From an uncultured Isoptericola sp. (lineage in GTDB: Bacteria > Actinomycetota > Actinomycetes > Actinomycetales > Cellulomonadaceae), in NCBI GenBank assembly GCA_947497265.1, contig CANMFP010000004.1:186001-250000 (forward strand): 64,000 nucleotides of DNA. The letters run 5' to 3'. Below the pieces are notes generated by a model. That model did no database searches. It saw only the letters and a program-made list of their open reading frames with translations, and was not told where the DNA came from. Within the stretch, counting starts at the first letter, position 1, and the number at the start of each line of letters is the position of its first letter. A program made the translations under genes and the position numbers. Shown here in pieces: positions 1 to 64,000 of the stretch.

Positions 1-5
1 GCAGC

Positions 6-1220
6 ATGAGCACGCCCGACCAGCCGACGCCGCCCTCCGGGTGGGGCGAGGCTCCGAGGCCGCCCGCCTACGGGCAGTACGGCCCAGGGCAGTACGGGTC
101 CGGACGGTACGGCCCGGGTCAGCCCGGGGCCGACGGCGGCACCCCCCCGGGAGCGCCACGGCCCGGCCCGGTGGGGCCCGACCCCTACGGCCCGTCCGCG
201 TCCAAACCCGGCATCGTCTCCCTGCGTCCGCTGTCGCTCGGGGAGATCTTCGACGGGGCGTTCAGCGCGGTCCGCCACAACCCTGCGGTCATGCTCGGCC
301 TGGTGGCCGTGGTCGTCGCCACCGCCACCCTGCTCGCGGCGCTGCTGGCGCAGTTCGCGGTCCCGCCGTTGACCGACCTGCTCGCCGAGCCCTTCGGCAC
401 CGACGCCGAGCTCACCGGCTTCACCGCGGCCGACGCCGGCTGGTTCGCCCAGATCGTGGCGGTGTCGAGCGCGCTGTCCCTGACCCTCCTGATCGCCCAG
501 CCCGTCACCGAAGGGTTCATCACCGTCTCGGTCAGCCAGTCCGTCATCGGCCGCAAGATGTCGGTGAGCGAGGTCTGGCAGAAGGTCCGTCCGCGGCTCG
601 CCGTCCTCATCGGCTGGATGCTGCTGCGGACGATCGGCCTGGGCGTCGCCACGTTCGTCGTCTTCCTCGGGGCGATCCTGCTGGTGAGCGCTGTCGCCGT
701 CGCGACCGACTCGGCAGTGCTGTCGGTGCTCGTCGCCCTGCTGTGCCTGGCTGCGATCATCGTCCTGGCGGCCTGGCTGTGGGTCCGCCTCATGCTCGTC
801 GCGCCGGCGCTCGTGCTCGAGGGCACCGGGCTGGGCCGCACGATCGCCCGTGCGTGGCGTCTCACCCGCAGCGCGTACTGGCGTGTCTTCGGGACCGTGC
901 TGCTCGCCAGCATCATCGCGGGCTTCGCCGGCCAGGTCGTCTCCTACCCGCTCGGCATGCTCGGCATGCTCGTCGACGGCGGCGACTTCGGCTGGGGGAT
1001 GATCGTCAGCTCCGTCGTCGCGTCGGTGATCGCGAGCATGCTCTACCTGGTGTTCGTCTCCGGCGTCGTCGCACTGGTCTACACCGACGTGCGGATGCGC
1101 CGCGAAGGGCTCGACGTCCAGCTCGCCGCAGCCGCCGAGCGCGTGGCGAACCAGCCGCCCGACAGGCCTGCCGGCCCGGCCGGGATGCAGCCGCCGCCCG
1201 GAGGCACCCCGCAGTGGTGA
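6..1220 (+). CDS. Membrane protein with glycerophosphodiester phosphodiesterase-type membrane domain
   Basis: A 404-residue integral membrane protein. Residues 1-65 form a Pro/Gly/Tyr-rich cytosolic tail with repeated YGPGQ/YGSGR-like units. It is followed by the RPLSLGEIFDGA segment that opens this family and by about six hydrophobic segments. The family resembles the membrane part of glycerophosphodiester phosphodiesterases, but no catalytic GDPD domain is present, so no enzymatic role can be assigned. It is the first gene of an operon with DUF4129, DUF4350, MoxR and DUF58 genes, and its TGA overlaps the next GTG by 4 bp. A role in envelope or membrane-complex maturation with MoxR is inference from context. 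Confidence 0.8.
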   Translation: MSTPDQPTPPSGWGEAPRPPAYGQYGPGQYGSGRYGPGQPGADGGTPPGAPRPGPVGPDPYGPSASKPGIVSLRPLSLGEIFDGAFSAVRHNPAVMLGLVAVVVATATLLAALLAQFAVPPLTDLLAEPFGTDAELTGFTAADAGWFAQIVAVSSALSLTLLIAQPVTEGFITVSVSQSVIGRKMSVSEVWQKVRPRLAVLIGWMLLRTIGLGVATFVVFLGAILLVSAVAVATDSAVLSVLVALLCLAAIIVLAAWLWVRLMLVAPALVLEGTGLGRTIARAWRLTRSAYWRVFGTVLLASIIAGFAGQVVSYPLGMLGMLVDGGDFGWGMIVSSVVASVIASMLYLVFVSGVVALVYTDVRMRREGLDVQLAAAAERVANQPPDRPAGPAGMQPPPGGTPQW

Positions 1221-1894
1221 CGGCAGCGACGACGGTGGGGCTGCTGCACGGCGTCACCGGCGAGGTGCCCGTCGTGCCGGACCGTGAGACGGCCCGCGAC
1301 TGGCTCGTCGAGGAGCTCGCCCGCCCCGAGTACTCCCAGGACCCGTCGGTCCTCATGCGGCTGCTCGACTGGCTCGCCAGGGTCTTCGGCGACATCGGCA
1401 CCGTGGACATCAGCCCCTGGCGGCTCGCGGTCGTCCTGGCCGTGGTCCTGGTCGTCGTGGTGGCGGTCGCGTTGTTCGTCGCGGGCCCCGCCCGGCTGCG
1501 GCGCCACGCCGCCGGAAGCTCCGCCGTCGTGCACGACGACGACACCCGGACCGCCGCGCAGATGCGGGCCGCCGCCGACGACGCCGCCGGCCGGCAGGAC
1601 TGGCCGCTCGCCGTGATCGAACGCTTCCGCGCCGTGGTGCGCGGGCTGGAGGAGCGCGTGGTGCTCGACGAACGTCCCGGCCGGACCGCTCGCGAGGCCG
1701 CCGAGGCCGCGAGCGCCCGGATGCCCGACCTCTCCGCCGATCTGCACACGGCCGCCGGCCGGTTCGACGGGGTCCGCTACGGCCACCTCCCGGCCGGGCC
1801 CGCGGACGACGCCGCGATGCGCGCGCTCGACGACCGGGTGTCGTCCACCCGGCCCAGCCCGCCGGCGTCGCGAACCCCGGAGGAGGCGCTGTGA
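1217..1894 (+). CDS. DUF4129 domain membrane protein
   Basis: A 225-residue protein with one strong transmembrane helix (about residues 67-93) and a C-terminal soluble DUF4129-type region. That region contains the DWPLAVIERFRAVVRGLEE segment and the downstream AREAAEAA helix typical of the family. The GTG at 1217 is chosen because it gives a GTGA 4-bp overlap with the upstream stop; the open frame extends much further upstream but only as an antisense-like shadow. DUF4129 proteins regularly accompany MoxR/DUF58 genes in actinobacteria. The molecular function is unknown. Confidence 0.8.
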   Translation: MTAATTVGLLHGVTGEVPVVPDRETARDWLVEELARPEYSQDPSVLMRLLDWLARVFGDIGTVDISPWRLAVVLAVVLVVVVAVALFVAGPARLRRHAAGSSAVVHDDDTRTAAQMRAAADDAAGRQDWPLAVIERFRAVVRGLEERVVLDERPGRTAREAAEAASARMPDLSADLHTAAGRFDGVRYGHLPAGPADDAAMRALDDRVSSTRPSPPASRTPEEAL

Positions 1895-3105
1895 GCGCGC
1901 CCGCCGCCCCCACGGCGACCTGGAGCTCGGCAGCGGTCACCGGCGACGGCACGACGCTCGGCTCCCGCAGCCGACGCCGCTGGCGGGCCGCTCGGTGGCT
2001 CGTCGGCGGTGTCGCCGCGATGCTCCTCGCGGTCGTGGCCCTCGCCCTGCTGCGCCCTGCGGGCTCGCTCGTCGCGTACGACCCCGAGAACACCCGACCG
2101 GACGGCTCGCAGGCCCTCGCCCACGTCCTCGAGCGCCAGGGCGTCGAGATCGAGCACGTGACGCACGTGGCGGACGCCGTCGAGGCCGCCGCTGCGGGCA
2201 CCACGCTCCTGGTCGTCCCCGCGCCGTACATGCTGCCCGAGCAGGTCACCGCGCTCTCCGCCGTCGACGCCGACGTCGTGCTGGCGGGCGCCGACGACGG
2301 CCTGCTGCGGGCGGCGACCGGAGACCAGGTCCAGCGCTCTTCCTGGGCCTCCGCTCCGCCGTCCGCGACCGAGCCGGGGTGCGACCTCCCCGCCGCGGTC
2401 GCCGCGGGCCCCTCGATGCTCGAGGCAGGGCTGGAGGCCACCTCGCCCGCCGTGACGACGTGCTGGTCGAGCCCGGACGGCTCGGCAGTGCTCGCCGCGG
2501 TCGAGCAGGGCGGTCGCCAGGTGGTCGCCGTCGACGACCCGGCGTTCCTGCGCAACGACGACGTGCTCACCGAGGGCAACGCCGCACTGGCGCTGCACCT
2601 CCTCGGGCGTCAGGACCGGCTGGTCTGGCTCGTGCCCGACCCGGCCGACTCGACCGTCGCCGGGGACCAGACCGCCGAGCCGGAGCCCGAGGCCGTGCTG
2701 CCGGCCTGGTTCGGCGCCGCGCTGTGGTGGGCCGTCCTGGTCGCCCTCGTCGTCGCCGTCTGGCGGGGCCGACGCCTCGGCAGGCTCGTCACCGAACGGC
2801 TGCCTGTCGTCGTGCCCTCCGCCGAGTCGGCGCGCGGGCGCGCCCGGCTCTACCGCCGCGCACGCTCGCGCGGGCACGCGGCGGCCGGCCTGCGGGCCTC
2901 GACCGCCCAGGCCGTCGCCCACCGGCTCGGCCTGGCCCGGTCCGCCCACCCCGACGCCGTGGTCGACGCCGTCGTGCGCGCCTCCGGGCGCGACCCGCAC
3001 GAGGTCGCCGACCTGATCTACGGCCCCCCACCCGCCGACGACGCCGCGCTCAGCGAGCTCGCCCGCCGGCTCGACACCCTGGAGAGCGAGGTTCACCGAC
3101 CGTGA
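1891..3105 (+). CDS. DUF4350 domain-containing membrane protein
   Basis: A 404-residue protein with a transmembrane helix near residues 33-55, a large extracytoplasmic domain and a second helix near residues 268-290. Between the helices lies the DUF4350 core, which starts with the YDPENTRPDGSQAL segment and resembles a glutamine-amidotransferase-like fold. The GTG start overlaps the preceding TGA by 4 bp. Members of this family sit beside MoxR ATPases and may be scaffold or substrate proteins of a MoxR-assisted assembly system. That role is inferred, not shown. Confidence 0.8.
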   Translation: MSAPAAPTATWSSAAVTGDGTTLGSRSRRRWRAARWLVGGVAAMLLAVVALALLRPAGSLVAYDPENTRPDGSQALAHVLERQGVEIEHVTHVADAVEAAAAGTTLLVVPAPYMLPEQVTALSAVDADVVLAGADDGLLRAATGDQVQRSSWASAPPSATEPGCDLPAAVAAGPSMLEAGLEATSPAVTTCWSSPDGSAVLAAVEQGGRQVVAVDDPAFLRNDDVLTEGNAALALHLLGRQDRLVWLVPDPADSTVAGDQTAEPEPEAVLPAWFGAALWWAVLVALVVAVWRGRRLGRLVTERLPVVVPSAESARGRARLYRRARSRGHAAAGLRASTAQAVAHRLGLARSAHPDAVVDAVVRASGRDPHEVADLIYGPPPADDAALSELARRLDTLESEVHRP

Positions 3106-4244
3106 CCCACCCTGACGAGAACCAGCCGGCACCCGCCGCACCCGGAGCTTCGGAGGCACGCACGGACGACTCGTCGCAGGCACCCGCTGCGTCGACGACC
3201 GAGAGCGCGCCGACGACCGGGGTCGCACACGCGGCGGCACCGGCCTCGGCGGCACCGGCCGGCGAGCCGGCTCCGCCCGAGCCGTCGCAGCCGTCGCTCG
3301 AGCTGCGCCGCGCGCTGGCGGCCGTGCGCACCGAGGTCGGCAAGGCCGTCGTCGGGCAGGACTCCGCCGTGACCAGCCTGCTCATCGCGCTGCTGTGCTC
3401 CGGGCACGTGCTGCTCGAGGGCGTGCCGGGGGTGGCCAAGACGCTCCTCGTCCGCTCGCTCGCCGCCTCGCTGGACCTCGACTTCAAGCGCGTGCAGTTC
3501 ACGCCGGACCTCATGCCCGGCGACGTCACCGGCTCGCTGGTCTACGACGCCCGCACGGCCGAGTTCTCGTTCCGTCAGGGCCCGGTGTTCACCAACCTGC
3601 TGCTCGCCGACGAGATCAACCGGACGCCCCCCAAGACGCAGGCCTCGCTGCTGGAGTCGATGGAGGAGCGCCAGGTGTCCGTGGACGGTCAGCCGCGCCC
3701 CCTGCCGGAGCCGTTCGTCGTCATCGCCACGCAGAACCCCGTCGAGCACGAGGGCACCTACCCCCTCCCGGAGGCGCAGCTCGACCGGTTCCTGCTCAAG
3801 GTGCTGCTGCCCCTGCCCGAACGCGACTCCGAGATCGAGGTGCTGGCCCGCCACGCAGGCGGGTTCGACCCGCGCGACCTCGGTGCGGCGGGCGTCCGCC
3901 CCGTCGCGGACCCGGGCGTGCTCGCCGCCGCCCGGGCCGAGGTGCGTCAGGTGGAGGTCGCTCCGGAGGTGCTCGGCTACGCCGTCGACGTGTGCCGGGC
4001 GACGCGCCAGTCGCCGTCGTTGCAGCTCGGCGTCTCCCCCCGCGGGGCGACCGCGCTGCTCGCGACGGCCCGGGCCTGGGCCTGGCTGTCGGGCCGCATG
4101 TACGTGACGCCCGACGACGTCAAGGCGCTCGCGCACCCGACGCTGCGGCACCGCGTCCAGCTCCGTCCGGAGGCGGAGCTCGAGGGCGTCACGGCCGAGT
4201 CGGTGCTCGGCACCGTCCTGGCCGCCGTCCCGGTCCCGCGCTGA
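3102..4244 (+). CDS. MoxR family AAA+ ATPase
   Basis: A 380-residue AAA+ ATPase. The first 70 residues are an Ala/Pro/Ser-rich linker. The ATPase core follows with Walker A GVPGVAKT (from residue 107), Walker B LLLADEINR (Asp170-Glu171) and the sensor region VIATQNPVEHEGTYPLPEAQ. The C-terminal lid domain ends in the RPEAELEGVT region. MoxR proteins act as chaperone-like ATPases that mature or insert metal or cofactor complexes, usually with a von Willebrand or DUF58 partner, and here DUF58 follows directly. The GTG start overlaps the upstream TGA by 4 bp and the long upstream extension of the frame is not coding. Confidence 0.92.
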   Translation: MTHPDENQPAPAAPGASEARTDDSSQAPAASTTESAPTTGVAHAAAPASAAPAGEPAPPEPSQPSLELRRALAAVRTEVGKAVVGQDSAVTSLLIALLCSGHVLLEGVPGVAKTLLVRSLAASLDLDFKRVQFTPDLMPGDVTGSLVYDARTAEFSFRQGPVFTNLLLADEINRTPPKTQASLLESMEERQVSVDGQPRPLPEPFVVIATQNPVEHEGTYPLPEAQLDRFLLKVLLPLPERDSEIEVLARHAGGFDPRDLGAAGVRPVADPGVLAAARAEVRQVEVAPEVLGYAVDVCRATRQSPSLQLGVSPRGATALLATARAWAWLSGRMYVTPDDVKALAHPTLRHRVQLRPEAELEGVTAESVLGTVLAAVPVPR

Positions 4245-4245
4245 G

Positions 4246-5619
4246 ATGGCGCTGTCCTGGCGCGCCGTCGTGCTGGCGGCGCTCGGCCTGGTGCCGGTCG
4301 CGATCTGGCCGGTGCCCGGGACGGTGCTGCTCTGGGCCGCCGTCGTCGTGGTCCTCTGTGCGCTCGACGTCGCGCTGGCGGCCTCTCCCCGGCAGGTGAC
4401 GGTGCAGCGGACGGTGCCGTCGTCAGTGCGCCTCGGTACCCCGACGACGTCGCAGGTGGTGCTGACGAACGCGAGCCGCCGCAGGCTGCGCGCCCTCGTG
4501 CGGGACGCCTGGCCCCCGTCGCTCGCCACCGCGCGGGGCGACGACGGCGGCCTGCGCCCGCACACGGACCCCGCGGAGCCCGCTCGGACCGCCCGGCACG
4601 CCGTGGACCTTCCCCCCGGGGAGTCGGCGCGGCTGCGCACGCCCCTGCTGCCCACCCGGCGTGGCGAACGCATCGCCGGCGCGGTCACCCTGCGCACCCT
4701 GGGGCCGCTGCGCCTGGCGGGGCGGCAGGCCTCGATCGACGTGGGCGGCCGGATCCGCGTGCTGCCCGAGTTCGCGTCGCGCCGGCACCTGCCGAGCCGC
4801 CTGGCGCGGCTGCGCGAGATGGACGGGCGCGCCGCGGTCCAGGTGCGCGGCGAGGGCACCGAGTTCGACTCGCTGCGCGAGTACGTGGTGGGCGACGACG
4901 TCCGCTCGATCGACTGGCGGGCGACGGCGCGCGGCGGTGACGTCGTCGTGCGGACGTGGCGCCCGGAACGCGACCGACGCGTCGTGGTCGTGCTCGACAC
5001 CGGCCGGACGTCGGCGGCGCGGATCGGCACCTCGTCCGACGGGTCGCTGAACACGGGCGGCACCCGGCTGGAGGCGAGCGTCGAGGCGGCGCTGCTGCTC
5101 GGGGCGCTGGCCGACCGCGCGGGCGACCGCTTCCAGGTGCTGGCCTACGACCGGGTGCTGCGGGCCCGGGTCGCCGGTGCGTCCGGACCGCGGCTGCTGC
5201 CCGCGATGGCGGACTCGCTCGCCGCCGTCGAACCGGTGCTGCTGGAGACGGACTGGACCGGCCTCGTGGCCCAGGTGCGCACGCGCGTCTCGCAGCGTGC
5301 GCTGGTCGTGCTGCTGACGTCCCTCGATCCCGCGGTGGTGGAGACAGGGCTGCTGCCCGTCATCGACCAGCTCTCCGGGACGCACCAGGTGGTGGTCGCG
5401 GCGGTCGCCGACGCGGAGGTGGCGGCGATGCGCGCCGGCCGCGAGGACGTCGAGGAGGTCTACGGTGCGGCGGCAGCGGCTCGAGGCGACCTCGAGCGCT
5501 CGGCCGTCGCGGCGGTGCTGCGCCAGCACGGGGCGGAGGTGTTCGAGGCGTTGCCCGACCAGCTCGCGCCGCGGCTCGCCGACACCTACCTCGCCCTCAA
5601 GGCCGCCGGCCGTCTCTGA
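4246..5619 (+). CDS. DUF58 domain-containing protein
   Basis: A 457-residue protein with two N-terminal transmembrane helices (about residues 5-45) and a DUF58 region carrying the hallmark YVVGDDVRSIDWRATAR and RTWRPERDR segments. A von Willebrand-like strand VVVVLDTGR follows and may mark a MIDAS-like metal site. It begins 1 nt after the MoxR stop, so the two are translated from one message and very probably act together. DUF58 proteins are the standard partner of MoxR, but the cargo in this organism cannot be read from the sequence. Confidence 0.88.
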   Translation: MALSWRAVVLAALGLVPVAIWPVPGTVLLWAAVVVVLCALDVALAASPRQVTVQRTVPSSVRLGTPTTSQVVLTNASRRRLRALVRDAWPPSLATARGDDGGLRPHTDPAEPARTARHAVDLPPGESARLRTPLLPTRRGERIAGAVTLRTLGPLRLAGRQASIDVGGRIRVLPEFASRRHLPSRLARLREMDGRAAVQVRGEGTEFDSLREYVVGDDVRSIDWRATARGGDVVVRTWRPERDRRVVVVLDTGRTSAARIGTSSDGSLNTGGTRLEASVEAALLLGALADRAGDRFQVLAYDRVLRARVAGASGPRLLPAMADSLAAVEPVLLETDWTGLVAQVRTRVSQRALVVLLTSLDPAVVETGLLPVIDQLSGTHQVVVAAVADAEVAAMRAGREDVEEVYGAAAAARGDLERSAVAAVLRQHGAEVFEALPDQLAPRLADTYLALKAAGRL

Positions 5620-5638
5620 CCCCGCCCCCGCTCCGAGC

Positions 5639-5710
5639 GTTGTGGGCGCGATTCGTGGCCCGATTCGCCCGGTCTGTACGGGTCTCGCGCCCAGAAATCG
5701 CGCCCACAAC
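5639..5710. terminator. Perfect 14-bp inverted repeat between convergent genes
   Basis: The arms 5639-5652 (GTTGTGGGCGCGAT) and 5697-5710 are perfect reverse complements, separated by 44 bp that themselves repeat GATTCG and CCCG elements. The element lies between the ends of two converging genes (5619 and 5781), so a bidirectional terminator is a natural reading. The long spacer and lack of a T-run are unusual, and a dispersed palindromic repeat is the alternative. Confidence 0.5.
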
Positions 5711-5719
5711 CGTTCGGGC

Positions 5720-5776
5720 GGGGTCGGGCGGGCGCGGCGGGGTCGGGCGGGCGCGGCGGGGTCGGGCGGGTGCGGC
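5720..5776. repeat. Three tandem copies of a 19-bp GC-rich unit
   Basis: Units at 5720-5738, 5739-5757 and 5758-5776 read GGGGTCGGGCGGGCGCGGC; the third differs by one base (C to T). The array ends 4 bp before the last codon of the converging SpoIIM-like gene. It contains no start codon or coding signal. It is probably a slippage-prone minisatellite. Confidence 0.8.
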
Positions 5777-5780
5777 GCGG

Positions 5781-6770
5781 TCAGCCGGCGGTGGGCAGCA
5801 CGGCGCCCGCGCGGTCGACGTCCAGGTCGCCCGTCTCCCCTGCCCGCACGGCGCGCCGCCCGAGCACGAGGTAGTACGCGAGGAACACGCCGAGCGCGAG
5901 CGCCCCGATGACGATCTTGAGCCACCACGCCATCCCGGACCCGGTGACGAACCCCTCCACGACCCCCGACAGCGCGAGCGCCCCCACGAGCCCGACGGCG
6001 ACGGTGAAGAGCGCGCGCCCCTCGGTCGCGAGCGCCGTCGCCCGAGGTCTCGCACCGGGGTCCACCCAGGCCCAGAACAGCCGCAGACCGGCCGCCCCGG
6101 CGACGAAGATGCTGGTCAGCTCCAGCAGCCCGTGCGGCGTGATGAGCTGGAAGAAGAGGGGGAGCTCGCCGTAGGCGGCCATCATCCCGCCGGTCGCCCC
6201 GACACTGACGGCGTTCTGGAGCAGCACCCACACGGGCCATGCCCCCGTCACGCCGAAGGCGATCATCTGCGCGGCGATCCACGCGTTGTTCGTCCACACC
6301 ATCGCGGCGAACGATGTCTGCGGGTCGTAGTACGAGGCGAACGCCTCGTCGACGTACTCCTCGCGCTGCGACGGCGTACCCATCGCGGCGAGCGCGTCGG
6401 GGTCGACGGCGACCCGCACGCCGGCGACCAGGGCCACCAGGAGGAAGGCGGCGGTCACCCAGAACGTCCACCACCGGATCCGGTACAGCGCGGCCGGGAC
6501 GGTCACGGTGGCGTACCGGACGACGTCGGACCACGCCGGTTCGTGCGCTCCCGCGATCCGGGTGCGCGACCGGCTCAGGAGCTCGGAGAGCCGGGTGACG
6601 AGCACGGGGTCGGGCGCGGCGGATCGCACCGTCGACAGGTGGGTGGCGACGGCCTGGTAGAGACGGACGAGCTCGTCGGCCTCGGCGCCGTCGAGCCGGC
6701 GCTGCTTCGCGAGACGGTCGAGGCGGTCCCACTCCGGGCGGTGCACGGCGGTGAAGGCATCCAGGTCCAC
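5781..6770 (-). CDS. Stage II sporulation protein M-like integral membrane protein
   Basis: A 329-residue membrane protein of the SpoIIM (PF01944) type. A soluble N-terminal part of about 100 residues is followed by five to six hydrophobic segments, including the characteristic NNAWIAAQMIAFGVTGAWP and FFQLITPHGLLELTSIFVAG stretches. In non-sporulating actinobacteria the family sits next to RDD, MoxR and DUF58 genes, as here. The GTG at 6770 is preferred over the long upstream extension because it begins the conserved DLDAFTAVHRPEWDRL motif and has a CAGGGT box 7 nt upstream. The gene is divergent from the RDD gene. Its function is unknown. Confidence 0.85.
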   Translation of the reverse strand: MDLDAFTAVHRPEWDRLDRLAKQRRLDGAEADELVRLYQAVATHLSTVRSAAPDPVLVTRLSELLSRSRTRIAGAHEPAWSDVVRYATVTVPAALYRIRWWTFWVTAAFLLVALVAGVRVAVDPDALAAMGTPSQREEYVDEAFASYYDPQTSFAAMVWTNNAWIAAQMIAFGVTGAWPVWVLLQNAVSVGATGGMMAAYGELPLFFQLITPHGLLELTSIFVAGAAGLRLFWAWVDPGARPRATALATEGRALFTVAVGLVGALALSGVVEGFVTGSGMAWWLKIVIGALALGVFLAYYLVLGRRAVRAGETGDLDVDRAGAVLPTAG

Positions 6771-6777
6771 GCCCGCT

Positions 6778-6783
6778 ACCCTG
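6778..6783 (-). promoter_or_regulatory. Putative -10 box of a leaderless transcript (SpoIIM-like gene)
   Basis: CAGGGT on the minus strand, with 7 nt to the GTG at 6770. It deviates from TANNNT at the first base but has the leaderless spacing seen for several other genes in this window. Confidence 0.4.
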
Positions 6784-6843
6784 CCACAGGAGGGAACGTC
6801 GTGAGGACGCGCCCACAGACGGACCCGACGAGACGGAGGCACG

Positions 6844-7665
6844 GTGCAGGACGGAATCCTCATCGGAGAGGGCGTGGTGCTGGACTCCCGCCCGGCGTCG
6901 TTCGCGTCGCGGGCGGTGGGCTCGCTGCTGGACGCTCTGGCGACGCTGGCACTGGGCTTCGTCACCCTGGTCGTGGTGCTGGGCACCACGCTCGACCGCC
7001 TGAACCAGCAGTGGGGCAGCACCCTCGCCATCGTGCTGCTGGTGACGTTCCTCGTCGCGCTGCCCGTCGCGATCGAGACGCTCAGCCGCGGTCGCTCGCT
7101 CGGCAAGCTCGCCACGGGGTTGCGGGTGGTGCGCGACGACGGCGGCCCGGTGCGGTTCCGGCACGCGTTCGTCCGGGCGCTGGTCGGCGTCTTCGAGCTG
7201 TGGTTCACCTTCGGCGCTGTCGCCGTGATCACCTCGCTGGCCAACGCTCGCGGCAAGCGGCTCGGCGACCTGCTCGCGGGGACCTACTCGGTGCGGGTGC
7301 GCGGCGCCCGCGGCTGGGAGCGGCCGCTGGTCATGGCACCGGACCTGGCCGGCTGGGCGGGAACCGCCGACATCCGCCGCCTGCCTGACGGCCTGGCGCT
7401 GCGGGCTCGGCAGGTCCTCGACCGCGCCCCTCGCCTCGCCCCGTCCTCACGGGTGCGGCTCACGGACGAGCTCGCGGGTCAGGTGGAGGCCTACGTGGCC
7501 CCCGGGCCGCCGTCGGGCACCCCGCCCGAGGCGTTCCTGCACGCGGTGCTGCACGAGCGCCGGGACCGTGAGCTGGTGCGCGGGCGGGCCGAGCGAGAGC
7601 GCGCGACGCAGCAGGCCGAGGTGCTGCACCGCCTCCCGTACGCCGTCGCCGACCCGCGGGACTGA
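6844..7665 (+). CDS. RDD family membrane protein
   Basis: A 273-residue protein. The N-terminal RDD domain (residues about 15-155) has the RPASFASRAVGSLLDALA opening, three to four transmembrane helices and the RGRSLGKLATGLRVV and GKRLGDLLAGTYSVR motifs. The C-terminal 110 residues are hydrophilic and alpha-helical. A GGAGG Shine-Dalgarno sequence sits 4 nt before the GTG. RDD proteins have been linked to membrane transport, but no substrate can be proposed. The gene is divergent from the SpoIIM-like gene, with a 73-bp spacer holding both promoters. Confidence 0.85.
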   Translation: MQDGILIGEGVVLDSRPASFASRAVGSLLDALATLALGFVTLVVVLGTTLDRLNQQWGSTLAIVLLVTFLVALPVAIETLSRGRSLGKLATGLRVVRDDGGPVRFRHAFVRALVGVFELWFTFGAVAVITSLANARGKRLGDLLAGTYSVRVRGARGWERPLVMAPDLAGWAGTADIRRLPDGLALRARQVLDRAPRLAPSSRVRLTDELAGQVEAYVAPGPPSGTPPEAFLHAVLHERRDRELVRGRAERERATQQAEVLHRLPYAVADPRD

Positions 7666-7673
7666 ACGCCGCA

Positions 7674-7694
7674 CCGTCTCGTTCCTGGAGACGG
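7674..7694 (+). terminator. Small hairpin after the RDD gene
   Basis: The stem CCGTCTC/GAGACGG (7 bp) has a 7-nt loop and starts 8 bp after the RDD stop. There is no T-run. It could terminate the RDD transcript ahead of the next promoter. Confidence 0.35.
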
Positions 7695-7720
7695 GCTGTG
7701 TCCCGGCTCGGAGCGGCCTC

Positions 7721-7726
7721 TAGGGT
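7721..7726 (+). promoter_or_regulatory. -10 box TAGGGT for a leaderless lipoprotein mRNA
   Basis: TAGGGT is followed by 6 nt and the ATG at 7733. There is no Shine-Dalgarno sequence. This is the classic actinobacterial leaderless arrangement. Confidence 0.6.
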
Positions 7727-7732
7727 GACGGC

Positions 7733-8155
7733 ATGCGAACCCACCTTTCCCGGACCACCGCTCTGGCCGCCGCCGGTGTGCTCACCCTCTCCCTGGCCGC
7801 GTGCGGAGGCTCGGACGAGGCGGCGCAGGCGTTCTGCGACTCCTTCACCTCGGTCGAGGACCTGTCCGCCGACCTGCAGAGCGTCGACCTCAGCGACCCG
7901 GACGCCGCGGCCGCCTCCCTCGAGGAGCTGACCACGGAGATCGAGTCGATCGAGGCCCCCGAGGAGATCGCGGACTCCTACGCCGTGGTCAGCTCCGCGT
8001 TCCGCAGCTTCAGCGACACGATCTCCGGCGCCCTGGACGACCCGGCGAACGCCGACCCCTCCGTGCTCACCGAGGCGACCAACTCGTTCACGAGCGAGGA
8101 GTTCTCGAACGCGACCGACGAGCTCGACGAGTACTCCACCGCGAACTGCTCCTGA
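7733..8155 (+). CDS. Small secreted lipoprotein of unknown function
   Basis: A 140-residue protein with an Arg-containing signal peptide and a lipobox ending LAAC (Cys24), so it should be lipid-anchored on the outer face of the membrane. The mature part is acidic, Ser/Thr/Asp-rich and mostly helical, with two more cysteines (Cys in FCDSF and the penultimate residue) that could form a disulfide. No enzymatic motif is seen. The ATG is supported by a TAGGGT box 6 nt upstream. The gene is convergent with the AT3 acyltransferase and a shared hairpin lies just downstream. Confidence 0.8.
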   Translation: MRTHLSRTTALAAAGVLTLSLAACGGSDEAAQAFCDSFTSVEDLSADLQSVDLSDPDAAAASLEELTTEIESIEAPEEIADSYAVVSSAFRSFSDTISGALDDPANADPSVLTEATNSFTSEEFSNATDELDEYSTANCS

Positions 8156-8174
8156 CCCACGGCGCACGAGCGCC

Positions 8175-9401
8175 TCACGACGCCCCGACCGGTCCCGTAC
8201 CGGCCGGGGCGTCCGCCATCCCGGCACGGGAGGACTCGGACCGGCCGAACAGGCGCACCAGACCGGCCAGGACCAGGAACGTCGCCCCGAACCACACGGG
8301 CCGGCTCGCCCACCAGTCCGTGCTCCACGGCTCCGGGAGGCTCTGCCCGAGCCCCAGGAGGACCGCGCCGACGACGGCGAACATCGCGGTCAGATGCCAC
8401 AGGTAGACGGTCATGGACCGCTGCGACAACCACCGGACCGTGCTGCGGCCCGTGCTCTCGGACCACCGGGCCAGGGCGGGCCGGACCGCGAGCGCCAGGC
8501 ACACCATCGCCACGGCGTGCAGCACCACGGGCGCGGTGGGCGGCGCGAGGTTGGAGATCTCGGCTCCCGGCATCCCGATCAGGCTCGCCGGGTAGGGGCC
8601 GACGGCGATCAGTGCCGCGGCACCGGTGAGCGCGGTCACCGCACCGGTGACCAGCAGCGCCCGGCCGTGCGGCACCGCCCGGCGTCCGTCGCGGCGGTCG
8701 GTCGCGTAGGCGACGCCCGCGCCGAACGGCACGGCCCACGCGAGGAGCACGTTGGCCCCTGCCGGTCCGTCGAGACCGGCCCCGAACCGCAGGGCGTCGA
8801 CGGCGAGCGGCAGGGCCACGACGACGCCGGCCGCGCCCCACCGCCACCGGCGCCAGGCGCGCTGGAGCACAGGGGCGAGGGCCACGAGGACCACCCACAC
8901 ACCGAGGAACCACAGCGGCTGGGGCACCATCCGCACCAGGCGCCACACGGCGGCGTCGGGCACGCCGACGGCGAGCATGGCCACGACCGCCACCGCCCAC
9001 ACACCCAGGAGCACGACGACGGGCCGCGCCGCGCCCAGCAGGCTCCCGCCCAGGGCGCGCCACCAGCGGCCCGGGAGCCCGACCGTGCGCGAGCTGCGGT
9101 AGGCGGCCGCGGCACCCGCGGCGAGGAACAGCAGCGGCAGGGTCTGCAGCCAGGTCACGGTCCAGCCCGCGCCGTGGCCGAGGGCGTTGCCGATCCGCAG
9201 GGTGCTGCCGTCCCAGGTCGCCTCGGCCATCAGCCAGTGCAGCATGACGACGGCGACGATGCCGAGCGCCCGGACGGCGTCGACGAACCCGTCCCGCCCG
9301 GGCCGGCGAGGTTCGGCCCGCTCGGTTACCGCTGCCGCACTCGGGGCTGGCGCTGCCGGCGCGGGCGGCGCCTTCGGCACGAGGGTCGTGGTCTGGGTCA
9401 T
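8175..9401 (-). CDS. AT3-family membrane acyltransferase
   Basis: A 408-residue acyltransferase-3 protein with about ten transmembrane helices. It begins with the family signature FVDAVRALGIVAVVMLHW (Asp41, Arg44, His55; the His is the presumed catalytic residue). An Ala/Pro-rich cytosolic tail of about 35 residues precedes it. Such enzymes move acyl groups from cytoplasmic donors to lipids or glycans on the outer surface; the acceptor is unknown here. No SGNH domain follows, unlike the two large paralogues further along. The ATG has a weak GGAG upstream. Confidence 0.82.
   Translation of the reverse strand: MTQTTTLVPKAPPAPAAPAPSAAAVTERAEPRRPGRDGFVDAVRALGIVAVVMLHWLMAEATWDGSTLRIGNALGHGAGWTVTWLQTLPLLFLAAGAAAAYRSSRTVGLPGRWWRALGGSLLGAARPVVVLLGVWAVAVVAMLAVGVPDAAVWRLVRMVPQPLWFLGVWVVLVALAPVLQRAWRRWRWGAAGVVVALPLAVDALRFGAGLDGPAGANVLLAWAVPFGAGVAYATDRRDGRRAVPHGRALLVTGAVTALTGAAALIAVGPYPASLIGMPGAEISNLAPPTAPVVLHAVAMVCLALAVRPALARWSESTGRSTVRWLSQRSMTVYLWHLTAMFAVVGAVLLGLGQSLPEPWSTDWWASRPVWFGATFLVLAGLVRLFGRSESSRAGMADAPAGTGPVGAS
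8179..8213. terminator. Strong GC-rich hairpin at the convergent gene ends
   Basis: A 15-bp stem (8179-8193 with 8199-8213, one G-U pair) has a 5-nt loop. It lies at the very 3' end of the AT3 coding region and 24 bp after the lipoprotein stop, so it can end transcription from the plus strand and possibly both strands. Confidence 0.6.
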
Positions 9402-9496
9402 GACAGGCTCCGCAGGTCGAGGTCGTGGTGACCCCTCCAGCCTGCTGACCTGCGGCGACGCGGACCATGGGTGGTTCCCCCGGTCTTCGCGCCGAG

Positions 9497-9520
9497 AACC
9501 CCCGAAAGATCTCGGGGGTT
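9497..9520 (-). terminator. Terminator of the histidine kinase/response regulator operon
   Basis: The stem AACCCCCGA/TCGGGGGTT (9 bp) has a 6-nt loop and lies 4 bp beyond the response-regulator stop on the minus strand. The arm ends in A/T pairs, giving a short U-containing tail. Confidence 0.6.
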
Positions 9521-9524
9521 GTCC

Positions 9525-10250
9525 CTACTCGGGGCTCTGCGCAGAGATGCCGAGGTGCCGCAGCACGGCGAGCACCCGGCGGTGGTCGGCGGCGTCCTGC
9601 GGGAGGTCCAGCTTGGCGAAGATCGATGCGACGTTCTTCTCCACCGCGCCGTACGACAGGAAGAGCAGCTCCGCGATCGCACCGTTGGACCGCCCCTGGG
9701 CCATCAGGTCCAGGACCTCCCGCTCCCGACCGGTGAGCCGGGACAGCCCGTCGTCGCCGGACGACGCTCCCATGAGCTGGGAGACCACCTCGGGGTCGAG
9801 CACGGTCTGGCCGTCCGCGATGCGCACCAGGGCGTCCAGGAAGTCACCCACGTCCGCGACCCGGTCCTTGAGCAGGTAGCCCACGCCGCGCGAGCTCCCG
9901 GCGAGCAGGCGTCCCGCATAGCGGGTCTCGACGTACTGGCTGAAGAGCAGCACGCCGAGGCCCGGATGGTCGCCACGGAGGGCGAGCGCGGTGCGCAGCC
10001 CTTCGTCGGTGAAGGTGGGCGGCATGCGGATGTCGACGACGACGACGTCGGGCAGCTCGCCCGCGTCGTGCTGCAGCGCGACCTCCCGTTCGAGCGCGGC
10101 GCCGTCGGCCACCGCGGCGACGACCGTGTGGCCGCGTCGCTCGACGAGCGCCGCGAGGCCGTCCCGCAGGACGGCGGAGTCCTCCGCGATCGCGACGCGC
10201 AGGTGCGGAGCCGGGGGCGTCGGACGGCGCGAGCCCGGTCCGGCGCTCAC
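9525..10250 (-). CDS. LuxR-family (NarL-type) response regulator
   Basis: A 241-residue response regulator. The receiver domain has acidic residues AEDSAVLRD near residues 22-30 and the phospho-acceptor Asp73 in VVVVDIRMPP. The C-terminal LuxR helix-turn-helix begins LTGREREVLDLMAQGRSN and contains the GAVEKNVASIFAKL recognition region. The GTG start overlaps the kinase TGA by 4 bp, so kinase and regulator form a translationally coupled pair. The target genes cannot be deduced; the adjacent AT3 acyltransferase is a possible candidate by position only. Confidence 0.9.
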   Translation of the reverse strand: MSAGPGSRRPTPPAPHLRVAIAEDSAVLRDGLAALVERRGHTVVAAVADGAALEREVALQHDAGELPDVVVVDIRMPPTFTDEGLRTALALRGDHPGLGVLLFSQYVETRYAGRLLAGSSRGVGYLLKDRVADVGDFLDALVRIADGQTVLDPEVVSQLMGASSGDDGLSRLTGREREVLDLMAQGRSNGAIAELLFLSYGAVEKNVASIFAKLDLPQDAADHRRVLAVLRHLGISAQSPE

Positions 10251-11608
10251 GAGCGTGGCCGGGTGGGTGTCGCCGGGCGGGTGTGAGTGGGCAGCAGCAC
10301 GCTGACCACCGTAGGCCCGCCGACAGGGCTGGACAGGTCGAGGGTGCCGTCGACGGCCCGGACGCGGTCGATCAGGCCGGCCAGCCCGGTGCGGTGCCCG
10401 CTGCCGTCCGGTGCGACGACGGCGCCGCCCCGGCCGTCGTCGCGCACGCGGACCCGCAGACCGTCGGCCGTGCGCTGGACCATCACGTAGGCGCCCGAGG
10501 CCTCGGCGTGCTTGACGACGTTGGTCACCAGCTCGGCGACCGTGTAGTAGGCGATGGACTCCACCGCCGGGGCGAGCCGGCCGCCTGCCTCCACGTCCGG
10601 GTCGACGTCGACCGTCACCGGCAGCGCCGCCCGCGCCCCCAGCGTCTCCAGCGCCACGGCGAGGCCGCTGTCCAGGGCGGGCGGGTGGATGCCGCGGGCG
10701 ATCTCGCGGAGCTCGGCCAGCGCCTCCTTGGTGGAGTCGTGGGCGGTGCCGACCAGGTCCTCGGCCAGGGTGACGTCGTCGCCGCCGCCCGAGAGCAGGT
10801 CCCGTGCCTCGCCGAGCTGCATGGCCACCGCGACGAGGCGCGCCTGCGTGCCGTCGTGCAGGTCCCGCTCGATGCGACGCAGGCGGTCGTCGGCGTCCTC
10901 GACGACACCGGCCCGGGTGCGCTCGAGCTCGGTGACGCGCAGGCTCGCGCGCGTCGGGCCGAGCAGGGCACCGGCCAGGAGGCGGACGAGGGCGACGAAC
11001 GGCGCCTGGACCAGCGACCAGAGGAAGAACAGCACCACCCCGGCCACGACGAGGGGCACCTGCCGGGCCGGGGTGTCGGCGAACCAGTACCAGTCCCCCG
11101 CCATGATCGAGAAGCCGCGGTGCATCGTGCCGTCCGGCGCCTCCTGCAGCGGGAGCACCCACGACCAGGCCCAGTGGGTCATGCTGCCCAGCGCCGCGAC
11201 CAGGAACACGGTGGAGACCACGAAGGACGCGAGGGACAGCGGGAACGTCGTCACCATGTACAGGATCGCGCGCCATCCCGTGGCGTCGCCGGCCGTGCTG
11301 CCGAGCCGACGCCAGAACCCTCGGCGCGGCTGCCGGGGTGCGGGATCGGCGATCTCCATGTCGAGGAAGCGGCGTGCCATCCGCCGGTACATCCCGCCCC
11401 AGCCGCGCGCCCCGAGCACGAGACCGCCCGCGACGAACAGCCCCACGACCGTCGCCGCGAGCCCGACCGTCAGCACGGTGGTGAGCACCGCGTAGGCGAG
11501 CGCGAACGGGGCGAGCGGCAGGGCGAGCCAGAGGAATCCGTAGGCGCGCCAGGTGCGCCGCGCGAACGGCGCCGTGCGGAACCGCGGGGCAGGCGTGAGG
11601 GTGGTCAT
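10247..11608 (-). CDS. Sensor histidine kinase (NarL/DesK type)
   Basis: A 453-residue kinase with four or more membrane helices in the first 230 residues. The HisKA_3 dimerisation helix is IERDLHDGTQARLVAV (phospho-accepting His251), followed by the ATPase domain with N-box ELVTNVVKHAEAS and G-box DDGRGG. No periplasmic sensor domain is evident, so it may sense membrane state directly. It is transcribed with the response regulator downstream. A GGGAGG Shine-Dalgarno sequence precedes the ATG. Confidence 0.9.
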   Translation of the reverse strand: MTTLTPAPRFRTAPFARRTWRAYGFLWLALPLAPFALAYAVLTTVLTVGLAATVVGLFVAGGLVLGARGWGGMYRRMARRFLDMEIADPAPRQPRRGFWRRLGSTAGDATGWRAILYMVTTFPLSLASFVVSTVFLVAALGSMTHWAWSWVLPLQEAPDGTMHRGFSIMAGDWYWFADTPARQVPLVVAGVVLFFLWSLVQAPFVALVRLLAGALLGPTRASLRVTELERTRAGVVEDADDRLRRIERDLHDGTQARLVAVAMQLGEARDLLSGGGDDVTLAEDLVGTAHDSTKEALAELREIARGIHPPALDSGLAVALETLGARAALPVTVDVDPDVEAGGRLAPAVESIAYYTVAELVTNVVKHAEASGAYVMVQRTADGLRVRVRDDGRGGAVVAPDGSGHRTGLAGLIDRVRAVDGTLDLSSPVGGPTVVSVLLPTHTRPATPTRPRS

Positions 11609-11709
11609 GGTGCCATCCTCCCGACCGGCAGCGGCTGCTGCCCAGGGTGTGTGCCGCCGTCGTGCCCGGGGGCTACCCCCCGCAACCTCCCCCCGCAACC
11701 AGGTGGGGG

Positions 11710-13266
<1,557 letters not shown>

Positions 13267-13411
13267 GGGTGCCTCCTGGGGACGTGTCGGTGCTGTCGCG
13301 CGCTGGGGGCTCCCGTCGGCGCTGTGGGCGCACCTCGAAGGGCGCCCACGTCCCAGGGTAGTAGGTCGGACCCACGCTTGCCCCGGGCTCGAATGTTATC
13401 GATTCGTGATC

Positions 13412-13417
13412 TATGGT
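13412..13417 (+). promoter_or_regulatory. -10 box TATGGT fixing a leaderless start at 13425
   Basis: TATGGT is followed by CGATCAG (7 nt) and the ATG at 13425. The alternative ATG at 13413 lies inside this -10 box and would not be transcribed. Confidence 0.55.
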
Positions 13418-13424
13418 CGATCAG

Positions 13425-14654
13425 ATGACCTCGACGCCCCAGACGACTCAGACGGCGCAGCGCAAGCACCTGCTGGACGTGCTCCGGTTCGGTGCGGCGT
13501 TCGCCGTCGTGGTCTACCACTTCACGGCCACGCCGACCGCGAGCCAGTACTGGGGCACCGAGGTCAGCACACTCTTCGAAGGGCTCAACCAGGTCTCCCG
13601 CTACGGATGGCTGGCGGTCGAGGCGTTCTTCGTCATCAGCGGGTTCGCGATCCTGTGGTCGAGCCAGGGACGCACGCCGGCACAGTTCACCGGCTCGCGC
13701 GCGGGACGCCTCTACCCCGGGCTGTGGGCCTGCGTGCTGGCCACCGCCGTCCTCCAGACGTTCTGGTCCGGCGGCCGTGAGCTCAGCCTCCGCGACACGC
13801 TCCTCAACCTCACCATGGCGCCGGACGTCTTCGGCGCGGAGCTCTCGCAGGTCGTCTACTGGACCCTGCTCGTGGAGCTCAAGTTCTACGTGCTCGTCGG
13901 GGTGCTCATGCTCTTCGGCGCGCTGACCCGGGTCCGCGCCCTGACCCTGGCGCTCGCCTGGCCCGCGGCCGGGATGCTGGTCCAGGGCTTCGGCTACCCG
14001 GAGGTCGCCGAGCACCTCGTGGTACGCCACTCCGTCTACTTCGGCATCGGGATGGTCCTGTTCTTGCTCTGGCAGGACGTGACGGCCCACCGCGACCGGA
14101 CCGTGCCCGACGGCGTCGCTCGCCGCGCGCTCCTCGTCGACCTCGGCGCGCTCGCGCTCCTCCTCGGCCTCTCCGTGGACCGCGTCACGACCTCCGCCCA
14201 CCAGGCGAGCGGCCTGCAGGGCGTGCCCGTCCACGGCGGCGTCGCCGTGGCGGTGCTCCTCGCCGTCGTCGGCGCCGTCTGGCTCGCCGTGCAGCCGTGG
14301 GCCACGCTCCACAACCGGCACCTCGCGGCGCTGTGCGTCCTGGCCGGCGCGCTCACGTATCCGCTGTACCTGGTGCACACCCAGTTCGGCTGGGCCGTCA
14401 CGGAGCTGCTGAGCAGCAACGGCTACGGCACCTGGACCGCGCTGACCGCCGCGACCGCCGTCTCGATGCTGCTGGCCGCGGCCATCTACTACGCCGTGGA
14501 GCGGCCGTTCGCGACGCGACTGCGCCGCGCCGTGACCAGCGCCCTGACCCCTGATCTGGCTCGACGTCCGCTGACACCGAGGGTCCCTGACGACAGCGTG
14601 CACCACGGCCGCGACGCGATCGCCCAGGTGCAGCAGTCGCGGGTGGCTGCCTGA
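13425..14654 (+). CDS. AT3-family membrane acyltransferase
   Basis: A 409-residue acyltransferase-3 protein with about ten membrane helices. The signature HLLDVLRFGAAFAVVVYHF places Asp18, Arg21 and His32 near the N-terminus, and EAFFVISGFAILWSS is the second conserved motif. No SGNH domain is present. It probably O-acylates an envelope glycan or lipid. The ATG at 13425 is chosen over the one 12 nt upstream because of the TATGGT box; neither has a Shine-Dalgarno sequence. The gene is convergent with the betaine transporter genes across a strong terminator. Confidence 0.82.
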   Translation: MTSTPQTTQTAQRKHLLDVLRFGAAFAVVVYHFTATPTASQYWGTEVSTLFEGLNQVSRYGWLAVEAFFVISGFAILWSSQGRTPAQFTGSRAGRLYPGLWACVLATAVLQTFWSGGRELSLRDTLLNLTMAPDVFGAELSQVVYWTLLVELKFYVLVGVLMLFGALTRVRALTLALAWPAAGMLVQGFGYPEVAEHLVVRHSVYFGIGMVLFLLWQDVTAHRDRTVPDGVARRALLVDLGALALLLGLSVDRVTTSAHQASGLQGVPVHGGVAVAVLLAVVGAVWLAVQPWATLHNRHLAALCVLAGALTYPLYLVHTQFGWAVTELLSSNGYGTWTALTAATAVSMLLAAAIYYAVERPFATRLRRAVTSALTPDLARRPLTPRVPDDSVHHGRDAIAQVQQSRVAA

Positions 14655-14690
14655 CGTCCCCTCGCCACGGCGGGACCAGGAGGCCGAGGA

Positions 14691-14739
14691 ACGACAGAGC
14701 GCCCGTCCCGGACGTCATCCGGGACGGGCGCTCCGTCGT
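14691..14739. terminator. Bidirectional terminator between AT3 and betaine-binding protein genes
   Basis: The 16-bp perfect stem 14697-14712 / 14718-14733 has a 5-nt loop and is extended by a further ACGAC/GTCGT pairing across one mismatch. It lies in the 126-bp gap between convergent genes. Confidence 0.75.
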
Positions 14740-14780
14740 GCTCGGGTGCTGCGTTGCAGCGACGCCTCACGTGGTGAGGA

Positions 14781-15710
14781 TCAGCCCTCGAACGCGGGGA
14801 TCACGTCGGGGTTGGCCTCGAGCCAGGCCTCGACGCCGGCGGCCGGGTCGTCCGGGTGCTGGTTGACGACCGAGTCCTCCAGGGCGCCGTACTGCGCGTC
14901 GTCCAGCTTGATCTGCGAGATCCAGTCGGCGACCTCGGGGTGGTCCTCCGCGAAGCCGTCGGTGCCGAGGAAGTGCAGGCCCTCGGCCTCGCCGAGCGCA
15001 CCCTCCGGGTCCTCGAGGGTCTTGACCGGGTAGGACGCGTTCGCCCAGAACGGCTGCCACAGCGTGACGAGGATGTCCTCCTCGTTCTCGGTGGCCTGCT
15101 CCAGCTCGGTGAGCATCGCCGTCGTGGAGGACGTCTGCAGCTCGTAGCCCGCCTCGTCCAGACCGTAGGTCGGGATGACGTTGTCCTGCACGGCCGCCGT
15201 CAGGCCGGCGCCCGGCTCGATGCCCGTGATGGTGCCGTCGAACATCTCGGCGTTGTCCGCGAGCTCGGCGATCGAGTCGATCTCGGTGTACTCCGGCACC
15301 GCCAGCGTCAGCTTGGCGTTGTCGTAGTAGGTTCCGAGGTCCTCGATGGAGTCGCCGTACTCCTCCATGTACTGGGCGTGCGTCACGTCGGGCCAGGCCG
15401 ACGGGTACATGTCGACGTCACCCTCGGCGAGCGCCGTGTAGAGCAGGCCGGCATCCTGGACGTCCTGGTGCTCGACCGTGTACCCGGCCTCCGAGAGCAC
15501 GTTGTCCAGCAGGTAGGCGGTGCTCAGACCGTCGGTCCACGACGGGATGTAGCCGAGGTTGATGGTCTTGCCGCCCTCGGCGGTCTCGTCACCGCCGGCT
15601 CCGGTGTCGGTGCCCTCGTCCGAGCCGCACGCGGTGAGGGTCAGGCCCAGCGCGGCGGCGGAGATGATCGCGACGCCCTGGCGGCGGAAGTTCTTGCGGT
15701 GGGTGCTCAT
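14781..15710 (-). CDS. Glycine betaine-type ABC transporter substrate-binding lipoprotein
   Basis: A 309-residue periplasmic-type binding protein (OpuAC family). The signal peptide ends in lipobox LTAC (Cys28), so it is tethered to the outer membrane face. The mature protein opens INLGYIPSWTDGLSTAYLL and contains the Trp/Tyr-rich positions (VTLWQPFWANASYPVKTL) expected for a quaternary-amine cage. The start at 15710 has AAGGAG 7 nt upstream; an upstream ATG in the same frame lacks this. It is the last gene of the ATPase-permease-binding protein operon for osmoprotectant uptake. Confidence 0.9.
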   Translation of the reverse strand: MSTHRKNFRRQGVAIISAAALGLTLTACGSDEGTDTGAGGDETAEGGKTINLGYIPSWTDGLSTAYLLDNVLSEAGYTVEHQDVQDAGLLYTALAEGDVDMYPSAWPDVTHAQYMEEYGDSIEDLGTYYDNAKLTLAVPEYTEIDSIAELADNAEMFDGTITGIEPGAGLTAAVQDNVIPTYGLDEAGYELQTSSTTAMLTELEQATENEEDILVTLWQPFWANASYPVKTLEDPEGALGEAEGLHFLGTDGFAEDHPEVADWISQIKLDDAQYGALEDSVVNQHPDDPAAGVEAWLEANPDVIPAFEG

Positions 15711-15768
15711 GGGTGAGCTCCTTCCGTGTCGGTGGATGGTGTCCTGGAGCAAGGTGGGGTGCGGCGGT

Positions 15769-16695
15769 TCAGACCGCGCCAGCGGTGGCGGCTCGAGCGC
15801 CGTCGCCCTTCCGGCTGCTGAGGATGGCGACCAGCGACCGGCCCGTGGGCTGGCCGATGGCGCCGGTGAGGCGGTCGAGGAAGATCGCGAGGATCACGAC
15901 GGACAGGCCGCCCTCGACCCCGAGCGGGACGTTGAGCGTGGAGATTGACGACACGACCACGCCACCGAGGCCCCCGGCGCCGACGATGCCGGCCACGACC
16001 GCCATCGACAGGGCCAGCATGATGACCTGGTTGACGCCGGCCATGATGGTGGGCAGGCCCAGCGGGAGCTGGATGCCGCCCAGGATCTGCCGCGGGGTGC
16101 CCCCGAACGCCTCCCCGGCCTCGACGGTCTCGGAGTCGACCTGACGGATGCCCAGCTCGGTGAGCCGGACCCCGGGCGGCAGCGCGAACACGATGGTCGC
16201 GCACACGCCGGGGACGACGCCGATCCCGAAGAAGACCACGACGGGGACCAGGTAGACGAAGGCCGGCATGGTCTGCATGAAGTCCAGCACCGGCCGGATG
16301 AAGGCGCTGACGGTGTCGTTGCGGGCGGCGAGGATACCGACCGGGACGGCGATGACGACCGCGATGACGGTCGCGACCAGCACGAGGCTGAGCGTCTCCA
16401 TCGCGGGTTCCCACATCTCCATGCTGATGATGAGCAGCATGCCGACGAGCGTGAAGACCGCGAGCCCCCAGGACCGCACGAGCAGCGCGAGCAGGGTGAA
16501 CACGGCGACCATGATCAGCGGCGCGGGGAGCAGCAGCAGATCGGTGATGCCGTCGATGAGGAACGACATCACGGCGGTGATGGCGTCCAGGAGCCACTCG
16601 AGGTTGTCGTTGATCCAGTCGATACCGCTGTCAACGGCTTCACCGATGGGTACCTTCGGGATGGTCGCGCCGTCGGGGGTGGACATCGGCAACAT
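15769..16695 (-). CDS. Glycine betaine-type ABC transporter permease
   Basis: A 308-residue permease of the OpuAB/ProW type with about six to seven helices. The binding-protein-dependent transport loop GEAFGGTPRQILGGIQLPLG contacts the ATPase. The region MLVATVIAVVIAVPVGILAARND-like is preserved (VIAVVIAVPVGILAARND). The ATG at 16695 overlaps the ATPase TGA as TGATG and has AGGAG at 7 nt; a GTG one codon upstream is possible. It forms the membrane channel of the osmoprotectant importer with its two neighbours. Confidence 0.9.
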   Translation of the reverse strand: MLPMSTPDGATIPKVPIGEAVDSGIDWINDNLEWLLDAITAVMSFLIDGITDLLLLPAPLIMVAVFTLLALLVRSWGLAVFTLVGMLLIISMEMWEPAMETLSLVLVATVIAVVIAVPVGILAARNDTVSAFIRPVLDFMQTMPAFVYLVPVVVFFGIGVVPGVCATIVFALPPGVRLTELGIRQVDSETVEAGEAFGGTPRQILGGIQLPLGLPTIMAGVNQVIMLALSMAVVAGIVGAGGLGGVVVSSISTLNVPLGVEGGLSVVILAIFLDRLTGAIGQPTGRSLVAILSSRKGDGARAATAGAV

Positions 16696-17954
16696 CACTG
16701 TGCTCCTGCGGAGTCGAGGACGGGCTCGCCGTCGGTGGGACCGTCGTCCACGCCGTCGGCCGGGCTGGCGGCGCTCTCCGTGCTCGGCACGGCGAGCGCG
16801 CTGAGCAGCGTCACCCGCGGGATGACGCCGTCCAGGCGACCCTCCGCGCCGACCACGGCCAGCGGCGCCCTGGTGGCCGCGGCGTACTGGAACAGCTCCG
16901 CCAGCGGCGTGTCCGGGGCGACCTGGGCCACGGTCTCGTCGCTGACCGGCAGCCTGTCGCTGCCCAGACGGACCGCGTCGGCGACGTCCTGCTCCCACAC
17001 GATGCCGAGGACCCGACGGTCGCGGCCGGTCACGAGCAGGGAGGAGACCTGGTGCTCGCGCATCAGCTTGTGCGCGGCCTTCGGGCCGGACTCCGGGCCG
17101 ACCACGGCGACGGGACGCTCCATCACGTCGCCCGCGGAGAGCACGCGCGACCGGTCGACGTCCGCGACGAACTGCGCGACGTAGTCGGTGGCCGGCTCGT
17201 TGAGGATCTGTTCGCTGGTGCCCACCTGGACGATCCGGCCGTCACGCATCATCGCGATGCGGTCACCGAGGCGCATGGCCTCGTTGAGGTCGTGGGTGAT
17301 GAAGAGGATCGTCTTGCCCAGCTCCGCCTGGAGCTCGAGGAGCTGGTCCTGCATCTCCTTGCGGATAAGCGGGTCCAGGGCGCTGAACGCCTCGTCCATC
17401 AGCATGATGTCGGTGCCGGCCGCGAGTGCCCGGGCGAGCCCGACGCGCTGGCGCATGCCGCCGGAGAGCTCGGACGGCAGCGAGCCGCCCCAGCCCTTGA
17501 GGCCGACCATGGCCAGCGACTCCTCGGCGCGCGCCTCGCGCTCGGCCTTGCTCACCCCGCGCAGCTTCAGCGGGTAGGCGGCGTTCTCGCCGACGGTGCG
17601 GTGCGGCAGCAGGGCGAAGTGCTGGAACACCATGCTCACCTTGGTCCGGCGCACCTCGCGCAGGCCGGCGGCGGACAGGTGCGTGACGTCCTGGCCGTCG
17701 ATGCGCATGACACCGTCGGTCGGTTCCAGCAGGCCGTTGACCATGCGGATCAGCGTCGACTTGCCGGACCCCGACAGACCCATCACCACGAAGATCTCGC
17801 CCGGCGCCACGTCGAACGTCGCGTCGATGACGGCGGGGGTCAGGCCTTCCTTGCGTAGCTGCGCGCGGTCCGCGCCCTCGTTCAGCATGCGGACACCGCG
17901 CTGCGGCCGGCGTCCGAAGATCTTTGTCAGGCCACTTGCCTCGATGGCTGGCAC
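16695..17954 (-). CDS. Glycine betaine-type ABC transporter ATP-binding protein with CBS domains
   Basis: A 419-residue ATPase (OpuAA/ProV type). It has Walker A GLSGSGKST, signature LSGGMRQRVGLARAL, Walker B IMLMDEAFSALDP and the switch His in FITHDLNEA. The C-terminal 150 residues form tandem CBS domains (DVMERPVAVVGPE, HQVSSLLVTGRDRRVLG), which in this family sense ionic strength or nucleotides and gate transport. The GTG at 17954 has GGGAG upstream. The first 50 residues include an IFGRRPQRGVRML stretch typical of ProV. It is the first gene of the uptake operon. Confidence 0.92.
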   Translation of the reverse strand: MPAIEASGLTKIFGRRPQRGVRMLNEGADRAQLRKEGLTPAVIDATFDVAPGEIFVVMGLSGSGKSTLIRMVNGLLEPTDGVMRIDGQDVTHLSAAGLREVRRTKVSMVFQHFALLPHRTVGENAAYPLKLRGVSKAEREARAEESLAMVGLKGWGGSLPSELSGGMRQRVGLARALAAGTDIMLMDEAFSALDPLIRKEMQDQLLELQAELGKTILFITHDLNEAMRLGDRIAMMRDGRIVQVGTSEQILNEPATDYVAQFVADVDRSRVLSAGDVMERPVAVVGPESGPKAAHKLMREHQVSSLLVTGRDRRVLGIVWEQDVADAVRLGSDRLPVSDETVAQVAPDTPLAELFQYAAATRAPLAVVGAEGRLDGVIPRVTLLSALAVPSTESAASPADGVDDGPTDGEPVLDSAGAQ

Positions 17955-18224
17955 ATTTCTCCCGGGTCGGGGACAGTCTGCTGCCGTCGGGACCGCCGGT
18001 GGACGTGCCCGAGCGGGTGGTGAACCCGCGCCCGCGGCTCGCGCCGCGAGTCGACATTCACGTTCTTTGCACGAGCGTAGGCCACACCTCTGAGGGTCCT
18101 GCACGAATTCACCCGGTCCCCCGATGATCTTTATCACCATGTGACCAAATCAGGGAGATCGACCACACTTTGGGGTTCAGATATCCCAGATATCGCCCGT
18201 GATGACCGTCGCCGACGGCACCCA

Positions 18225-18230
18225 TAGAGT
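18225..18230 (+). promoter_or_regulatory. -10 box TAGAGT for a leaderless start at 18238
   Basis: TAGAGT is followed by 7 nt and an in-frame GTG at 18238. The upstream GTG/ATG codons at 18199-18204 lie before this promoter. A direct repeat AGATATC (18179-18185 and 18189-18195) sits just upstream and could be an operator. Confidence 0.5.
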
Positions 18231-18237
18231 GACCTGC

Positions 18238-18927
18238 GTGCACCGCGACCGCCTCCACCTGCGCCTCATGCTGGCGCTGACGTTCTCCACCGGCATCGCC
18301 GACGCCGTCGGCTACCTGGGCCTGGACCGGGTATTCACGGGGAACATGACCGGCAACATCGTCATCCTGGGCATGGCGCTCGCCGGGGCGGACGACCTGC
18401 CCGTCGTCGGCCCGCTGCTCGCCTTCGCGACCTTCCTGGCCGGCGCCGCCCTCGGCGGGCTGGTGGTGCGCTCGGAGGACGTCGGCTGGACGGGACGCAC
18501 GACGGTCCTGTTCGGCGTCGTCGGCGCGCTGCTGGTCTCGATCTCCGTGGCGCTGGCGGTGTTCGACGGCGGCATGCCGTACGGCGTCCAGCTCGCCGTC
18601 ACCGGTTCCCTCGCCGGCGCGATGGGCCTGCAGGCCGCCACGGCCCGGCACCTGGCCGTCAAGGAGATCACCACCGTGGTGGTGACCAGCGCCATCACCG
18701 GCCTGGCGATGGACTCGCGCCTCGTCGGGGGGCACGGCAGGCACGTCCGACGGCGCATCGCCGCGATCGCGCTGATCGGTGCGGGGGCGTGCGCCGGCGC
18801 CTTCCTGCTGCAGGTGCACGTGGCCTGGGGCGTCGGCCTCGCGGCGGCCATCACCCTGGCGGTCACGGTGCTCGGCCACACCGGCGGCCGCACCACGACC
18901 GACGGCACCTCGGACGGCCGGCCATGA
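18238..18927 (+). CDS. YoaK family (DUF1275) membrane protein
   Basis: A 229-residue integral membrane protein with about six helices and the DUF1275 pattern: TFSTGIADAVGYLGLDRVFTGNMTGNIV near the start and a GLQAATARHLAVKEITTVVVT region in the middle. The function of the family is unknown; a transporter role is often assumed. The frame opens 39 nt earlier at 18199, but a TAGAGT box 7 nt before the GTG at 18238 favours this shorter form. The TGA overlaps the next ATG by 4 bp, so it is co-translated with the gamma-glutamyltransferase gene. Confidence 0.78.
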   Translation: MHRDRLHLRLMLALTFSTGIADAVGYLGLDRVFTGNMTGNIVILGMALAGADDLPVVGPLLAFATFLAGAALGGLVVRSEDVGWTGRTTVLFGVVGALLVSISVALAVFDGGMPYGVQLAVTGSLAGAMGLQAATARHLAVKEITTVVVTSAITGLAMDSRLVGGHGRHVRRRIAAIALIGAGACAGAFLLQVHVAWGVGLAAAITLAVTVLGHTGGRTTTDGTSDGRP

Positions 18928-20732
18928 CCTTCACCCCGCCCGAGCCGCACCAGACCCGTCCCGACCTGCGGGGCACGTTCGGCATGGCGGCCACCACGCA
19001 CTGGCTCGCCACGGCCACGGCCCAGTCCGTCCTGGAACGCGACGGCAACGCGTTCGACGCCGCCACGGCGGCCGCGTTCGTGCTGCACGTGGTCGAGCCG
19101 CACCTCAACGGGCCCGGCGGGGACATGACCGGCGTCTTCGCGGCGTCCGACGGCGTCCCTACCGTCCTCGCCGGACAGGGCCCGGCACCGGCCGGCGCGA
19201 GCATCGAGCACTACCGGGACGCAGTAGGGCTCGAGCTGGTCCCCGGTGCCGGTGCGCTGGCCGCCGCCGTCCCGGGCGCCGTCGACGCCTGGCTCCTCCT
19301 GCTGCGCGACCACGGCACGTGGACCGTGCGCGAGGTCCTGGCGCACGCGGCCGGCTACGCCCGCGACGGGCACCCCGTGCTCGGGGCCGTCGCCGCCACC
19401 GTCGAGCGTGTCGCCGGGCTGTTCACCGAGCACTGGCCCACCTCGGCCGAGCGCTGGATGCCTGGCGGACGTGTCCCCCGCGCCGGTGAGCTCGTCACCA
19501 ATCCCGAGTACGCGTCGGTCCTCGAGCGGCTGGCCGAGGCCGCCGACGCCGCGCCCACGCGGCAGGCCGGCGTCGACGCCGCACGCAGCACCTGGCGCGA
19601 GATCGTCGGCACGGCCGCCGAGGCCTTCGTCACGACACCGCACCGGCACTCCGACGGCCGCGACCACGCGGGCGTCCTGATGGCCGACGACGTCGCCCGC
19701 TTCCGCGCCGGCTACGAGCAGCCGGCGACGGCGGACTTCCGCGGGCGCACCGTCGTCAAGACCGGTGCGTGGGGCCAGGGACCCGTGCTGCTGCAGGCGC
19801 TACGGATCCTCGACGGGTTCGAGGACGACCGCCTCGACCCGGCGACGGCGCTCGGCGCGCACACGATCCTCGAGGCGCTCAAGCTGGCCCTCGCCGACCG
19901 TGACGCCTGGTACGGGGACACCGACGTGCCGCTCGACCACCTGCTGTCCGAGCAGTACGCCGCCGAGCGGCGAGCCCTCGTCGGCGAACGTGCCTCGCAC
20001 GAGGTGCGCCCCGGCGTCGTCCCCGGACGGACCGCTCCCCCGGCACCGCTGCGCACCGCTGCCGACGCGGCGGCGTCGGGCACGTCAGCGATGGGAGGCG
20101 CCGGTGCGGGCGAACCGACCGTGCAGGCGAACGGGACCACGCGCGGCGACACCTGCCACCTGGACGTCGTGGACCGGTGGGGCAACATGATCAGCGCGAC
20201 GCCGTCAGGCGGCTGGCTGCAGTCCTCGCCGACCGTGCCCGGGCTCGGGTTCTGCCTCGGCACGCGGCTGCAGATGACCTGGCTCGACGAGGCGTCACTG
20301 TCGCGGCTCGAGCCCGGCCGCCGGCCGCGGACCACGCTGTCGCCCACGCTGGTGCTGGACCGGGCCGGCGTGCCGGTGATGGCGTGCGGCACGCCGGGCG
20401 GCGACCAGCAGGACCAGTGGCAGCTGCCGTTCCTGCTGCGCGTGCTGGTGGGCGGCTACAGCCCGCAGCAGGCGATCGACGCGCCCACCCTGCACACGAC
20501 GTCGATGGGCGACTCGTTCTGGCCGCGCACCTGGGTGCCCGGGGGCGCGGTGGTCGAGACGCGGCTCGGGACCGACGTGCTCGCCGGGCTCGCCGCCCGG
20601 GGGCACGTGCTGACCGAGGCCGGGCCGTGGTCGCTCGGGCGGCTCTCCGCCGTCACGCGCGACCCTGCCACCGGAGTGCTGGGCGCCGCCGCGAACTCCC
20701 GCGGCGCGCAGGGGTACGCGGCGGGGCGGTAG
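18924..20732 (+). CDS. Gamma-glutamyltransferase family protein
   Basis: A 602-residue Ntn-hydrolase. The family enzymes are made as one chain that cuts itself before a Thr, which then attacks gamma-glutamyl bonds or related amides. The expected site is visible as GDTCHLDVVDRWGNMIS, where the Thr after GD aligns with the E. coli GGT nucleophile. N-terminal motifs GNAFDAATAAAFVLHVVEP and LNGPGGDM are also conserved. No signal peptide is seen, so it is probably cytosolic. It starts with an ATGA overlap with the YoaK-type gene. Substrate may be glutathione-like or another gamma-glutamyl or acyl-amino compound. Confidence 0.88.
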   Translation: MTFTPPEPHQTRPDLRGTFGMAATTHWLATATAQSVLERDGNAFDAATAAAFVLHVVEPHLNGPGGDMTGVFAASDGVPTVLAGQGPAPAGASIEHYRDAVGLELVPGAGALAAAVPGAVDAWLLLLRDHGTWTVREVLAHAAGYARDGHPVLGAVAATVERVAGLFTEHWPTSAERWMPGGRVPRAGELVTNPEYASVLERLAEAADAAPTRQAGVDAARSTWREIVGTAAEAFVTTPHRHSDGRDHAGVLMADDVARFRAGYEQPATADFRGRTVVKTGAWGQGPVLLQALRILDGFEDDRLDPATALGAHTILEALKLALADRDAWYGDTDVPLDHLLSEQYAAERRALVGERASHEVRPGVVPGRTAPPAPLRTAADAAASGTSAMGGAGAGEPTVQANGTTRGDTCHLDVVDRWGNMISATPSGGWLQSSPTVPGLGFCLGTRLQMTWLDEASLSRLEPGRRPRTTLSPTLVLDRAGVPVMACGTPGGDQQDQWQLPFLLRVLVGGYSPQQAIDAPTLHTTSMGDSFWPRTWVPGGAVVETRLGTDVLAGLAARGHVLTEAGPWSLGRLSAVTRDPATGVLGAAANSRGAQGYAAGR

Positions 20733-20762
20733 CGCGACGATGATCACGAGACGGCCGTTCGG

Positions 20763-21194
20763 TCAGCCGGCGAGCGTCACGACATGGCGCCGGTCCGACG
20801 GCAGCAACGCACGCTCGATCCTCGCGTCGAGCGTGACGAGCACGCCACGACGGTCTGCCGCCACGTTCAGCAGGTGGAAGTCCGTCACCTGGCGATGCCC
20901 GACCATGCGGGACAGGTCGACGGCCGGTTCCGCAAGGCTTGTGTCGTCACGCCAGAACTGATGCTGGCGGCGTGCGCGCACCCGCGCCAACGCAGCAAGC
21001 GCATCAGCGGTGGACGCTCCGGGATTGGCGGCGGCGTTCGACAGCAGCCGCACCAGCCCTTGCTCAGTCGTCGCGCACGTCGCGAACGCCGGGACGCCCC
21101 GCAACCAGCTCAAGGCCGTCGCGTGGTGCACGTGCGCCGCGACGTGAGCGGCGAACAGGACGTTGACGTCCGGCAAGCAGACCCGGTCAGTCAC
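20763..21194 (-). CDS. PIN-domain ribonuclease toxin (VapC-like)
   Basis: A 143-residue PIN domain with the four acidic positions expected of a metal-dependent RNase: Asp9 in LPDVNVLF, Glu44 in TTEQG, Asp105 in VTDFHLL and Asp123 in LDARIE. Such toxins cleave tRNA or rRNA and are held inactive by a cognate antitoxin. The GTG start lies inside the end of the upstream antitoxin gene (8-bp overlap, GTGACTGA), the normal antitoxin-first order of a toxin-antitoxin operon. Confidence 0.85.
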   Translation of the reverse strand: MTDRVCLPDVNVLFAAHVAAHVHHATALSWLRGVPAFATCATTEQGLVRLLSNAAANPGASTADALAALARVRARRQHQFWRDDTSLAEPAVDLSRMVGHRQVTDFHLLNVAADRRGVLVTLDARIERALLPSDRRHVVTLAG

Positions 21195-21444
21195 GCGTGG
21201 TCCCCCGGACGAGGTCGGTGTCGTCCTCGTCCAACAGGTCGGCCACCTGCTCCGTGGTGATCGTCGGGCGGTCCGGGTGGAAGACGAGGAAGTCCTCGTC
21301 CTGGGCGGACAGCAGGTCTGCCTTCTCGACGAGGCGCGCCACCGTGGCAGCGCGCGGCTCGCCTGCCATGGCGTTCCGGTCGATGATCGCCGCCAGCCGT
21401 GCCGTTTCCGTCAGGTGGATCCTTCGTCGTGTCGTCGCGGCCAT
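21187..21444 (-). CDS. Antitoxin partner of the PIN toxin
   Basis: An 85-residue protein with an Arg/Thr-rich N-terminus resembling a ribbon-helix-helix DNA-binding element (TRRRIHLTETARLAAIID) and an acidic C-terminus (ADLLDEDDTDLV) able to cover the toxin active site. It does not match a VapB subtype that I can name. The ATG at 21444 is preferred over the one at 21453 because a TAAGAT box ends 7 nt upstream, so the message is leaderless. Autoregulation by binding near this promoter is expected from the family type. Confidence 0.75.
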   Translation of the reverse strand: MAATTRRRIHLTETARLAAIIDRNAMAGEPRAATVARLVEKADLLSAQDEDFLVFHPDRPTITTEQVADLLDEDDTDLVRGTTRD

Positions 21445-21451
21445 GGCATCC

Positions 21452-21457
21452 ATCTTA
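21452..21457 (-). promoter_or_regulatory. -10 box TAAGAT of the toxin-antitoxin operon
   Basis: TAAGAT on the minus strand with 7 nt to the ATG at 21444. It overlaps the alternative upstream ATG, which therefore cannot be the start of this transcript. Confidence 0.55.
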
Positions 21458-21525
21458 CTCGGTCAGGCAGCCACCTAGCAGCCTCGCATGCGGCCGTCGG
21501 ATGCGTCGCACCTCGGCCCGGTGCG

Positions 21526-22485
21526 TCAGGGCATCCGGCGCGGAGCGACGGCGTCCCCGTCAGAGGTCTTCCCGGCGTGCCGCAGGTCCGGCTCCAGATA
21601 GATGACCCGGGCGATGTCGACGGCGGCACGCACCCGGGACTCCGCCGCGTCGATGGCGCGCGCGACGTCTGCTGCGGTGGTGGCTTCGTCCACCTCGATC
21701 TTCGCCGCGACCAGCAGCTCGTCCGGGCCGAGGTGCAGCGTCTTGAGGTGGATGATCGAGCGGACGCCCTCGCCGACCAGCGCCGACCTGATCGCGGTGA
21801 CGTGCGCCCGCGTGGCGGACTCACCCAGCAGCAGGGACTTCGTCTCGATCGCGAGGACGATCGCGATGAGCACCAGCAGCACGCCGATGCACGCGGTACC
21901 CGCCGCGTCCCACCGGCCGTCGCCCGTCAGCAGCGTCAGGCTCACCCCGAACAGCGCCAGGACCAGGCCCACGAGGGCGCCCAGGTCCTCCAGGAGCACC
22001 ACGGGCAGCTCCGGCTGCTTGGCCCGCCGCACGAACTCCACCCACGAGGCGCGGCCCCGTACGGCGTTCGACTCGACGATCGCGGTACGGAACGAGAACG
22101 ACTCCATGACGATCGCCGCGACCAGGACCGCGAGCGGCACCCACCACCAGCGCCCCTCGATGGGCTCCGGGTGCTGCCACTTGTGGAACGCCTCGTAGAG
22201 CGCGAACAGGCCACCGACGGCGAACAGCACGATCGAGACGACGAACGCATAGACGTAACGCTCGCGTCCGTAGCCGAACGGGTGCTCCTCGTCCGCGGCC
22301 CGCTTGGCCGCCCGCCCACCGAGCAGCAGCAGCGCCTGGTTGCCGGAGTCGGCGAGCGAGTGCACGCCCTCGGCCAGCATGGACGACGCACCGGTCAGCG
22401 CCCAGGCGCCGAACTTGGTGATCGCGATGCCGAGGTTGGCGAGGAGTGCGGCGACGACGGCCTTGGTACCGCCCTGTGCAGACAT
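21526..22485 (-). CDS. Cation diffusion facilitator (CDF) metal exporter
   Basis: A 319-residue CDF transporter with six helices. His42 and Asp46 in GVHSLADSGNQ form the HxxxD half of the metal site typical of zinc-type members, and HPFGYGRERY follows helix 2. The C-terminal cytoplasmic domain (HLKTLHLGPDELLVAAKIE) is present. It exports Zn or a similar divalent ion against protons. A TAAGAT box 7 nt before the ATG indicates leaderless expression. A fragment of a second copy lies near 25.2 kb. Confidence 0.88.
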   Translation of the reverse strand: MSAQGGTKAVVAALLANLGIAITKFGAWALTGASSMLAEGVHSLADSGNQALLLLGGRAAKRAADEEHPFGYGRERYVYAFVVSIVLFAVGGLFALYEAFHKWQHPEPIEGRWWWVPLAVLVAAIVMESFSFRTAIVESNAVRGRASWVEFVRRAKQPELPVVLLEDLGALVGLVLALFGVSLTLLTGDGRWDAAGTACIGVLLVLIAIVLAIETKSLLLGESATRAHVTAIRSALVGEGVRSIIHLKTLHLGPDELLVAAKIEVDEATTAADVARAIDAAESRVRAAVDIARVIYLEPDLRHAGKTSDGDAVAPRRMP

Positions 22486-22492
22486 GGTTCGG

Positions 22493-22498
22493 ATCTTA
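22493..22498 (-). promoter_or_regulatory. -10 box TAAGAT of the CDF gene, overlapping the upstream stop codon
   Basis: TAAGAT is followed by 7 nt and the ATG at 22485. Its first three bases are also the TAA stop of the upstream transferase gene, so the promoter is embedded in that gene's end. Confidence 0.55.
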
Positions 22499-23809
22499 GC
22501 GAGGGCTGGCGCCGGGTGGTGTCCCGTCCACCGTGCGTCGCTCGTCGTCCGCCCTGGCTTCCACGAGGCGACCCAGCTCCCTCTCGTGGCGCTCGATGGC
22601 CGCCTCGCAGGCCGCCACGAACCGTTCGAGGGACGCGCCGGGCGTCACGTCGCCGAGGTAGTACTCGACGAGCCGACGGCGCTCCTCACGCGCCGGGTCC
22701 TGCGTCGTCGCCGTGCGCAGCAGCCCGGCGACGTCCTCGATGCCGTCCACCCGGAGCCGAGGTGCGACCTGCAGCAAGGGCGTCGTCGCGACGGTCGCCC
22801 ACGGTGCCGCGACGTCGGTGACGACGAGCGGACGCAGGGTCGGCAGCCATTCCGTCGCAGCGGCCGAGATGTCGCAGACGAGCACGTCCGCCTCCGCGAA
22901 GGTCGCTGCCATCTCACCCGTGGTGCGCACCTCGTGGCCGCCGGAGGGATCGGCGGCGGCCGCCGTCTCGACCACCTCCCGCACCTCGGCGTCGGCCGCG
23001 GCGTAGGCGGGCGATCGGACACCGGTCAGCGGGTGCGGGCGATACAGCAGGCGCAGCCCGGGGTCCGCGACTACCGCGCGAGCCAGCTCGGGCCCGAGCA
23101 CGTCCACCGACCCGTAGGCGACCGACGGGTTCGCGCCCTCCCACGTGGGCGCGTAGAGGACCGTCGAGCGTTCGGCAGCCGCCCGGGAGACCGGGTCCGG
23201 GCCGAGCACGTCAAGCTGCGGCCGCCCGACGGGCACGCACCGCGCTGCCGCGTCGAAGTACGGCAGGTTGCGGGCGAAGCGGTCGACGGCGGCCTGGCCC
23301 GCCACGAAGACCAGGTCGTACGCCTTGTGCTGGTTCGACACGGAGACGGTCTTGTCGGAGTCGCCGTGCAGCAGCGACACGTGCACGAGCCCTCCGAAGC
23401 TCAGCATCGTGAAGTTCTGCGGACTGTGGTTGACATAGAGGGCGAGCCGCACGTCGCTGCCGGTGAGGATCTCGTCGAGCGTCGCGTGCTGCGCCACCGT
23501 GACGACCCGGAGCGACGACTCGGTGCGCAGCAGACGGGCCGTGCGTGAGTCCCCGGCGATGACGACCAGCGGCACACGGCGGTTCAACGCTTCCAGAGCG
23601 GTGTACCACTGGCGGATCTGGTACATGCTCTCCGGGGGGTCGCCGAAGAACACGACGGCGCGCGCCGAGAGCGTGGTGCCCTGCAGCGCGTCGTCCTCGC
23701 CCAGTCCGTCGGGTATGCCGCCAGGCAGCATCCCCAGACGGCGGATGATCCGCCCGCCGGTCGACCGGACGGTACGGCGCAGCCCTGCGCCGCGCGTCGA
23801 GCCGGCCAT
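22496..23809 (-). CDS. CDP-glycerol glycerophosphotransferase family protein (TagB/TagF-like)
   Basis: A 437-residue GT-B-type transferase related to TagB/TagF, which pass polyol-phosphate from CDP-polyol to wall teichoic acid. The catalytic His sits in LLHGDSDKTVSVSNQHKAYD, and the nucleotide-phosphate site is VCDISAAATEW in place of the usual TDYSS. The sugar-phosphate loop LYRPHPLTG is also present. The start is set by alignment with its paralogue at 55.4-56.6 kb (both open with a MA/MP..RG..RRT/RR.RS.GG pattern) and by a GAGGGG Shine-Dalgarno sequence. It could also be a non-polymerising primer enzyme. Confidence 0.82.
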   Translation of the reverse strand: MAGSTRGAGLRRTVRSTGGRIIRRLGMLPGGIPDGLGEDDALQGTTLSARAVVFFGDPPESMYQIRQWYTALEALNRRVPLVVIAGDSRTARLLRTESSLRVVTVAQHATLDEILTGSDVRLALYVNHSPQNFTMLSFGGLVHVSLLHGDSDKTVSVSNQHKAYDLVFVAGQAAVDRFARNLPYFDAAARCVPVGRPQLDVLGPDPVSRAAAERSTVLYAPTWEGANPSVAYGSVDVLGPELARAVVADPGLRLLYRPHPLTGVRSPAYAAADAEVREVVETAAAADPSGGHEVRTTGEMAATFAEADVLVCDISAAATEWLPTLRPLVVTDVAAPWATVATTPLLQVAPRLRVDGIEDVAGLLRTATTQDPAREERRRLVEYYLGDVTPGASLERFVAACEAAIERHERELGRLVEARADDERRTVDGTPPGASPR

Positions 23810-23887
23810 GAGCACCCCTCTTCCGCGATCTGCCGTCGATCGCCTGTCGAGCGTCCATCTTCGCACCGGTCGACCCGGTGCTCCGCC

Positions 23888-24003
23888 TCACCGGGTCGGT
23901 GTCGCGCCGCCTTCCTGGCGCCGTCCGACCTCGAGGACGGTGCTGCGCCCGACCGTCTTGACGACGTGCAGGGCCCGCCCTGAGACGTCGACGGACTTCA
24001 ACC
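23888..24003 (-). pseudogene. C-terminal remnant of a deleted gene (probably the RgpF-type glycosyltransferase)
   Basis: Directly after the premature stop of the truncated RgpF-type gene, a different frame shows normal G/C-ending codon use for about 37 codons (SVDVSGRALHVVKTVGR then STVLEVGRRQ) and a TGA at 23888. The other two frames have poor codon use. The simplest reading is an internal deletion that joined the N-terminal part out of frame to the gene's own tail. The identity of the tail is inference. Confidence 0.5.
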
Positions 24004-25065
24004 GACGCGATCGATGAGCCGGGAGTACGAGCCGAAGTCGTACTCGCCGTGAGGTTCGGCCCAGGCGCCCTCGGTGTGCTCCGCGAGCCTGGCGAGCTCA
24101 GGGTCCGGCATCTCGCCGTCAGCCAGGTAGTACACGTCGGCATGCCGGGCCAGCTCCCTGACGTAGGCGACGACGTAGTCGTCGACGACGCCCTGCGGGT
24201 CGTACCCGGCGAACAGGCACACGCGCCGGACGTCCCGCCCCTCGGGAAAGCGGTGACCGATACCCAGCCTGCGCGAGGGTGACGGGTCGGGTCGCGTCGA
24301 GAGGCCTTGGCGAGCTCCGGTCTCGCGGTAGTGGGCCAGCGGGTTGACGCTGTCGCCTCCCGGGTCGAGGTGCTTGGACCAGTACCACCACGTGTCGAAC
24401 TCGGGTGAGGGGTTGCGCAGAGCTTGCCAGCCGTACTCGCAGTAGTGGGCCAGCGGGTTGCGCCGCACGGTCGGGTTCATCGGCTGGTAGTAGGTGGTGT
24501 CGAACATGGGCGAGGGATCGAGTCCCTCAGCGGCACCCTTGGCGACATAGTGCTCGATCGGGTCCATCCCCTCGGGGATCCCGGCGATCAACGAACGGGC
24601 GACCTCGCCGAGGTAGTGGTCGACCTCGAAGCTGCCGGACTCGGCGATCACCTCGGCGGCTCTCCGGCGCCGCACGCTGGCGTTGCCCTCGACGGTGGTG
24701 TACCAGCGCCGCGGCTGCCCCTCGGCCGCGAAGGGCGCCAGATCCACTCCCCCGGCGATGCGCCGCCGAGTGGCCGCGCCGTCGTCGAGGGCGAGGTAGA
24801 GGTCGATCGTCTCCCCCTCGAAGACAGCGAGGTCCCCGTCCGTGACGTGGGCCCTCCAGCCCCGGGGATCCTCCGCGAGGGGGGCCCGTAGCTCCACGCC
24901 GGTCGAGCGGCCCACGAGGAGAAGCAGCGGGGCGCCGTCGTCGCGAGGAGACGAGATCGTCAGCCAGGCGTCGGTGGCCGTGCCGTCGAACCTGACCAGC
25001 GTCGGGGGGCGCGCAGGTCTCTCGTGGGCGGCCTTCTTCACCAGATGACTCAGTGTTCGTCTCAT
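23998..25065 (-). pseudogene. Truncated rhamnan synthesis F (RgpF)-type glycosyltransferase
   Basis: A 355-residue open frame. After a beta-rich N-terminus it has three repeats of the FDxxYY...NPLAHY type (residues about 150-275), common in polysaccharide glycosyltransferases. It then enters an RgpF domain (VCLFAGYDPQGVVDDYVVAY, ending in EYDFGSYSRLI) and stops after about 65 residues of a domain that normally runs about 300. The catalytic part is therefore missing. The start at 25065 has AGGAG 8 nt upstream. The gene probably once made a rhamnose-rich polymer. A short C-terminal remnant follows in another frame. Confidence 0.75.
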
Positions 25066-25208
25066 CCGGCAGTCTCCTGACGACGTCTGATCAGAGGAGC
25101 ACAGCATGCGTGGTGACTGTTGCCATCGTGAGGGCCAGAACGAGATGCCGCCAGTGCCAACTCTGCCAAGTCGTCGCCGATCCTGCCCGTCGTCATCCCG
25201 ACGGGCCT

Positions 25209-25297
25209 CCAGGCGCCGAGGACTTGGTGACCGCGATGCCGAGATTGGCGAGAAGCGCGGGCACCGCGGGCACCGCGGGCACCGCGGGCGGCACCAT
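25209..25297 (-). pseudogene. 5' remnant of a second CDF metal-exporter gene
   Basis: On the minus strand this reads PALLANLGIAVTKSSA, matching AALLANLGIAITKFGA at the start of the intact CDF gene (21526-22485). About 50 bp align with a few substitutions. A 2-bp insertion after the Lys codon breaks the frame, and the codons before PALLAN are replaced by a GCGGTGCCC repeat. A stop follows soon after. It is clearly not functional. Confidence 0.7.
25257..25289. repeat. 9-bp tandem repeat inside the CDF remnant
   Basis: Three exact copies of ACCGCGGGC (25263-25289), preceded by a partial GCGGGC. It probably expanded by slippage after the gene died. Confidence 0.8.
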
Positions 25298-25482
25298 GTC
25301 CACCGACGGCAGTCACGGACAGCCTGCTGCCGAGAACGGGAGGCAGTCGTCGATGTGGATGGGTATCCTCTGCTGCGAGATCCACATTTACCCTGCGTTC
25401 ACCGGGCTCCGTGTCTGCGGTGATGGACTGCCCCCACACAGTGGCCGGGCACGTTCGCGGAGGCTCCACAGGGCTGAACCGC

Positions 25483-25595
25483 AGATTGGATGGACTACAG
25501 GACAACAGCGCCTACGATGCGTGCTGACGGAGGAGGCTAAGCACTTCTTCGACACGAAGTGCGCGCCGACCTACCCCCACGCCGTCCGGCTCTGA
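25483..25595 (+). pseudogene. 3' remnant of a nucleotide-sugar dehydrogenase gene
   Basis: The last codons read EEAKHFFDTKCAPTYPHAVRL and stop, closely matching the C-terminus of the intact dehydrogenase at 40849-42108 (QSQRFFDTKGASKDPRAVRL). Upstream, in a shifted frame, LQDNSAYDA matches VQDHTAYDVDA of the intact gene, so a frameshift lies near 25520. A 16-bp stretch (CTTCTTCGACACGAAG) is identical in both. Orientation is opposite to the intact copy. Confidence 0.75.
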
Positions 25596-25621
25596 ACGAG
25601 TCCTGAACACCAAGGAGTTCC

Positions 25622-26614
25622 ATGGGTGCTCGAAGTCTCGCCGTCCTCGTCGTGATCGCTGTGGCAGCCGTCGTGGGAGTCATCGCCGCGCTGCTCGACA
25701 GGACCGACGTCTCGCTGGTCGTCGTGGTGCTCCTTCTTGCCGGGACGGCTGTGCTCGCCCTGCAGGTGTTCCGCCGCGCCGGCGCCGCGGCCGCCGGCGT
25801 CCGGGACGCTGGGCGTGAGGTCCGGCGCCTGCGGAGCGAGCTCGCACGTCACGACAAGCGCAGTGCGGCTAACGTCAGAATGGTCCGCCGGGAACTTCTG
25901 CGCAGCCACACAGCAGTGACAAGTCTTGGTACGGAGGTCCGCGAGCTTCGTGCCGACATCTCCTCGGTGCGAAGCACGGTCGATGCTTCACGGCCCGGAA
26001 AGCTCCTCACGCAGGTGCAGGCGCTCGAACAGATCCGAGACAAGTTTCACGTGCCCGGGCCGTTGCCTGACGTCGGCGGCTGGGCCCTGGACCCCACGGG
26101 TCTGCTGTGGTTGATCGACGAGATCGAGCGGCGCCGCCCCGCCTACGTCGTCGAGTGCGGCAGTGGAACCTCGACCTTCTGGATCGCCATAGCCCTGCGG
26201 CAGAACGGCCAAGGACAAGTTGTCTCGTTGGAGCACCACCGAAAGTTCGCCGAACGCACGCGCTCTGTCTTGGCGCGCCACGGCCTGACGGATGTGGCCG
26301 AGATTCGACACGCCCCACTTGTGGCAACGCAGACCCCGCGCGGCAATTTTCGCTGGTACGACATCGACCCCGAACACATAGGGCCGATCGACCTACTCGT
26401 CGTAGACGGGCCTCCTGGAACAATGGGACCTCTAGCGCGCTACCCTGCCCTTCCTTCACTTCATCGGGCGCTCACTCCGGGCGCATGCATCCTCGTCGAC
26501 GACATGCACCGTGTTGACGAGAAGGAGGCAGTCAAGCACTGGCTGGAGGAGATTCCGAAGCTGCGTCGCAGCGGCTATATGCACGAGAGCTCGGAGGTGC
26601 TTGTGTATGGGTGA
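25622..26614 (+). CDS. Membrane-anchored class I SAM-dependent methyltransferase
   Basis: A 330-residue protein. Two N-terminal hydrophobic helices (about residues 4-24 and 30-50) are followed by a coiled coil (about 62-120) and a Rossmann methyltransferase domain. Motif I is VVECGSGTSTFWIA (from residue 176), then VVSLEHHRKFAERT and the acidic motif DLLVVDGPPG. The fold resembles methyltransferases of polysaccharide clusters that cap or modify glycan chains, but the substrate is unknown. AAGGAG sits 4 nt before the ATG. It is the first gene of a plus-strand run with the acyltransferase and the two large glycosyltransferases. Third-position G/C bias is weaker than outside this island. Confidence 0.82.
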   Translation: MGARSLAVLVVIAVAAVVGVIAALLDRTDVSLVVVVLLLAGTAVLALQVFRRAGAAAAGVRDAGREVRRLRSELARHDKRSAANVRMVRRELLRSHTAVTSLGTEVRELRADISSVRSTVDASRPGKLLTQVQALEQIRDKFHVPGPLPDVGGWALDPTGLLWLIDEIERRRPAYVVECGSGTSTFWIAIALRQNGQGQVVSLEHHRKFAERTRSVLARHGLTDVAEIRHAPLVATQTPRGNFRWYDIDPEHIGPIDLLVVDGPPGTMGPLARYPALPSLHRALTPGACILVDDMHRVDEKEAVKHWLEEIPKLRRSGYMHESSEVLVYG

Positions 26615-26662
26615 GCCCATCCGCGGGACCCTACGTTGTCAAATCGCGGCGAGCAACCGAGC

Positions 26663-28786
26663 ATGAGCACGGACATCGACTCACGTGCCGCCCCGGGCGT
26701 CTCAGCATCCGCTGGGAACATCGCGCCCCCGGCCCAACGCACGTCTCGCTTCCGCCCTGATGTCGAGGGCCTGCGCGCGGTCGCGATCGTCAGCGTCCTG
26801 CTCTACCACGCGGGGATCGTCGCCATCCCTGGCGGCTTCATCGGGGTGGACGTCTTCTTCGTCATCTCCGGCTTCCTCATCACGGGCCAGCTCGTACGCG
26901 AGCTGGAACGGAGCGGCCGCGTCTCTATGCTCCGCTTCTACGCCCGGCGGGCGCGACGTCTCCTGCCTGCTGCGGCACTTGTGCTCGCCGTCACGGCCGG
27001 ACTCGTGTTCTTCGTGGGCAGCATCGTCGACCGCCGGGTCTTCGGGGGCGACATCGTCGCTGCGGCCGCCTACGTGGAGAATTGGCGCCTCGCAGGTCGC
27101 TCCGTGGACTACCTGGCCGAGGGCGTCAGCGTCTCGCCGGTGCAGCACTTCTGGTCGCTGTCCGTCGAGGAGCAGTTCTACATCATCTGGCCGCTCCTCC
27201 TGATCGTCGTCGCCTTTGTGGCTCGGCGATTTCAGTGGCCAGCGCGGGTCGTCATGGCAGCCGGGCTGTTCCTAATCGTAGTGCCGTCGTTCGTCTGGTC
27301 GGTCGTGATGTCCAGCGCGAGCCCCGCGAACGCGTTCTTCGTAACCACGACACGCCTGTGGGAGCTCGGGATCGGCGGCCTTGTCGCCGTCGGCGTGGCT
27401 ATTTGGCCTCGGGTACCGCGGATGGTCGCACTGAGTCTCGGTTGGGGCGGCATCGTCGCCATCGTCGCCGGAGCACTGGTGCTCGACGAAACCGTAGCCT
27501 GGCCTGGCTCGCTGGCTCTCGTCCCAGTTCTCGGGACCGCAGCCGTCATCGTCGCTGGCGCGACGGGCTCCGCCCCCAGCTTCCTCGGAAACCGACTCAT
27601 GGTGTGGCTCGGAGGCCTCTCATATTCGCTCTACCTTTGGCACTGGCCGCTCCTCATCGCCGCGACCTGGGTCTGGGGCGAACTCGGCCAGAAGCGTGGG
27701 CTGCTGATCGTAGTCCTCGCCCTCATCCCGGCATGGCTCTCTTACGAGCTTGTCGAGAATCCAGTCCGACGCGTCGCGCAGGAGCACTGGTCGCCGAGGA
27801 TGACCCTCTCCGTGGGGCTAAACCTGACGGCGCTCACCGTGATTGCAGGACTGCTTCTCACGAGCAGCACCCCCACGAGCGCACCGGCGAGTGCTAGCGA
27901 CCAGAGGCCGGGCGCCCAAAGCCTGCAACTGGAGGACGGTAGTGTAACGGGAATCGATAGCCCCGCCGTGGTCGACAGTTTCACCCCGCTTCCGCAGGAC
28001 GCCGTGATGGACCGCCCGGATGCCTACGACACCGGCTGCCAAGTGGACCAGCAGACAGATGAGCCCAACCCATGCGCCTATGGCGATAGAAGTGGCTCAA
28101 CACGCGTAATGCTTCTCGGTGATTCGAAGGCCCTCCAGTGGATCGATGCCCTCGAGCCGATCGCGAAGGACCAAGGCTGGGCACTCGACGTGGCGACCAA
28201 GAGCTCCTGTGGGTTCTCCCCTGCCCTGCAGGTGAAGGCAAGCGGAACGCCTTACGACAGTTGCCAAGCGTACAATTCCGCTCTCCTTGATCTCGTCCTC
28301 GAGAAGCGGCCCGACGCGGTCATCGTCTCACAAGGCGCGGGGAAGGCCCTCAACGAATCGGGCGAGCTCACCCGCGGCGCGATGGTAGACGGCCTCGTTT
28401 CCATCTGGCAAGAGTTGGAAGACGCAGGTATCGACGTCATCGCGATCACAGACAACCCGCGTCCACCCGAACTACCTACCGGCGGACGGGAAGTATACAA
28501 GTGCGTGGCCGGCCACCTGGACGATCTTCCGACGTGCGCCTTCGATTTCGACGCAGGCCTAAAGCGAAGCGGCACCTTCGCCCTTGAGCCAGCGGCCGGC
28601 CTGGTGGCTGACGCCGACCTAATAGACATGAACGACGCCGTCTGCGACGCCGTTTGTCCGCCCGTCATCGGGCACGTCCTCGTGTACCGGCAGGGGTCGC
28701 ACCTCTCGCGCACCTACGTGCGATCGTCTGTTCCCATCCTGAGCTCGCGGCTCGTCCCGGCGCTCAACGATGCCACTGCCACCTAG
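26663..28786 (+). CDS. AT3-SGNH acyltransferase (OafA/YrhL type)
   Basis: A 707-residue two-domain acyltransferase. About ten helices form an AT3 domain (RFRPDVEGLRAVAIVSVLLYH at the start, GGFIGVDVFFVISGFLITGQ next). It is followed by an SGNH hydrolase-like extracellular domain with GDSK (residues 486-489, Ser488 presumed nucleophile) and C-terminal YRQGSHLS (His680). The usual Asp three residues before this His is Gln677. It O-acylates an envelope polysaccharide on the outer surface. The ATG at 26663 is chosen over a TTG 27 nt upstream. A paralogue lies at 36380-38470. Confidence 0.85.
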   Translation: MSTDIDSRAAPGVSASAGNIAPPAQRTSRFRPDVEGLRAVAIVSVLLYHAGIVAIPGGFIGVDVFFVISGFLITGQLVRELERSGRVSMLRFYARRARRLLPAAALVLAVTAGLVFFVGSIVDRRVFGGDIVAAAAYVENWRLAGRSVDYLAEGVSVSPVQHFWSLSVEEQFYIIWPLLLIVVAFVARRFQWPARVVMAAGLFLIVVPSFVWSVVMSSASPANAFFVTTTRLWELGIGGLVAVGVAIWPRVPRMVALSLGWGGIVAIVAGALVLDETVAWPGSLALVPVLGTAAVIVAGATGSAPSFLGNRLMVWLGGLSYSLYLWHWPLLIAATWVWGELGQKRGLLIVVLALIPAWLSYELVENPVRRVAQEHWSPRMTLSVGLNLTALTVIAGLLLTSSTPTSAPASASDQRPGAQSLQLEDGSVTGIDSPAVVDSFTPLPQDAVMDRPDAYDTGCQVDQQTDEPNPCAYGDRSGSTRVMLLGDSKALQWIDALEPIAKDQGWALDVATKSSCGFSPALQVKASGTPYDSCQAYNSALLDLVLEKRPDAVIVSQGAGKALNESGELTRGAMVDGLVSIWQELEDAGIDVIAITDNPRPPELPTGGREVYKCVAGHLDDLPTCAFDFDAGLKRSGTFALEPAAGLVADADLIDMNDAVCDAVCPPVIGHVLVYRQGSHLSRTYVRSSVPILSSRLVPALNDATAT

Positions 28787-28824
28787 CGGGCATGCACATC
28801 AGACCCGGTAAAGGAGCCCATCCC

Positions 28825-31176
28825 ATGGTGAACGATCTCGAATCGTCGGCAAGGAGCGTCTCGTTCGGCGTCGATGCCCAGGTGGTCCGCGCCCACGCGG
28901 ACCTCTTTCGAACTCGTCGCGGCGGAGTCGACCGTCTCGTCGCCACCGCGATACGTACCCATTCGTACGACTGCCGCCGGGTCATCGCGGCTGTGCTGGA
29001 TCCCAATCTGACCTTAGAAGCACTCATAAACCAGGTTCGCCAGTCGGAGGTCCCGCGAGGGTCCGATGTCGACACCTCGGCCCAGGCACTATTAGGCCTT
29101 GCGCGCGTGTTCGCGCAGCAGTCATTGCTCCCGACCGACCGGACAGACGCGATCGCGCTTTACGCAGCCGCCCGAGAGCTCAAGCCGTACGCGGAATGGG
29201 CCCGAGTCGACCTGCGGACGTTCGCCCAGCTCCTCCTCTTTACTGGCGACCTCGACGAGGACGACCGCCTTCTCGGTCGCGTCGCCCGGCTAGAGAGGCA
29301 CTTTCTCCTTGCCGATGCCGCATCGCGACGCGCACACGTAGGCAGCGAAGAGTGGCTGTCGCACGTAAACGCAGCCCTTGCCTCAGTCGCAATTGCACCA
29401 GTCGCCCTGCACTCGTCGTCGTTGGTCCCCTTTGACGGGCTGTCAGCAGCGGTCACGCTGTCGCCGGTCGACGGCCCTCTGATCACAGTTGTGATGCTGG
29501 CGTACAGGCCAGGCCCCGAGATCTACACGGCCGTTCGATCGATACTCGACCAGACGTGGAGGAACCTCGAACTCCTTGTCGTGGACGACGGGTCCGGTCC
29601 GGAGTTCTCCAATGTCTTCACCGACGTCACAAAGTTGGACACACGCATCACCCTATTGCGACGTTCCGCGCACGTCGGTACCACTTCCGCATGCCAAGTC
29701 GGGCTCAACTCTGCTCGGGGAGAGCTTGTCACGTTTCAGGAGGTGAGCGACTGGTCCCACCCAGAACGACTGGCGCGCCAGGCCCAGCCTCTGCTCGACG
29801 ACGCAGACGTCCAGCACACATCAAGCCGAGCAGTCTGGTGCCGCGACGATCTTGTCTTCACGCGCATCGGTGAGGCCACGGTGGCCGCCCACGCCGCGTC
29901 CACCATGTTCCGTCGTTCCGTCCTTGAAAAGTTGGGCGAGTCAAGCACGTACCAGGGTCGGGTTGCGGGCCTCGTTGAGCGCCTCGACAACGCAATGTCT
30001 GGGCGCGGTTGCACGCTCAAATCGCCCCTCGCCTTCGTCAGGTCCGAACGGTCGAAACATTTACTTGGCGCTACTGAGGACCCTGGCACAGAGCTTGATG
30101 TCGAAGCCAACTTCGACGTTGTGTTTGCGGGTGACTGGCGACGATTCGGTGGCCCCCAGCGCTCGATGATCGAGGAAATTCGCGCCCTCCAATCGACCGA
30201 AATGCGGATTGGCATCATGCAACTTGAAGCCCTCCGCTTCGCAACCACCCGGGACGAAGCACTGTGCGAAGCCGTTCGGCAACTGATCGACGCAGGCGTC
30301 GTGCAGTTCGTCTCGCTGCACGACCCGGTGACCATTGACGTTCTGCTCATCCGATACCCGCCGGTACTCGAGTTCGTGCCTTCAATCGAGCCGAACGTCC
30401 GCGCCTCCACCGTCGTTATCGTAGCGAATCAGGTACCGGTGGAGATCGACGGTACGGATCGGAGGTACACCGTTGCTGACTGCGACTCCCACGTCCGCGC
30501 GCTGTTCGGCTCGGGCCCATACTGGCTGCCACAGGGGCCGTTGGTCCGGTCGTCGATCGAGGATGAGGGCGCTCCCGTGGGCCTGCTCCCCTACGATAAT
30601 CCGGGCATCATCGACGTGGACGCATGGAGGACTCCGCGCGAGCGTCTTCGTGGCGTCCGCCCGGTGATTGGTCGAGTTTCTCGCGACGCTGCCCTTAAGT
30701 GGCCCGACGACCCACAAGAACTGCTTCAGATATACCCGTCGACCCCTGAATTCGACGTCCGCATCATGGGAGGACGCCGTACGGTCACTACCGTCCTGGG
30801 CAGCGTGCCGGCAGAGTGGCTCGTCTATGAAATCAACGAGGTTCCCACACGGATCGTACTCGGCCAGATCGACTTCTTCGTATACTTTCACCATCCTGTT
30901 TTGCAGGAAGCATTCGGTCGAGTGATCCTCGAAGCGCTTGCCTCCGGGTGTGTCGTCATACTTCCTCACCATTTTGAGGCCGTTTTCGGTGACGCTGCGC
31001 TCTACTGCCGACCTTCCGAGGTGCAGGGACTCGTCCGTCGATACCATTCCGACCCTTCCCTATATCGGTTGCAGGCGCGTCGAGGCCAGAGCATCGCACG
31101 TAGTCAGAACGGGCATGAACACTTTCGCGAACTAGTGGTAAACCTTGCTGCCCTGCCGGGGATCGGCATCGAATGA
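28825..31176 (+). CDS. Two-domain glycosyltransferase with degenerate GT2 and intact GT4-like C-terminus
   Basis: A 783-residue protein. A helical N-terminus (1-200) precedes a GT2-type domain opening PLITVVMLAYRP (residue 218) and a C-terminal GT-B-like domain. In the GT2 part the metal-binding acids are changed: FQEVSDWSHPERL (Glu306, Ser308) replaces the QDIDDWSHPERL of its downstream paralogue, and the ARN and GDTEFDW motifs are also lost. The C-terminal domain keeps an EX7E motif (Glu695...Glu703 in EAFGRVILEALASG) as in GT4 enzymes. It is probably inactive as a GT2 enzyme but may act through the GT4-like domain. AAGGAG lies 8 nt before the ATG. Confidence 0.8.
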   Translation: MVNDLESSARSVSFGVDAQVVRAHADLFRTRRGGVDRLVATAIRTHSYDCRRVIAAVLDPNLTLEALINQVRQSEVPRGSDVDTSAQALLGLARVFAQQSLLPTDRTDAIALYAAARELKPYAEWARVDLRTFAQLLLFTGDLDEDDRLLGRVARLERHFLLADAASRRAHVGSEEWLSHVNAALASVAIAPVALHSSSLVPFDGLSAAVTLSPVDGPLITVVMLAYRPGPEIYTAVRSILDQTWRNLELLVVDDGSGPEFSNVFTDVTKLDTRITLLRRSAHVGTTSACQVGLNSARGELVTFQEVSDWSHPERLARQAQPLLDDADVQHTSSRAVWCRDDLVFTRIGEATVAAHAASTMFRRSVLEKLGESSTYQGRVAGLVERLDNAMSGRGCTLKSPLAFVRSERSKHLLGATEDPGTELDVEANFDVVFAGDWRRFGGPQRSMIEEIRALQSTEMRIGIMQLEALRFATTRDEALCEAVRQLIDAGVVQFVSLHDPVTIDVLLIRYPPVLEFVPSIEPNVRASTVVIVANQVPVEIDGTDRRYTVADCDSHVRALFGSGPYWLPQGPLVRSSIEDEGAPVGLLPYDNPGIIDVDAWRTPRERLRGVRPVIGRVSRDAALKWPDDPQELLQIYPSTPEFDVRIMGGRRTVTTVLGSVPAEWLVYEINEVPTRIVLGQIDFFVYFHHPVLQEAFGRVILEALASGCVVILPHHFEAVFGDAALYCRPSEVQGLVRRYHSDPSLYRLQARRGQSIARSQNGHEHFRELVVNLAALPGIGIE

Positions 31177-31273
31177 CCCTTTCACCAGGTGCTGCGGCTC
31201 GCGCAAATCCCAGCCTTCCAATTACGCGCAACTCCCACCCAGGTACGGACTCACCCCCCGCGGAGAAAATTCA

Positions 31274-33784
31274 GTGACCACCGTCCCCTCCAAAACCTTC
31301 CGCACCGACCCGGACGTGGTGGCCACGGCTGCCCGACACTTCGCGCGCGACATCCACGAAGGCGGTGCTCGTGCCGCGACGGCAGCCCTCGACATGCAAT
31401 CGGTCAATGCTCGCGAAGTCCTCGCGCGGATGATCGACCCCCATATGGACTTCACGACACTCGTGGCAGATGCTGCTGACCCCTCCGGGTCACTCTCGCG
31501 GATCACCCCCGAAGCGCCGATCGGCCATTTGCTGAATGCCCTTGCCAGGACCGTCGCGCACCAGCGTCTCTTGGAGAGCGACCTCGACCACGCGCTCGAC
31601 TTGTTCCGGGTCGCTCGACATCACATATGCGTCGCGGACTGGGACAAGGAAGATCGCGTCGCCTACGCCAAAGCCCTCTGGACCGGTCACGCTCGGGAGG
31701 ACCTACGTGCCGACGAAGAGCTCTTGGCGGCGCTTCCTCGCGAAACGAGAGCGTTCATCCAGATTGATCTCCACGGGACCGAGCACGGCGTCGGCACAGC
31801 TTCATGGCTCGCGCTGCTCAATGCACATCTGCTAGATCACGACGTCACCCCGATAACTCTCAAAGCTGCGACTTTCGCCTCGACCCCTTTCGACCGGTTA
31901 AGTCCGGGCGAGCGGCGCCCTCCAGCTTTCGGGCCGTTGATCAGTGTCGTCATGCCCGCGTTTCGGCCCGGAGGGGAGATCCTTACCGCTGTCCGATCAA
32001 TCATCGACCAGACGTGGCAGGACTGGGAGCTGCTCGTCGTGGACGATGCCTCCGGCGCGGAGTTCGACGCCGTGTTCGACCAAGTGGAAAAGTTGGACAA
32101 GCGCGTCCGCGTGCTACGCCAGCCAGTGAACCAAGGGACCTATGCCGCTCGCAATCGAGCGCTCGACGAGTCCAGAGGCGAGTTCATCACGTGCCAGGAC
32201 ATCGACGACTGGTCGCATCCTGAACGCCTCGAACGACAGGTCTCTCCACTGCTCGACGACCCGTCGCTCCTGCGAACATTCAGTCGCTCCATCCGGTGCA
32301 GCGACGACCTCGTCTTTCAGTACCCCGGCTATCCCACATCCCGCACCAACGCTTCCTCACACCTCTTCCGCCGGACGGTACTCGATTCCGTCGGACGGTT
32401 CGACTGGGTGCGCAAGGCAGGTGATACCGAGTTTGATTGGCGCCTCGATGCAGCATATCCCGGCCGGCGCCTTCACATTCGTCAGCCGTTAGCGTTCGTC
32501 CGATTACAGTCTGAATCACTCTCGCGTGGTGACTTCGCACCGGAGTGGATGCATCCCGCTCGAGTCGAGTACCGCGCGTCAGTTCTGCACTGGCACGGTC
32601 AGATCGCTGCGGGCGCGACCAACCCTTTCATCCCGAACGATGTCGCGAAACGTCCACTTACCGCGCCCCGCCCGTTTCTGCCCGATCGGGGCGCTGCCGA
32701 ACGACCGGTCGACATCGCGTTCCTCGCCGACTGGACGATGGACGGAGCCTCCCAACGCGCTGCTTTGGACGAAATGCGCCTCCTCGCGAGTTCAGGGGCA
32801 CACGTCGGACTCGTTCACGTTCGCAGCATCTTCAGCGAAGCACCCAGGCGTGCTCCGCTCGCCATCGCCGCACGCCGGGCACTCGCCTCCGGCACGGTGA
32901 CGTTCGTATCGCTCGAAGAGTCGGACCACATTCCACTTGTGGTCATCCGGCAGGCGGAAGCTCTTGAGTTCCCATCGAGCCGTCCCGTGCGGCTTACGAC
33001 CGACCGCGTGATTGTCGTCGCGGACTCCACTTCCGAGCAAGCGGACCATCCCGACCGACGATGGTCAGTCGGTGATTGCGACCACAACGCGTGGACAATC
33101 TTCAGGACGCCTCCGGTGTGGATGGTGACCGAGGAGGGCCTCCGTGACCCAGTGTCGCGCCACGTCGGACCTGGTCGGGTGTCGGACGAGCTCTACCCGA
33201 CGGTGCTCGACCTCGACGCGCGGGCGAGTAGGGGCTGCCGACCGTTCAGGGGACAACGCCCTGTGGTCGGGTGGGTCAGCGGCCACGAGACGGGCGGCCT
33301 GCCTGGCGACAGAGCCAGCTTGCCTCTGGTCCTACCGACCGACGGGTCAGTCGACGTCCGACTCCTCGGCGGCGGCGTACACATCAGAAGGCTGCTCGGT
33401 CATATCCCCCCGCAATGGCTCGTCTTCGATGCCGGAGAAGTCAGCGCACGCGAACTGGCTCAGCAAGTAGACTTCATCGTCGGCTTTCCTCCGAGCGGTC
33501 CGACCTTCGAAACGCTCAGGACAGTGCACGAAGCCTTGGAGGCCGGTTGTGTCGCGGTGCTCGATCCCGCCTTTGCTCGCTATTTTGGAGACGCTGTCAT
33601 CACTTGTGAAGTCGGAGAGGTGACCTCGGTGGTGAACAGCCTTCGCGGCGACTCCGAGGCGTTCCACGCACAGTGTGACCGCGGGCGGAGGTGGACGTAC
33701 GAACGCTTCGGAGGCTCCCGCGACCGTCTTGCCACGGTTCTCGGCACGGCAAGCGTCGAGGGCGAGCGCAGCGTATCGGCTTGA
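31274..33784 (+). CDS. Two-domain glycosyltransferase with intact GT2 and altered GT4-like C-terminus
   Basis: An 836-residue paralogue of the preceding gene, aligning over its whole length. The GT2 domain is complete: PLISVVMPAFRP (residue 221), YAARNRALDESRG, CQDIDDWSHPERL (Asp309, Asp311, Asp312) and AGDTEFDWRL (Asp384/Glu386). In the C-terminal GT-B-like domain the first Glu of EX7E is Phe745, with Glu746 beside it and Glu753 kept. So activity probably rests in the GT2 domain, the mirror image of its neighbour. The GTG has GGAG 8 nt upstream. Sugar donor and acceptor are unknown. The gene abuts the next, convergent gene without a gap. Confidence 0.82.
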   Translation: MTTVPSKTFRTDPDVVATAARHFARDIHEGGARAATAALDMQSVNAREVLARMIDPHMDFTTLVADAADPSGSLSRITPEAPIGHLLNALARTVAHQRLLESDLDHALDLFRVARHHICVADWDKEDRVAYAKALWTGHAREDLRADEELLAALPRETRAFIQIDLHGTEHGVGTASWLALLNAHLLDHDVTPITLKAATFASTPFDRLSPGERRPPAFGPLISVVMPAFRPGGEILTAVRSIIDQTWQDWELLVVDDASGAEFDAVFDQVEKLDKRVRVLRQPVNQGTYAARNRALDESRGEFITCQDIDDWSHPERLERQVSPLLDDPSLLRTFSRSIRCSDDLVFQYPGYPTSRTNASSHLFRRTVLDSVGRFDWVRKAGDTEFDWRLDAAYPGRRLHIRQPLAFVRLQSESLSRGDFAPEWMHPARVEYRASVLHWHGQIAAGATNPFIPNDVAKRPLTAPRPFLPDRGAAERPVDIAFLADWTMDGASQRAALDEMRLLASSGAHVGLVHVRSIFSEAPRRAPLAIAARRALASGTVTFVSLEESDHIPLVVIRQAEALEFPSSRPVRLTTDRVIVVADSTSEQADHPDRRWSVGDCDHNAWTIFRTPPVWMVTEEGLRDPVSRHVGPGRVSDELYPTVLDLDARASRGCRPFRGQRPVVGWVSGHETGGLPGDRASLPLVLPTDGSVDVRLLGGGVHIRRLLGHIPPQWLVFDAGEVSARELAQQVDFIVGFPPSGPTFETLRTVHEALEAGCVAVLDPAFARYFGDAVITCEVGEVTSVVNSLRGDSEAFHAQCDRGRRWTYERFGGSRDRLATVLGTASVEGERSVSA

Positions 33785-34204
33785 TCAATCGGCGGCGGCC
33801 GTGTGCCGGTCGGCAGCCTCCAGCCGCAAGGCATTGACGTCAGCGATAATGCGGCGGGTCATAGCGTCCGTCCGCTGCTCGATCCGGTCGCCCTGGGCCT
33901 CGGCTGCTCGTATGGTCTTACGCTGAGCTCTGAGCAACTTGTCTGTTTGGGTCGCCATCTCCTTGACGCTCGCGTCAAGTTTGCTCATCGTCGCCTTCGA
34001 TGCTACTGCCATCGTCCGGGCATCACTCTGGGCAATACGCAGTTCCCGGGCGACACTGTGAATGAGCGGCGCCACCAAGACCATCGCCGCGCCCAGCGCC
34101 GCCCCCCCGACCTCCGGCAGGGATGCAGCGTAACCGATGGCGGCGACCACGCCAGCGACCATCGTGAAGGCTGTGAGGATGTTCTTTCGCGATAACTTGT
34201 ACAC
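33785..34204 (-). CDS. Small two-helix membrane protein with cytosolic coiled coil
   Basis: A 139-residue protein. Two short hydrophobic helices (about residues 10-28 and 32-52) are followed by a long charged helix from residue 55 to the end with coiled-coil heptads (SKLDASVKEMATQTDKLL, RIEQRTDAMTRRIIADV). No enzymatic motif is present and I do not recognise the family. The layout resembles the N-terminal anchor and coil of the methyltransferase at 25622. The GTG has AGGAG 5 nt upstream. It could be a scaffold for the surrounding glycosyltransferases, which is a guess from position. Confidence 0.65.
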   Translation of the reverse strand: MYKLSRKNILTAFTMVAGVVAAIGYAASLPEVGGAALGAAMVLVAPLIHSVARELRIAQSDARTMAVASKATMSKLDASVKEMATQTDKLLRAQRKTIRAAEAQGDRIEQRTDAMTRRIIADVNALRLEAADRHTAAAD

Positions 34205-34331
34205 CTAAACTCCTGAGTCTCGCTTGTGCGTGCGTGATGGCGTCGAGGATATTAATTGCCCGACTGCTGGGCGCGCCATTTGACGCTGCCACCAACGTAG
34301 GACCGGATCGGCGTTTCAGTCGCCTACTCTG

Positions 34332-35393
34332 TCATTGCGCCTTCGGCTCTCCTTCGCCGAAATCGACGTGCAGGGCTCCCTCCGCGGCGAGATCCGTGAG
34401 TAGCCGCGCGTAGGCATCCTCGTAGGCCTCTCCCAGGGTACGGTCCCACTCGGGTACGAGGGCGGGGAGGTGGCCAGGGTTCTGCGTGACCTCGCCAAAA
34501 ACCAGGCCGGCGTCGGTCTCGAAGAAGTCCAAGCGCTCAATCGGGCGGCGGATCGCCGCAGACAACCGCGAACTGGCCCGGATAACCTCTTCCAGGTCCG
34601 CCGGTGGCTCGAGTTCGTCGCCGACGTCGATCAGCGCTCGGACATCGAAGAGCTCGGTTCCATCTGCGGCGAAGGTCCGCGCCTGTGACCTCACGTCCTT
34701 CGCCCGAGACCAGTCTCCGGTGCGCACTTCGAGGTACACCGGCTTGCCATAGAAGCAGAAGACCTTGATGTCGCTAGGCACAGAGCCATGGTCGCCCGAG
34801 CCTCGGGCCGAGAGGAATTCCTCGGCGAAGTAGAACGAGCGACGCTGGTGTCGGTCCCAGAGGCGTCGAACCACCGCGTCGCGCGTTGTGAGCTCGTCCG
34901 TCAGCATGTCGCGGAAGCTACCGGATGCTTCCCTCACGAGTGGGAAGACGTTCATTCCGCCACCGCCGACATTGCTCTTGAGGACGAACTTTTGCGGCAG
35001 TGTGTCCCAGTCGATCGAGTCCGGGTCCTCCCACTGGCCGAGGATCCGGGGCACCCGGACGCCATGCAGATCCGCGAACCTTTGGGCCGAGCGCTTCGTG
35101 TAGAGCTGGAGGATCGGCTCCCGAAAGCCCTCCCGCTCGTTCACACGCTGGGTGTTGTGCCGGCGATGCATGCGCGCGGCGAGCGAGTACGACGGGACAC
35201 CGAGAGTGGTCTCCGGGTCAGCCGCATCCCCCACCGTCCGCTCGAACGGCGACTTCACCTCCTCCGTGAGGATGAGGATCTGTGCCTTCAGCGTCTCGAT
35301 CTGCCGACGACGGCGTTGGACCCGCCCGGTCACCTTGCGCAGCATGTCCCGAGCCCGTGCGAGAGAGGTGGGACGTTGGGTGGTGGCGCTCAT
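34332..35393 (-). CDS. TupA-like ATP-grasp amidoligase
   Basis: A 353-residue member of the TupA-like ATP-grasp group, named after teichuronopeptide synthesis, where an amino acid or peptide is joined to a uronic acid polymer. A coiled coil (about 24-46) leads into the ligase: nucleotide loop FVLKSNVGGGGMNV (Lys139, Gly143-146), DIKVFCFYGKPVYLEV (208-223), and the metal-binding end GEVTQNPGHLP (Glu301, Asn305). All key residues look intact. The ATG overlaps the upstream TGA by 4 bp, pairing it with a degenerate homologue. The UDP-uronate dehydrogenase at 40.8 kb would supply suitable acidic sugars. Confidence 0.8.
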   Translation of the reverse strand: MSATTQRPTSLARARDMLRKVTGRVQRRRRQIETLKAQILILTEEVKSPFERTVGDAADPETTLGVPSYSLAARMHRRHNTQRVNEREGFREPILQLYTKRSAQRFADLHGVRVPRILGQWEDPDSIDWDTLPQKFVLKSNVGGGGMNVFPLVREASGSFRDMLTDELTTRDAVVRRLWDRHQRRSFYFAEEFLSARGSGDHGSVPSDIKVFCFYGKPVYLEVRTGDWSRAKDVRSQARTFAADGTELFDVRALIDVGDELEPPADLEEVIRASSRLSAAIRRPIERLDFFETDAGLVFGEVTQNPGHLPALVPEWDRTLGEAYEDAYARLLTDLAAEGALHVDFGEGEPKAQ

Positions 35394-36262
35394 CGGCCGT
35401 CCTCCGATGTGAAGGTGCCGCCGGGCACACGATTGGCGAGCGCACCCGCGCGGTACGGCTGCAGGAGCATCCGAGCATGCGCGCTATCGAAGAGATCCCC
35501 CAGGCGTCGGTCCCATTCGGGGGTCAGTGCGGGGATGCGAGCTGGATCGACGTCTATCGCCCTCAGGACAGGGCCTCCCTCCTCCGCGTCCCAGAGCACT
35601 TGCACGTAGGGCCGCGAGATGTGCGCCGAGAGGGTCGCGCTCCAGGCGCAGAGTGCACTCAGGGCTGGTGGCGGAGGAATCTCGGGATCGTAGGCAACGG
35701 TGGACCGGATGTCCCCGACGTCGGCGCCAGCAGGGTCGAAGTGGCAGGTCCTCCCACGGTGCCGCACCTCGACGAGGCCGACCTCGCCGTGGAAGGCGTG
35801 GACGACAACGGCTGCTTCCGAAGACGGCGCGACCGCCGTCAGCACCGATGCTGGAAGCCCATGGGAGTGCGCGAACGTCTTCGTGCGCGCCCGGTCCTCG
35901 AAGATCGCGCCAGCGCCGTCAAGGCCGCGGCCCGGCTCGTCCGCTCGGCGGTGCACTCGCTGGAGCAGACGTGCACCGGCGAGAAAACTGGGCGTGCCGT
36001 TCGTCTTCTCCACCTTGGCCAGCGACATGATGCGCTTGCCCACGCGTTCGCCGAGGACTCGCTGGAGCCGCCGACGCTCCTCTATCAACTCGGCCCGCTC
36101 CGCGTCGAGCGCCTCGAGCTCGCGCTGAGCCGAATCGATCTCCTCTGCGGCTGTCGCGAGCCGCTCTGCTTGATCGGTGCTCTCGCTTGCAGGAGGGGTT
36201 GCGACGGTCCGCGCACGCACCCATGGGAGGCGGCGGAGCACCGCGTTCATTCGGATCGACAC
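35390..36262 (-). CDS. Degenerate TupA-like protein lacking the ATP-binding loop
   Basis: A 290-residue paralogue of the downstream TupA-like ligase. A coiled coil covers residues 29-72. The PSFLAGARLLQRVHRR region, HAFHGEVGLVEV and the C-terminal IPALTPEWDRRLGD align with the active-looking partner. About 60 residues including the KSNVGGGG nucleotide loop are absent, and GEVTQNPG is replaced by RAIDVDPAR, so ATP and metal binding are unlikely. The GTG at 36262 has GAGGTG 6 nt upstream. It may be a non-catalytic partner of the next gene product. Confidence 0.7.
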   Translation of the reverse strand: MSIRMNAVLRRLPWVRARTVATPPASESTDQAERLATAAEEIDSAQRELEALDAERAELIEERRRLQRVLGERVGKRIMSLAKVEKTNGTPSFLAGARLLQRVHRRADEPGRGLDGAGAIFEDRARTKTFAHSHGLPASVLTAVAPSSEAAVVVHAFHGEVGLVEVRHRGRTCHFDPAGADVGDIRSTVAYDPEIPPPPALSALCAWSATLSAHISRPYVQVLWDAEEGGPVLRAIDVDPARIPALTPEWDRRLGDLFDSAHARMLLQPYRAGALANRVPGGTFTSEDGR

Positions 36263-36303
36263 CGATCACCTCGGGGGAGAGTCCTGAGCAGAGGGCGGTT
36301 TTC

Positions 36304-36309
36304 ATCATA
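36304..36309 (-). promoter_or_regulatory. Putative -10 box TATGAT upstream of the TupA-like pair
   Basis: TATGAT lies about 42 nt before the GTG at 36262. The sequence TATGATGAAAACCGCCC is nearly repeated at 44464-44445 before another glycosyltransferase gene. The -35 region is unclear. Confidence 0.35.
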
Positions 36310-36379
36310 GTGCCCTGACGGGGCGCCTCGGACGAGGCACCCAGTACCCTGGAAGGGTGCGATCAGGCCTTCGGCATCG

Positions 36380-38470
36380 TCAGGAAACCTCGTCGACGGC
36401 AGTGACGAGCTTCTGCCGCAGCGGCTCGACCAGTGTCCGTGCGTAGGTGTCGGTGATGTGCGACGACTGCCGGTACACCAATACGTTGCCGATCACGGGA
36501 ACGCACTCGTCGTCGGGACAGATCTCCGACGCCATGTCAATGACCTGCACGTTCGAGACCTGCTCGGCGGCACGTGCCTGCGCGGCAGCCCCGCTCTCGT
36601 GCACGCCCGTCTCACGGTCGAACGTGCATGCCGCAAGGTCCTCCGGATGATCAGCCACGCACTCGTAGACCACCAGGCCGTCGGGGTTGGGATTGTCCAG
36701 AAGCACGACCATGGGGATACCCACACTGGTGAGCTGCGTCCAGCGGCGCACCTGAGCGTCCACCATGGCATCGACCGACCGGCTCTCGATGTCTGATGCA
36801 TCAGCGAGCACGTCGTTGACTCGTTGTGAGGTCAGGACTACGTCAGGTCTCAGTTCGACCAGCTCCTGCAGAGCAGCGTCGTTCCAAGCCGCGCACGACT
36901 CGTACGGCTCGCCCTTGTTGACCTGCATGCCATCGTGGAAGCCGCAGGCGGACTTGGTGTACGAGACGACCCGCCAGCCCTTGTCCTCGGCGATCTCGCC
37001 GATAGCGGAGTACCACTGCATGATCTTCGAGTCACCGACGACGCCGATCGTGACGTTGCCGTCGGGGTCGCCCCACTCGCAGCGCACCGGAACAGGCGAT
37101 TCCTGGTCCACCTGGCAATGCTCCGGGTATGGCGGCACGTCGTCCACCGCCGTCACCGCATCCGGTACGAACCAGTCGACACTTGCCAAGCTCTTCGTGG
37201 TGCCGGCGGGTGGCTGAACCTCCGAGCCGAGCGCTGTAGCACCCTGAGCCTGCTGGCTACTTGCACTCCCCCCTCCCGAAGGCACCACCAGGACCAGCGC
37301 GAGCCCTGCCACCACGCCTACCGCCGTGAAGTTTGCGCCAACGGAAAGGCTGAGGCGGTTCGACCTGGCAATTGACGGAGCGAACCGAATCGGGTTCTCG
37401 ATCAGTTTGAGGGAGAGGTAGGCCGGAACAATAGAGGCGGCGACGATAAGCAGCCCCCACCGTGCTCCCAGCTCACCCCACTGGGCGGTGGCTGCCGTGA
37501 GCAGTGGCCAGTGCCACAAGTACAGGGAGTAGGAAAGGCCGCCGATCCAGACCGCCGGCCGCCACGAGAGCAGCCCGGCGACGCCAGCCCCACCCGACGT
37601 GTATCCGGCCACGATCATCACCGCCGTCCCGACCGTAGGGACGAGGGCCGCGTAACCCGGCCACGCAGCCGCACTCGAGATCATGACCCCGCTGGCAACG
37701 ACGGCCGCGAAGCCACACCAGCCCCCGATCACAGCCACTAGGCGCGGGACCTGCTGCCACATCGGCGCGCCGATGGCGACCAGCGCCCCGATTCCTAGCT
37801 CCCACAACCGAGTAGGCGTCACGAAGAACGCGGCAGCGGGGCTGGTCGCAGTGAGAAAGATCGAGTAGGCGAGCGACGGCAGGATGACCGCCACGATCCC
37901 ACCCGCGAGCACAGGGCGGATCCCCAGCCGGTGGTGGCGCCGGATCCACCATGCGAGCAGGACCAGCAGCAAGGGCCAGACGATATAGAACTGCTCCTCG
38001 ACAGCGAGGGACCAGAAGTGTTGCACAGGAGAAGCCCCGACGTCTTCGGCGAGGTAATCCACCGAGCGGTCGGCCAGCCGCCAGTTCACCACGTAGGTCG
38101 CCGCCGCGACGACGTCCAACCCGAAGGAGCGCCATTCGACCGCTGACGTCGTCAGCCACGTCAGGATCGTGGTGACCACCAGGACGAGACCCGTCGCGGG
38201 CAGCAGCCGCTTGGCCCGCCGCGCGTAAAACGTGGGGAGCGAGATCCTTCCGGTCTTTTCGATCTCACGAATGAGCAGCCCTGTGATGAGAAACCCGGAG
38301 ATCACAAAGAATACGTCGACCCCGACAAAACCCCCAGGAACGTACCCGACCCCGGCATGATAGACGAGCACGAGGCCGATAGCGACCGCGCGCATACCTT
38401 CGATGTCGGGCCGGAAGGAACCTGCTCCACGTTCCCTGACCCGGTGAGCACCGGTCTCGCTGCTGGTCAA
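36380..38470 (-). CDS. AT3-SGNH acyltransferase (OafA/YrhL type), second copy
   Basis: A 696-residue paralogue of the acyltransferase at 26663-28786, with the same layout. The AT3 domain opens SFRPDIEGMRAVAIGLVLVYH and GGFVGVDVFFVISGFLITGL. The extracellular SGNH-like domain has GDSK (479-482) and YRQSSHIT (Gln668, His671), again with Gln where Asp is usual. It starts with TTG, supported by GAGGAG 8 nt upstream. It probably O-acylates the same or a related glycan as its paralogue. The two copies bracket the glycosyltransferase/TupA island in opposite orientations. Confidence 0.85.
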   Translation of the reverse strand: MTSSETGAHRVRERGAGSFRPDIEGMRAVAIGLVLVYHAGVGYVPGGFVGVDVFFVISGFLITGLLIREIEKTGRISLPTFYARRAKRLLPATGLVLVVTTILTWLTTSAVEWRSFGLDVVAAATYVVNWRLADRSVDYLAEDVGASPVQHFWSLAVEEQFYIVWPLLLVLLAWWIRRHHRLGIRPVLAGGIVAVILPSLAYSIFLTATSPAAAFFVTPTRLWELGIGALVAIGAPMWQQVPRLVAVIGGWCGFAAVVASGVMISSAAAWPGYAALVPTVGTAVMIVAGYTSGGAGVAGLLSWRPAVWIGGLSYSLYLWHWPLLTAATAQWGELGARWGLLIVAASIVPAYLSLKLIENPIRFAPSIARSNRLSLSVGANFTAVGVVAGLALVLVVPSGGGSASSQQAQGATALGSEVQPPAGTTKSLASVDWFVPDAVTAVDDVPPYPEHCQVDQESPVPVRCEWGDPDGNVTIGVVGDSKIMQWYSAIGEIAEDKGWRVVSYTKSACGFHDGMQVNKGEPYESCAAWNDAALQELVELRPDVVLTSQRVNDVLADASDIESRSVDAMVDAQVRRWTQLTSVGIPMVVLLDNPNPDGLVVYECVADHPEDLAACTFDRETGVHESGAAAQARAAEQVSNVQVIDMASEICPDDECVPVIGNVLVYRQSSHITDTYARTLVEPLRQKLVTAVDEVS

Positions 38471-38536
38471 CGCGCGTGCTCCTCAGAGCTTGATGTGCGG
38501 ATGCGGTAGCGTCGGGCCTGTTGTGGCTCGGTCATC

Positions 38537-40852
38537 TTACATAGCCCCTCGGGCCAACTGTCGTCGTGGGATGCGTTGCTCGATCGCGGCCACGGTCCGG
38601 GCGCAGTTCTGGTTGTCGCGCAAAGGGAATGCTGCGTCGATGCGGGCCTGATAATAGGGGTCCGGCCGGCAGTCGCGCTTGAGCAGGTCCTCCACTGCCT
38701 CGAGCGTCTGGTCGAGGGTCCGCACTACGGGACCGAATCCGTCCCGCTCGTAGTCGAACCACGACGGCGAGGAGTGCTTGGTCTCGAAGTCGTCCTCGTC
38801 GAACCGTGCGTAGACGATCGGCGTGCCGATGTAGGCGACATCGAAATGGACCGAAGAATAGTCGGTGACGAAAGCGTCGCACCCTCGGATCAGATCCTGG
38901 AAAGACATCTCGTTCGTATCCGCGATCTCGATGCGTTCGCCCGCCACCGTCGCGCCCACGAATCGGGATGCCATGTTGTAATGAGGCACAAACAGCAGCT
39001 TGTAGCCGTACTTATCCAACATATCGTGCAATCGTCGACTCTCGAGCATTCCGGACATGAAACGCTCGTACCTCGATCCCTCGTAAGGGATCTCGCGCTC
39101 TTGAGCGCCGTCCAGCACCTTCGTGACCAAGTACTTGCGCCAGGTAGGCATGAAGAGGATGGTTCGGCTGGGCGGCGTGGGTGAGAGCGCGTCGTAGCGC
39201 GGCATACCGGCCTCGACGAGCTGCGTGTCATACCCAGATCCAGATCGCAGGGCAGCCGTTTCCCCCGGCATCACGGTCAGGCAGACGTCGTATCCTGTCG
39301 TTCCACGCTTGACGACGTCCGGACTGAGATGAACACCGTGCTTGAGGTAGACACGGAGTGCGCCGACTCGCCAGACGATGTGGCGGGTGTAGTCGCCAGC
39401 TCCCCACCCTGAGGGAATGAAGTATCGGATTGAGTATGCGTTTGCCAGAACCGTGGCATGCAGCATCAGGAGCTGGTGGAGCCACGACGAGTGCGCGACG
39501 ACCTTGCCGTGGGAGGCGACGCGCTCGTACTGAGGACTCGACCTGTCAATGACGTAGTACACGGCTTGCCGGGGCCGCGTTTCTCGCAAATGCCGGAAGA
39601 GGTGAACTCCGTTGTCCTGCGCCGTGTCGGTTCGCTCACCGATCAGCCAGATCTCACGCCCGGCGAAGAACGGGCGGGTCACGAGGCGGAGGAGCCGCAG
39701 CCACCGCATCCGCCAGTGAGCAGGTCCTCTCGCAATGAAGCCGGCGTCCTTCTTGTACAGCATGCCTGCCCACTTCAGGCGTGCTGCCAGTCCTGACCCC
39801 ACCTGCGTGGTGAGAAAGGTCGCGGTGCCGTCGCCGACCGTGTGGAGGAGGTAACGGACCGCGCTCTCACGTTCCTCGCCGAGTGCATCCGAGACGTTCA
39901 CAGGCATGCTCACGGTCCGCGCGCTGATGAGTGCGCCCCGGCGAGGCCGAAGATTCCGGCGCAGCCGCAGATTCTCGACCTCCGTGTCGACCTCGATGAC
40001 CATCCGACGGTGCCCGTCACCCACTCCTGCCAGGGGCAGTCGAACGGTGAGTGCCTCCCAGCGGACGACGCCGTGGCCGTCCTTCCGGGGGGTCAGTGCC
40101 ATCGGCTCGGAGCGCACGACGTCGCCCGAAGGGCCTGTCAACGCCACCCGGTACCGCCATGGAGGCTCGATCATCGCAGGAACGAACTGCGCGGCAAGGA
40201 AGCCGAGCAACTCGATATCACCCTCGAGCGGATCCACCGCTTCGAGCAGCGGGTTGGCTGCAGCGAGAGCCAAGCGACCAAGGTAGTCGCCGAGCAACGA
40301 GCCGCGCTCCACGTCGTGGGCCATCAGGGTCCGATGGATATAGAGGGCAACGCTCCGCTTGGTCCCGCGGTCCGTCCACACCAGCAACGGAGTCGAGGTC
40401 TCCAGAGGAACCTCAGCCAGACCGTCGACCTCACGAAGGACTCGTCGTGACCAGGACGTGAGCTTTCCGACGGTGGGAAGAACGGCGACGGATCCGTAGC
40501 GACTCGGCGCGCTCTCCAGCCAGTCGCAGGCCGCCGTCGCGAGGTCCTCGTCCGAGCTGGAGATCGCCGAAACGAGTGAGACCTCGTGGGCCTCGACGGA
40601 TGTCTGAACGTCCATCTCCGTCTCGGGCCCGCAGACGATCGCGACCGGCACACCACGGAGCCGAGGAGTGCTCTGCATCTCCTCGAGGACGGCCGGCAGG
40701 AGCTCCGCCCGCCCTTCGGAGACAAGGAATACGAGGGAGATGTCTGCGGGCGGCAGCTCCTCGTCGGCCACAAGGGCATCGGTCAGCACGTCGTTCACAA
40801 GCAGCTCACTCAGCGGGGTAGGAACTCGTTGGTCGGGCGGCGCGCCGGTCAC
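38537..40852 (-). CDS. Long CDP-glycerol glycerophosphotransferase (TagF-like)
   Basis: A 771-residue protein. The first ~370 residues are beta-rich and not recognised beyond this family. The C-terminal ~400 residues are the GT-B transferase with IWLIGERTDTAQDNGVHLF, catalytic KHGVHLSPD (His505) and VTDYSSVHFDVAYIGTPIVY (Asp664). Such enzymes add glycerol- or ribitol-phosphate from CDP-polyols and build the main chain of wall teichoic acid at the cytoplasmic membrane face. The GTG overlaps the dehydrogenase TGA by 4 bp. Chain substrate (glycerol or ribitol) cannot be told from the sequence. Confidence 0.88.
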   Translation of the reverse strand: MTGAPPDQRVPTPLSELLVNDVLTDALVADEELPPADISLVFLVSEGRAELLPAVLEEMQSTPRLRGVPVAIVCGPETEMDVQTSVEAHEVSLVSAISSSDEDLATAACDWLESAPSRYGSVAVLPTVGKLTSWSRRVLREVDGLAEVPLETSTPLLVWTDRGTKRSVALYIHRTLMAHDVERGSLLGDYLGRLALAAANPLLEAVDPLEGDIELLGFLAAQFVPAMIEPPWRYRVALTGPSGDVVRSEPMALTPRKDGHGVVRWEALTVRLPLAGVGDGHRRMVIEVDTEVENLRLRRNLRPRRGALISARTVSMPVNVSDALGEERESAVRYLLHTVGDGTATFLTTQVGSGLAARLKWAGMLYKKDAGFIARGPAHWRMRWLRLLRLVTRPFFAGREIWLIGERTDTAQDNGVHLFRHLRETRPRQAVYYVIDRSSPQYERVASHGKVVAHSSWLHQLLMLHATVLANAYSIRYFIPSGWGAGDYTRHIVWRVGALRVYLKHGVHLSPDVVKRGTTGYDVCLTVMPGETAALRSGSGYDTQLVEAGMPRYDALSPTPPSRTILFMPTWRKYLVTKVLDGAQEREIPYEGSRYERFMSGMLESRRLHDMLDKYGYKLLFVPHYNMASRFVGATVAGERIEIADTNEMSFQDLIRGCDAFVTDYSSVHFDVAYIGTPIVYARFDEDDFETKHSSPSWFDYERDGFGPVVRTLDQTLEAVEDLLKRDCRPDPYYQARIDAAFPLRDNQNCARTVAAIEQRIPRRQLARGAM

Positions 40853-42108
40853 AGCCGGACAGCGCGCGGATCCTTCGAAGCACCCTTCGTGTCGAAGAAG
40901 CGCTGGGACTGAGCGACCAGGGCGTCGACGTCGTAGGCCGTGTGGTCCTGGACCAGGATGACGAGGTCGGCCTCGCGGACGGAAGCCTCAAGGTCGTCGA
41001 CACGCGTCAGGACGGTGCCGTCCACGCGCCACTCCTCGACCGCCGGGTCGTGGAAGCGCAGGTCCGCCCCGCTGGACAGCAGCGCGTGGGCCAACGGGAT
41101 CGCTGGCGACTCGCGCTGGTCCGCGATGTCTCGCTTGTAGGTCACGCCGAGCATGAGCACCTTGGCGCCGCGCAGCGCCTTCGAGTCCTCGTTGAGCGCA
41201 TCCTGCGCACGCCGGGCGACGTACGACGGCATCGTCGCGTTGATCTCCTGGGCCAGCTCGACGAACCTGAACGGGTAGCCCAGACGCGAGCGCACGTTGT
41301 GGCTGAGGTAGTTCGGGTCGATCGGGATGCAGTGCCCGCCGACGCCCGGCCCTGGGTAGAACGCCTGGAAGCCGAACGGCTTGGTCTTCGCCAGATCGAT
41401 GACGTCCCACAGGTCGATGTCGAGCTCGTGGCAGAACCGCGCCATCTCGTTCACCAGCGCGATGTTGATGTGCCGGTAGGTGTTCTCCAGCAGCTTCGCT
41501 GTCTCCGCCTCACGAGCGCCCTTGGCCTCGACCACCGTGTCGACGAACCGGCCGTAGAGGTCCGCAGCACGTCGTGTCGCGGCCTCGGTGGTGCCGCCGA
41601 CGACCTTCGGCGTGTTCTTCATCCCGTACACCGGGTTGCCCGGGTCGATGCGCTCGGGCGAGTAGGCGAGGAGGAAGTCCGTCTCTGCGCTGAGGCCGCC
41701 CTTCTCCAGCAGCGGGCGCAGGACCTCCTCCGTGGTGCCCGGGTAGGTCGTCGACTCCAGGACCACGAGCATCCCGGGACGCAGGACCTCCGCCGCGGTG
41801 CTCGTCGCCGAGACGACGGCGCCGAGGTCCGGTCCACCGTCCGGGCTGAGCGGCGTCGGCACGCAGATGACCACGGCATCGGTGTCGCGGATCTCCTCGA
41901 TGTCCGACGTCGCGACGAAACCCCCGTCGAGCATCTTCTGCACGTCGGCGTCCGTCAGATCGTCCACATGAGACCTGCCCGCGTTCAGGCCCTCGATGAT
42001 CTGCGGGCTCACGTCGAACCCACGCACCGAGAGCCCCGCGCGCACGGCTTCCTGCGCGAGAGGCAGACCGACGTAACCGAGTCCGACTACTACGAGGTCG
42101 AGCGACAT
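40849..42108 (-). CDS. UDP-sugar 6-dehydrogenase (WbpA/WecC-like)
   Basis: A 419-residue NAD-dependent dehydrogenase that oxidises a UDP-hexose or UDP-HexNAc to the uronic acid. It has the N-terminal Rossmann motif VVVGLGYVGLP, substrate loop PTPLSPDGGPDL, and catalytic Cys260 in GPGVGGHCIPIDPNYL. This GGHCIPIDP form is typical of WbpA/WecC-like enzymes acting on N-acetylhexosamine nucleotides rather than the TuaD/Ugd SCFPKD form. GGAGCAAGAA precedes the ATG. It is upstream of, and coupled to, the TagF-like gene. A decayed copy of its 3' end lies at 25.5 kb. Confidence 0.9.
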   Translation of the reverse strand: MSLDLVVVGLGYVGLPLAQEAVRAGLSVRGFDVSPQIIEGLNAGRSHVDDLTDADVQKMLDGGFVATSDIEEIRDTDAVVICVPTPLSPDGGPDLGAVVSATSTAAEVLRPGMLVVLESTTYPGTTEEVLRPLLEKGGLSAETDFLLAYSPERIDPGNPVYGMKNTPKVVGGTTEAATRRAADLYGRFVDTVVEAKGAREAETAKLLENTYRHINIALVNEMARFCHELDIDLWDVIDLAKTKPFGFQAFYPGPGVGGHCIPIDPNYLSHNVRSRLGYPFRFVELAQEINATMPSYVARRAQDALNEDSKALRGAKVLMLGVTYKRDIADQRESPAIPLAHALLSSGADLRFHDPAVEEWRVDGTVLTRVDDLEASVREADLVILVQDHTAYDVDALVAQSQRFFDTKGASKDPRAVRL

Positions 42109-42176
42109 TTCTTGCTCCAGTCCTGGGAGAGGCACATATCTGATCTTGCGAGGTCGAGCACGATTCGCCCAGATCA

Positions 42177-44336
42177 CTAGGTCGAGTCGTGGGCCGGCTG
42201 CTCGGATGCTCCGCGCCGGTCCTGTAGCCGCCACCACTGCACGGCGGGCCCGCCGGCGCCATGCACCGATGCCGCGACTCGCTCACAGTTCCGCCGATCA
42301 TGGTAACGAACCATGCTCTCGGCACGCCTCGCATGCTCCGGCTTCACGGTGTAGCCAGCATCCATGATGCGCTTGACCTCGTCGACGAGACCATCGACGT
42401 CCTGCACGATCTGCCCCGGCAGATCCTGCTCGATGTCCAGGAGCGACCCCTGAGGTCCGAAGAATCGTTCCTGGTCGAACTGGAAATAGACGACCGGACG
42501 GTGCTGCAGGGCGAAGTCGAAGCCGACCGAGGAGTAGTCGGTGACGAGGGCGGCGTGGTCACGCAGGAGCGTCTGGACGTCGGTCTCCCCCTGTCGCAGC
42601 ATCTGCACGCCTGGCGCGTCGAACATGTCGGCGAAGTGGCGCATGTTGGGATGCAGGATGAAGGTCACCCGGAGCCCGTCGCTCAACGACTCAGCAAGCC
42701 ACGGGTGCGACAGGAAGGCCTGCCACCGGTCCCGGTACTCGCTCGCGCTGAAGGAGTCGCGATGTGTCAACCACTCGCGCCACGTCGGGATCACGAGGAG
42801 GCCCGACGGAGGATGTTCTTGCGGGGCCAGGAGCCGGTCGAACCGCGGCAGCCCTGTCACCCGGACCTGCGCCGGACGGTACCCGAACTCCTCGATGGCG
42901 ACGCTGCGCTCACGGTCGGAGCTCACGTGGAAACGGTCCGTGAAGAAGCCTGAGGCGAACCGACCGTAGTTGGCCACCATGTTCTTGGTGCCGGAGACGC
43001 CATGCCGCAGAAAGACGCGCACGCCACGCACGCCCGCGATCACCCGAGGGTCCCGGGAGGGCAGCAGGTACTCCGCATGATGGGTGCTGACCAACCGGCT
43101 CGCGAGGAACGAGACGCGTACGTGTTCGGGCGAGTTCCGCAGGACCACGTTTCCCAGCCCGTCGAGACGCTCCAGGTCCGGCGCCTCCCGGTCGATCACG
43201 TAGAAGGCGCGGCGACGCGGGTGGTGCTCGCGGAGCCACCTGAACAGGTGGTACCCGTTGTCCTGGGCCTTGTACGGAAGCTCTCCGATCAGCCAGATGC
43301 CGAGGAACGGGCGCACCAGGGGCAGCCACCTCGCCAGGCGGGACCACCGCAAGATCTCGCGGTGGACGGATTCGTCCATCCGCTCGACACGCAGCGAGCG
43401 GTTCTTCCCCCGGAAGGTCGTGTGCGGGACGAACTGGAGGACATCTCCGCGATGCCGCACCGGGCCCCAGGCGAACTCGCGGTCACCGGGATCAGCCTTG
43501 ATGCGTACCTTCTGGACATGCCCGTCGGCGTCTCCGACCTCGACGTAGAGGTCCAGCAGCTCGTCCCGTGCATCGAGCCGGTCAGCCAGCCCTTCGAGGT
43601 CCAGCGCGACGGACGCGCTCTGGACGAAGCGCCCTCGGTCGGCCCGCGCCACGTCCGGCAGGTCCACGAGATCGCCGTCGAAGACGTAGCGGTTCTCGCT
43701 CTCCCTGGGGATCGCGACGACGCGGACATCGGTCGCCGGCCGGTCACCGCAGTGAGTCTCGACCTCGAGCACCGGCACGGCATCAGCGCCCTGCCGCTCG
43801 CGGACGATCACCTCGAACTTGCGGCGTGTGGTCGCGCCGAACGACAGGCTGAGGTTGCCCTTCTGCGTGACCACGACCTGCGCGGACTCCGCAGCGGTCG
43901 TGCTCGATCCGGGCTCACGGAGCGTCGCGGCGAAGTTGCCGAGTCGTACCGGCTCCGGCGGCTCCACCTCGGCGGCATCGGTGACGTCGAGACTCTCGGG
44001 TACCAGGTGCATCCACAGATCGGCCACGTCGCCGGACCGCGCCGCTCCCCGGCGAAGCTCGTCGAGGGGAAGAACCACCGTCGTCTTGCCCTCGGCCTCG
44101 GCCGCTACCACCCGCACCGCGGCGCCACTCTCGCGCAGCACAGCCGCGAGCTCCCCGACCTTCCAGCCCTGGCGCACATAGCGGATCGTGAGGTGGAGGG
44201 CATCCTCCCGCAGCGCGAACCGGACACTCCGCTTGCGCGGCGTACGAGGGGCCGCGTCGGCGGCCCGATTCCTCGCACGACCTGGCACGATATTGCGGAG
44301 CGTCGTTCGGAACGGCGTCGAGGACGGCGCGCTCAT
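42177..44336 (-). CDS. Long CDP-glycerol glycerophosphotransferase (TagF-like)
   Basis: A 719-residue protein built like the one at 38537-40852. An N-terminal half of beta-rich character (residues 40-330) is followed by the transferase with GIWLIGELPYKAQDNGYHLF, catalytic LRHGVSGTK (His445) and VTDYSSVGFDFALQHRPVVY (Asp600). It is a probable polymerase or co-polymerase of a polyol-phosphate wall polymer. The ATG at 44336 is an estimate: the frame is open for 34 more codons and the Shine-Dalgarno signal is weak. A 68-bp gap separates it from the downstream dehydrogenase gene. Confidence 0.85.
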   Translation of the reverse strand: MSAPSSTPFRTTLRNIVPGRARNRAADAAPRTPRKRSVRFALREDALHLTIRYVRQGWKVGELAAVLRESGAAVRVVAAEAEGKTTVVLPLDELRRGAARSGDVADLWMHLVPESLDVTDAAEVEPPEPVRLGNFAATLREPGSSTTAAESAQVVVTQKGNLSLSFGATTRRKFEVIVRERQGADAVPVLEVETHCGDRPATDVRVVAIPRESENRYVFDGDLVDLPDVARADRGRFVQSASVALDLEGLADRLDARDELLDLYVEVGDADGHVQKVRIKADPGDREFAWGPVRHRGDVLQFVPHTTFRGKNRSLRVERMDESVHREILRWSRLARWLPLVRPFLGIWLIGELPYKAQDNGYHLFRWLREHHPRRRAFYVIDREAPDLERLDGLGNVVLRNSPEHVRVSFLASRLVSTHHAEYLLPSRDPRVIAGVRGVRVFLRHGVSGTKNMVANYGRFASGFFTDRFHVSSDRERSVAIEEFGYRPAQVRVTGLPRFDRLLAPQEHPPSGLLVIPTWREWLTHRDSFSASEYRDRWQAFLSHPWLAESLSDGLRVTFILHPNMRHFADMFDAPGVQMLRQGETDVQTLLRDHAALVTDYSSVGFDFALQHRPVVYFQFDQERFFGPQGSLLDIEQDLPGQIVQDVDGLVDEVKRIMDAGYTVKPEHARRAESMVRYHDRRNCERVAASVHGAGGPAVQWWRLQDRRGASEQPAHDST

Positions 44337-44438
44337 GACGTGGTGCGCTCCAGGCCGCCGATGAGCACCCGGGCAGGGCAACGCACGCGCGCTTTCCGCA
44401 CAGATCCGATCATCGCCCACCCTTCTCCCGGTGTTCAC

Positions 44439-44455
44439 CCGCCCGCGCCGGGCGG
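44439..44455 (-). promoter_or_regulatory. Leader hairpin upstream of the TagF-like gene
   Basis: The stem CCGCCCG/CGGGCGG (7 bp) has a 3-nt loop and lies in the 178-bp gap, directly downstream (minus strand) of a TATGAT box. It could be a 5' leader structure or a terminator for the sulfotransferase operon. There is no U-run. Confidence 0.35.
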
Positions 44456-44458
44456 TTC

Positions 44459-44464
44459 ATCATA
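44459..44464 (-). promoter_or_regulatory. Putative -10 box TATGAT before the TagF-like gene
   Basis: TATGAT with TATGATGAACCGCCC context, near-identical to the box at 36309-36304. It would give a leader of about 115 nt before the ATG at 44336. Confidence 0.35.
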
Positions 44465-44514
44465 ATGCGCTATCGGGGATGCCTCGACGAGGGCTCCACC
44501 AGCGTGACGCGGGG

Positions 44515-45600
44515 TCAGGCGCCGAACGTCCGCCGTACGCGGCCCGCGACCGCACCCGGGAAGCCCCGCAGCGTCCTGCGCTCCAGCGCGGCCTCCAGGT
44601 CGGCGACCCGTGCCTGGAGACCCGCGATCTGCCGCTGGTCCGCGCGGCGGGCCTTCTCCAGGTCGCGCACCTCGTCGCGCAGCCGGTCGGCGCCCAGCGC
44701 GAGGTCGGCGATGCGCTGCCCCGTCGCCACTCGACCCGCGATGTCGCGGAAGGCTTCCTTCGCCCAGGTCGGGTCCTTCGCCAGCACGGCGTCGAAGTCC
44801 CACAGGTGCCCGAAGCGCTCGATGTCCCCGGCGTAGACATCGTCCAGGATCGCGAGCACGTCGTCGCCGAACACCCGGCCGGCCACCGCCAGCGGCGTCT
44901 CGTTCTCGCGGGTCAGGGTGTAGGTGCCCGGGAGCCCCTGCGCCTCGAGGTGGGCGCGCAGGTCGTCCAGCATCAGCGGCAGCTCGGACACCTCGTACAG
45001 GTGGCTGTACGGGACCACGCTCTCGCCGAGCGCCTCGGTCTGCGGCTTGAAGTGGGAGTCGTTGAGCAGGTCTGCACCGCCCGGTCCACGCAGCGCCTGG
45101 ACGAACCGGGCGAAGTCCTCCACGACGTCGGCGTCGCTCTCGGGGACACGCGGCATCCACGGAGCGTCGCGGAACTTGTGCCATGCGTGCCGGGGGTTGC
45201 CGACGAGAAACTTGGACTGCCATGCGGACCATGCGCGCACGCGCGGGTCACGGATGACCCCGAAGATGAACCAGCCGTTCTCCGGCGAGATCTCGGCGCG
45301 CTCGTCCTCGTCGAGGTCGACCAGCTTCGGGACGTCGACGAACGACGCGCGCCGGTGGATCGTTTGCTGCCGCGTCGGAGCGAGACCCATGACCGAGTGA
45401 AACGTCGCCGGGTCCTGGCCGCTGAGCTCCGCCGTCAACCACTTCAGGCTCGTGCTCGCGTTCTTGGAGACGTTGACGAAGACGACCTTGCTCTGCGGCA
45501 CCACCATCGAGTTCCAGATGCGGCCTGCTTTGGCGGCGTTCCGTGGACGAGACGCTGAGATCGCGACGCGGCCGCGCACCTCGGCGCTGCGCACTGACAT
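44515..45600 (-). CDS. Sulfotransferase family protein (sulfotransfer_2 type)
   Basis: A 361-residue sulfotransferase that would move sulfate from PAPS to a hydroxyl or amine. The PAPS 5'-phosphosulfate loop is VFVNVSKNASTSLKW (Lys46) and the 3'-phosphate site FGVIRDPRVRAWSAW (Arg117, Ser125), as in glycan O-sulfotransferases. The last 60 residues form a coiled coil ending in a basic tail (VAGRVRRTFGA) that may bind membrane or a partner. It is the last gene of the cysQ-cysD-cysN-sulfotransferase run, with 107 bp to the previous gene. The acceptor is presumably the glycan made by surrounding genes. Confidence 0.83.
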   Translation of the reverse strand: MSVRSAEVRGRVAISASRPRNAAKAGRIWNSMVVPQSKVVFVNVSKNASTSLKWLTAELSGQDPATFHSVMGLAPTRQQTIHRRASFVDVPKLVDLDEDERAEISPENGWFIFGVIRDPRVRAWSAWQSKFLVGNPRHAWHKFRDAPWMPRVPESDADVVEDFARFVQALRGPGGADLLNDSHFKPQTEALGESVVPYSHLYEVSELPLMLDDLRAHLEAQGLPGTYTLTRENETPLAVAGRVFGDDVLAILDDVYAGDIERFGHLWDFDAVLAKDPTWAKEAFRDIAGRVATGQRIADLALGADRLRDEVRDLEKARRADQRQIAGLQARVADLEAALERRTLRGFPGAVAGRVRRTFGA

Positions 45601-45707
45601 GTTCAGTCGTACTCCTCTTTGTTCCCACCAGACCCGGCACAGGTGAACCGCGCGGAGACAGCCTACGGCAACCGGAGCATCCGGCTGGACGTACCGCGCT
45701 TCCGGGA

Positions 45708-46457
45708 TCAGTCAGCGCGACGCGGCGGAGCCGGCGGGCTCGTCTTCCGCTCGGCCAGCCCTGCCAGCTCACGCGAAGCGCGCCCCAGCACGCGAGACGC
45801 GAGCGAGAGCGCCGGCGTCCGCGGTTGCGGGAGCTCCCGGTACCCGAACCGTCGGAAGTCCTCGGCGTAGAAGCTCTCGAGGCGCGCCAACAGACCCTCC
45901 GAGACCTCCACGTCCTTGCTCGAGATGCCGCGCGTCTTCTCGCTCGTCCGCACCGGTTCGACCTCGGTGGACAACCCGAGATCGAACCGCTCGTTGAGGT
46001 CCGTCATCGCCGTGTCGAGCCCGTCCTCGAGCCGGTAGACCTGCGCCTCGCGTACCAGGAACTCGACCTGCGGGCGGATGTGGTTGTCGTGGACGAACGG
46101 GTTGCGCTCGAAGCGTTCGAAGGTGTGCTCGGCCCACGCGTCCACGGCGTCGGCGGTGGTCATGAGCTCCTGCTTGTGGCGCATCACGTACTCGGAGCGG
46201 AACCGCGCGACCGGGTCGCGGACGACGGCGAAGATCGCGTCGAACCGACCCAGTCGCAGCGTCTCCTGCAGGAGCTGTCCGTGCATGTGCTGCGGCGTAC
46301 AGGTCCGCAGGTAGTTGGGCTTGCCCTTACCCATGCGGCCGTCGTGGTAGGACATCTCCCACCCGGCCGCGACGAAGTGGTTCTCCACGGAGGAGCCACC
46401 CGTCTTGGGCACATGGATGAACAGGACGTTGCGGTCGTCCTTCGTGAAAACTGGCAT
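45708..46457 (-). CDS. Sulfotransferase family protein
   Basis: A 249-residue sulfotransferase. The 5'-phosphosulfate loop FIHVPKTGGSSVENHF (Lys18) and the 3'-phosphate site AVVRDPVARFRSEY (Arg80, Ser88) are intact. The core is compact, with a basic, Pro-rich C-terminal tail. It starts 15 bp after the cysN stop, so it is very probably co-expressed with the PAPS-making enzymes. It shares the fold but little sequence with the neighbouring sulfotransferase, suggesting two different sulfation sites. No signal peptide, so sulfation would occur inside the cell before export. Confidence 0.85.
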   Translation of the reverse strand: MPVFTKDDRNVLFIHVPKTGGSSVENHFVAAGWEMSYHDGRMGKGKPNYLRTCTPQHMHGQLLQETLRLGRFDAIFAVVRDPVARFRSEYVMRHKQELMTTADAVDAWAEHTFERFERNPFVHDNHIRPQVEFLVREAQVYRLEDGLDTAMTDLNERFDLGLSTEVEPVRTSEKTRGISSKDVEVSEGLLARLESFYAEDFRRFGYRELPQPRTPALSLASRVLGRASRELAGLAERKTSPPAPPRRAD

Positions 46458-46472
46458 GGCGGTCGCGTCCCG

Positions 46473-47783
46473 TCAGGAACTGTGCGGCAGGCCGCCGACC
46501 ATGCCCGCTGCGACCGTCTTGTTCGTGGACTCGTCGACCAGGATGAACGAACCGGTCTCCGAGTTCTGCTGGTACGGGTCGACGAACAGCGGCTGCGTCA
46601 CGCGGAGCTGGATGCGACCGATCTCGTTGAGCTTGATCTCGGTCACGCCCTCGTCACGGTGCAGGGAGTTGACGTCCACGCGGTAGTTGATGTCCTTGAC
46701 CATGGCACGGGCCCACCGGGTCGTGTGCTTGATCGCGTACTTCTTGCCCACCGTCAGCGGCGCCGACTCGTCCATCCAGCAGATCTGCGCGTCGATGTTC
46801 TGCAGGGCGGCCGGGGTGTTGTTCGGCCGCGCGATCATGTCGCCGCGGGAGATGTCGATCTCGTCGGCGAGGCGCACCGTGACGGCCATGGGCGGGTAGG
46901 CCTCGTCGACCGGGCCGTCGGCGGTGTCGATCGACTCGATGGTCGTCTCCAGGCCGGCCGGCAGCGCGACGACGCGGTCGCCCGGCTTCATCACGCCGGA
47001 GGCGACGGTTCCCGCGTAGCCGCGGTAGTCACGGGCGTCGTGCGACTGCGGGCGGATCACGTACTGCACCGGGAACCGCACGTCCACGAGGTTCCGGTCC
47101 GAGGCCACGTGCAGGCGCTCGAGGTGGCTCAGGAGCGGCGAGCCCTCGTACCACGGCGTGTTCTCCGAGCGGTTGACGACGTTGTCGCCCTCCAGCGCGG
47201 AGATCGGGATGAAGGTCAGGTCCGGCACCCGCAGGCGCGACGCGAACTCCGTGAAGTCCTTGCGGATGTTCTCGAAGACCTCCTCCGAGTAGTCCACGAG
47301 GTCCATCTTGTTGACGCACACGACGATGTGCGGCACACCGAGCAGGGTCGCCAGAAAGGTGTGGCGCCGGGACTGCTCGATGACGCCCTTGCGGGCGTCC
47401 ACGAGGATCAGCGCGGCGTCCGCCGTCGAGGCGCCCGTGACCATGTTCCGCGTGTACTGGATGTGCCCCGGGGTGTCCGCGATGATGAACTTGCGCTTCG
47501 GGGTCGCGAAGTAGCGGTAGGCGACGTCGATCGTGATGCCCTGCTCGCGCTCGGCCCGCAGGCCGTCGGTCAGCAGCGAGAGGTCGGTGTAGTCGTTCCC
47601 GCGGTCCTTGGAGACGTTCTCCACGGAGTCGAGCTGGTCCTCGAAGATGGTCTTCGAGTCGAACAGCAGGCGGCCGATGAGGGTCGACTTGCCGTCGTCG
47701 ACGGACCCCGCGGTGGCGAACCGCAGCAGGTCGGTCGAGCCGTCGGTCAGTGCTTCGGCCAGGTTCTCGGTCGTGGTGCTCAT
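46473..47783 (-). CDS. cysN: Sulfate adenylyltransferase subunit 1 (GTPase)
   Basis: A 436-residue translation-factor-like GTPase that drives adenosine 5'-phosphosulfate formation by CysD. P-loop AGSVDDGKSTLIGRLL (25-40), DTPGH and the NKMD guanine motif (VCVNKMDLVDYS) are intact, followed by EF-Tu-like domains 2 and 3. It is of stand-alone CysN length with no fused APS kinase; the kinase is encoded separately by cysC at 50.7 kb. It follows cysD by 3 bp. The product feeds CysC and thereby the two sulfotransferases downstream. Confidence 0.95.
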   Translation of the reverse strand: MSTTTENLAEALTDGSTDLLRFATAGSVDDGKSTLIGRLLFDSKTIFEDQLDSVENVSKDRGNDYTDLSLLTDGLRAEREQGITIDVAYRYFATPKRKFIIADTPGHIQYTRNMVTGASTADAALILVDARKGVIEQSRRHTFLATLLGVPHIVVCVNKMDLVDYSEEVFENIRKDFTEFASRLRVPDLTFIPISALEGDNVVNRSENTPWYEGSPLLSHLERLHVASDRNLVDVRFPVQYVIRPQSHDARDYRGYAGTVASGVMKPGDRVVALPAGLETTIESIDTADGPVDEAYPPMAVTVRLADEIDISRGDMIARPNNTPAALQNIDAQICWMDESAPLTVGKKYAIKHTTRWARAMVKDINYRVDVNSLHRDEGVTEIKLNEIGRIQLRVTQPLFVDPYQQNSETGSFILVDESTNKTVAAGMVGGLPHSS

Positions 47784-47786
47784 GGC

Positions 47787-48689
47787 TTAGAAGTAGCCCT
47801 CTCGCTTGCGGTCCTCCATGGCGGCCTCGCTCACCTTGTCGTCGCCACGTGTGGCGCCGCGCTCGGTGATGCGCACCGCGGCGGTCTCCTCGACGATGGC
47901 GTTCAGGGTGGAGGCCTGGGACTCGACGGCAGCCGTCAGGTTGGCGTCGCCCACGGTGCGGTAGCGCACGGAGCGGATCTCGGAGGTCTCGCCCTCCTTG
48001 AGGGGGGTGAACTCGTTGACGGCGAAGAGCATGCCGTCCCGGTTCACGACCTCACGCTCCTGGGCCAGGTACAGGTCCGGGATGTCCATGTTCTCGGCCG
48101 CGATGTAGGACCAGATGTCCAGCTCGGTCCAGTTGGACAGCGGGAACACGCGGATCGACTCGCCCTGGTGGACGCGGCCGTTGTAGAGGTTCCAGATCTC
48201 CGGACGCTGGTTCTTGGGGTCCCACTGCCCGAAGTCGTCACGGAACGAGAAGACCCGCTCCTTGGCGCGGGCCTTCTCCTCGTCGCGGCGCCCACCACCG
48301 AACGCGGCGTCGAAGCCGTGCTTCTCCACGGCCTCGAGCAGCACCGGTGTCTGGATCCGGTTGCGCGAGCCGTTGGGCTCCTCCTTGACGAGGCCGCGGT
48401 CGATCGCGTCCTGCACGGAGGCGACGACCAGCTGGATGCCCAGGCGCTCGACCCACCGGTCGCGGGTGTCCAGCACCGACTGGAAGTTGAGCCCCGTGTC
48501 CACGTGCATGATCGGGAACGGGATCCGCGCCGGAGCGAAGGCCTTGGCCGCCATGTGGAGCATCACGATCGAGTCCTTGCCGCCGGAGAACAGCAGCACG
48601 GGCCGCTCCATCTCGGCGACCACCTCACGGATGATGTGGATGCTCTCCGCCTCAAGGCTGCGGAGCTGGCTCAGGACGTGAGACGTCAC
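47787..48689 (-). CDS. cysD: Sulfate adenylyltransferase subunit 2
   Basis: A 300-residue N-type PP-loop ATP pyrophosphatase that joins sulfate to ATP. Motifs are VLLFSGGKDS (31-40), the HVDTGLNF strand, and the RRDEEKARAKERVFSFRD loop near the active site. The C-terminus ends MEDRKREGYF as in other CysD proteins. The GTG at 48689 overlaps the cysQ TGA by 4 bp, and the long upstream open frame is not coding. It works as a complex with CysN. Confidence 0.95.
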   Translation of the reverse strand: MTSHVLSQLRSLEAESIHIIREVVAEMERPVLLFSGGKDSIVMLHMAAKAFAPARIPFPIMHVDTGLNFQSVLDTRDRWVERLGIQLVVASVQDAIDRGLVKEEPNGSRNRIQTPVLLEAVEKHGFDAAFGGGRRDEEKARAKERVFSFRDDFGQWDPKNQRPEIWNLYNGRVHQGESIRVFPLSNWTELDIWSYIAAENMDIPDLYLAQEREVVNRDGMLFAVNEFTPLKEGETSEIRSVRYRTVGDANLTAAVESQASTLNAIVEETAAVRITERGATRGDDKVSEAAMEDRKREGYF

Positions 48690-49579
48690 GACTGGGCACC
48701 TTCCTTGATCGCCACGCCGACGCCCTGGAGCGCCGCGCGCAGGTGCGCGGCGAGGCTCGGGTGGCAGACGAACAGATCGGGGAGCCAGGGATCCTGGCGG
48801 TTGTACTCGAGCGGGGTGCCGTCGAGCCTCGTGCAGTCGTACCCGGCGGCGAGGGCGACCGCGACCGGAGCCGCGGAGTCCCACTCGTACTGGCCACCGC
48901 CGTGCACGTAGGCATCGACAGTACCGTCTACGACGGAGACGACCTTCACGCCGGCCGATCCCATCGGCACCAGCTCGACGTCGTCGCGCCCGGCGAGCTC
49001 GGCGACGAAGGCGGGCGGGCGGCTGCGGCTCGCCGCGATGCGCAGCGGACGCTCCCCCGCCAGCACGGCCTGGGCCTCGGCGTCCCGCGTAGCGGCCGAC
49101 GACGGCGCGCCGGTCGTGTGCACCACGCCACGGGCGGGCAGGGCCACAGCGCCGGCCGCGAGCCCGCCGGGACCGCTCGTGCCGCCGTCGGCCCCGCGGA
49201 CCCACAGCGCGACGTGCACGGCGAAGTCATCGCGCCAGGACCCCGCCCCGCCGTCGGCCGGACGCTCGGCGAACTCGCGGGTGCCGTCCAGCGGGTCGAT
49301 GATCCAGACGCGGTCGGCACCCGTTCGCGCCGAGTCGTCCTTGGCCTCCTCGGAGAGGACGGCATCGTCGGGCCGGGCGTGGGCGAGCGCGCCGGCCAGC
49401 CACGCCTGCGCGGCGGCGTCGCCCGCATCCTTGAGCCGGCGCGGCTCGAAGCCACCGCCCGCGGCGTCGACCTCGTCGCGCAGGGAGAGCAGCACCGCAC
49501 CCGCGCCCTCGGCCAGCGCAGCCGCGAGGGCGGCGTCGTCGAGCACCGGTTCCGGAAAGACCGGGGTGGTCGTGGACAT
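48686..49579 (-). CDS. cysQ: 3'(2'),5'-bisphosphate nucleotidase (PAP phosphatase)
   Basis: A 297-residue inositol-monophosphatase-fold enzyme that removes the 3'-phosphate from PAP, the by-product of PAPS-dependent sulfation. Metal ligands are seen in LSEEAK (Glu77-Glu78), IIDPLDGTREF (Asp95, Asp98) and EWDSAAPVAVA. AAGGAG lies 4 nt before the ATG at 49579; an earlier ATG in frame lacks it. It is the first gene of the operon and divergent from the transporter/cysC operon. Its presence fits PAPS use by sulfotransferases, which release PAP. Confidence 0.92.
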   Translation of the reverse strand: MSTTTPVFPEPVLDDAALAAALAEGAGAVLLSLRDEVDAAGGGFEPRRLKDAGDAAAQAWLAGALAHARPDDAVLSEEAKDDSARTGADRVWIIDPLDGTREFAERPADGGAGSWRDDFAVHVALWVRGADGGTSGPGGLAAGAVALPARGVVHTTGAPSSAATRDAEAQAVLAGERPLRIAASRSRPPAFVAELAGRDDVELVPMGSAGVKVVSVVDGTVDAYVHGGGQYEWDSAAPVAVALAAGYDCTRLDGTPLEYNRQDPWLPDLFVCHPSLAAHLRAALQGVGVAIKEGAQS

Positions 49580-49646
49580 CAAGCTCCTTGTGTCTGGGGA
49601 GTGTCTCGGGAGGTGGCTCACCGCGGCCCTCGGACGCCGCTGAGGC

Positions 49647-49652
49647 TACCAT
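49647..49652 (+). promoter_or_regulatory. -10 box TACCAT driving a leaderless small ORF and the TauE/SafE-cysC operon
   Basis: TACCAT is followed by 7 nt and an ATG at 49660. No other promoter is evident between cysQ and the transporter gene. Confidence 0.5.
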
Positions 49653-49659
49653 TCCGACC

Positions 49660-49767
49660 ATGCCTGTCACCGTGCGCACCCGACGGCCGAGACGACCGGC
49701 GACCACACCGGTCCGCGGTTGTCGCTCCGCCGTCGAGCACCGGGACGGGGGCCGGCACCCGGCATGA
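49660..49767 (+). CDS. Small leaderless ORF with one cysteine, possible leader peptide
   Basis: A 35-codon ORF, very rich in Arg (10 or so), starting MPVTVRTRRPRRPATTP and containing a single Cys in the segment VRGCRSAVEHR. Its TGA overlaps the ATG of the sulfate-transporter gene as ATGA, so the two are translationally coupled. Short leaderless, Arg- and Cys-containing ORFs before sulfur genes are known in actinobacteria and act as cysteine-responsive attenuators in mycobacteria. Whether this one does so is inference. Codon use is weakly biased because the peptide is so short. Confidence 0.45.
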   Translation: MPVTVRTRRPRRPATTPVRGCRSAVEHRDGGRHPA

Positions 49768-50747
49768 TCGACATCGATCCCGGCCTCATCGTCGGGGGGC
49801 TGCTCGTCGGGTTCATCGTCGGGCTGACCGGTATGGGCGGCGGTGCCCTGATGACGCCGATGCTCATCTTCGTCTTCCGCGTCGACCCGCTCGTCGCCGT
49901 CTCCAGCGACATCGTCGCCAGCCTCTTCATGAAACCCGCCGGCGCGATCGTGCACCTGCGCCGCCGGACCGTGAACCTCCAGCTCGTCCTGTGGCTCTGC
50001 CTCGGCTCGGTGCCCGCCGCGTTCTGCGGAGTGTTCCTCATCCGTGCCCTGCCCTTCGGCGACTCCCTGGACGAGGCGCTGCAGATCATCCTCGGCATCG
50101 CGCTGCTGATGGCGGCCACGATGCTCGTGGTCCGCGCCACCCTCGGCATGGTCCAGCACCGCCGGGCGCTCGGCGAAGGCCCGGCCCGCCTGTCGAACGC
50201 CGAGGTCGTCGTCCGCAAGGTGCCCACCGTGATCCTCGGGGTCGTCGCCGGGCTGCTCGTCGGGATGACGTCGGTCGGGTCCGGGTCCATCATCATCGTC
50301 GCGCTGCTCATGCTCTACCCCGCGCTCAAGGCCTCCAACCTGGTCGGCACGGACCTCGTGCAGGCAGTCCCGCTGGTGGCCGCGGCGTCCCTCGGCCACG
50401 TCCTCTACGGCGAGTTCGAGCTCGGACTCACCGTGTCCCTGCTCGTCGGTGCGATCCCCGGCGCGTGGTTCGGTGCCCAGGTCTCCAGCCGCGCCCCCGG
50501 TGGGCTCATCCGCCGGGCACTGGCGATCCTGCTGCTCGCCTCGGGCCTCAAGCTGCTCGGCGCGTCCGTCACGGTCGTCGCGGTGGCCGCCGTCGGAGCC
50601 CTCGTGCTCGGCAACCTCGCCTGGGTGATCGTGCGCGAACGGCTCAAGAAGCGCCCGCCACCGTCGGCCACCGCCGAACCACCCACTGCCGCACCAGCCA
50701 CCGCCGAACCGGCCTCCGTCACGAAGGACAGCACCGAGAGCTCATGA
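49764..50747 (+). CDS. TauE/SafE family anion transporter
   Basis: A 327-residue membrane protein with about eight helices in two repeats, each opening with the family GxxVGxxxGxxGxGGG-type turn (GFIVGLTGMGGGALMTP and GLLVGMTSVGSGSIIIV). TauE/SafE proteins carry sulfite, sulfonates or related anions, and in this context sulfate supply to PAPS synthesis is plausible. The ATG at 49764 is chosen because it forms an ATGA overlap with the upstream small ORF; a TTG 45 nt earlier is the alternative. Its own TGA overlaps the cysC ATG by 4 bp. The C-terminal tail is Pro/Ala-rich. Confidence 0.83.
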   Translation: MIDIDPGLIVGGLLVGFIVGLTGMGGGALMTPMLIFVFRVDPLVAVSSDIVASLFMKPAGAIVHLRRRTVNLQLVLWLCLGSVPAAFCGVFLIRALPFGDSLDEALQIILGIALLMAATMLVVRATLGMVQHRRALGEGPARLSNAEVVVRKVPTVILGVVAGLLVGMTSVGSGSIIIVALLMLYPALKASNLVGTDLVQAVPLVAAASLGHVLYGEFELGLTVSLLVGAIPGAWFGAQVSSRAPGGLIRRALAILLLASGLKLLGASVTVVAVAAVGALVLGNLAWVIVRERLKKRPPPSATAEPPTAAPATAEPASVTKDSTESS

Positions 50748-51970
50748 ACACTCCCGAGACCACCCACGTCCTGACGCCCGACGAGCTCGACCTGCTCGAG
50801 CTCCACCTCGGGGGCGGCACGCCGACGATGCGCCTGGGCGGTGGCAGCCCGAACGCCGCGGTCACGCTGACGGACGCAGAGAACACCCCCCTCGCCGTCC
50901 TGGAGACCGACGGGACGGCGACGGCCGTGAAGCCGCTGGCCCGCGCCGCCGGTCCACACTGGGACCCCGCGCTGCGCCGCACCGCCCACGAGGTCCGGGA
51001 CGAGGTGCGCCGCGCCGTCGGACCGGACGCCGACGTGCTGGCGGTCGTCGTCACCGAAGCACCCACCCGCGACGAGCTGGCCGCGCTGCCGGACGTCACG
51101 GCCGGCGCCGCCGCCGTCCTCGTCCTCGCACCCGCAGAGCGCCGGGCACCGGCGCCCGGAACGCTCGGTGGCCCCGGCCTGGCCCGCGCCGCCACGGTGG
51201 TGCGCGACGCCGTCGGCGGCACCGGTGCGACCCGGCCGCGCGCCGTCGTCGTCCCCTGGGCGGCCGACGCCGGGCTCTCCTGGGAGGAGATCGCGGCGCA
51301 GCACGGTGCCGACCGGTCCGTGCTGCTCGCCGACCACCGGTCCACCGCCACGCGCGCACGCCTGGCACGGCTCGGCACGCTGTGGGCCGACGAGGTCGCC
51401 GACCTGTACCCCGAGCCCGTGGCCGAGGAGGTGACCCGTGCGGCGAGCAGCGCCCGGCGCGAGGGCACCGTCGTGTTCTTCACGGGGCTGTCCGGCTCCG
51501 GCAAGTCGACGGTCGCGCGCGCACTGGCGGCCGAGCTCGACGACGAGGGCCGCCACACCACGCTGCTCGACGGCGACGAGGTGCGCCAGCACCTGTCCAA
51601 GGGGCTCGGGTTCGACAAGGCCTCGCGCGAGCTGAACGTCGAACGGATCGGCTACGTCGCCTCCCTGGTCGCCTACCACGGCGGCACCGCCGTCGCGGCC
51701 CCCATCGCGCCGTTCGCGAGCGGACGGGCGCGGGTGCGCGAACTGGCGGAAGCCGCCGGACGCTTCGTGCTGGTGCACGTCTCGACGCCGCTCGAGGTGT
51801 GCGAGGCCCGCGACCGCAAGGGCCTCTACGCCAAGGCGCGCGCCGGGGAGATCCCTGAGTTCACGGGCATCTCCTCACCGTACGAGGTGCCCGAGGACGC
51901 CGACGTGGTGGTCGACACCTCGGTGACCTCCGTCGAGGACGCCGTGGCCCAGGTGCGCGCCGTCCTCTGA
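50744..51970 (+). CDS. cysC: Adenylyl-sulfate kinase with N-terminal ATP-sulfurylase-like domain
   Basis: A 408-residue enzyme making PAPS from APS and ATP. The C-terminal kinase domain has P-loop GLSGSGKST (248-256), LDGDEVRQHLSKGLGFDKASRELN and VHVSTPLEVCEARDRKGLYAKARAG. The N-terminal 230 residues look like a remnant ATP-sulfurylase barrel (LTPDELDLLELHLGGG, LTDAENTPLAVLE) without the catalytic HxxH or QxRNP motifs, so adenylylation must come from CysDN. Similar fusions occur in other actinobacteria. The ATG overlaps the transporter TGA by 4 bp. It is convergent, with a 4-bp gap, with the export ATPase gene. Confidence 0.9.
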   Translation: MNTPETTHVLTPDELDLLELHLGGGTPTMRLGGGSPNAAVTLTDAENTPLAVLETDGTATAVKPLARAAGPHWDPALRRTAHEVRDEVRRAVGPDADVLAVVVTEAPTRDELAALPDVTAGAAAVLVLAPAERRAPAPGTLGGPGLARAATVVRDAVGGTGATRPRAVVVPWAADAGLSWEEIAAQHGADRSVLLADHRSTATRARLARLGTLWADEVADLYPEPVAEEVTRAASSARREGTVVFFTGLSGSGKSTVARALAAELDDEGRHTTLLDGDEVRQHLSKGLGFDKASRELNVERIGYVASLVAYHGGTAVAAPIAPFASGRARVRELAEAAGRFVLVHVSTPLEVCEARDRKGLYAKARAGEIPEFTGISSPYEVPEDADVVVDTSVTSVEDAVAQVRAVL

Positions 51971-51974
51971 GCTG

Positions 51975-52967
51975 TCAGCCCTCGTCGCGCTGGCGGCGTC
52001 GGCCGCCACCACGGCCACGGCCACGGCCGCCACCGCCGCCACCACGGCCACCCGGTCGGCCGCCCGACCGCGCCTGGCGGTGCGCGCGGACGAACTTCTT
52101 GTAGGCGGTGGTGACCTGGTCGACGGGTCCGTCCATGACGAGGCGGCCTTGGTGCATCCACAGCACGCGGGTGCACATGGCTTCGATGGTGGAGATGGAG
52201 TGGCTGACCAGGAAGACGGTGCCGGCTTGTTGGCGGACCTCTTCGATGCGGGCTTTGGAGCGGGCCTTGAAGGCGGCGTCGCCGGTGGCGAGGGCTTCGT
52301 CGACCATGAGGATGTCGGGGATGGCGGCCGAGCTGATGGCGAAGCGGAGGCGGGCGGCCATGCCGGAGGAGTAGGTCTTCATGGGTAGGTCGACGAAACT
52401 GCCGATGTCGGCGAACTCGACGACCTCGTCGAACTTGTCGTCGATCTGCTTGGGGGTCATGCCCAGGGCCAGGCCGCCGATCTCGATGTTCTTGGAGCCG
52501 GTCATCTGGGGCATGAGGGCTGCGTTGACGCCGAGCAGGGCGGGTTCGCCGTCGACGTAGACGGAGCCGGAGTGGGGTGGGATGAGGCCGGTGATGGCGC
52601 GTAGCAGGGTGGACTTGCCGGAGCCGTTGATCCCGACGATCCCGATGGACTCGCCGTGGCGTGCGGTGAACGACACCCCGCGCACGGCGTGGACCTCGCT
52701 GACCGCACCGACGTGCTGACGCCCCGCCCCGAGCAGCCGCTTGACCAGGCTGCGCCGGACCGGCTCGGCCTTCTCGACAGGCACGCCCGAGCGCTGCGCC
52801 CGCGCCCGCTGCTTGCCTCCGAACACCCGGAAGACGATGTGCAGGTCGTCCACCACCAGGCACGGGTCGCCGAGCGGGATGCTCTCCGCGTGCTGACCGG
52901 CGTCGTCCTCCTCGAGCTCCATGTCGAAGTCGAGGTGGGCGTCGGCCTCGCTCACGTCCTCAGTCAC
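51975..52967 (-). CDS. Polysaccharide/teichoic acid export ABC transporter ATP-binding protein (TagH-like)
   Basis: A 330-residue ATPase of the TagH/RfbB group that powers export of lipid-linked wall polymers. It has Walker A GINGSGKST (112-120), signature YSSGMAARLRFA and Walker B ILMVDEALATGD. An acidic N-terminal extension (about 35 residues) and a Gly/Arg-rich C-terminal tail (about 300-330) are additions. The GTG at 52967 has AGAGG 7 nt upstream and an 8-bp overlap with the permease stop; a further GTG at 52988 is less likely. Codon choice inside the gene differs from its ends (see findings). It works with the permease upstream. Confidence 0.9.
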   Translation of the reverse strand: MTEDVSEADAHLDFDMELEEDDAGQHAESIPLGDPCLVVDDLHIVFRVFGGKQRARAQRSGVPVEKAEPVRRSLVKRLLGAGRQHVGAVSEVHAVRGVSFTARHGESIGIVGINGSGKSTLLRAITGLIPPHSGSVYVDGEPALLGVNAALMPQMTGSKNIEIGGLALGMTPKQIDDKFDEVVEFADIGSFVDLPMKTYSSGMAARLRFAISSAAIPDILMVDEALATGDAAFKARSKARIEEVRQQAGTVFLVSHSISTIEAMCTRVLWMHQGRLVMDGPVDQVTTAYKKFVRAHRQARSGGRPGGRGGGGGGRGRGRGGGRRRQRDEG

Positions 52968-53967
52968 GTCCGTACCTCTCTTCGCCACGCCAGAAGATGA
53001 TGAAGCCCACCACGAAGAACACGACCGCCCAGACGACCCCGAGGATCCACATGATCGGTTCCTGGACGAACGCCTCCTCCTCCATCATGGACGAGCGCCC
53101 CAGATACAGGTAGACGGCGATCGGCTGGTAGGTGAGCACCGGCTCCAACCAGACCTGCACCGACTCCGGGAGCCTGCCGACGTAGTGCGCCAGCGGGAAG
53201 ATCACTCCCGAGCCGTACATGGCGAAACGCAGGACGAACGAGATGATGTTGTCCAGGTCCGGCGTGATGGCCACGGCGCGCGCCATGATGAAGGCGAGCC
53301 CCATGTTGAACACCCACATGAGTGCGACCGCCGGGACGAGGAGCAGCCACTCCCAGGTGATGTGCACGGTGTCGTAGTCGCGTAGCAATCCCGACGCGAG
53401 CACGATGATCCCCATGACGACCAGCGCCGGCAGGAGCGTGGCGAGGTGCGACACCACGTTCGAGATCGGCAGCACCGCGCGGGGGAAGTGCAGCGACCGG
53501 ATCAGGTTGGTGCGCTTGTTGATCGACTGCGCGCCGCCGTTGACGGACTGCTCGACGAAGCGGAACAGGAAGATGCCGATCACGATGAACGCGATCGTGT
53601 TCTCGACACCGCGGCTCGTCCGCAGGATCAGACCGAAGATGATCACGTAGACCGCGGCGTTGAGCACCGGGTTGAGGATCGCCCAGAGCTGCCCGAGGTA
53701 GGTGTTCTGGTTCTTGGCGTACGCGGTCGCCGTGCCGAGCACCCGGATGAAGGCCCACCGCGAGGCGACGTCCTTGACGTAGGACCACAGCGGTGGTCTC
53801 ACGCCCATCTTCGTCAGGCCGTACTGGTCGGCGAGCGCCCGCCGCTCGGCCGACGACATGCCGGGAGTGATCGGTTCGGGTGGCTCCGGCGGGCTGGGCC
53901 GCCCCTCGGGGCGGTCCGGTGTCCCACGGTCACCAGAGGTGGCCCCTGAGGTGATGTCGGTGGTCAC
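52960..53967 (-). CDS. Polysaccharide/teichoic acid export ABC transporter permease (TagG-like)
   Basis: A 335-residue ABC-2-type permease with six helices (residues about 95-325) after a Pro/Gly-rich cytosolic N-terminus. Features include the amphipathic YLGQLWAILNPVLNAAVYVIIF start and the QPIAVYLYLGRS region. With the TagH-like ATPase it should form the channel that flips the finished polymer across the membrane. It is translated from a GTG without an obvious strong Shine-Dalgarno signal and overlaps the ATPase gene by 8 bp. It is divergent from the TagB/F-like gene at 54.1 kb. Confidence 0.9.
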   Translation of the reverse strand: MTTDITSGATSGDRGTPDRPEGRPSPPEPPEPITPGMSSAERRALADQYGLTKMGVRPPLWSYVKDVASRWAFIRVLGTATAYAKNQNTYLGQLWAILNPVLNAAVYVIIFGLILRTSRGVENTIAFIVIGIFLFRFVEQSVNGGAQSINKRTNLIRSLHFPRAVLPISNVVSHLATLLPALVVMGIIVLASGLLRDYDTVHITWEWLLLVPAVALMWVFNMGLAFIMARAVAITPDLDNIISFVLRFAMYGSGVIFPLAHYVGRLPESVQVWLEPVLTYQPIAVYLYLGRSSMMEEEAFVQEPIMWILGVVWAVVFFVVGFIIFWRGEERYGRD

Positions 53968-54110
53968 GAAGGTTTCTTACCTGTCCTTGGGAGGTGCGGC
54001 CGTGGTCTTCCGGCCCCGTCGATCGTACCGTGGCGCCGTCGGTGGCCGACGCCGCCTGCGTGGAATACTCGGTGTGCCATCGGCACCCTGCCCCCCTCAG
54101 GAAGGAACGG

Positions 54111-55370
54111 ATGTCCCCCGTGAGCTCTCCGCGCCGCTCGCCCGTCGATCGAGGCCGTGAACACCTCGGCCGCCTCCTGCTCAAGGTCGGCAGCCTGGCG
54201 AACCGCCTCGTCCGGCAGTCGGTGGTGGGTGAGCCTCCGCTCTTCGACCCCGAGCTCGACGAGCTGCCCCGCTATCCGGTCGTCGTCTACTTCGCCGACC
54301 CGCCCGAGCTGGCCTACCAGATCCAGCAGTGGTTGCCTGTCCTCGAGCAGCTGGCGCAGCACCGCCCGCTCGCGATCGTCAGCCGGAACTGGGGCACGAC
54401 CACGCTGCTGCGCGACTCCACCAGCCTGCCGGTGCTCTTCACGCGCAAGCTCGACGGGCTCCGGCGCATCTACGACCAGATCGACGCCAAGGCGGTCATC
54501 TACGTCAACAACGGCATGCGGAACTTCCAGTCGCTCATCTACCAGCGGGGTCTGCACATCCACGTCAACCACGGCGAGTCGGACAAGATCTCGATGGTCT
54601 CCAACCAGGCCAAGGCGTACGACCACGTCGTGGTGGCGGGTCAGGCGGCCGTGGAGCGGCACCAGCGAGCACTGATCGGCTTCGACCTCGAACGCCTCGA
54701 GGTGTGCGGCCGTCCGCAGCTCGACCTGCAGGTCGAGCCGGTGCTCGCCCCGGTCGCCGGCCGACGGACGGTGCTGTACGCACCGACCTGGTCGGGCGAG
54801 GACGACGCCAACAACTACACGTCGCTCGACCGCTACGGGGTGGCGATCGTCCGCACCCTGCTCGCCCGTGACGACGTGCGGGTGATCTACAAGCCCCACC
54901 CGCGCGTGCTGACGACCGACGACAAGGCGGTGGCGGCAGCCCACGCCACGATCAGGCGGCTGCTCGCCGACCAGGACCCTGCCGCCGGTCACGCCATGCC
55001 CTTCGAGGAGAACATCCTCGGGCTCTTCGACGGCGTGGACCTCCTGGTCACCGACATCTCCTCGGTAGGCCTCGACTTCCTGTACCTGCGCCCGGACGCA
55101 CCGATCGTGCTCACCGACCGGCGCTCCGACCGCGAGCGCCTTCTTGCCGACGCCCCGATCGCCGGGGCCGTGGACGTCGTCGACGACGAGTCCGTCGCCG
55201 ACCTCACGGCACTCCTCGCGGCGAACCTGGCGGACGACCCCCGTCACGAGGCCCGAGCCGGCATGCGCGACCACTACTTCGGCTTCGCGCGAGGCGAGAG
55301 CAGCCGTCGATTCCTGGACTTCGTCGTCGGCTGCGTGGACCGTCGGGACGCCCTGATCCTCAGCGACTGA
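54111..55370 (+). CDS. CDP-glycerol glycerophosphotransferase family protein (TagB-like)
   Basis: A 419-residue transferase. The catalytic His is His154 in VNHGESDKISMVSNQAKAYD, the phosphate-binding loop is VIYKPHPRVL, and the DYSS-type site is VTDISSVGLDFLYL. The single-domain size fits TagB-like primases that add the first polyol-phosphate to the linkage unit, but polymerase activity is not excluded. GGAAGG lies 5 nt before the ATG; the open frame starts earlier but without support. It overlaps the end of the next, convergent gene by 11 bp. Confidence 0.85.
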   Translation: MSPVSSPRRSPVDRGREHLGRLLLKVGSLANRLVRQSVVGEPPLFDPELDELPRYPVVVYFADPPELAYQIQQWLPVLEQLAQHRPLAIVSRNWGTTTLLRDSTSLPVLFTRKLDGLRRIYDQIDAKAVIYVNNGMRNFQSLIYQRGLHIHVNHGESDKISMVSNQAKAYDHVVVAGQAAVERHQRALIGFDLERLEVCGRPQLDLQVEPVLAPVAGRRTVLYAPTWSGEDDANNYTSLDRYGVAIVRTLLARDDVRVIYKPHPRVLTTDDKAVAAAHATIRRLLADQDPAAGHAMPFEENILGLFDGVDLLVTDISSVGLDFLYLRPDAPIVLTDRRSDRERLLADAPIAGAVDVVDDESVADLTALLAANLADDPRHEARAGMRDHYFGFARGESSRRFLDFVVGCVDRRDALILSD

Positions 55371-56622
55371 GCTCGCGCTCGATGCGCGCGACCTCCCGGT
55401 CCCGGACGGCCATGAGGTCCTCGCACGCCGCCACGAACCGGCGCGTCGCCGCTCCCGGCGTCGTGTCGCCGAGGTAGTGCTCGCGCAACCGCAGCCGTTC
55501 GCTGCGGGTCGGGTCGTCGCGCACCTCCCGGTCGACGAGCTCGAGAAGCTGCTCGAGCCCTTCCACGGGCAGTGCCGGCGCCAGGTCGAGCAGCGGGCTC
55601 GTGGCGATCATCGCCGCACCCGCGGGCCGGGTGACGACGATCGGCGCCCCCGTCGCGAGCCAGTCCATCGCGACGCCCGAGACGTCGCACACGAGCAGGT
55701 CCGCGTCGGCGAAGGCCGGTCCCACGTCCCGGTGGGTGTCGGTGGCGTGCGGCTTCGCTCCCGCCGGTGCCGGCACCGAGCCCAGGTACTCCCGGATCGC
55801 CGCGTCGGCGTCACCGTACGCCGCGTCACGCACGCCGGTCAGGGGGTGCGGGCGGTACACCACCCGGTAGCGCCCTGACTCCACGAGGGTCCGGACCAGG
55901 CGCAGACCGTGGGTGGCCACCGAGCCGTACTCGGCGGACGGCTGGCCGCCCTCCCACGTCGGCGCGTAGAGGATCGTCGGCACCGGTCCCCGCTGCGTCT
56001 CCGAGCGGAGCCGCAGCTGACCGTCGAGCTGAGGGCGCCCGACCGGCACGCAGCGCGCGTGGGCGTCGTAGAGCGTGCTGAAGCGTGCCATCCGCTCGAC
56101 GGCGGCCTGACCCGCGACGAAGGAGAAGTCGTAGGCCTTGGTCTGGTTCGACACCGTGACGACCTTGTCGCTGTCACCGTGCATGAGCGAGGCGTGGACG
56201 AGGCTCCCGAACCGGAGGCACGTGAAGTTCTCGGGATTGTGGTTCACGTACAGCGCCAGCCTGGTCGTCGAGCGACCCAGAACGTCGTCGAGCGTCGTGT
56301 AGTGCGCCACCGTGCGGACGGCCAGGCCGGAGTCGCGCCGCACCGCGGCAGCCGTGCGCGAGTCCCGCGTGACGACCACGACGGGGTGCTCGGCGTCGAG
56401 CGCCCGCAACGCCTCGTACCACTGCTCGAGCTGGTAGAGCGCTTCCGGGGTGTCCGCGAAGTACACCAGCACCTCGTAGGGCCAGGACGTGCCGAGCAGC
56501 GCCGCGTCCTCGCCGCGACCGTCGGGCGTCCCGGCCGGCAGCAGGCCGAACCGGCGGATGACCTGACCGCCGGCAGACCGGATCCGACGGCGGAACGTGG
56601 CACCACGAGGGGTGGCGGGCAT
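55360..56622 (-). CDS. CDP-glycerol glycerophosphotransferase family protein (TagB/TagF-like)
   Basis: A 420-residue paralogue of the protein at 22496-23809, similar along its whole length (RRFGLLPAGTPDGRGED, LMHGDSDKVVTVSNQTKAYD, VYRPHPLTGVRDAAYGDAD). The usual TDYSS site is VCDVSGVAMDWL here and VCDISAAATEWL in the paralogue, so both may use a variant substrate site. It lies next to, and convergent with, the TagB-like gene. It is probably co-transcribed with the GT4 gene upstream, whose stop is 19 bp away. Confidence 0.84.
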   Translation of the reverse strand: MPATPRGATFRRRIRSAGGQVIRRFGLLPAGTPDGRGEDAALLGTSWPYEVLVYFADTPEALYQLEQWYEALRALDAEHPVVVVTRDSRTAAAVRRDSGLAVRTVAHYTTLDDVLGRSTTRLALYVNHNPENFTCLRFGSLVHASLMHGDSDKVVTVSNQTKAYDFSFVAGQAAVERMARFSTLYDAHARCVPVGRPQLDGQLRLRSETQRGPVPTILYAPTWEGGQPSAEYGSVATHGLRLVRTLVESGRYRVVYRPHPLTGVRDAAYGDADAAIREYLGSVPAPAGAKPHATDTHRDVGPAFADADLLVCDVSGVAMDWLATGAPIVVTRPAGAAMIATSPLLDLAPALPVEGLEQLLELVDREVRDDPTRSERLRLREHYLGDTTPGAATRRFVAACEDLMAVRDREVARIERELSR

Positions 56623-56640
56623 GGGTCTCCTGAGGTCGGT

Positions 56641-58128
56641 TCAGCGGGGGGCGCGCCGCAGCATACCGGCCATGCGCCGCACCAGGTTGCGCTCGGCCGA
56701 CGGTGCCGACACCGGTGCCGGCGACGTCGCCGGCACCGGACGGCGACGCTCGACGTCCGCGAAGACGTCCGCCCATCGCGCCACGACGGCAGGTGCGGCG
56801 TACTTCTGCGCCGTCGTCATCGCGGCACGTCGCATGCTCTCCATCGCGGCGTCGTCGAGCGTGACGAACCGTTCGATCGCCTCGGCCAGGGCGTCGATGT
56901 CGCCCTGCGGCACGAGGAACCCGTCCACGCCGTCGGTGATGATGTCCGCCGGGCCGTAGCGGATGTCGTACGCGATGGGGACACAACCTCGTGCCATCGC
57001 CTCGGCGAAGACGAGCGGGAGCCCTTCGGCACGGCTCGTCAGCACCAGGAACGAGGCGTCGGCGAGCCGTTCGGCGGCGCCCCGGACGAACCCGCGCATC
57101 GTCACTCCGGGGACCTTGGCGGCGATCCGCTCCAGCTTCTCGCGATCAGGTCCGTCGCCGTAGACGTCGAGGGTGATGTCGAGCCCCGTCCGGGCGGCCG
57201 CCCGCTGCACGCCTCGGATCGCGTGCGGGACGCGCTTGCGGCCGTTCAGGCTGGCGAGCATGGCGCCGGCCAGACGGTCGGCTCGCGTGGGGTCGCTGCC
57301 CGGCGGAAGCTCGGTGCTGTTGGGGATGACGAAGGTGTTGTCGCGCGACCCGACCCGGTCCAGCACGTCGCGCCGTTGCCCCTCGGTGAGGAACACGATC
57401 GCGTCGAAGTCGTCGACGTGCTCGATGAGCGGCGCCCGGGTCCGCGAGAGCGGTCCGTGCGGGTCCGTCGCACCGGCCGTCAGGTGCGCCCCGTGCACGA
57501 GCTGCGCCGTGTACACGCCCGGCCGCCGGAGGCTGGCGAAGAACTTCGTCAGCGACTTGCTGTCGACGACGACGTGGGCGGGCTCCTCGGGGAGCACGTG
57601 GTCGATCCACATCCGGTACACGGCCCAGACGGAGCCCCACGAGCGGCCCTCGCGCCCGTCCCGGGTGTACAACGTGACCTGCCGTCCGGTGTCGTGTCGC
57701 TCGTCGACCGCCGCGAGCGTGCCGTCCCTGCGGAAGTGCAGCTCCCGCAGCGAGTTGCCGTCCTCGTCCTCCTCGACGCGCACGCGCTCCCCGGGCTCTC
57801 CCTGCGGGCGGGCCGTCGGCACGGCGCCGGGCTTCGGCGCGACCCGGTCGTCGGGCAGTGCGCGGACGTCCTCCCAGACGTTGTGCAGGGTGACGCCCGG
57901 GATCAGCTCACCGCGCTCGATGAGCCTGGCCTGCATCGACTCGACGTCGAGCGTGGCGGAGAAGGTCAAGATCCGGACCGACACCCCCGCTTCCTCGACG
58001 AAGGTCCGTGACCGGCGCAGGAGCGCCGACGTCATACCGCCGTAGGCGGAGGGGATCGACCAGGTGGCGGCGGCGTAGCTTCCCTGCGGGAACGTGGCGT
58101 CCGTGCGGCGTCCGGAGGTTCTGGGCAC
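56641..58128 (-). CDS. Glycosyltransferase family 4-type protein
   Basis: A 495-residue GT-B glycosyltransferase. The N-terminal half has an AYGGMTSALLRRSRTF glycine-rich acceptor loop. The C-terminal donor half has YGDGPDREKLE, MRGFVRGAAERLADASFLVL and the EX7E motif in SRAEGLPLVFAEAMARGCVPI. A central insert (residues about 90-150) is acidic and variable, as in TarM-like or poly-glycosyltransferases that decorate teichoic acid. The start at 58128 follows a TACGAT box by 6 nt; an ATG 57 nt upstream is possible. Substrate unknown. Confidence 0.83.
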   Translation of the reverse strand: MPRTSGRRTDATFPQGSYAAATWSIPSAYGGMTSALLRRSRTFVEEAGVSVRILTFSATLDVESMQARLIERGELIPGVTLHNVWEDVRALPDDRVAPKPGAVPTARPQGEPGERVRVEEDEDGNSLRELHFRRDGTLAAVDERHDTGRQVTLYTRDGREGRSWGSVWAVYRMWIDHVLPEEPAHVVVDSKSLTKFFASLRRPGVYTAQLVHGAHLTAGATDPHGPLSRTRAPLIEHVDDFDAIVFLTEGQRRDVLDRVGSRDNTFVIPNSTELPPGSDPTRADRLAGAMLASLNGRKRVPHAIRGVQRAAARTGLDITLDVYGDGPDREKLERIAAKVPGVTMRGFVRGAAERLADASFLVLTSRAEGLPLVFAEAMARGCVPIAYDIRYGPADIITDGVDGFLVPQGDIDALAEAIERFVTLDDAAMESMRRAAMTTAQKYAAPAVVARWADVFADVERRRPVPATSPAPVSAPSAERNLVRRMAGMLRRAPR

Positions 58129-58134
58129 CGCTCC

Positions 58135-58140
58135 ATCGTA
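58135..58140 (-). promoter_or_regulatory. -10 box TACGAT for a leaderless GT4 transcript
   Basis: TACGAT on the minus strand with 6 nt to the GTG at 58128. This supports the shorter protein. Confidence 0.45.
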
Positions 58141-58240
58141 GTGGCGGACGACACCCGGCAGCACCGACCCGAGCGCCGTGTTCATCCCGGCTCAACCCGC
58201 TGGCCACCGCAGCGTCGCACCTCCGTGCTTCCCTGAGGGC

Positions 58241-59293
58241 GTGAGCGCACTGGTCGAGTCCCCGCTGCAGCTGCTGTGCGCCGTCGAGGCGCATGCCGCC
58301 GGGCACGTCACGCCGTCCGCGACGCGCGGCCGGATCGTGGCGCGGTCCGACGTCCCCACGCTCGCGATCGCCGTCGGTGCCCTGCGCGACCTCGGGCTGC
58401 CCGACGGCCTCGACGTCGCCGTGGGGCCGCCGGGCCGGGCGTTCGGCGACGGTCCCGTGCACCTGGTCGGCGACCCGTTCTCCGGGGTCTTCCAGACCGC
58501 GCTGGCACGCGCCGGCGCTCCGGGTCGCATCGTGGTGGTCGACGACGGCCTGGCGACGCTCGACATGGCCCGGCGGCTCGTCGACGGCGAGCCGATGGTG
58601 CGCCTGTCCACCCCGGCGGGTCCGCTGCGGTACACCCTCGGTGCGGTGACGACGCGGAGGCTGCGCCGCCTGGCGCGAGCCGGTCGGCTGACCGTGTGCA
58701 CCATGCTGCCCCTGGACGACGACCTGGCCGACGCTCTGGGCGCCCTCGGCGTCGATGTCGTCGCGCACGCCTTCGAGTGGCTCGCCTCCCGGCCCGACGC
58801 CGGTGCACCGGCCACGATCGACGAGCCGACGGTCGTGGTCGGTTCCGGCCTGGTCGCCGACCGGCTCGTGCACGCCGACCAGTACGCCGCCTGGCTGGCG
58901 GGCCTCGCCGCCGACGGCCCGGTCCGCTACATCCCGCACCGTCGCCACGACCCCCTGGTCACGGCCCTGTTCGAACGGCTGCCCGGGGTCCGGGTCGACT
59001 CCCCCGGCGCGCCGGTCGAGATCCGCCTGCGCGGGCTCGGCGCCGACCAGCGGGTGGTCTCCCTGCCCTCCACGTCGGCCGTGACCCTCACGCGCCTGCT
59101 GGTGCCCCGCGGTGTCGGCGTGCTGCCGCAGGACGTGCCCGACTCGTGGTGGACGGAGCGCGCCACCCCAGCGCTGCGTGAGCACCTCGGTGTGGCCGCG
59201 GACCTCGCACGTGCCGCGGCCGGGCGGGGCGTCGGCGAGCCTGGGTCCCGTGCCGAGCACCGGTCGGGACCGCGCAGCCGCTCCGTCGCATGA
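58241..59293 (+). CDS. Polysialyltransferase-like glycosyltransferase family protein
   Basis: A 350-residue protein opening VSALVESPLQLLCAVEAH. The ESPLQLL motif is the hallmark of a glycosyltransferase group related to bacterial alpha-2,8-polysialyltransferases and GT52. The C-terminal domain contains VRYIPHRRHDP (Arg/His donor-phosphate site) and SLPSTSAVTL, which correspond to HP and SS motifs of that family. The sialic acid genes needed for a true polysialic acid are absent here, so another charged sugar is likely. The GTG at 58241 follows GAGGGC. It overlaps the next gene by 4 bp. Confidence 0.68.
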   Translation: MSALVESPLQLLCAVEAHAAGHVTPSATRGRIVARSDVPTLAIAVGALRDLGLPDGLDVAVGPPGRAFGDGPVHLVGDPFSGVFQTALARAGAPGRIVVVDDGLATLDMARRLVDGEPMVRLSTPAGPLRYTLGAVTTRRLRRLARAGRLTVCTMLPLDDDLADALGALGVDVVAHAFEWLASRPDAGAPATIDEPTVVVGSGLVADRLVHADQYAAWLAGLAADGPVRYIPHRRHDPLVTALFERLPGVRVDSPGAPVEIRLRGLGADQRVVSLPSTSAVTLTRLLVPRGVGVLPQDVPDSWWTERATPALREHLGVAADLARAAAGRGVGEPGSRAEHRSGPRSRSVA

Positions 59294-60531
59294 CGGGCCT
59301 GCGTGTCCTCGCGGTCGCCGACTCCGACTCCTACCTCAAGTGGGCGGCGTGGAGCCTCGCCCGGCTCCGGGACGACGGCGGCACCCCGGCGGTCGAGCCG
59401 GTCGCCGTCGTGGTCCGCTCACCCCTGGCCCCGACTCCCGAGCAGGCGCGCGCGGCGGTCGCCGGTACGGGACTGACCACTCCGGCGGTGCTGTCCCCCG
59501 GAGCGGTCGGCCGGCTCGCGGCCACCCACCGGCCCGACGTCGTGCTCATCGCGGCGACCGGGCCGGTCGCCGAGCTCGTGGCACGACGTGTGCTGCGGGC
59601 CACACGGTCCGGACGGCGCCCGGCGCTGGTGACCGGGCTGCCCGGGATGGCGCTGCCGGCCACGCCGCACGGCACCGGGTGGCGCCGCTGGGCCGACGCG
59701 TTCGTGGTGCACGGCCGCCACGAGGCCGATCCCTACCGTGCCGCGTTCGCCCGGCACGGCGCCGCCCCGCACGTCGTGCTGTCCCGGCTGCCGTTCCTCG
59801 ACGCGGCGGCCGATCACGCCGCCCCTGCCGGTGCTCCGCCGTCGGGCACGCCGTCGCGCACGTCGCCACGACGCGTCCCGGGGACCCCGCACCGCGTGGT
59901 CGTGGCCGCGCAGGCCAAGGTACCGGCCACCCGCGACCAGCGGGTCCGGCTGCTCGACGGGCTGGCGCGCCTCGCCGACGACGGCTACGAGATCACGGTC
60001 AAGCTGCGGGCACGCGCGGGCGAGCGCCAGACGCACAACGAGCCCCACCCGCTCGACGTGCTGTGGACGGCCGAGCACCGGCGGCTCGGCAGGTCCGCCG
60101 ACGAGGTGGGCTTCGCCGTCGGCCCGATGTCCGACCACCTCACCCCCGGCACGGCTCTGCTGACCGTCAGCTCGACGGCCGGGCTGGAGTCGCTCGCGCG
60201 CGGCTTGCCGACGGTCTTCCTCGCCGACTTCGGGGTGGGCCGCGAACAGCTCAACGAGGCGTACCTCGGGTCCGGGTGCCTGTACCGGCTGGACGAGGTC
60301 GCCGCCGTCCTGCGCGCCGGCGGACCGACCCCCGACCCCGCGTGGTGCGAGGACGGGTACCTGCACCGCGGCGACGACCTGGGACCGGCCGTGCGCGCGC
60401 TCGCCGAGCAGGCCCGGACCGGGACCCTCGAGGCGCGGGACGCCGTCGTGCCCTGGTCGTGGCCGCGGTACCTGTGGTCGACCACGCGCTCGGCGCTCCC
60501 CGTGGCGCTCTCCGCCCGCCTCACCCGCTGA
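59290..60531 (+). CDS. DUF6716-like putative glycosyltransferase
   Basis: A 413-residue protein with a GT-B-like layout. The N-terminal half opens LRVLAVADSDSYLKWAAWSL, and the C-terminal half has VVVAAQAKVPATRDQRVRLL, ITVKLRARAGERQTHNEPHP and TVSSTAGLESLARGLPTVFL. The latter resembles the donor-binding SSTA/E region of polysaccharide transferases. I associate it with the DUF6716 group, which travels with polysialyltransferase-like genes; this naming is from memory of the N-terminal pattern. It is coupled by ATGA to the preceding gene and ends 9 bp from a convergent GT2 gene. Confidence 0.65.
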   Translation: MTGLRVLAVADSDSYLKWAAWSLARLRDDGGTPAVEPVAVVVRSPLAPTPEQARAAVAGTGLTTPAVLSPGAVGRLAATHRPDVVLIAATGPVAELVARRVLRATRSGRRPALVTGLPGMALPATPHGTGWRRWADAFVVHGRHEADPYRAAFARHGAAPHVVLSRLPFLDAAADHAAPAGAPPSGTPSRTSPRRVPGTPHRVVVAAQAKVPATRDQRVRLLDGLARLADDGYEITVKLRARAGERQTHNEPHPLDVLWTAEHRRLGRSADEVGFAVGPMSDHLTPGTALLTVSSTAGLESLARGLPTVFLADFGVGREQLNEAYLGSGCLYRLDEVAAVLRAGGPTPDPAWCEDGYLHRGDDLGPAVRALAEQARTGTLEARDAVVPWSWPRYLWSTTRSALPVALSARLTR

Positions 60532-60540
60532 GTCCGGGCG

Positions 60541-61626
60541 TCAGGCTCGGTGGTCCGCGGCGGCCCGCGCCGTCAGGCCGCGCACGAACCCGGCCCCCCA
60601 GCACGCGTGCATCACCACGAGCACGACCGGCAGCGTCAGCGCCACCTTTCCGCGCAGGGCCGGTCGGCGTGACGCCGCGTGGCCCGCGGCGACCAGCACG
60701 CCCAGCAGGTAGGTCACGGGCACCGCGAGGCCCGCACCCAGCACGAGGGCCGACCCGACGGCGGCGCCGCAGGCGACCAGCAGCAGCGACAGGCCGAGGA
60801 ACATCACCAGCACCGGCGGCGCGAGGTAGCGCAGGCCCGCCGTGGAAGGATCGCGCCGCACGACCTCGCGGCGCCACATGCCCGTGCGCCAGAACTGCTT
60901 CGCCACGGCCCTCAGCGTGCGGCGCGGGCGGTACTCCACGACCAGCGACGGGTCGAACCAGAGCACGCCGCCCGCCCGGCGCAGCCGCAGGCACAGGTCC
61001 CAGTCCTCCGCCCGGAACAGCGTCGGGTCGTAGCCGCCCACGGCCTGCACCGCGCTGCGGCGGAACGCCCCGAGGTAGACCGTCTCCGCCGGGCCGGCGC
61101 GGCCGCCCGTGTGGAACGACGCGGGCCCGATGCCGGCCGGGTGGCTCATCGCGCGAGCCGCCGCCGCCTGGACCGTACCGACGCCCACGGGCGTCATCAC
61201 GCCGCCCACGCCCACGGCGCCGGTCGCCCGGAGCAGCCCGACGCACCGCCGCACGTAGTCCGGTGGCAGCTCGGTGTGCCCGTCCACCCGGACGACGACG
61301 GCGTGGTCGGCCGACACCTCGGCGCCCGCGCCGTGCTCGATCGCCAGGTTCAGACCGATCGAGCGTGACCCCGTCGGGTTGTCCACCACCGTGACGCGGT
61401 CGTCCTGGCCGGCGAGGGCGGCGGCGATCGTTGCCGTCGCGTCGTCCGACGGACCCACCGCGAGCACGAGGCGGAGGTCGCCCTCGTGGTCCTGCGCCAG
61501 CACCGACCCGACCGCCGCCGCGAGATAGGCCTCCTCGTCCCGCACGCACGCGACGACGGTCACCCCGCACGCCGGTGCCAGCTCGCCGGCCTGCTGCAGG
61601 GTGACCGTCTCGTCGGGCTCAGCCAT
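60541..61626 (-). CDS. Glycosyltransferase family 2 with C-terminal membrane helices
   Basis: A 361-residue GT-A enzyme. It has VTVVACVRDEEAYLAAAVGSV at the start, the metal site VVVRVDGHTELP (DG-type DxD) and the catalytic acid segment LFRAEDWDLCLRLRRAG. Two to three C-terminal helices (about residues 270-345) anchor it to the membrane, as in glycan-lipid synthases such as ExoA/succinoglycan-type GTs. It overlaps the upstream polysialyltransferase-like gene by 8 bp, so the three minus-strand genes at the end of the window form one operon. Confidence 0.85.
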   Translation of the reverse strand: MAEPDETVTLQQAGELAPACGVTVVACVRDEEAYLAAAVGSVLAQDHEGDLRLVLAVGPSDDATATIAAALAGQDDRVTVVDNPTGSRSIGLNLAIEHGAGAEVSADHAVVVRVDGHTELPPDYVRRCVGLLRATGAVGVGGVMTPVGVGTVQAAAARAMSHPAGIGPASFHTGGRAGPAETVYLGAFRRSAVQAVGGYDPTLFRAEDWDLCLRLRRAGGVLWFDPSLVVEYRPRRTLRAVAKQFWRTGMWRREVVRRDPSTAGLRYLAPPVLVMFLGLSLLLVACGAAVGSALVLGAGLAVPVTYLLGVLVAAGHAASRRPALRGKVALTLPVVLVVMHACWGAGFVRGLTARAAADHRA

Positions 61627-63088
61627 CCATCTCGCCCTTCACCGAACCGACGGCTGCCCGCAGGTCGTCGCCTGCCCCGGCGTACCGGCGTCGCACGAGC
61701 CGCCGCAGGCGCCCGCCCAGGAGCCGCCGGTCCGCGGCGTCCACCACGGCGACGACCCGCGGCGAGCGCCAGCGCGGCACGGGCAACCCGCCCGGGAGGC
61801 CCAGCGCGGTGAGCCGCTTGCGACGGAACCACAGCCGCAGGCTCGCGTCGTCGAGCTCGCGCAGCAGGTCGGCGGTCTCGTCGCGGAAGCGCGCCAGGAG
61901 CTGTGGCTGCTGGCAGTAGGAGACCGCGCGGACCAGCCGCTGCATCGCGGCGGCGTCCTCCCACCGGCCTCCGGACCGGCCGAGCGCGTCGATCGCCACG
62001 GCCGGCACCCGGTTGGAGTTGGGGTACGGCTCGAGACGTTCGAGCAGCATGCGGGTACCGACGTTCTGCGTGGGCACGCCGTACAGGGCGCGGGCCGTCG
62101 CGAGCGCCGTCGAGAAGCACGACACGACCAGCCCGGGCGCCGACTCGCCGTACAGGGACTCGGCCAGCACCGCGGCCGGGGCCACCTCCAGCTCGACCCC
62201 CAGGGTGCGCGCGTGCTCGACCAGTTCCGCGGTGCCCTGCCGAGGGGCCGACGGGTGCGGCTTGAGCAGCACCCGGGTGAACCCGCGATCGGCGGCCATC
62301 TGGATCATCCGGCGGTGCAGCGCGGCCTCCTCGGCGTCGGTGATCAGCCCGATCGCCGCCATGTACTGGCCCAGCAGCAGGGCGTACGACCCGGCCTCGG
62401 GCAGCCGCTCGGCGAGCGCTCGGGGCACGACGGCGGAGTGCCCGTTCGTCGGTCCCTCTCGCTCCGCGCGAGCGACGTCGGCCGCGACGGCCTGCTCGGT
62501 GAGCGCACCGACGATCTTGCGGAACGACTCGGCGGGCACGACGACCCCGGGGACGTCCCACTCGGCGAGCAGCGTGGGGCGCACGCCCGGCAGCAGGTCG
62601 AGGTGCAGCAGCCGCTCGACACGACCGCCGACGTCGTGCCGCAGGTCGAAGCGTGTCGGGCCGTAGACCATGAGGCCGTCGGCGTACACGCTGACGGCGG
62701 CCGAGGAGAAGATCGCGACCAGCGCGCCGGTCGGCGGGGTGGCCACGGACTCCCCGACGATCTCCAGGGGACCGTCGCCGAGGCCCCACCGCTCGCGCAG
62801 CAGCCGCTCCCACAGCGGCACGTCCGCCGGCCGCGGCTTCCACTCCTTGGGGTGGTACGGCGTCACCACGTCGTTCCAGGCGACGACGGCGTCGAACCGG
62901 TCGGCGAGCGCCGCGAAGGCGGGACCGGCGGTGAAGTCGTCGGTGGTCTCGGGCGCCGGGACGTTGTGCTGCACCACCAGGACGGTCCGCTCGCGCCGGG
63001 GCAGCACGCCCGCGTCCCACGCCGCGGCGACCGTGGCCGCACCGAACAGCGTGGAGGCGGTCACGACCTGCGTGGTCACGTCGCTCAC
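61619..63088 (-). CDS. Polysialyltransferase-like glycosyltransferase family protein
   Basis: A 489-residue protein opening TTQVVTASTLFGAATVAAAWDAGVLP, a pattern of the alpha-2,8-polysialyltransferase-like group in actinobacteria. Donor-site motifs RVLLKPHPSAPRQ and VVSCFSTALATARALYG are present. It has a basic C-terminal helix-rich tail (LWFRRKRLTALGLPGG). The GTG at 63088 overlaps the upstream GT2 TGA by 4 bp, and the earlier open frame is not coding. It probably transfers an acidic or acylated sugar; true polysialic acid is not implied. Confidence 0.7.
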   Translation of the reverse strand: MSDVTTQVVTASTLFGAATVAAAWDAGVLPRRERTVLVVQHNVPAPETTDDFTAGPAFAALADRFDAVVAWNDVVTPYHPKEWKPRPADVPLWERLLRERWGLGDGPLEIVGESVATPPTGALVAIFSSAAVSVYADGLMVYGPTRFDLRHDVGGRVERLLHLDLLPGVRPTLLAEWDVPGVVVPAESFRKIVGALTEQAVAADVARAEREGPTNGHSAVVPRALAERLPEAGSYALLLGQYMAAIGLITDAEEAALHRRMIQMAADRGFTRVLLKPHPSAPRQGTAELVEHARTLGVELEVAPAAVLAESLYGESAPGLVVSCFSTALATARALYGVPTQNVGTRMLLERLEPYPNSNRVPAVAIDALGRSGGRWEDAAAMQRLVRAVSYCQQPQLLARFRDETADLLRELDDASLRLWFRRKRLTALGLPGGLPVPRWRSPRVVAVVDAADRRLLGGRLRRLVRRRYAGAGDDLRAAVGSVKGEMDG

Positions 63089-64000
63089 AGCGGCACCCCC
63101 TGCTTGCGGACGGCTCGCACGCGTTCCGGGCCGAGCGCCGCGACCTGCCGGGTGACGACCTGCTTGTCGAACCGCCCCACGAGCTGGCGGGCACGGGCGG
63201 TCATCGCGTGCCACACGTCGTCGGCGTAGGCCCCGCGGCGAGCCACATGGTGGTGCAGCACGGCGAGGACGTCGCGCAGCACCTTGGGCTCGTAGGCGTC
63301 CAGGCCGTCCCGCCGGAGGCGCTCCAGCACCGTGTCGTAGGCCTCGAGGAACCCGAGCTGACGGGCGTCCCCCACGTCGGTGAGCGAGCCCGTGACGGCC
63401 CGCCGGTAGACGTAGCCCGGCGCGTCCACCACGGCGTACCGGTGGGTGCCGAGGAGCAGGCGCCACGCCCACTCCCGGTCCTCCGCCGTCGGGAGCTGCT
63501 CGTCGAAGACGGCCAGGCCGTCGTCGACCACCCGGCGGGAGAGGAACCGGGAGGAGACCTGGACGTAGTTGACCATCGTCGACCGCGAGGTGGGCATGAT
63601 CCCGGTGCGCGGGTCGAGCGGTACGTGCCGCCGGGGCTCGGGCGCCCGCACCCGGCGGCGCTCGTTGCCGTACGCCTGCACCTGGTCGCACACGAGGAAG
63701 TCGACGTCGTGCCGCTCGGCGGCGTCGAGCATCGCGGCGAGGTGCCCGGGGAAGTACCAGTCGTCAGGGTCCAGGAACGTCACCCAGCGACCGCGCGACT
63801 CCCGGATGCCCCGGTTGCGCGCCGCCGACACGCCCTGCGGCGCGCCGTGGTGCACCCAGCGCAGGAGCGGGAGCCGGGCGGAGGCCTCCTCCAGGACCGC
63901 GAGCGTGTCGTCGGTGGAGCCGTCGTCCACGACCACGACCTCCAGGTCGCGCAGGTCGAGGTCCTGGCGCTGCAGGCTCCCCAGGGCATCGGGCAGGTGC
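63085..64000 (-). CDS. Glycosyltransferase family 2 (partial, N-terminus outside the window)
   Basis: At least 305 residues of a GT-A enzyme, its start lying beyond the right edge. Visible motifs are VVVVDDGSTDDTL, GVSAARNRGIRESRG, WVTFLDPDDWYFPGHL (the DxD metal site) and the catalytic-acid segment TAEDREWAWRLL. The C-terminal 90 residues are helical and basic. It is the most upstream gene seen of the three-gene minus-strand operon and overlaps the next gene by 4 bp. Length suggests a complete catalytic domain with only the first few dozen residues missing. Confidence 0.88.
   Translation of the reverse strand, partial: HLPDALGSLQRQDLDLRDLEVVVVDDGSTDDTLAVLEEASARLPLLRWVHHGAPQGVSAARNRGIRESRGRWVTFLDPDDWYFPGHLAAMLDAAERHDVDFLVCDQVQAYGNERRRVRAPEPRRHVPLDPRTGIMPTSRSTMVNYVQVSSRFLSRRVVDDGLAVFDEQLPTAEDREWAWRLLLGTHRYAVVDAPGYVYRRAVTGSLTDVGDARQLGFLEAYDTVLERLRRDGLDAYEPKVLRDVLAVLHHHVARRGAYADDVWHAMTARARQLVGRFDKQVVTRQVAALGPERVRAVRKQGVPL

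Follow-up and report, generated by a model that had tools for sequence, protein, structure and literature searches.

A PAPS-forming cassette with two predicted sulfotransferase genes in an envelope-polymer locus of Isoptericola, with a probable second role in sulfur assimilation

Analysis of a 64,000-nucleotide stretch of DNA from an uncultured Isoptericola sp., referred to as the window, revealed a PAPS-forming gene cassette and two sulfotransferase genes inside an envelope-polymer locus, and it appears rather probable that these sulfotransferases sulfate an exported polymer and that the same CysDN also feeds sulfur assimilation. In the proposed mechanism, CysDN would make APS and CysC would turn APS into PAPS, the CysQ-like phosphatase would clear PAP, TauE would be the anion transporter of the cassette, and the two soluble sulfotransferases would take PAPS in the cytoplasm and add sulfate esters to a glycan. 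This glycan would most likely be the polymer itself, or the lipid-linked form that precedes it, completed in the cytoplasm before a TagGH-like ABC transporter exports it. The same CysDN would supply APS to a cysI-cysH-cysG operon on another contig (C1), this PAPS-type ATP sulfurylase having replaced an assimilatory cysDN that was lost. The locus provides candidate genes, in a soil genus, for a sulfated actinobacterial wall polymer; a literature search found no paper tying such a polymer to proven genes, and none on Isoptericola with a sulfotransferase.

Seven genes, with refined start positions, were found where the original prediction had placed them. The minus strand carries genes encoding sulfotransferase B (STB; 44515..45600; 361 aa; PF03567, 36.9 bits, cut-off 22), the heparan-sulfate-sulfotransferase-like sulfotransferase A (STA; 45708..46457; 249 aa; PF03567, 48.4 bits, cut-off 22), the GTPase subunit of a CysC-linked type of ATP sulfurylase (cysN; 46473..47783; TIGR02034, 581.8 bits, cut-off 336.1), its small subunit, likewise of CysC-linked type (cysD; 47787..48689; TIGR02039, 442.2 bits, cut-off 396.6), and a cysQ-like PAP phosphatase (48686..49579), while a TauE/SafE family anion transporter (49764..50747; PF01925, 149.9 bits, cut-off 32.6) and cysC, encoding a protein of 408 aa with the APS kinase as its C-terminal part (50744..51970; TIGR00455, 188.3 bits, cut-off 138.7), lie on the plus strand. 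CysN, CysD and CysC each score above the curated cut-off, and the PAPS-forming sulfate activation set is complete. The cysQ assignment holds at the level of the inositol monophosphatase family (PF00459, 99.6 bits, cut-off 27), but the protein misses the CysQ equivalog TIGR01331 (85.7 of 228.8 bits), and the label CysQ-like rests on family and gene position. Since cysQ and cysD overlap by 4 bases, as do the TauE gene and cysC, and since only 3 bases separate cysD from cysN and 15 bases cysN from the STA gene, the cassette is likely organised as two divergent operons. An Rfam scan of the window gave 0 matches at the gathering score.

Regarding the sulfotransferases, both STA and STB pass the PF03567 family cut-off, which supports their prediction as PAPS-type carbohydrate sulfotransferases. 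In a 38-row alignment of STA with 37 relatives, taken from the first 39 of 57 loci with two near-copies omitted, the remaining 18 loci being the most distant, residues P17, K18, G21, R80, R85 and S88 are invariant; P17/K18/G21 and R80/R85/S88 are what we take to be two PAPS-binding sites. Hydropathy gave no transmembrane helix in STA or STB and therefore fits cytosolic PAPS enzymes; the C-terminal tail of STA is amphipathic, and STA is 91% identical to its counterpart in Isoptericola halotolerans CG 23. The closest solved structures to the STA profile are heparan sulfate 6-O, 2-O and 3-O sulfotransferases (5t03, 4ndz, 1t8t), which have PF03567 in common with STA but act on another substrate, the best match being weak and short (E 0.00025, 26 profile positions); heparan sulfate O-sulfotransferases are animal Golgi enzymes. 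STB had 0 matches to solved structures up to E 0.1. PF00685 and PF13469 have no match in the genome, so that STA and STB are the sole members found there of the three sulfotransferase families searched; Sulfotransfer_5 gave 0 matches in 16 genomes, but its control matches were also nil, so this count is uninformative.

The cassette is flanked on both sides by TagF-like PF04464 proteins. Beyond the sulfotransferase end, all on the minus strand, lie a TagF-like polymerase gene, the next gene after STB (42177..44336; PF04464), a UDP-sugar dehydrogenase gene (40849..42108; TIGR03026), which suggests a uronate polymer on this side, and a second TagF-like polymerase gene (38537..40798; PF04464); several locus proteins match PF04464, with the TarF and TarL equivalogs far under cut-off. 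The cysC end is directly adjoined by minus-strand genes for a TagH/Wzt-like ABC exporter ATPase (51975..52988) and a TagG/Wzm-like permease (52960..53859, weak NCBIfam match, reading frame possibly starting at 53967). The exporter had been described as of TagGH type, and TagGH-like genes do adjoin the cassette, but TagH falls far under the equivalog cut-offs (PRK13545, 208.9 of 538 bits; PRK13546, 186.2 of 320 bits), so that a likeness is all that can be kept of this description. The substrate of sulfation is probably an envelope glycan; a glycolipid, a protein or a small molecule could also serve.

No cysH had been seen in the window, in agreement with the finding that the one cysH of the genome is located on contig C1, together with cysI and sirohaem genes, in a cysI-cysH-cysG operon without cysDN, an arrangement also detected in another genome (G004, locus L118). 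Neither a second CysD nor a Sat-type ATP sulfurylase was found in the genome, where the cassette also holds the only CysC found, and with the C1 operon lacking cysDN the APS for assimilation must presumably come from the cassette cysDN, the only predicted APS source found. A check for a second cysDN set with cysH elsewhere thus returned a cysH operon without one. The CysH of C1 passes NF002537 and TIGR00434, both named as phosphoadenylyl-sulfate reductases, scores under the APS reductase cut-off TIGR02055 (209.6 of 235.3 bits) and bears the motif CC...CxxC. Five genomes in which cysI-H-D-N was read (G029, G030, G126, G146 and G153) lack full-length CysC; on this pattern and the motif, the family of this CysH probably works on APS. 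Dependence of assimilation on the cassette, which the original prediction had named as evidence against itself, is accordingly found for cysDN and does not extend to cysC, because an APS-using CysH needs no CysC.

These findings bear on the proposal that the cassette is a self-contained module, apart from assimilation, with the sole purpose of sulfating an exported teichoic or teichuronic polymer. Grouping of the PAPS-cycle genes with sulfotransferase genes and the tracking of sulfotransferases by CysC speak for it, as do seven genomes read in which both CysDN types coexist (G027, G081, G096, G151, G156, G170 and G191), where the additional cysH-linked CysDN may leave the cassette dedicated. 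Against it stand the assimilation operon without cysDN, the lack of another CysD or Sat among the genes found, and relatives that have the cassette and no PF03567 gene. Independence from assimilation was rejected on the first two of these grounds, and the proposal as a whole is improbable.

Sharing of one CysDN between surface sulfation and assimilation, the preferred reading, is consistent with the history of the enzyme. Trees of CysD and of CysN, midpoint-drawn from 46 hand-chosen loci, each separate 34 CysC-linked from 12 CysH-linked sequences with a 100/100 split, and each of 37 genomes searched across four genera has only the CysC-linked CysD type. As the CysDN clades are distinct and CysC tracks the sulfotransferases, PAPS for sulfation is likely the original role of the cassette, on which assimilation would have come to depend later; we infer this direction of replacement, PAPS-type for assimilatory, from the midpoint-drawn trees and from the lineages with both types. 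In this cell a specialised sulfate-activation lineage, recognisable by separate CysD and CysN clades, seems to have ended up as the sole one, which would link surface chemistry to sulfur nutrition. Genomes G012 and G069 showed a third PF01507 match; the CysD search gave one protein in G012 and a single CysD split into two pieces in G069.

The association between CysC and sulfotransferases was surveyed in a sample of 200 genomes of the family, with 18 first-look candidates scored per genome. Full CysC (matches at E 5.6e-49 or better) was detected in 40 of the 42 genomes with any of the families PF03567, PF00685 and PF13469 and in 14 of the 158 without, where sulfotransferase matches were counted at E <= 0.001, some genomes (e.g., G010, whose sole match is under cut-off, G062 and G153) having none over the curated cut-off, and where the P-value of 1e-27 ignores relatedness among genomes. 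Among 14 control genomes PF03567 matched in 0, and PF13469 and PF00685 in 2. One genome (G102) has a sulfotransferase and no CysC. PF03567 genes were found, among the 200 genomes, only in the genus of the window, which as the database draws it also includes a strain deposited as Krasilnikoviella flava, and 19/20 of them are at most 19 kb away from the cassette, the gene of G016 being 266 kb from cysC. With family cut-offs passed, the co-occurrence and this clustering, the core of the original prediction, PAPS-synthesis genes and two sulfotransferases in an envelope-polymer locus, is upheld.

Its claim that the set exists to sulfate the polymer fares less well. The same gene order was indeed found near TagGH-like genes in related genomes, but it is kept there also in relatives without PF03567 genes, and conserved order was rejected as proof of a sulfation purpose. 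Since 14 of 54 CysC-bearing genomes have none of the three sulfotransferase families, CysC persists without a known partner; four of the 14 are congeners (G001, G005, and G007 and G015, whose genomes are 74% and 86% complete). In G005 the same TagF-UDP-sugar dehydrogenase-TagF genes are present and the sulfotransferases absent, so the polymer backbone needs no sulfotransferases. Among 17 congeners, four had no TauE found in their cassette (G005, G009, G012 and G016; the cassette of G006 is truncated). Two of these four carry sulfotransferase genes beside cysN, and TauE is therefore dispensable. In other genera the genes next to cysN are unrelated (subtilase, DUF808, amidohydrolase), and 31 of 39 loci with STA relatives had no cassette gene set within the stretch examined.

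Persistence of the cassette without PF03567 genes, the 14 CysC-bearing genomes without a known sulfotransferase and the position of the cassette as sole APS source found would also suit ordinary assimilatory activation genes that lie at an envelope locus by chance, with sulfotransferases acting elsewhere on a sulfolipid, secondary metabolite or protein. This is unlikely, although less so than a module apart from assimilation: an APS-using CysH needs neither CysC nor CysQ, and cysI-H-D-N genomes without full CysC exist; PF03567 genes cluster with cassette and polymer genes; in two congeners (L019 and L021) the gene after STA encodes a GT2-TagF protein; and the nearest solved relatives of STA, by a weak match, act on polysaccharides. 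Locus L018 has a gene of a length like that of the L019 and L021 GT2-TagF genes.

Within the favoured reading of a sulfated exported polymer, the product may be teichulosonic (Kdn-type) and not teichoic or teichuronic. A polysialyltransferase-like protein (61619..63088, minus strand; PF07388) belongs to a nonulosonate gene set that runs past the end of the window, just beyond which lies a gene for a NeuA-phosphatase-NeuB fusion (L124:1104-3227) with PF03102 and PF02348 above cut-off and a KdsC/KDN-9-P-phosphatase-like part below equivalog cut-offs, followed on the same locus by a pyruvyltransferase gene (L124:13629-15137). Nonulosonate synthase, phosphatase and CMP-transferase parts are thus all present, the gene complement of the teichulosonic type, with a putative sugar identity. 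Similar sets follow TagGH in G085 and G147. Promicromonospora citrea belongs to the same bacterial family as the organism of the window. As stated in the available part of PMC6801904, which credits the structure to Dmitrenok et al. (2017), the wall of P. citrea 665T has a Kdn polymer with Glc 3-sulfate and 7,9-pyruvylated Kdn (Glc3SO3/7,9Pyr-Kdn), a pyruvylated-Kdn polymer known by chemistry and described there without named genes, matched here by nonulosonate-type synthesis and pyruvyltransferase genes in a locus known from genes alone. The sulfotransferase genes, however, adjoin TagF-like genes and not the Kdn genes, the other genera sampled, some of them with a Kdn set, have no PF03567, and the UDP-sugar dehydrogenase hints at a uronate polymer on the sulfotransferase side. 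That the locus polymer, and specifically the sulfated product encoded beyond TagGH, is a Kdn-type teichulosonic acid is a tentative, narrower form of the preferred explanation and compatible with it.

CysC carries an N-terminal extension of ~235 aa, beyond what had been described before, without a Pfam match and with 0 matches to solved structures up to E 10. The nearest solved structure to its kinase part is the bifunctional ATP sulfurylase/APS kinase 3cr8, compared with which the N-terminal part of CysC is shorter and shows a co-linear but weak likeness to Sat (hhalign, E 0.048, probability 1.1%). A literature search for APS kinases carrying a degenerate Sat domain found no paper. More speculative still than the Kdn assignment is the proposal that the assimilatory ATP sulfurylase of Isoptericola and of three related genera was displaced by a PAPS cassette of sulfation type lying inside an envelope-polymer locus, with one CysDN feeding both cysteine synthesis and surface sulfation, and that CysC with a catalytically silent N-terminal ATP sulfurylase remnant may set the sharing of APS.

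Regarding known systems, as far as the available parts of the sources describe them, the sulfated-capsule cluster of Cobetia marina KMM 1449 has cysN/C, cysD, cysQ, a sulfate permease and sulfotransferases beside a polysaccharide ABC exporter, as here, but differs in its Gram-negative Kps/Wcb capsule, fused CysNC and solved chemistry (PMC11766843). In Pontimonas salivibrio, an actinobacterium as here, a PAPS pathway and sulfotransferases were proposed for wall modification, but PAPS reductase and sulfite reductase were reported as not detected, hence no sharing with assimilation (PMC6106888). Actinoplanes missouriensis has an actinomycete polysaccharide cluster, wps-1, with two predicted sulfotransferases, but with a Wzx/Wzy pathway instead of an ABC exporter and with sulfation predicted; its AMIS_7390, a member of the sulfate adenylyltransferase/APS kinase family, is required for normal sporangia (PMC13390465). 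An independent case in another family is Arthrobacter castelli (L056), with the gene orders STB-cysN-cysD-cysQ and TauE-cysC-STA, and on a Serratia plasmid genes for Sat/APS kinase, TauE and a sulfotransferase adjoin one another.

Investigation of the locus in its own genome (3.77 Mb, 41 contigs, rated 100% complete) bore out the gene set and placement of the original prediction, with a cysQ-like gene, cysD, cysN and the sulfotransferase genes STA and STB in this order on the minus strand, and TauE and cysC on the plus strand; the genes of a TagH-like and TagG-like exporter come next. The cysQ-like gene and cysD overlap by 4 bases, as do TauE and cysC, and the gaps of cysD-cysN (3 bases) and cysN-STA (15 bases) are short, which suggests that the cassette forms two operons; STA and STB are 107 bases apart. 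The nearest named relative of STA is from Isoptericola halotolerans CG 23 (91% identical). Genes for two TagF-like proteins, with one for a UDP-sugar dehydrogenase between them, lie 3' of STB, and two AT3-SGNH acyltransferase fusions on this TagF side (26663-28786 and 36380-38395) suggest that envelope glycans are O-acylated as well. Two further PF04464 proteins (54111-55370 and 55360-56622) are encoded in opposite directions, and relatives of one or both accompany TagGH in several congeners, that is, other genomes of the genus.

Among 200 genomes of the family, the sulfotransferase family PF03567 had 20 matches in 12 genomes, all of the window's genus (12 of 18 there), and 19 of the 20 genes lie within 19 kb of cysC, counting that of G006, found 1.4 kb past cysD where the contig lacks cysC; the exception, in G016, is 266 kb off, near another TagGH-like pair. 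STA relatives were detected in 10 of 58 genomes, namely its own and 9 of 17 congeners, and in none of the 40 others. In the stretches read, TagGH-like genes (at least 45% identity) are present within 9 kb of the cassette in 14 of 17 congeners and were not seen near it in G001, G003 and G007, the stretch of G003 starting 0.7 kb before cysC. Regarding other genera, 6 of 18 CysC loci, from three genera, have TagGH-like genes within 9 kb (L036, L038, L039, L044, L045 and, at about 9 kb, L111), and the neighbours of cysN there include genes for a subtilase, a DUF808 protein and an amidohydrolase. TauE is present in 12 of 17 congener cassettes and was not found in those of G005, G009, G012 and G016; the cassette of G006 is cut.

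Similar gene sets were found elsewhere. Arthrobacter castelli (L056) has STB-cysN-cysD-cysQ together with TauE-cysC-STA, its STB being confirmed by Pfam; the Serratia plasmid pJSRIV004_1 (L129:924-4486) encodes a bifunctional Sat/APS kinase, TauE/SafE and a sulfotransferase in sequence; and a plasmid of Rhodobacteraceae SC52 (L130:12001-16702) carries an STA relative, an acyltransferase and a Sat/APS kinase, with one gene between the STA relative and the kinase. Given these gatherings, TauE may be a frequent though dispensable member of such sets, with a role perhaps in sulfate uptake. Cassette genes were looked for at 39 of the 57 loci with STA relatives. The set of cysC, cysD and cysN was present in the stretch at eight of them, seven belonging to the Isoptericola/Krasilnikoviella group and one to A. 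castelli, and at 31 it was not found in the stretch read, thus most STA relatives stand apart from the cassette.

Comparison of three sulfotransferase families (PF03567, PF13469 and PF00685) with full CysC in the same 200 genomes, whose genera are not independent of one another, detected both in 40, sulfotransferases only in two (G102, and G153 with a match under cut-off and an internal stop), CysC only in 14, four of them congeners, and neither in 144. This co-occurrence supports CysC as the step for sulfation, a reading tempered by the relatedness within genera and by the 14 genomes whose CysC lacks a known sulfotransferase partner. PF13469 and PF00685 had no matches in the window's own genome; genomes of genera g7 and g15 have up to eight PF13469 matches each, many of which lie on a different contig from cysC. 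The cassette CysC carries an N-terminal extension of about 235 aa (50744-51445, plus strand), detected by tblastn in 17 of 20 loci (E <= 1e-6), 2 of 7 (E <= 1e-12) and 7 of 8 in a third set, the eighth of which, A. castelli, has an N-terminal stretch that aligns at 25% identity. The extension had no Pfam or PDB match; by eye, its beginning looks like that of ATP sulfurylase, and profile comparison with ATP sulfurylase gave a weak, co-linear match. As a lead, it may be a silent Sat remnant.

Regarding sulfur assimilation, a PF01507 search of the own genome found two places: the cassette cysD and, on contig C1, a cysH that belongs to an operon of cysI-cysH-cysG followed by a CbiX-like ORF. A second cysDN set beside cysH, for which a check had been proposed, is absent there. 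No Sat-type gene (PF01747) was detected in the genome, and PF01583 gave one full CysC, that of the cassette, and a partial match under cut-off on contig C13. With a single cysD, no Sat and an assimilatory operon without cysDN, the proposal that the cassette is self-contained does not hold. The C1 CysH has CC and CxxC, which we take to be a sign of APS use, and scored over the cut-offs of NF002537 and TIGR00434 and under that of TIGR02055. Five genomes (G029, G030, G126, G146 and G153) have cysI-H-D-N and no full CysC; motif and comparison together suggest that the C1 CysH acts on APS. If it used PAPS, cysC would also be shared with assimilation.

Reading of 20 further stretches showed that CysDN has as neighbours either cysI-cysH (12 loci) or cysC and, nearly always, cysQ (34 loci in the trees, among them those of the window and A. 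castelli). These cysH-linked and CysC-linked kinds separate in the CysD and CysN trees with support of 100/100 and one change of label, the trees being drawn by midpoint and the CysN tree carrying a long-branch warning. Seven genomes have both kinds (G027, G081, G096, G151, G156, G170 and G191). When a cysH-linked CysD was used as query against 37 genomes, 18 from the window's genus and 2, 13 and 4 from three others, each gave a single CysD at 63-66% identity (in two pieces in G069), in keeping with the CysC-linked kind. The cysI-cysH operon was read in two of the 37, the window's and G004, and lacks cysDN in both. Based on the single CysD and these two operons, the cysH-linked cysDN was most likely lost in these four genera, with the cassette CysDN serving both uses.

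Sulfation of the envelope by this locus, the half of the original interpretation that stood, is likely. Hydropathy indicated no transmembrane helix in STA or STB. ABC exporters of the TagGH-like kind move a polymer completed inside the cell, which could put it within reach of cytosolic PAPS enzymes. Regarding the identity of this polymer, the window encodes a polysialyltransferase-like protein (PF07388, 61619-63088) in this actinobacterial envelope locus, and just past its end a single protein combines CMP-nonulosonate transferase, KdsC/KDN-9-phosphatase-like and NeuB parts (L124:1104-3227), in the company of a GT2, mannose-6-phosphate isomerase, UDP-galactopyranose mutase, a GlfT2-like protein and a pyruvyltransferase. 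In another genus, G085 and G147 have the order TagGH, a gene of unknown function, DUF6716, GT2, nonulosonate fusion and pyruvyltransferase. PMC6801904 describes a Kdn polymer of Promicromonospora citrea 665T in which Kdn is pyruvylated and glucose 3-sulfate is present; on that account, a sulfated wall polymer is not new chemistry in this bacterial family and, given the nonulosonate gene set as well, a Kdn polymer is a reasonable candidate at this locus. Against it, STA and STB are placed among the TagF-like genes; the same TagF set is present in G005, where the sulfotransferases are absent.
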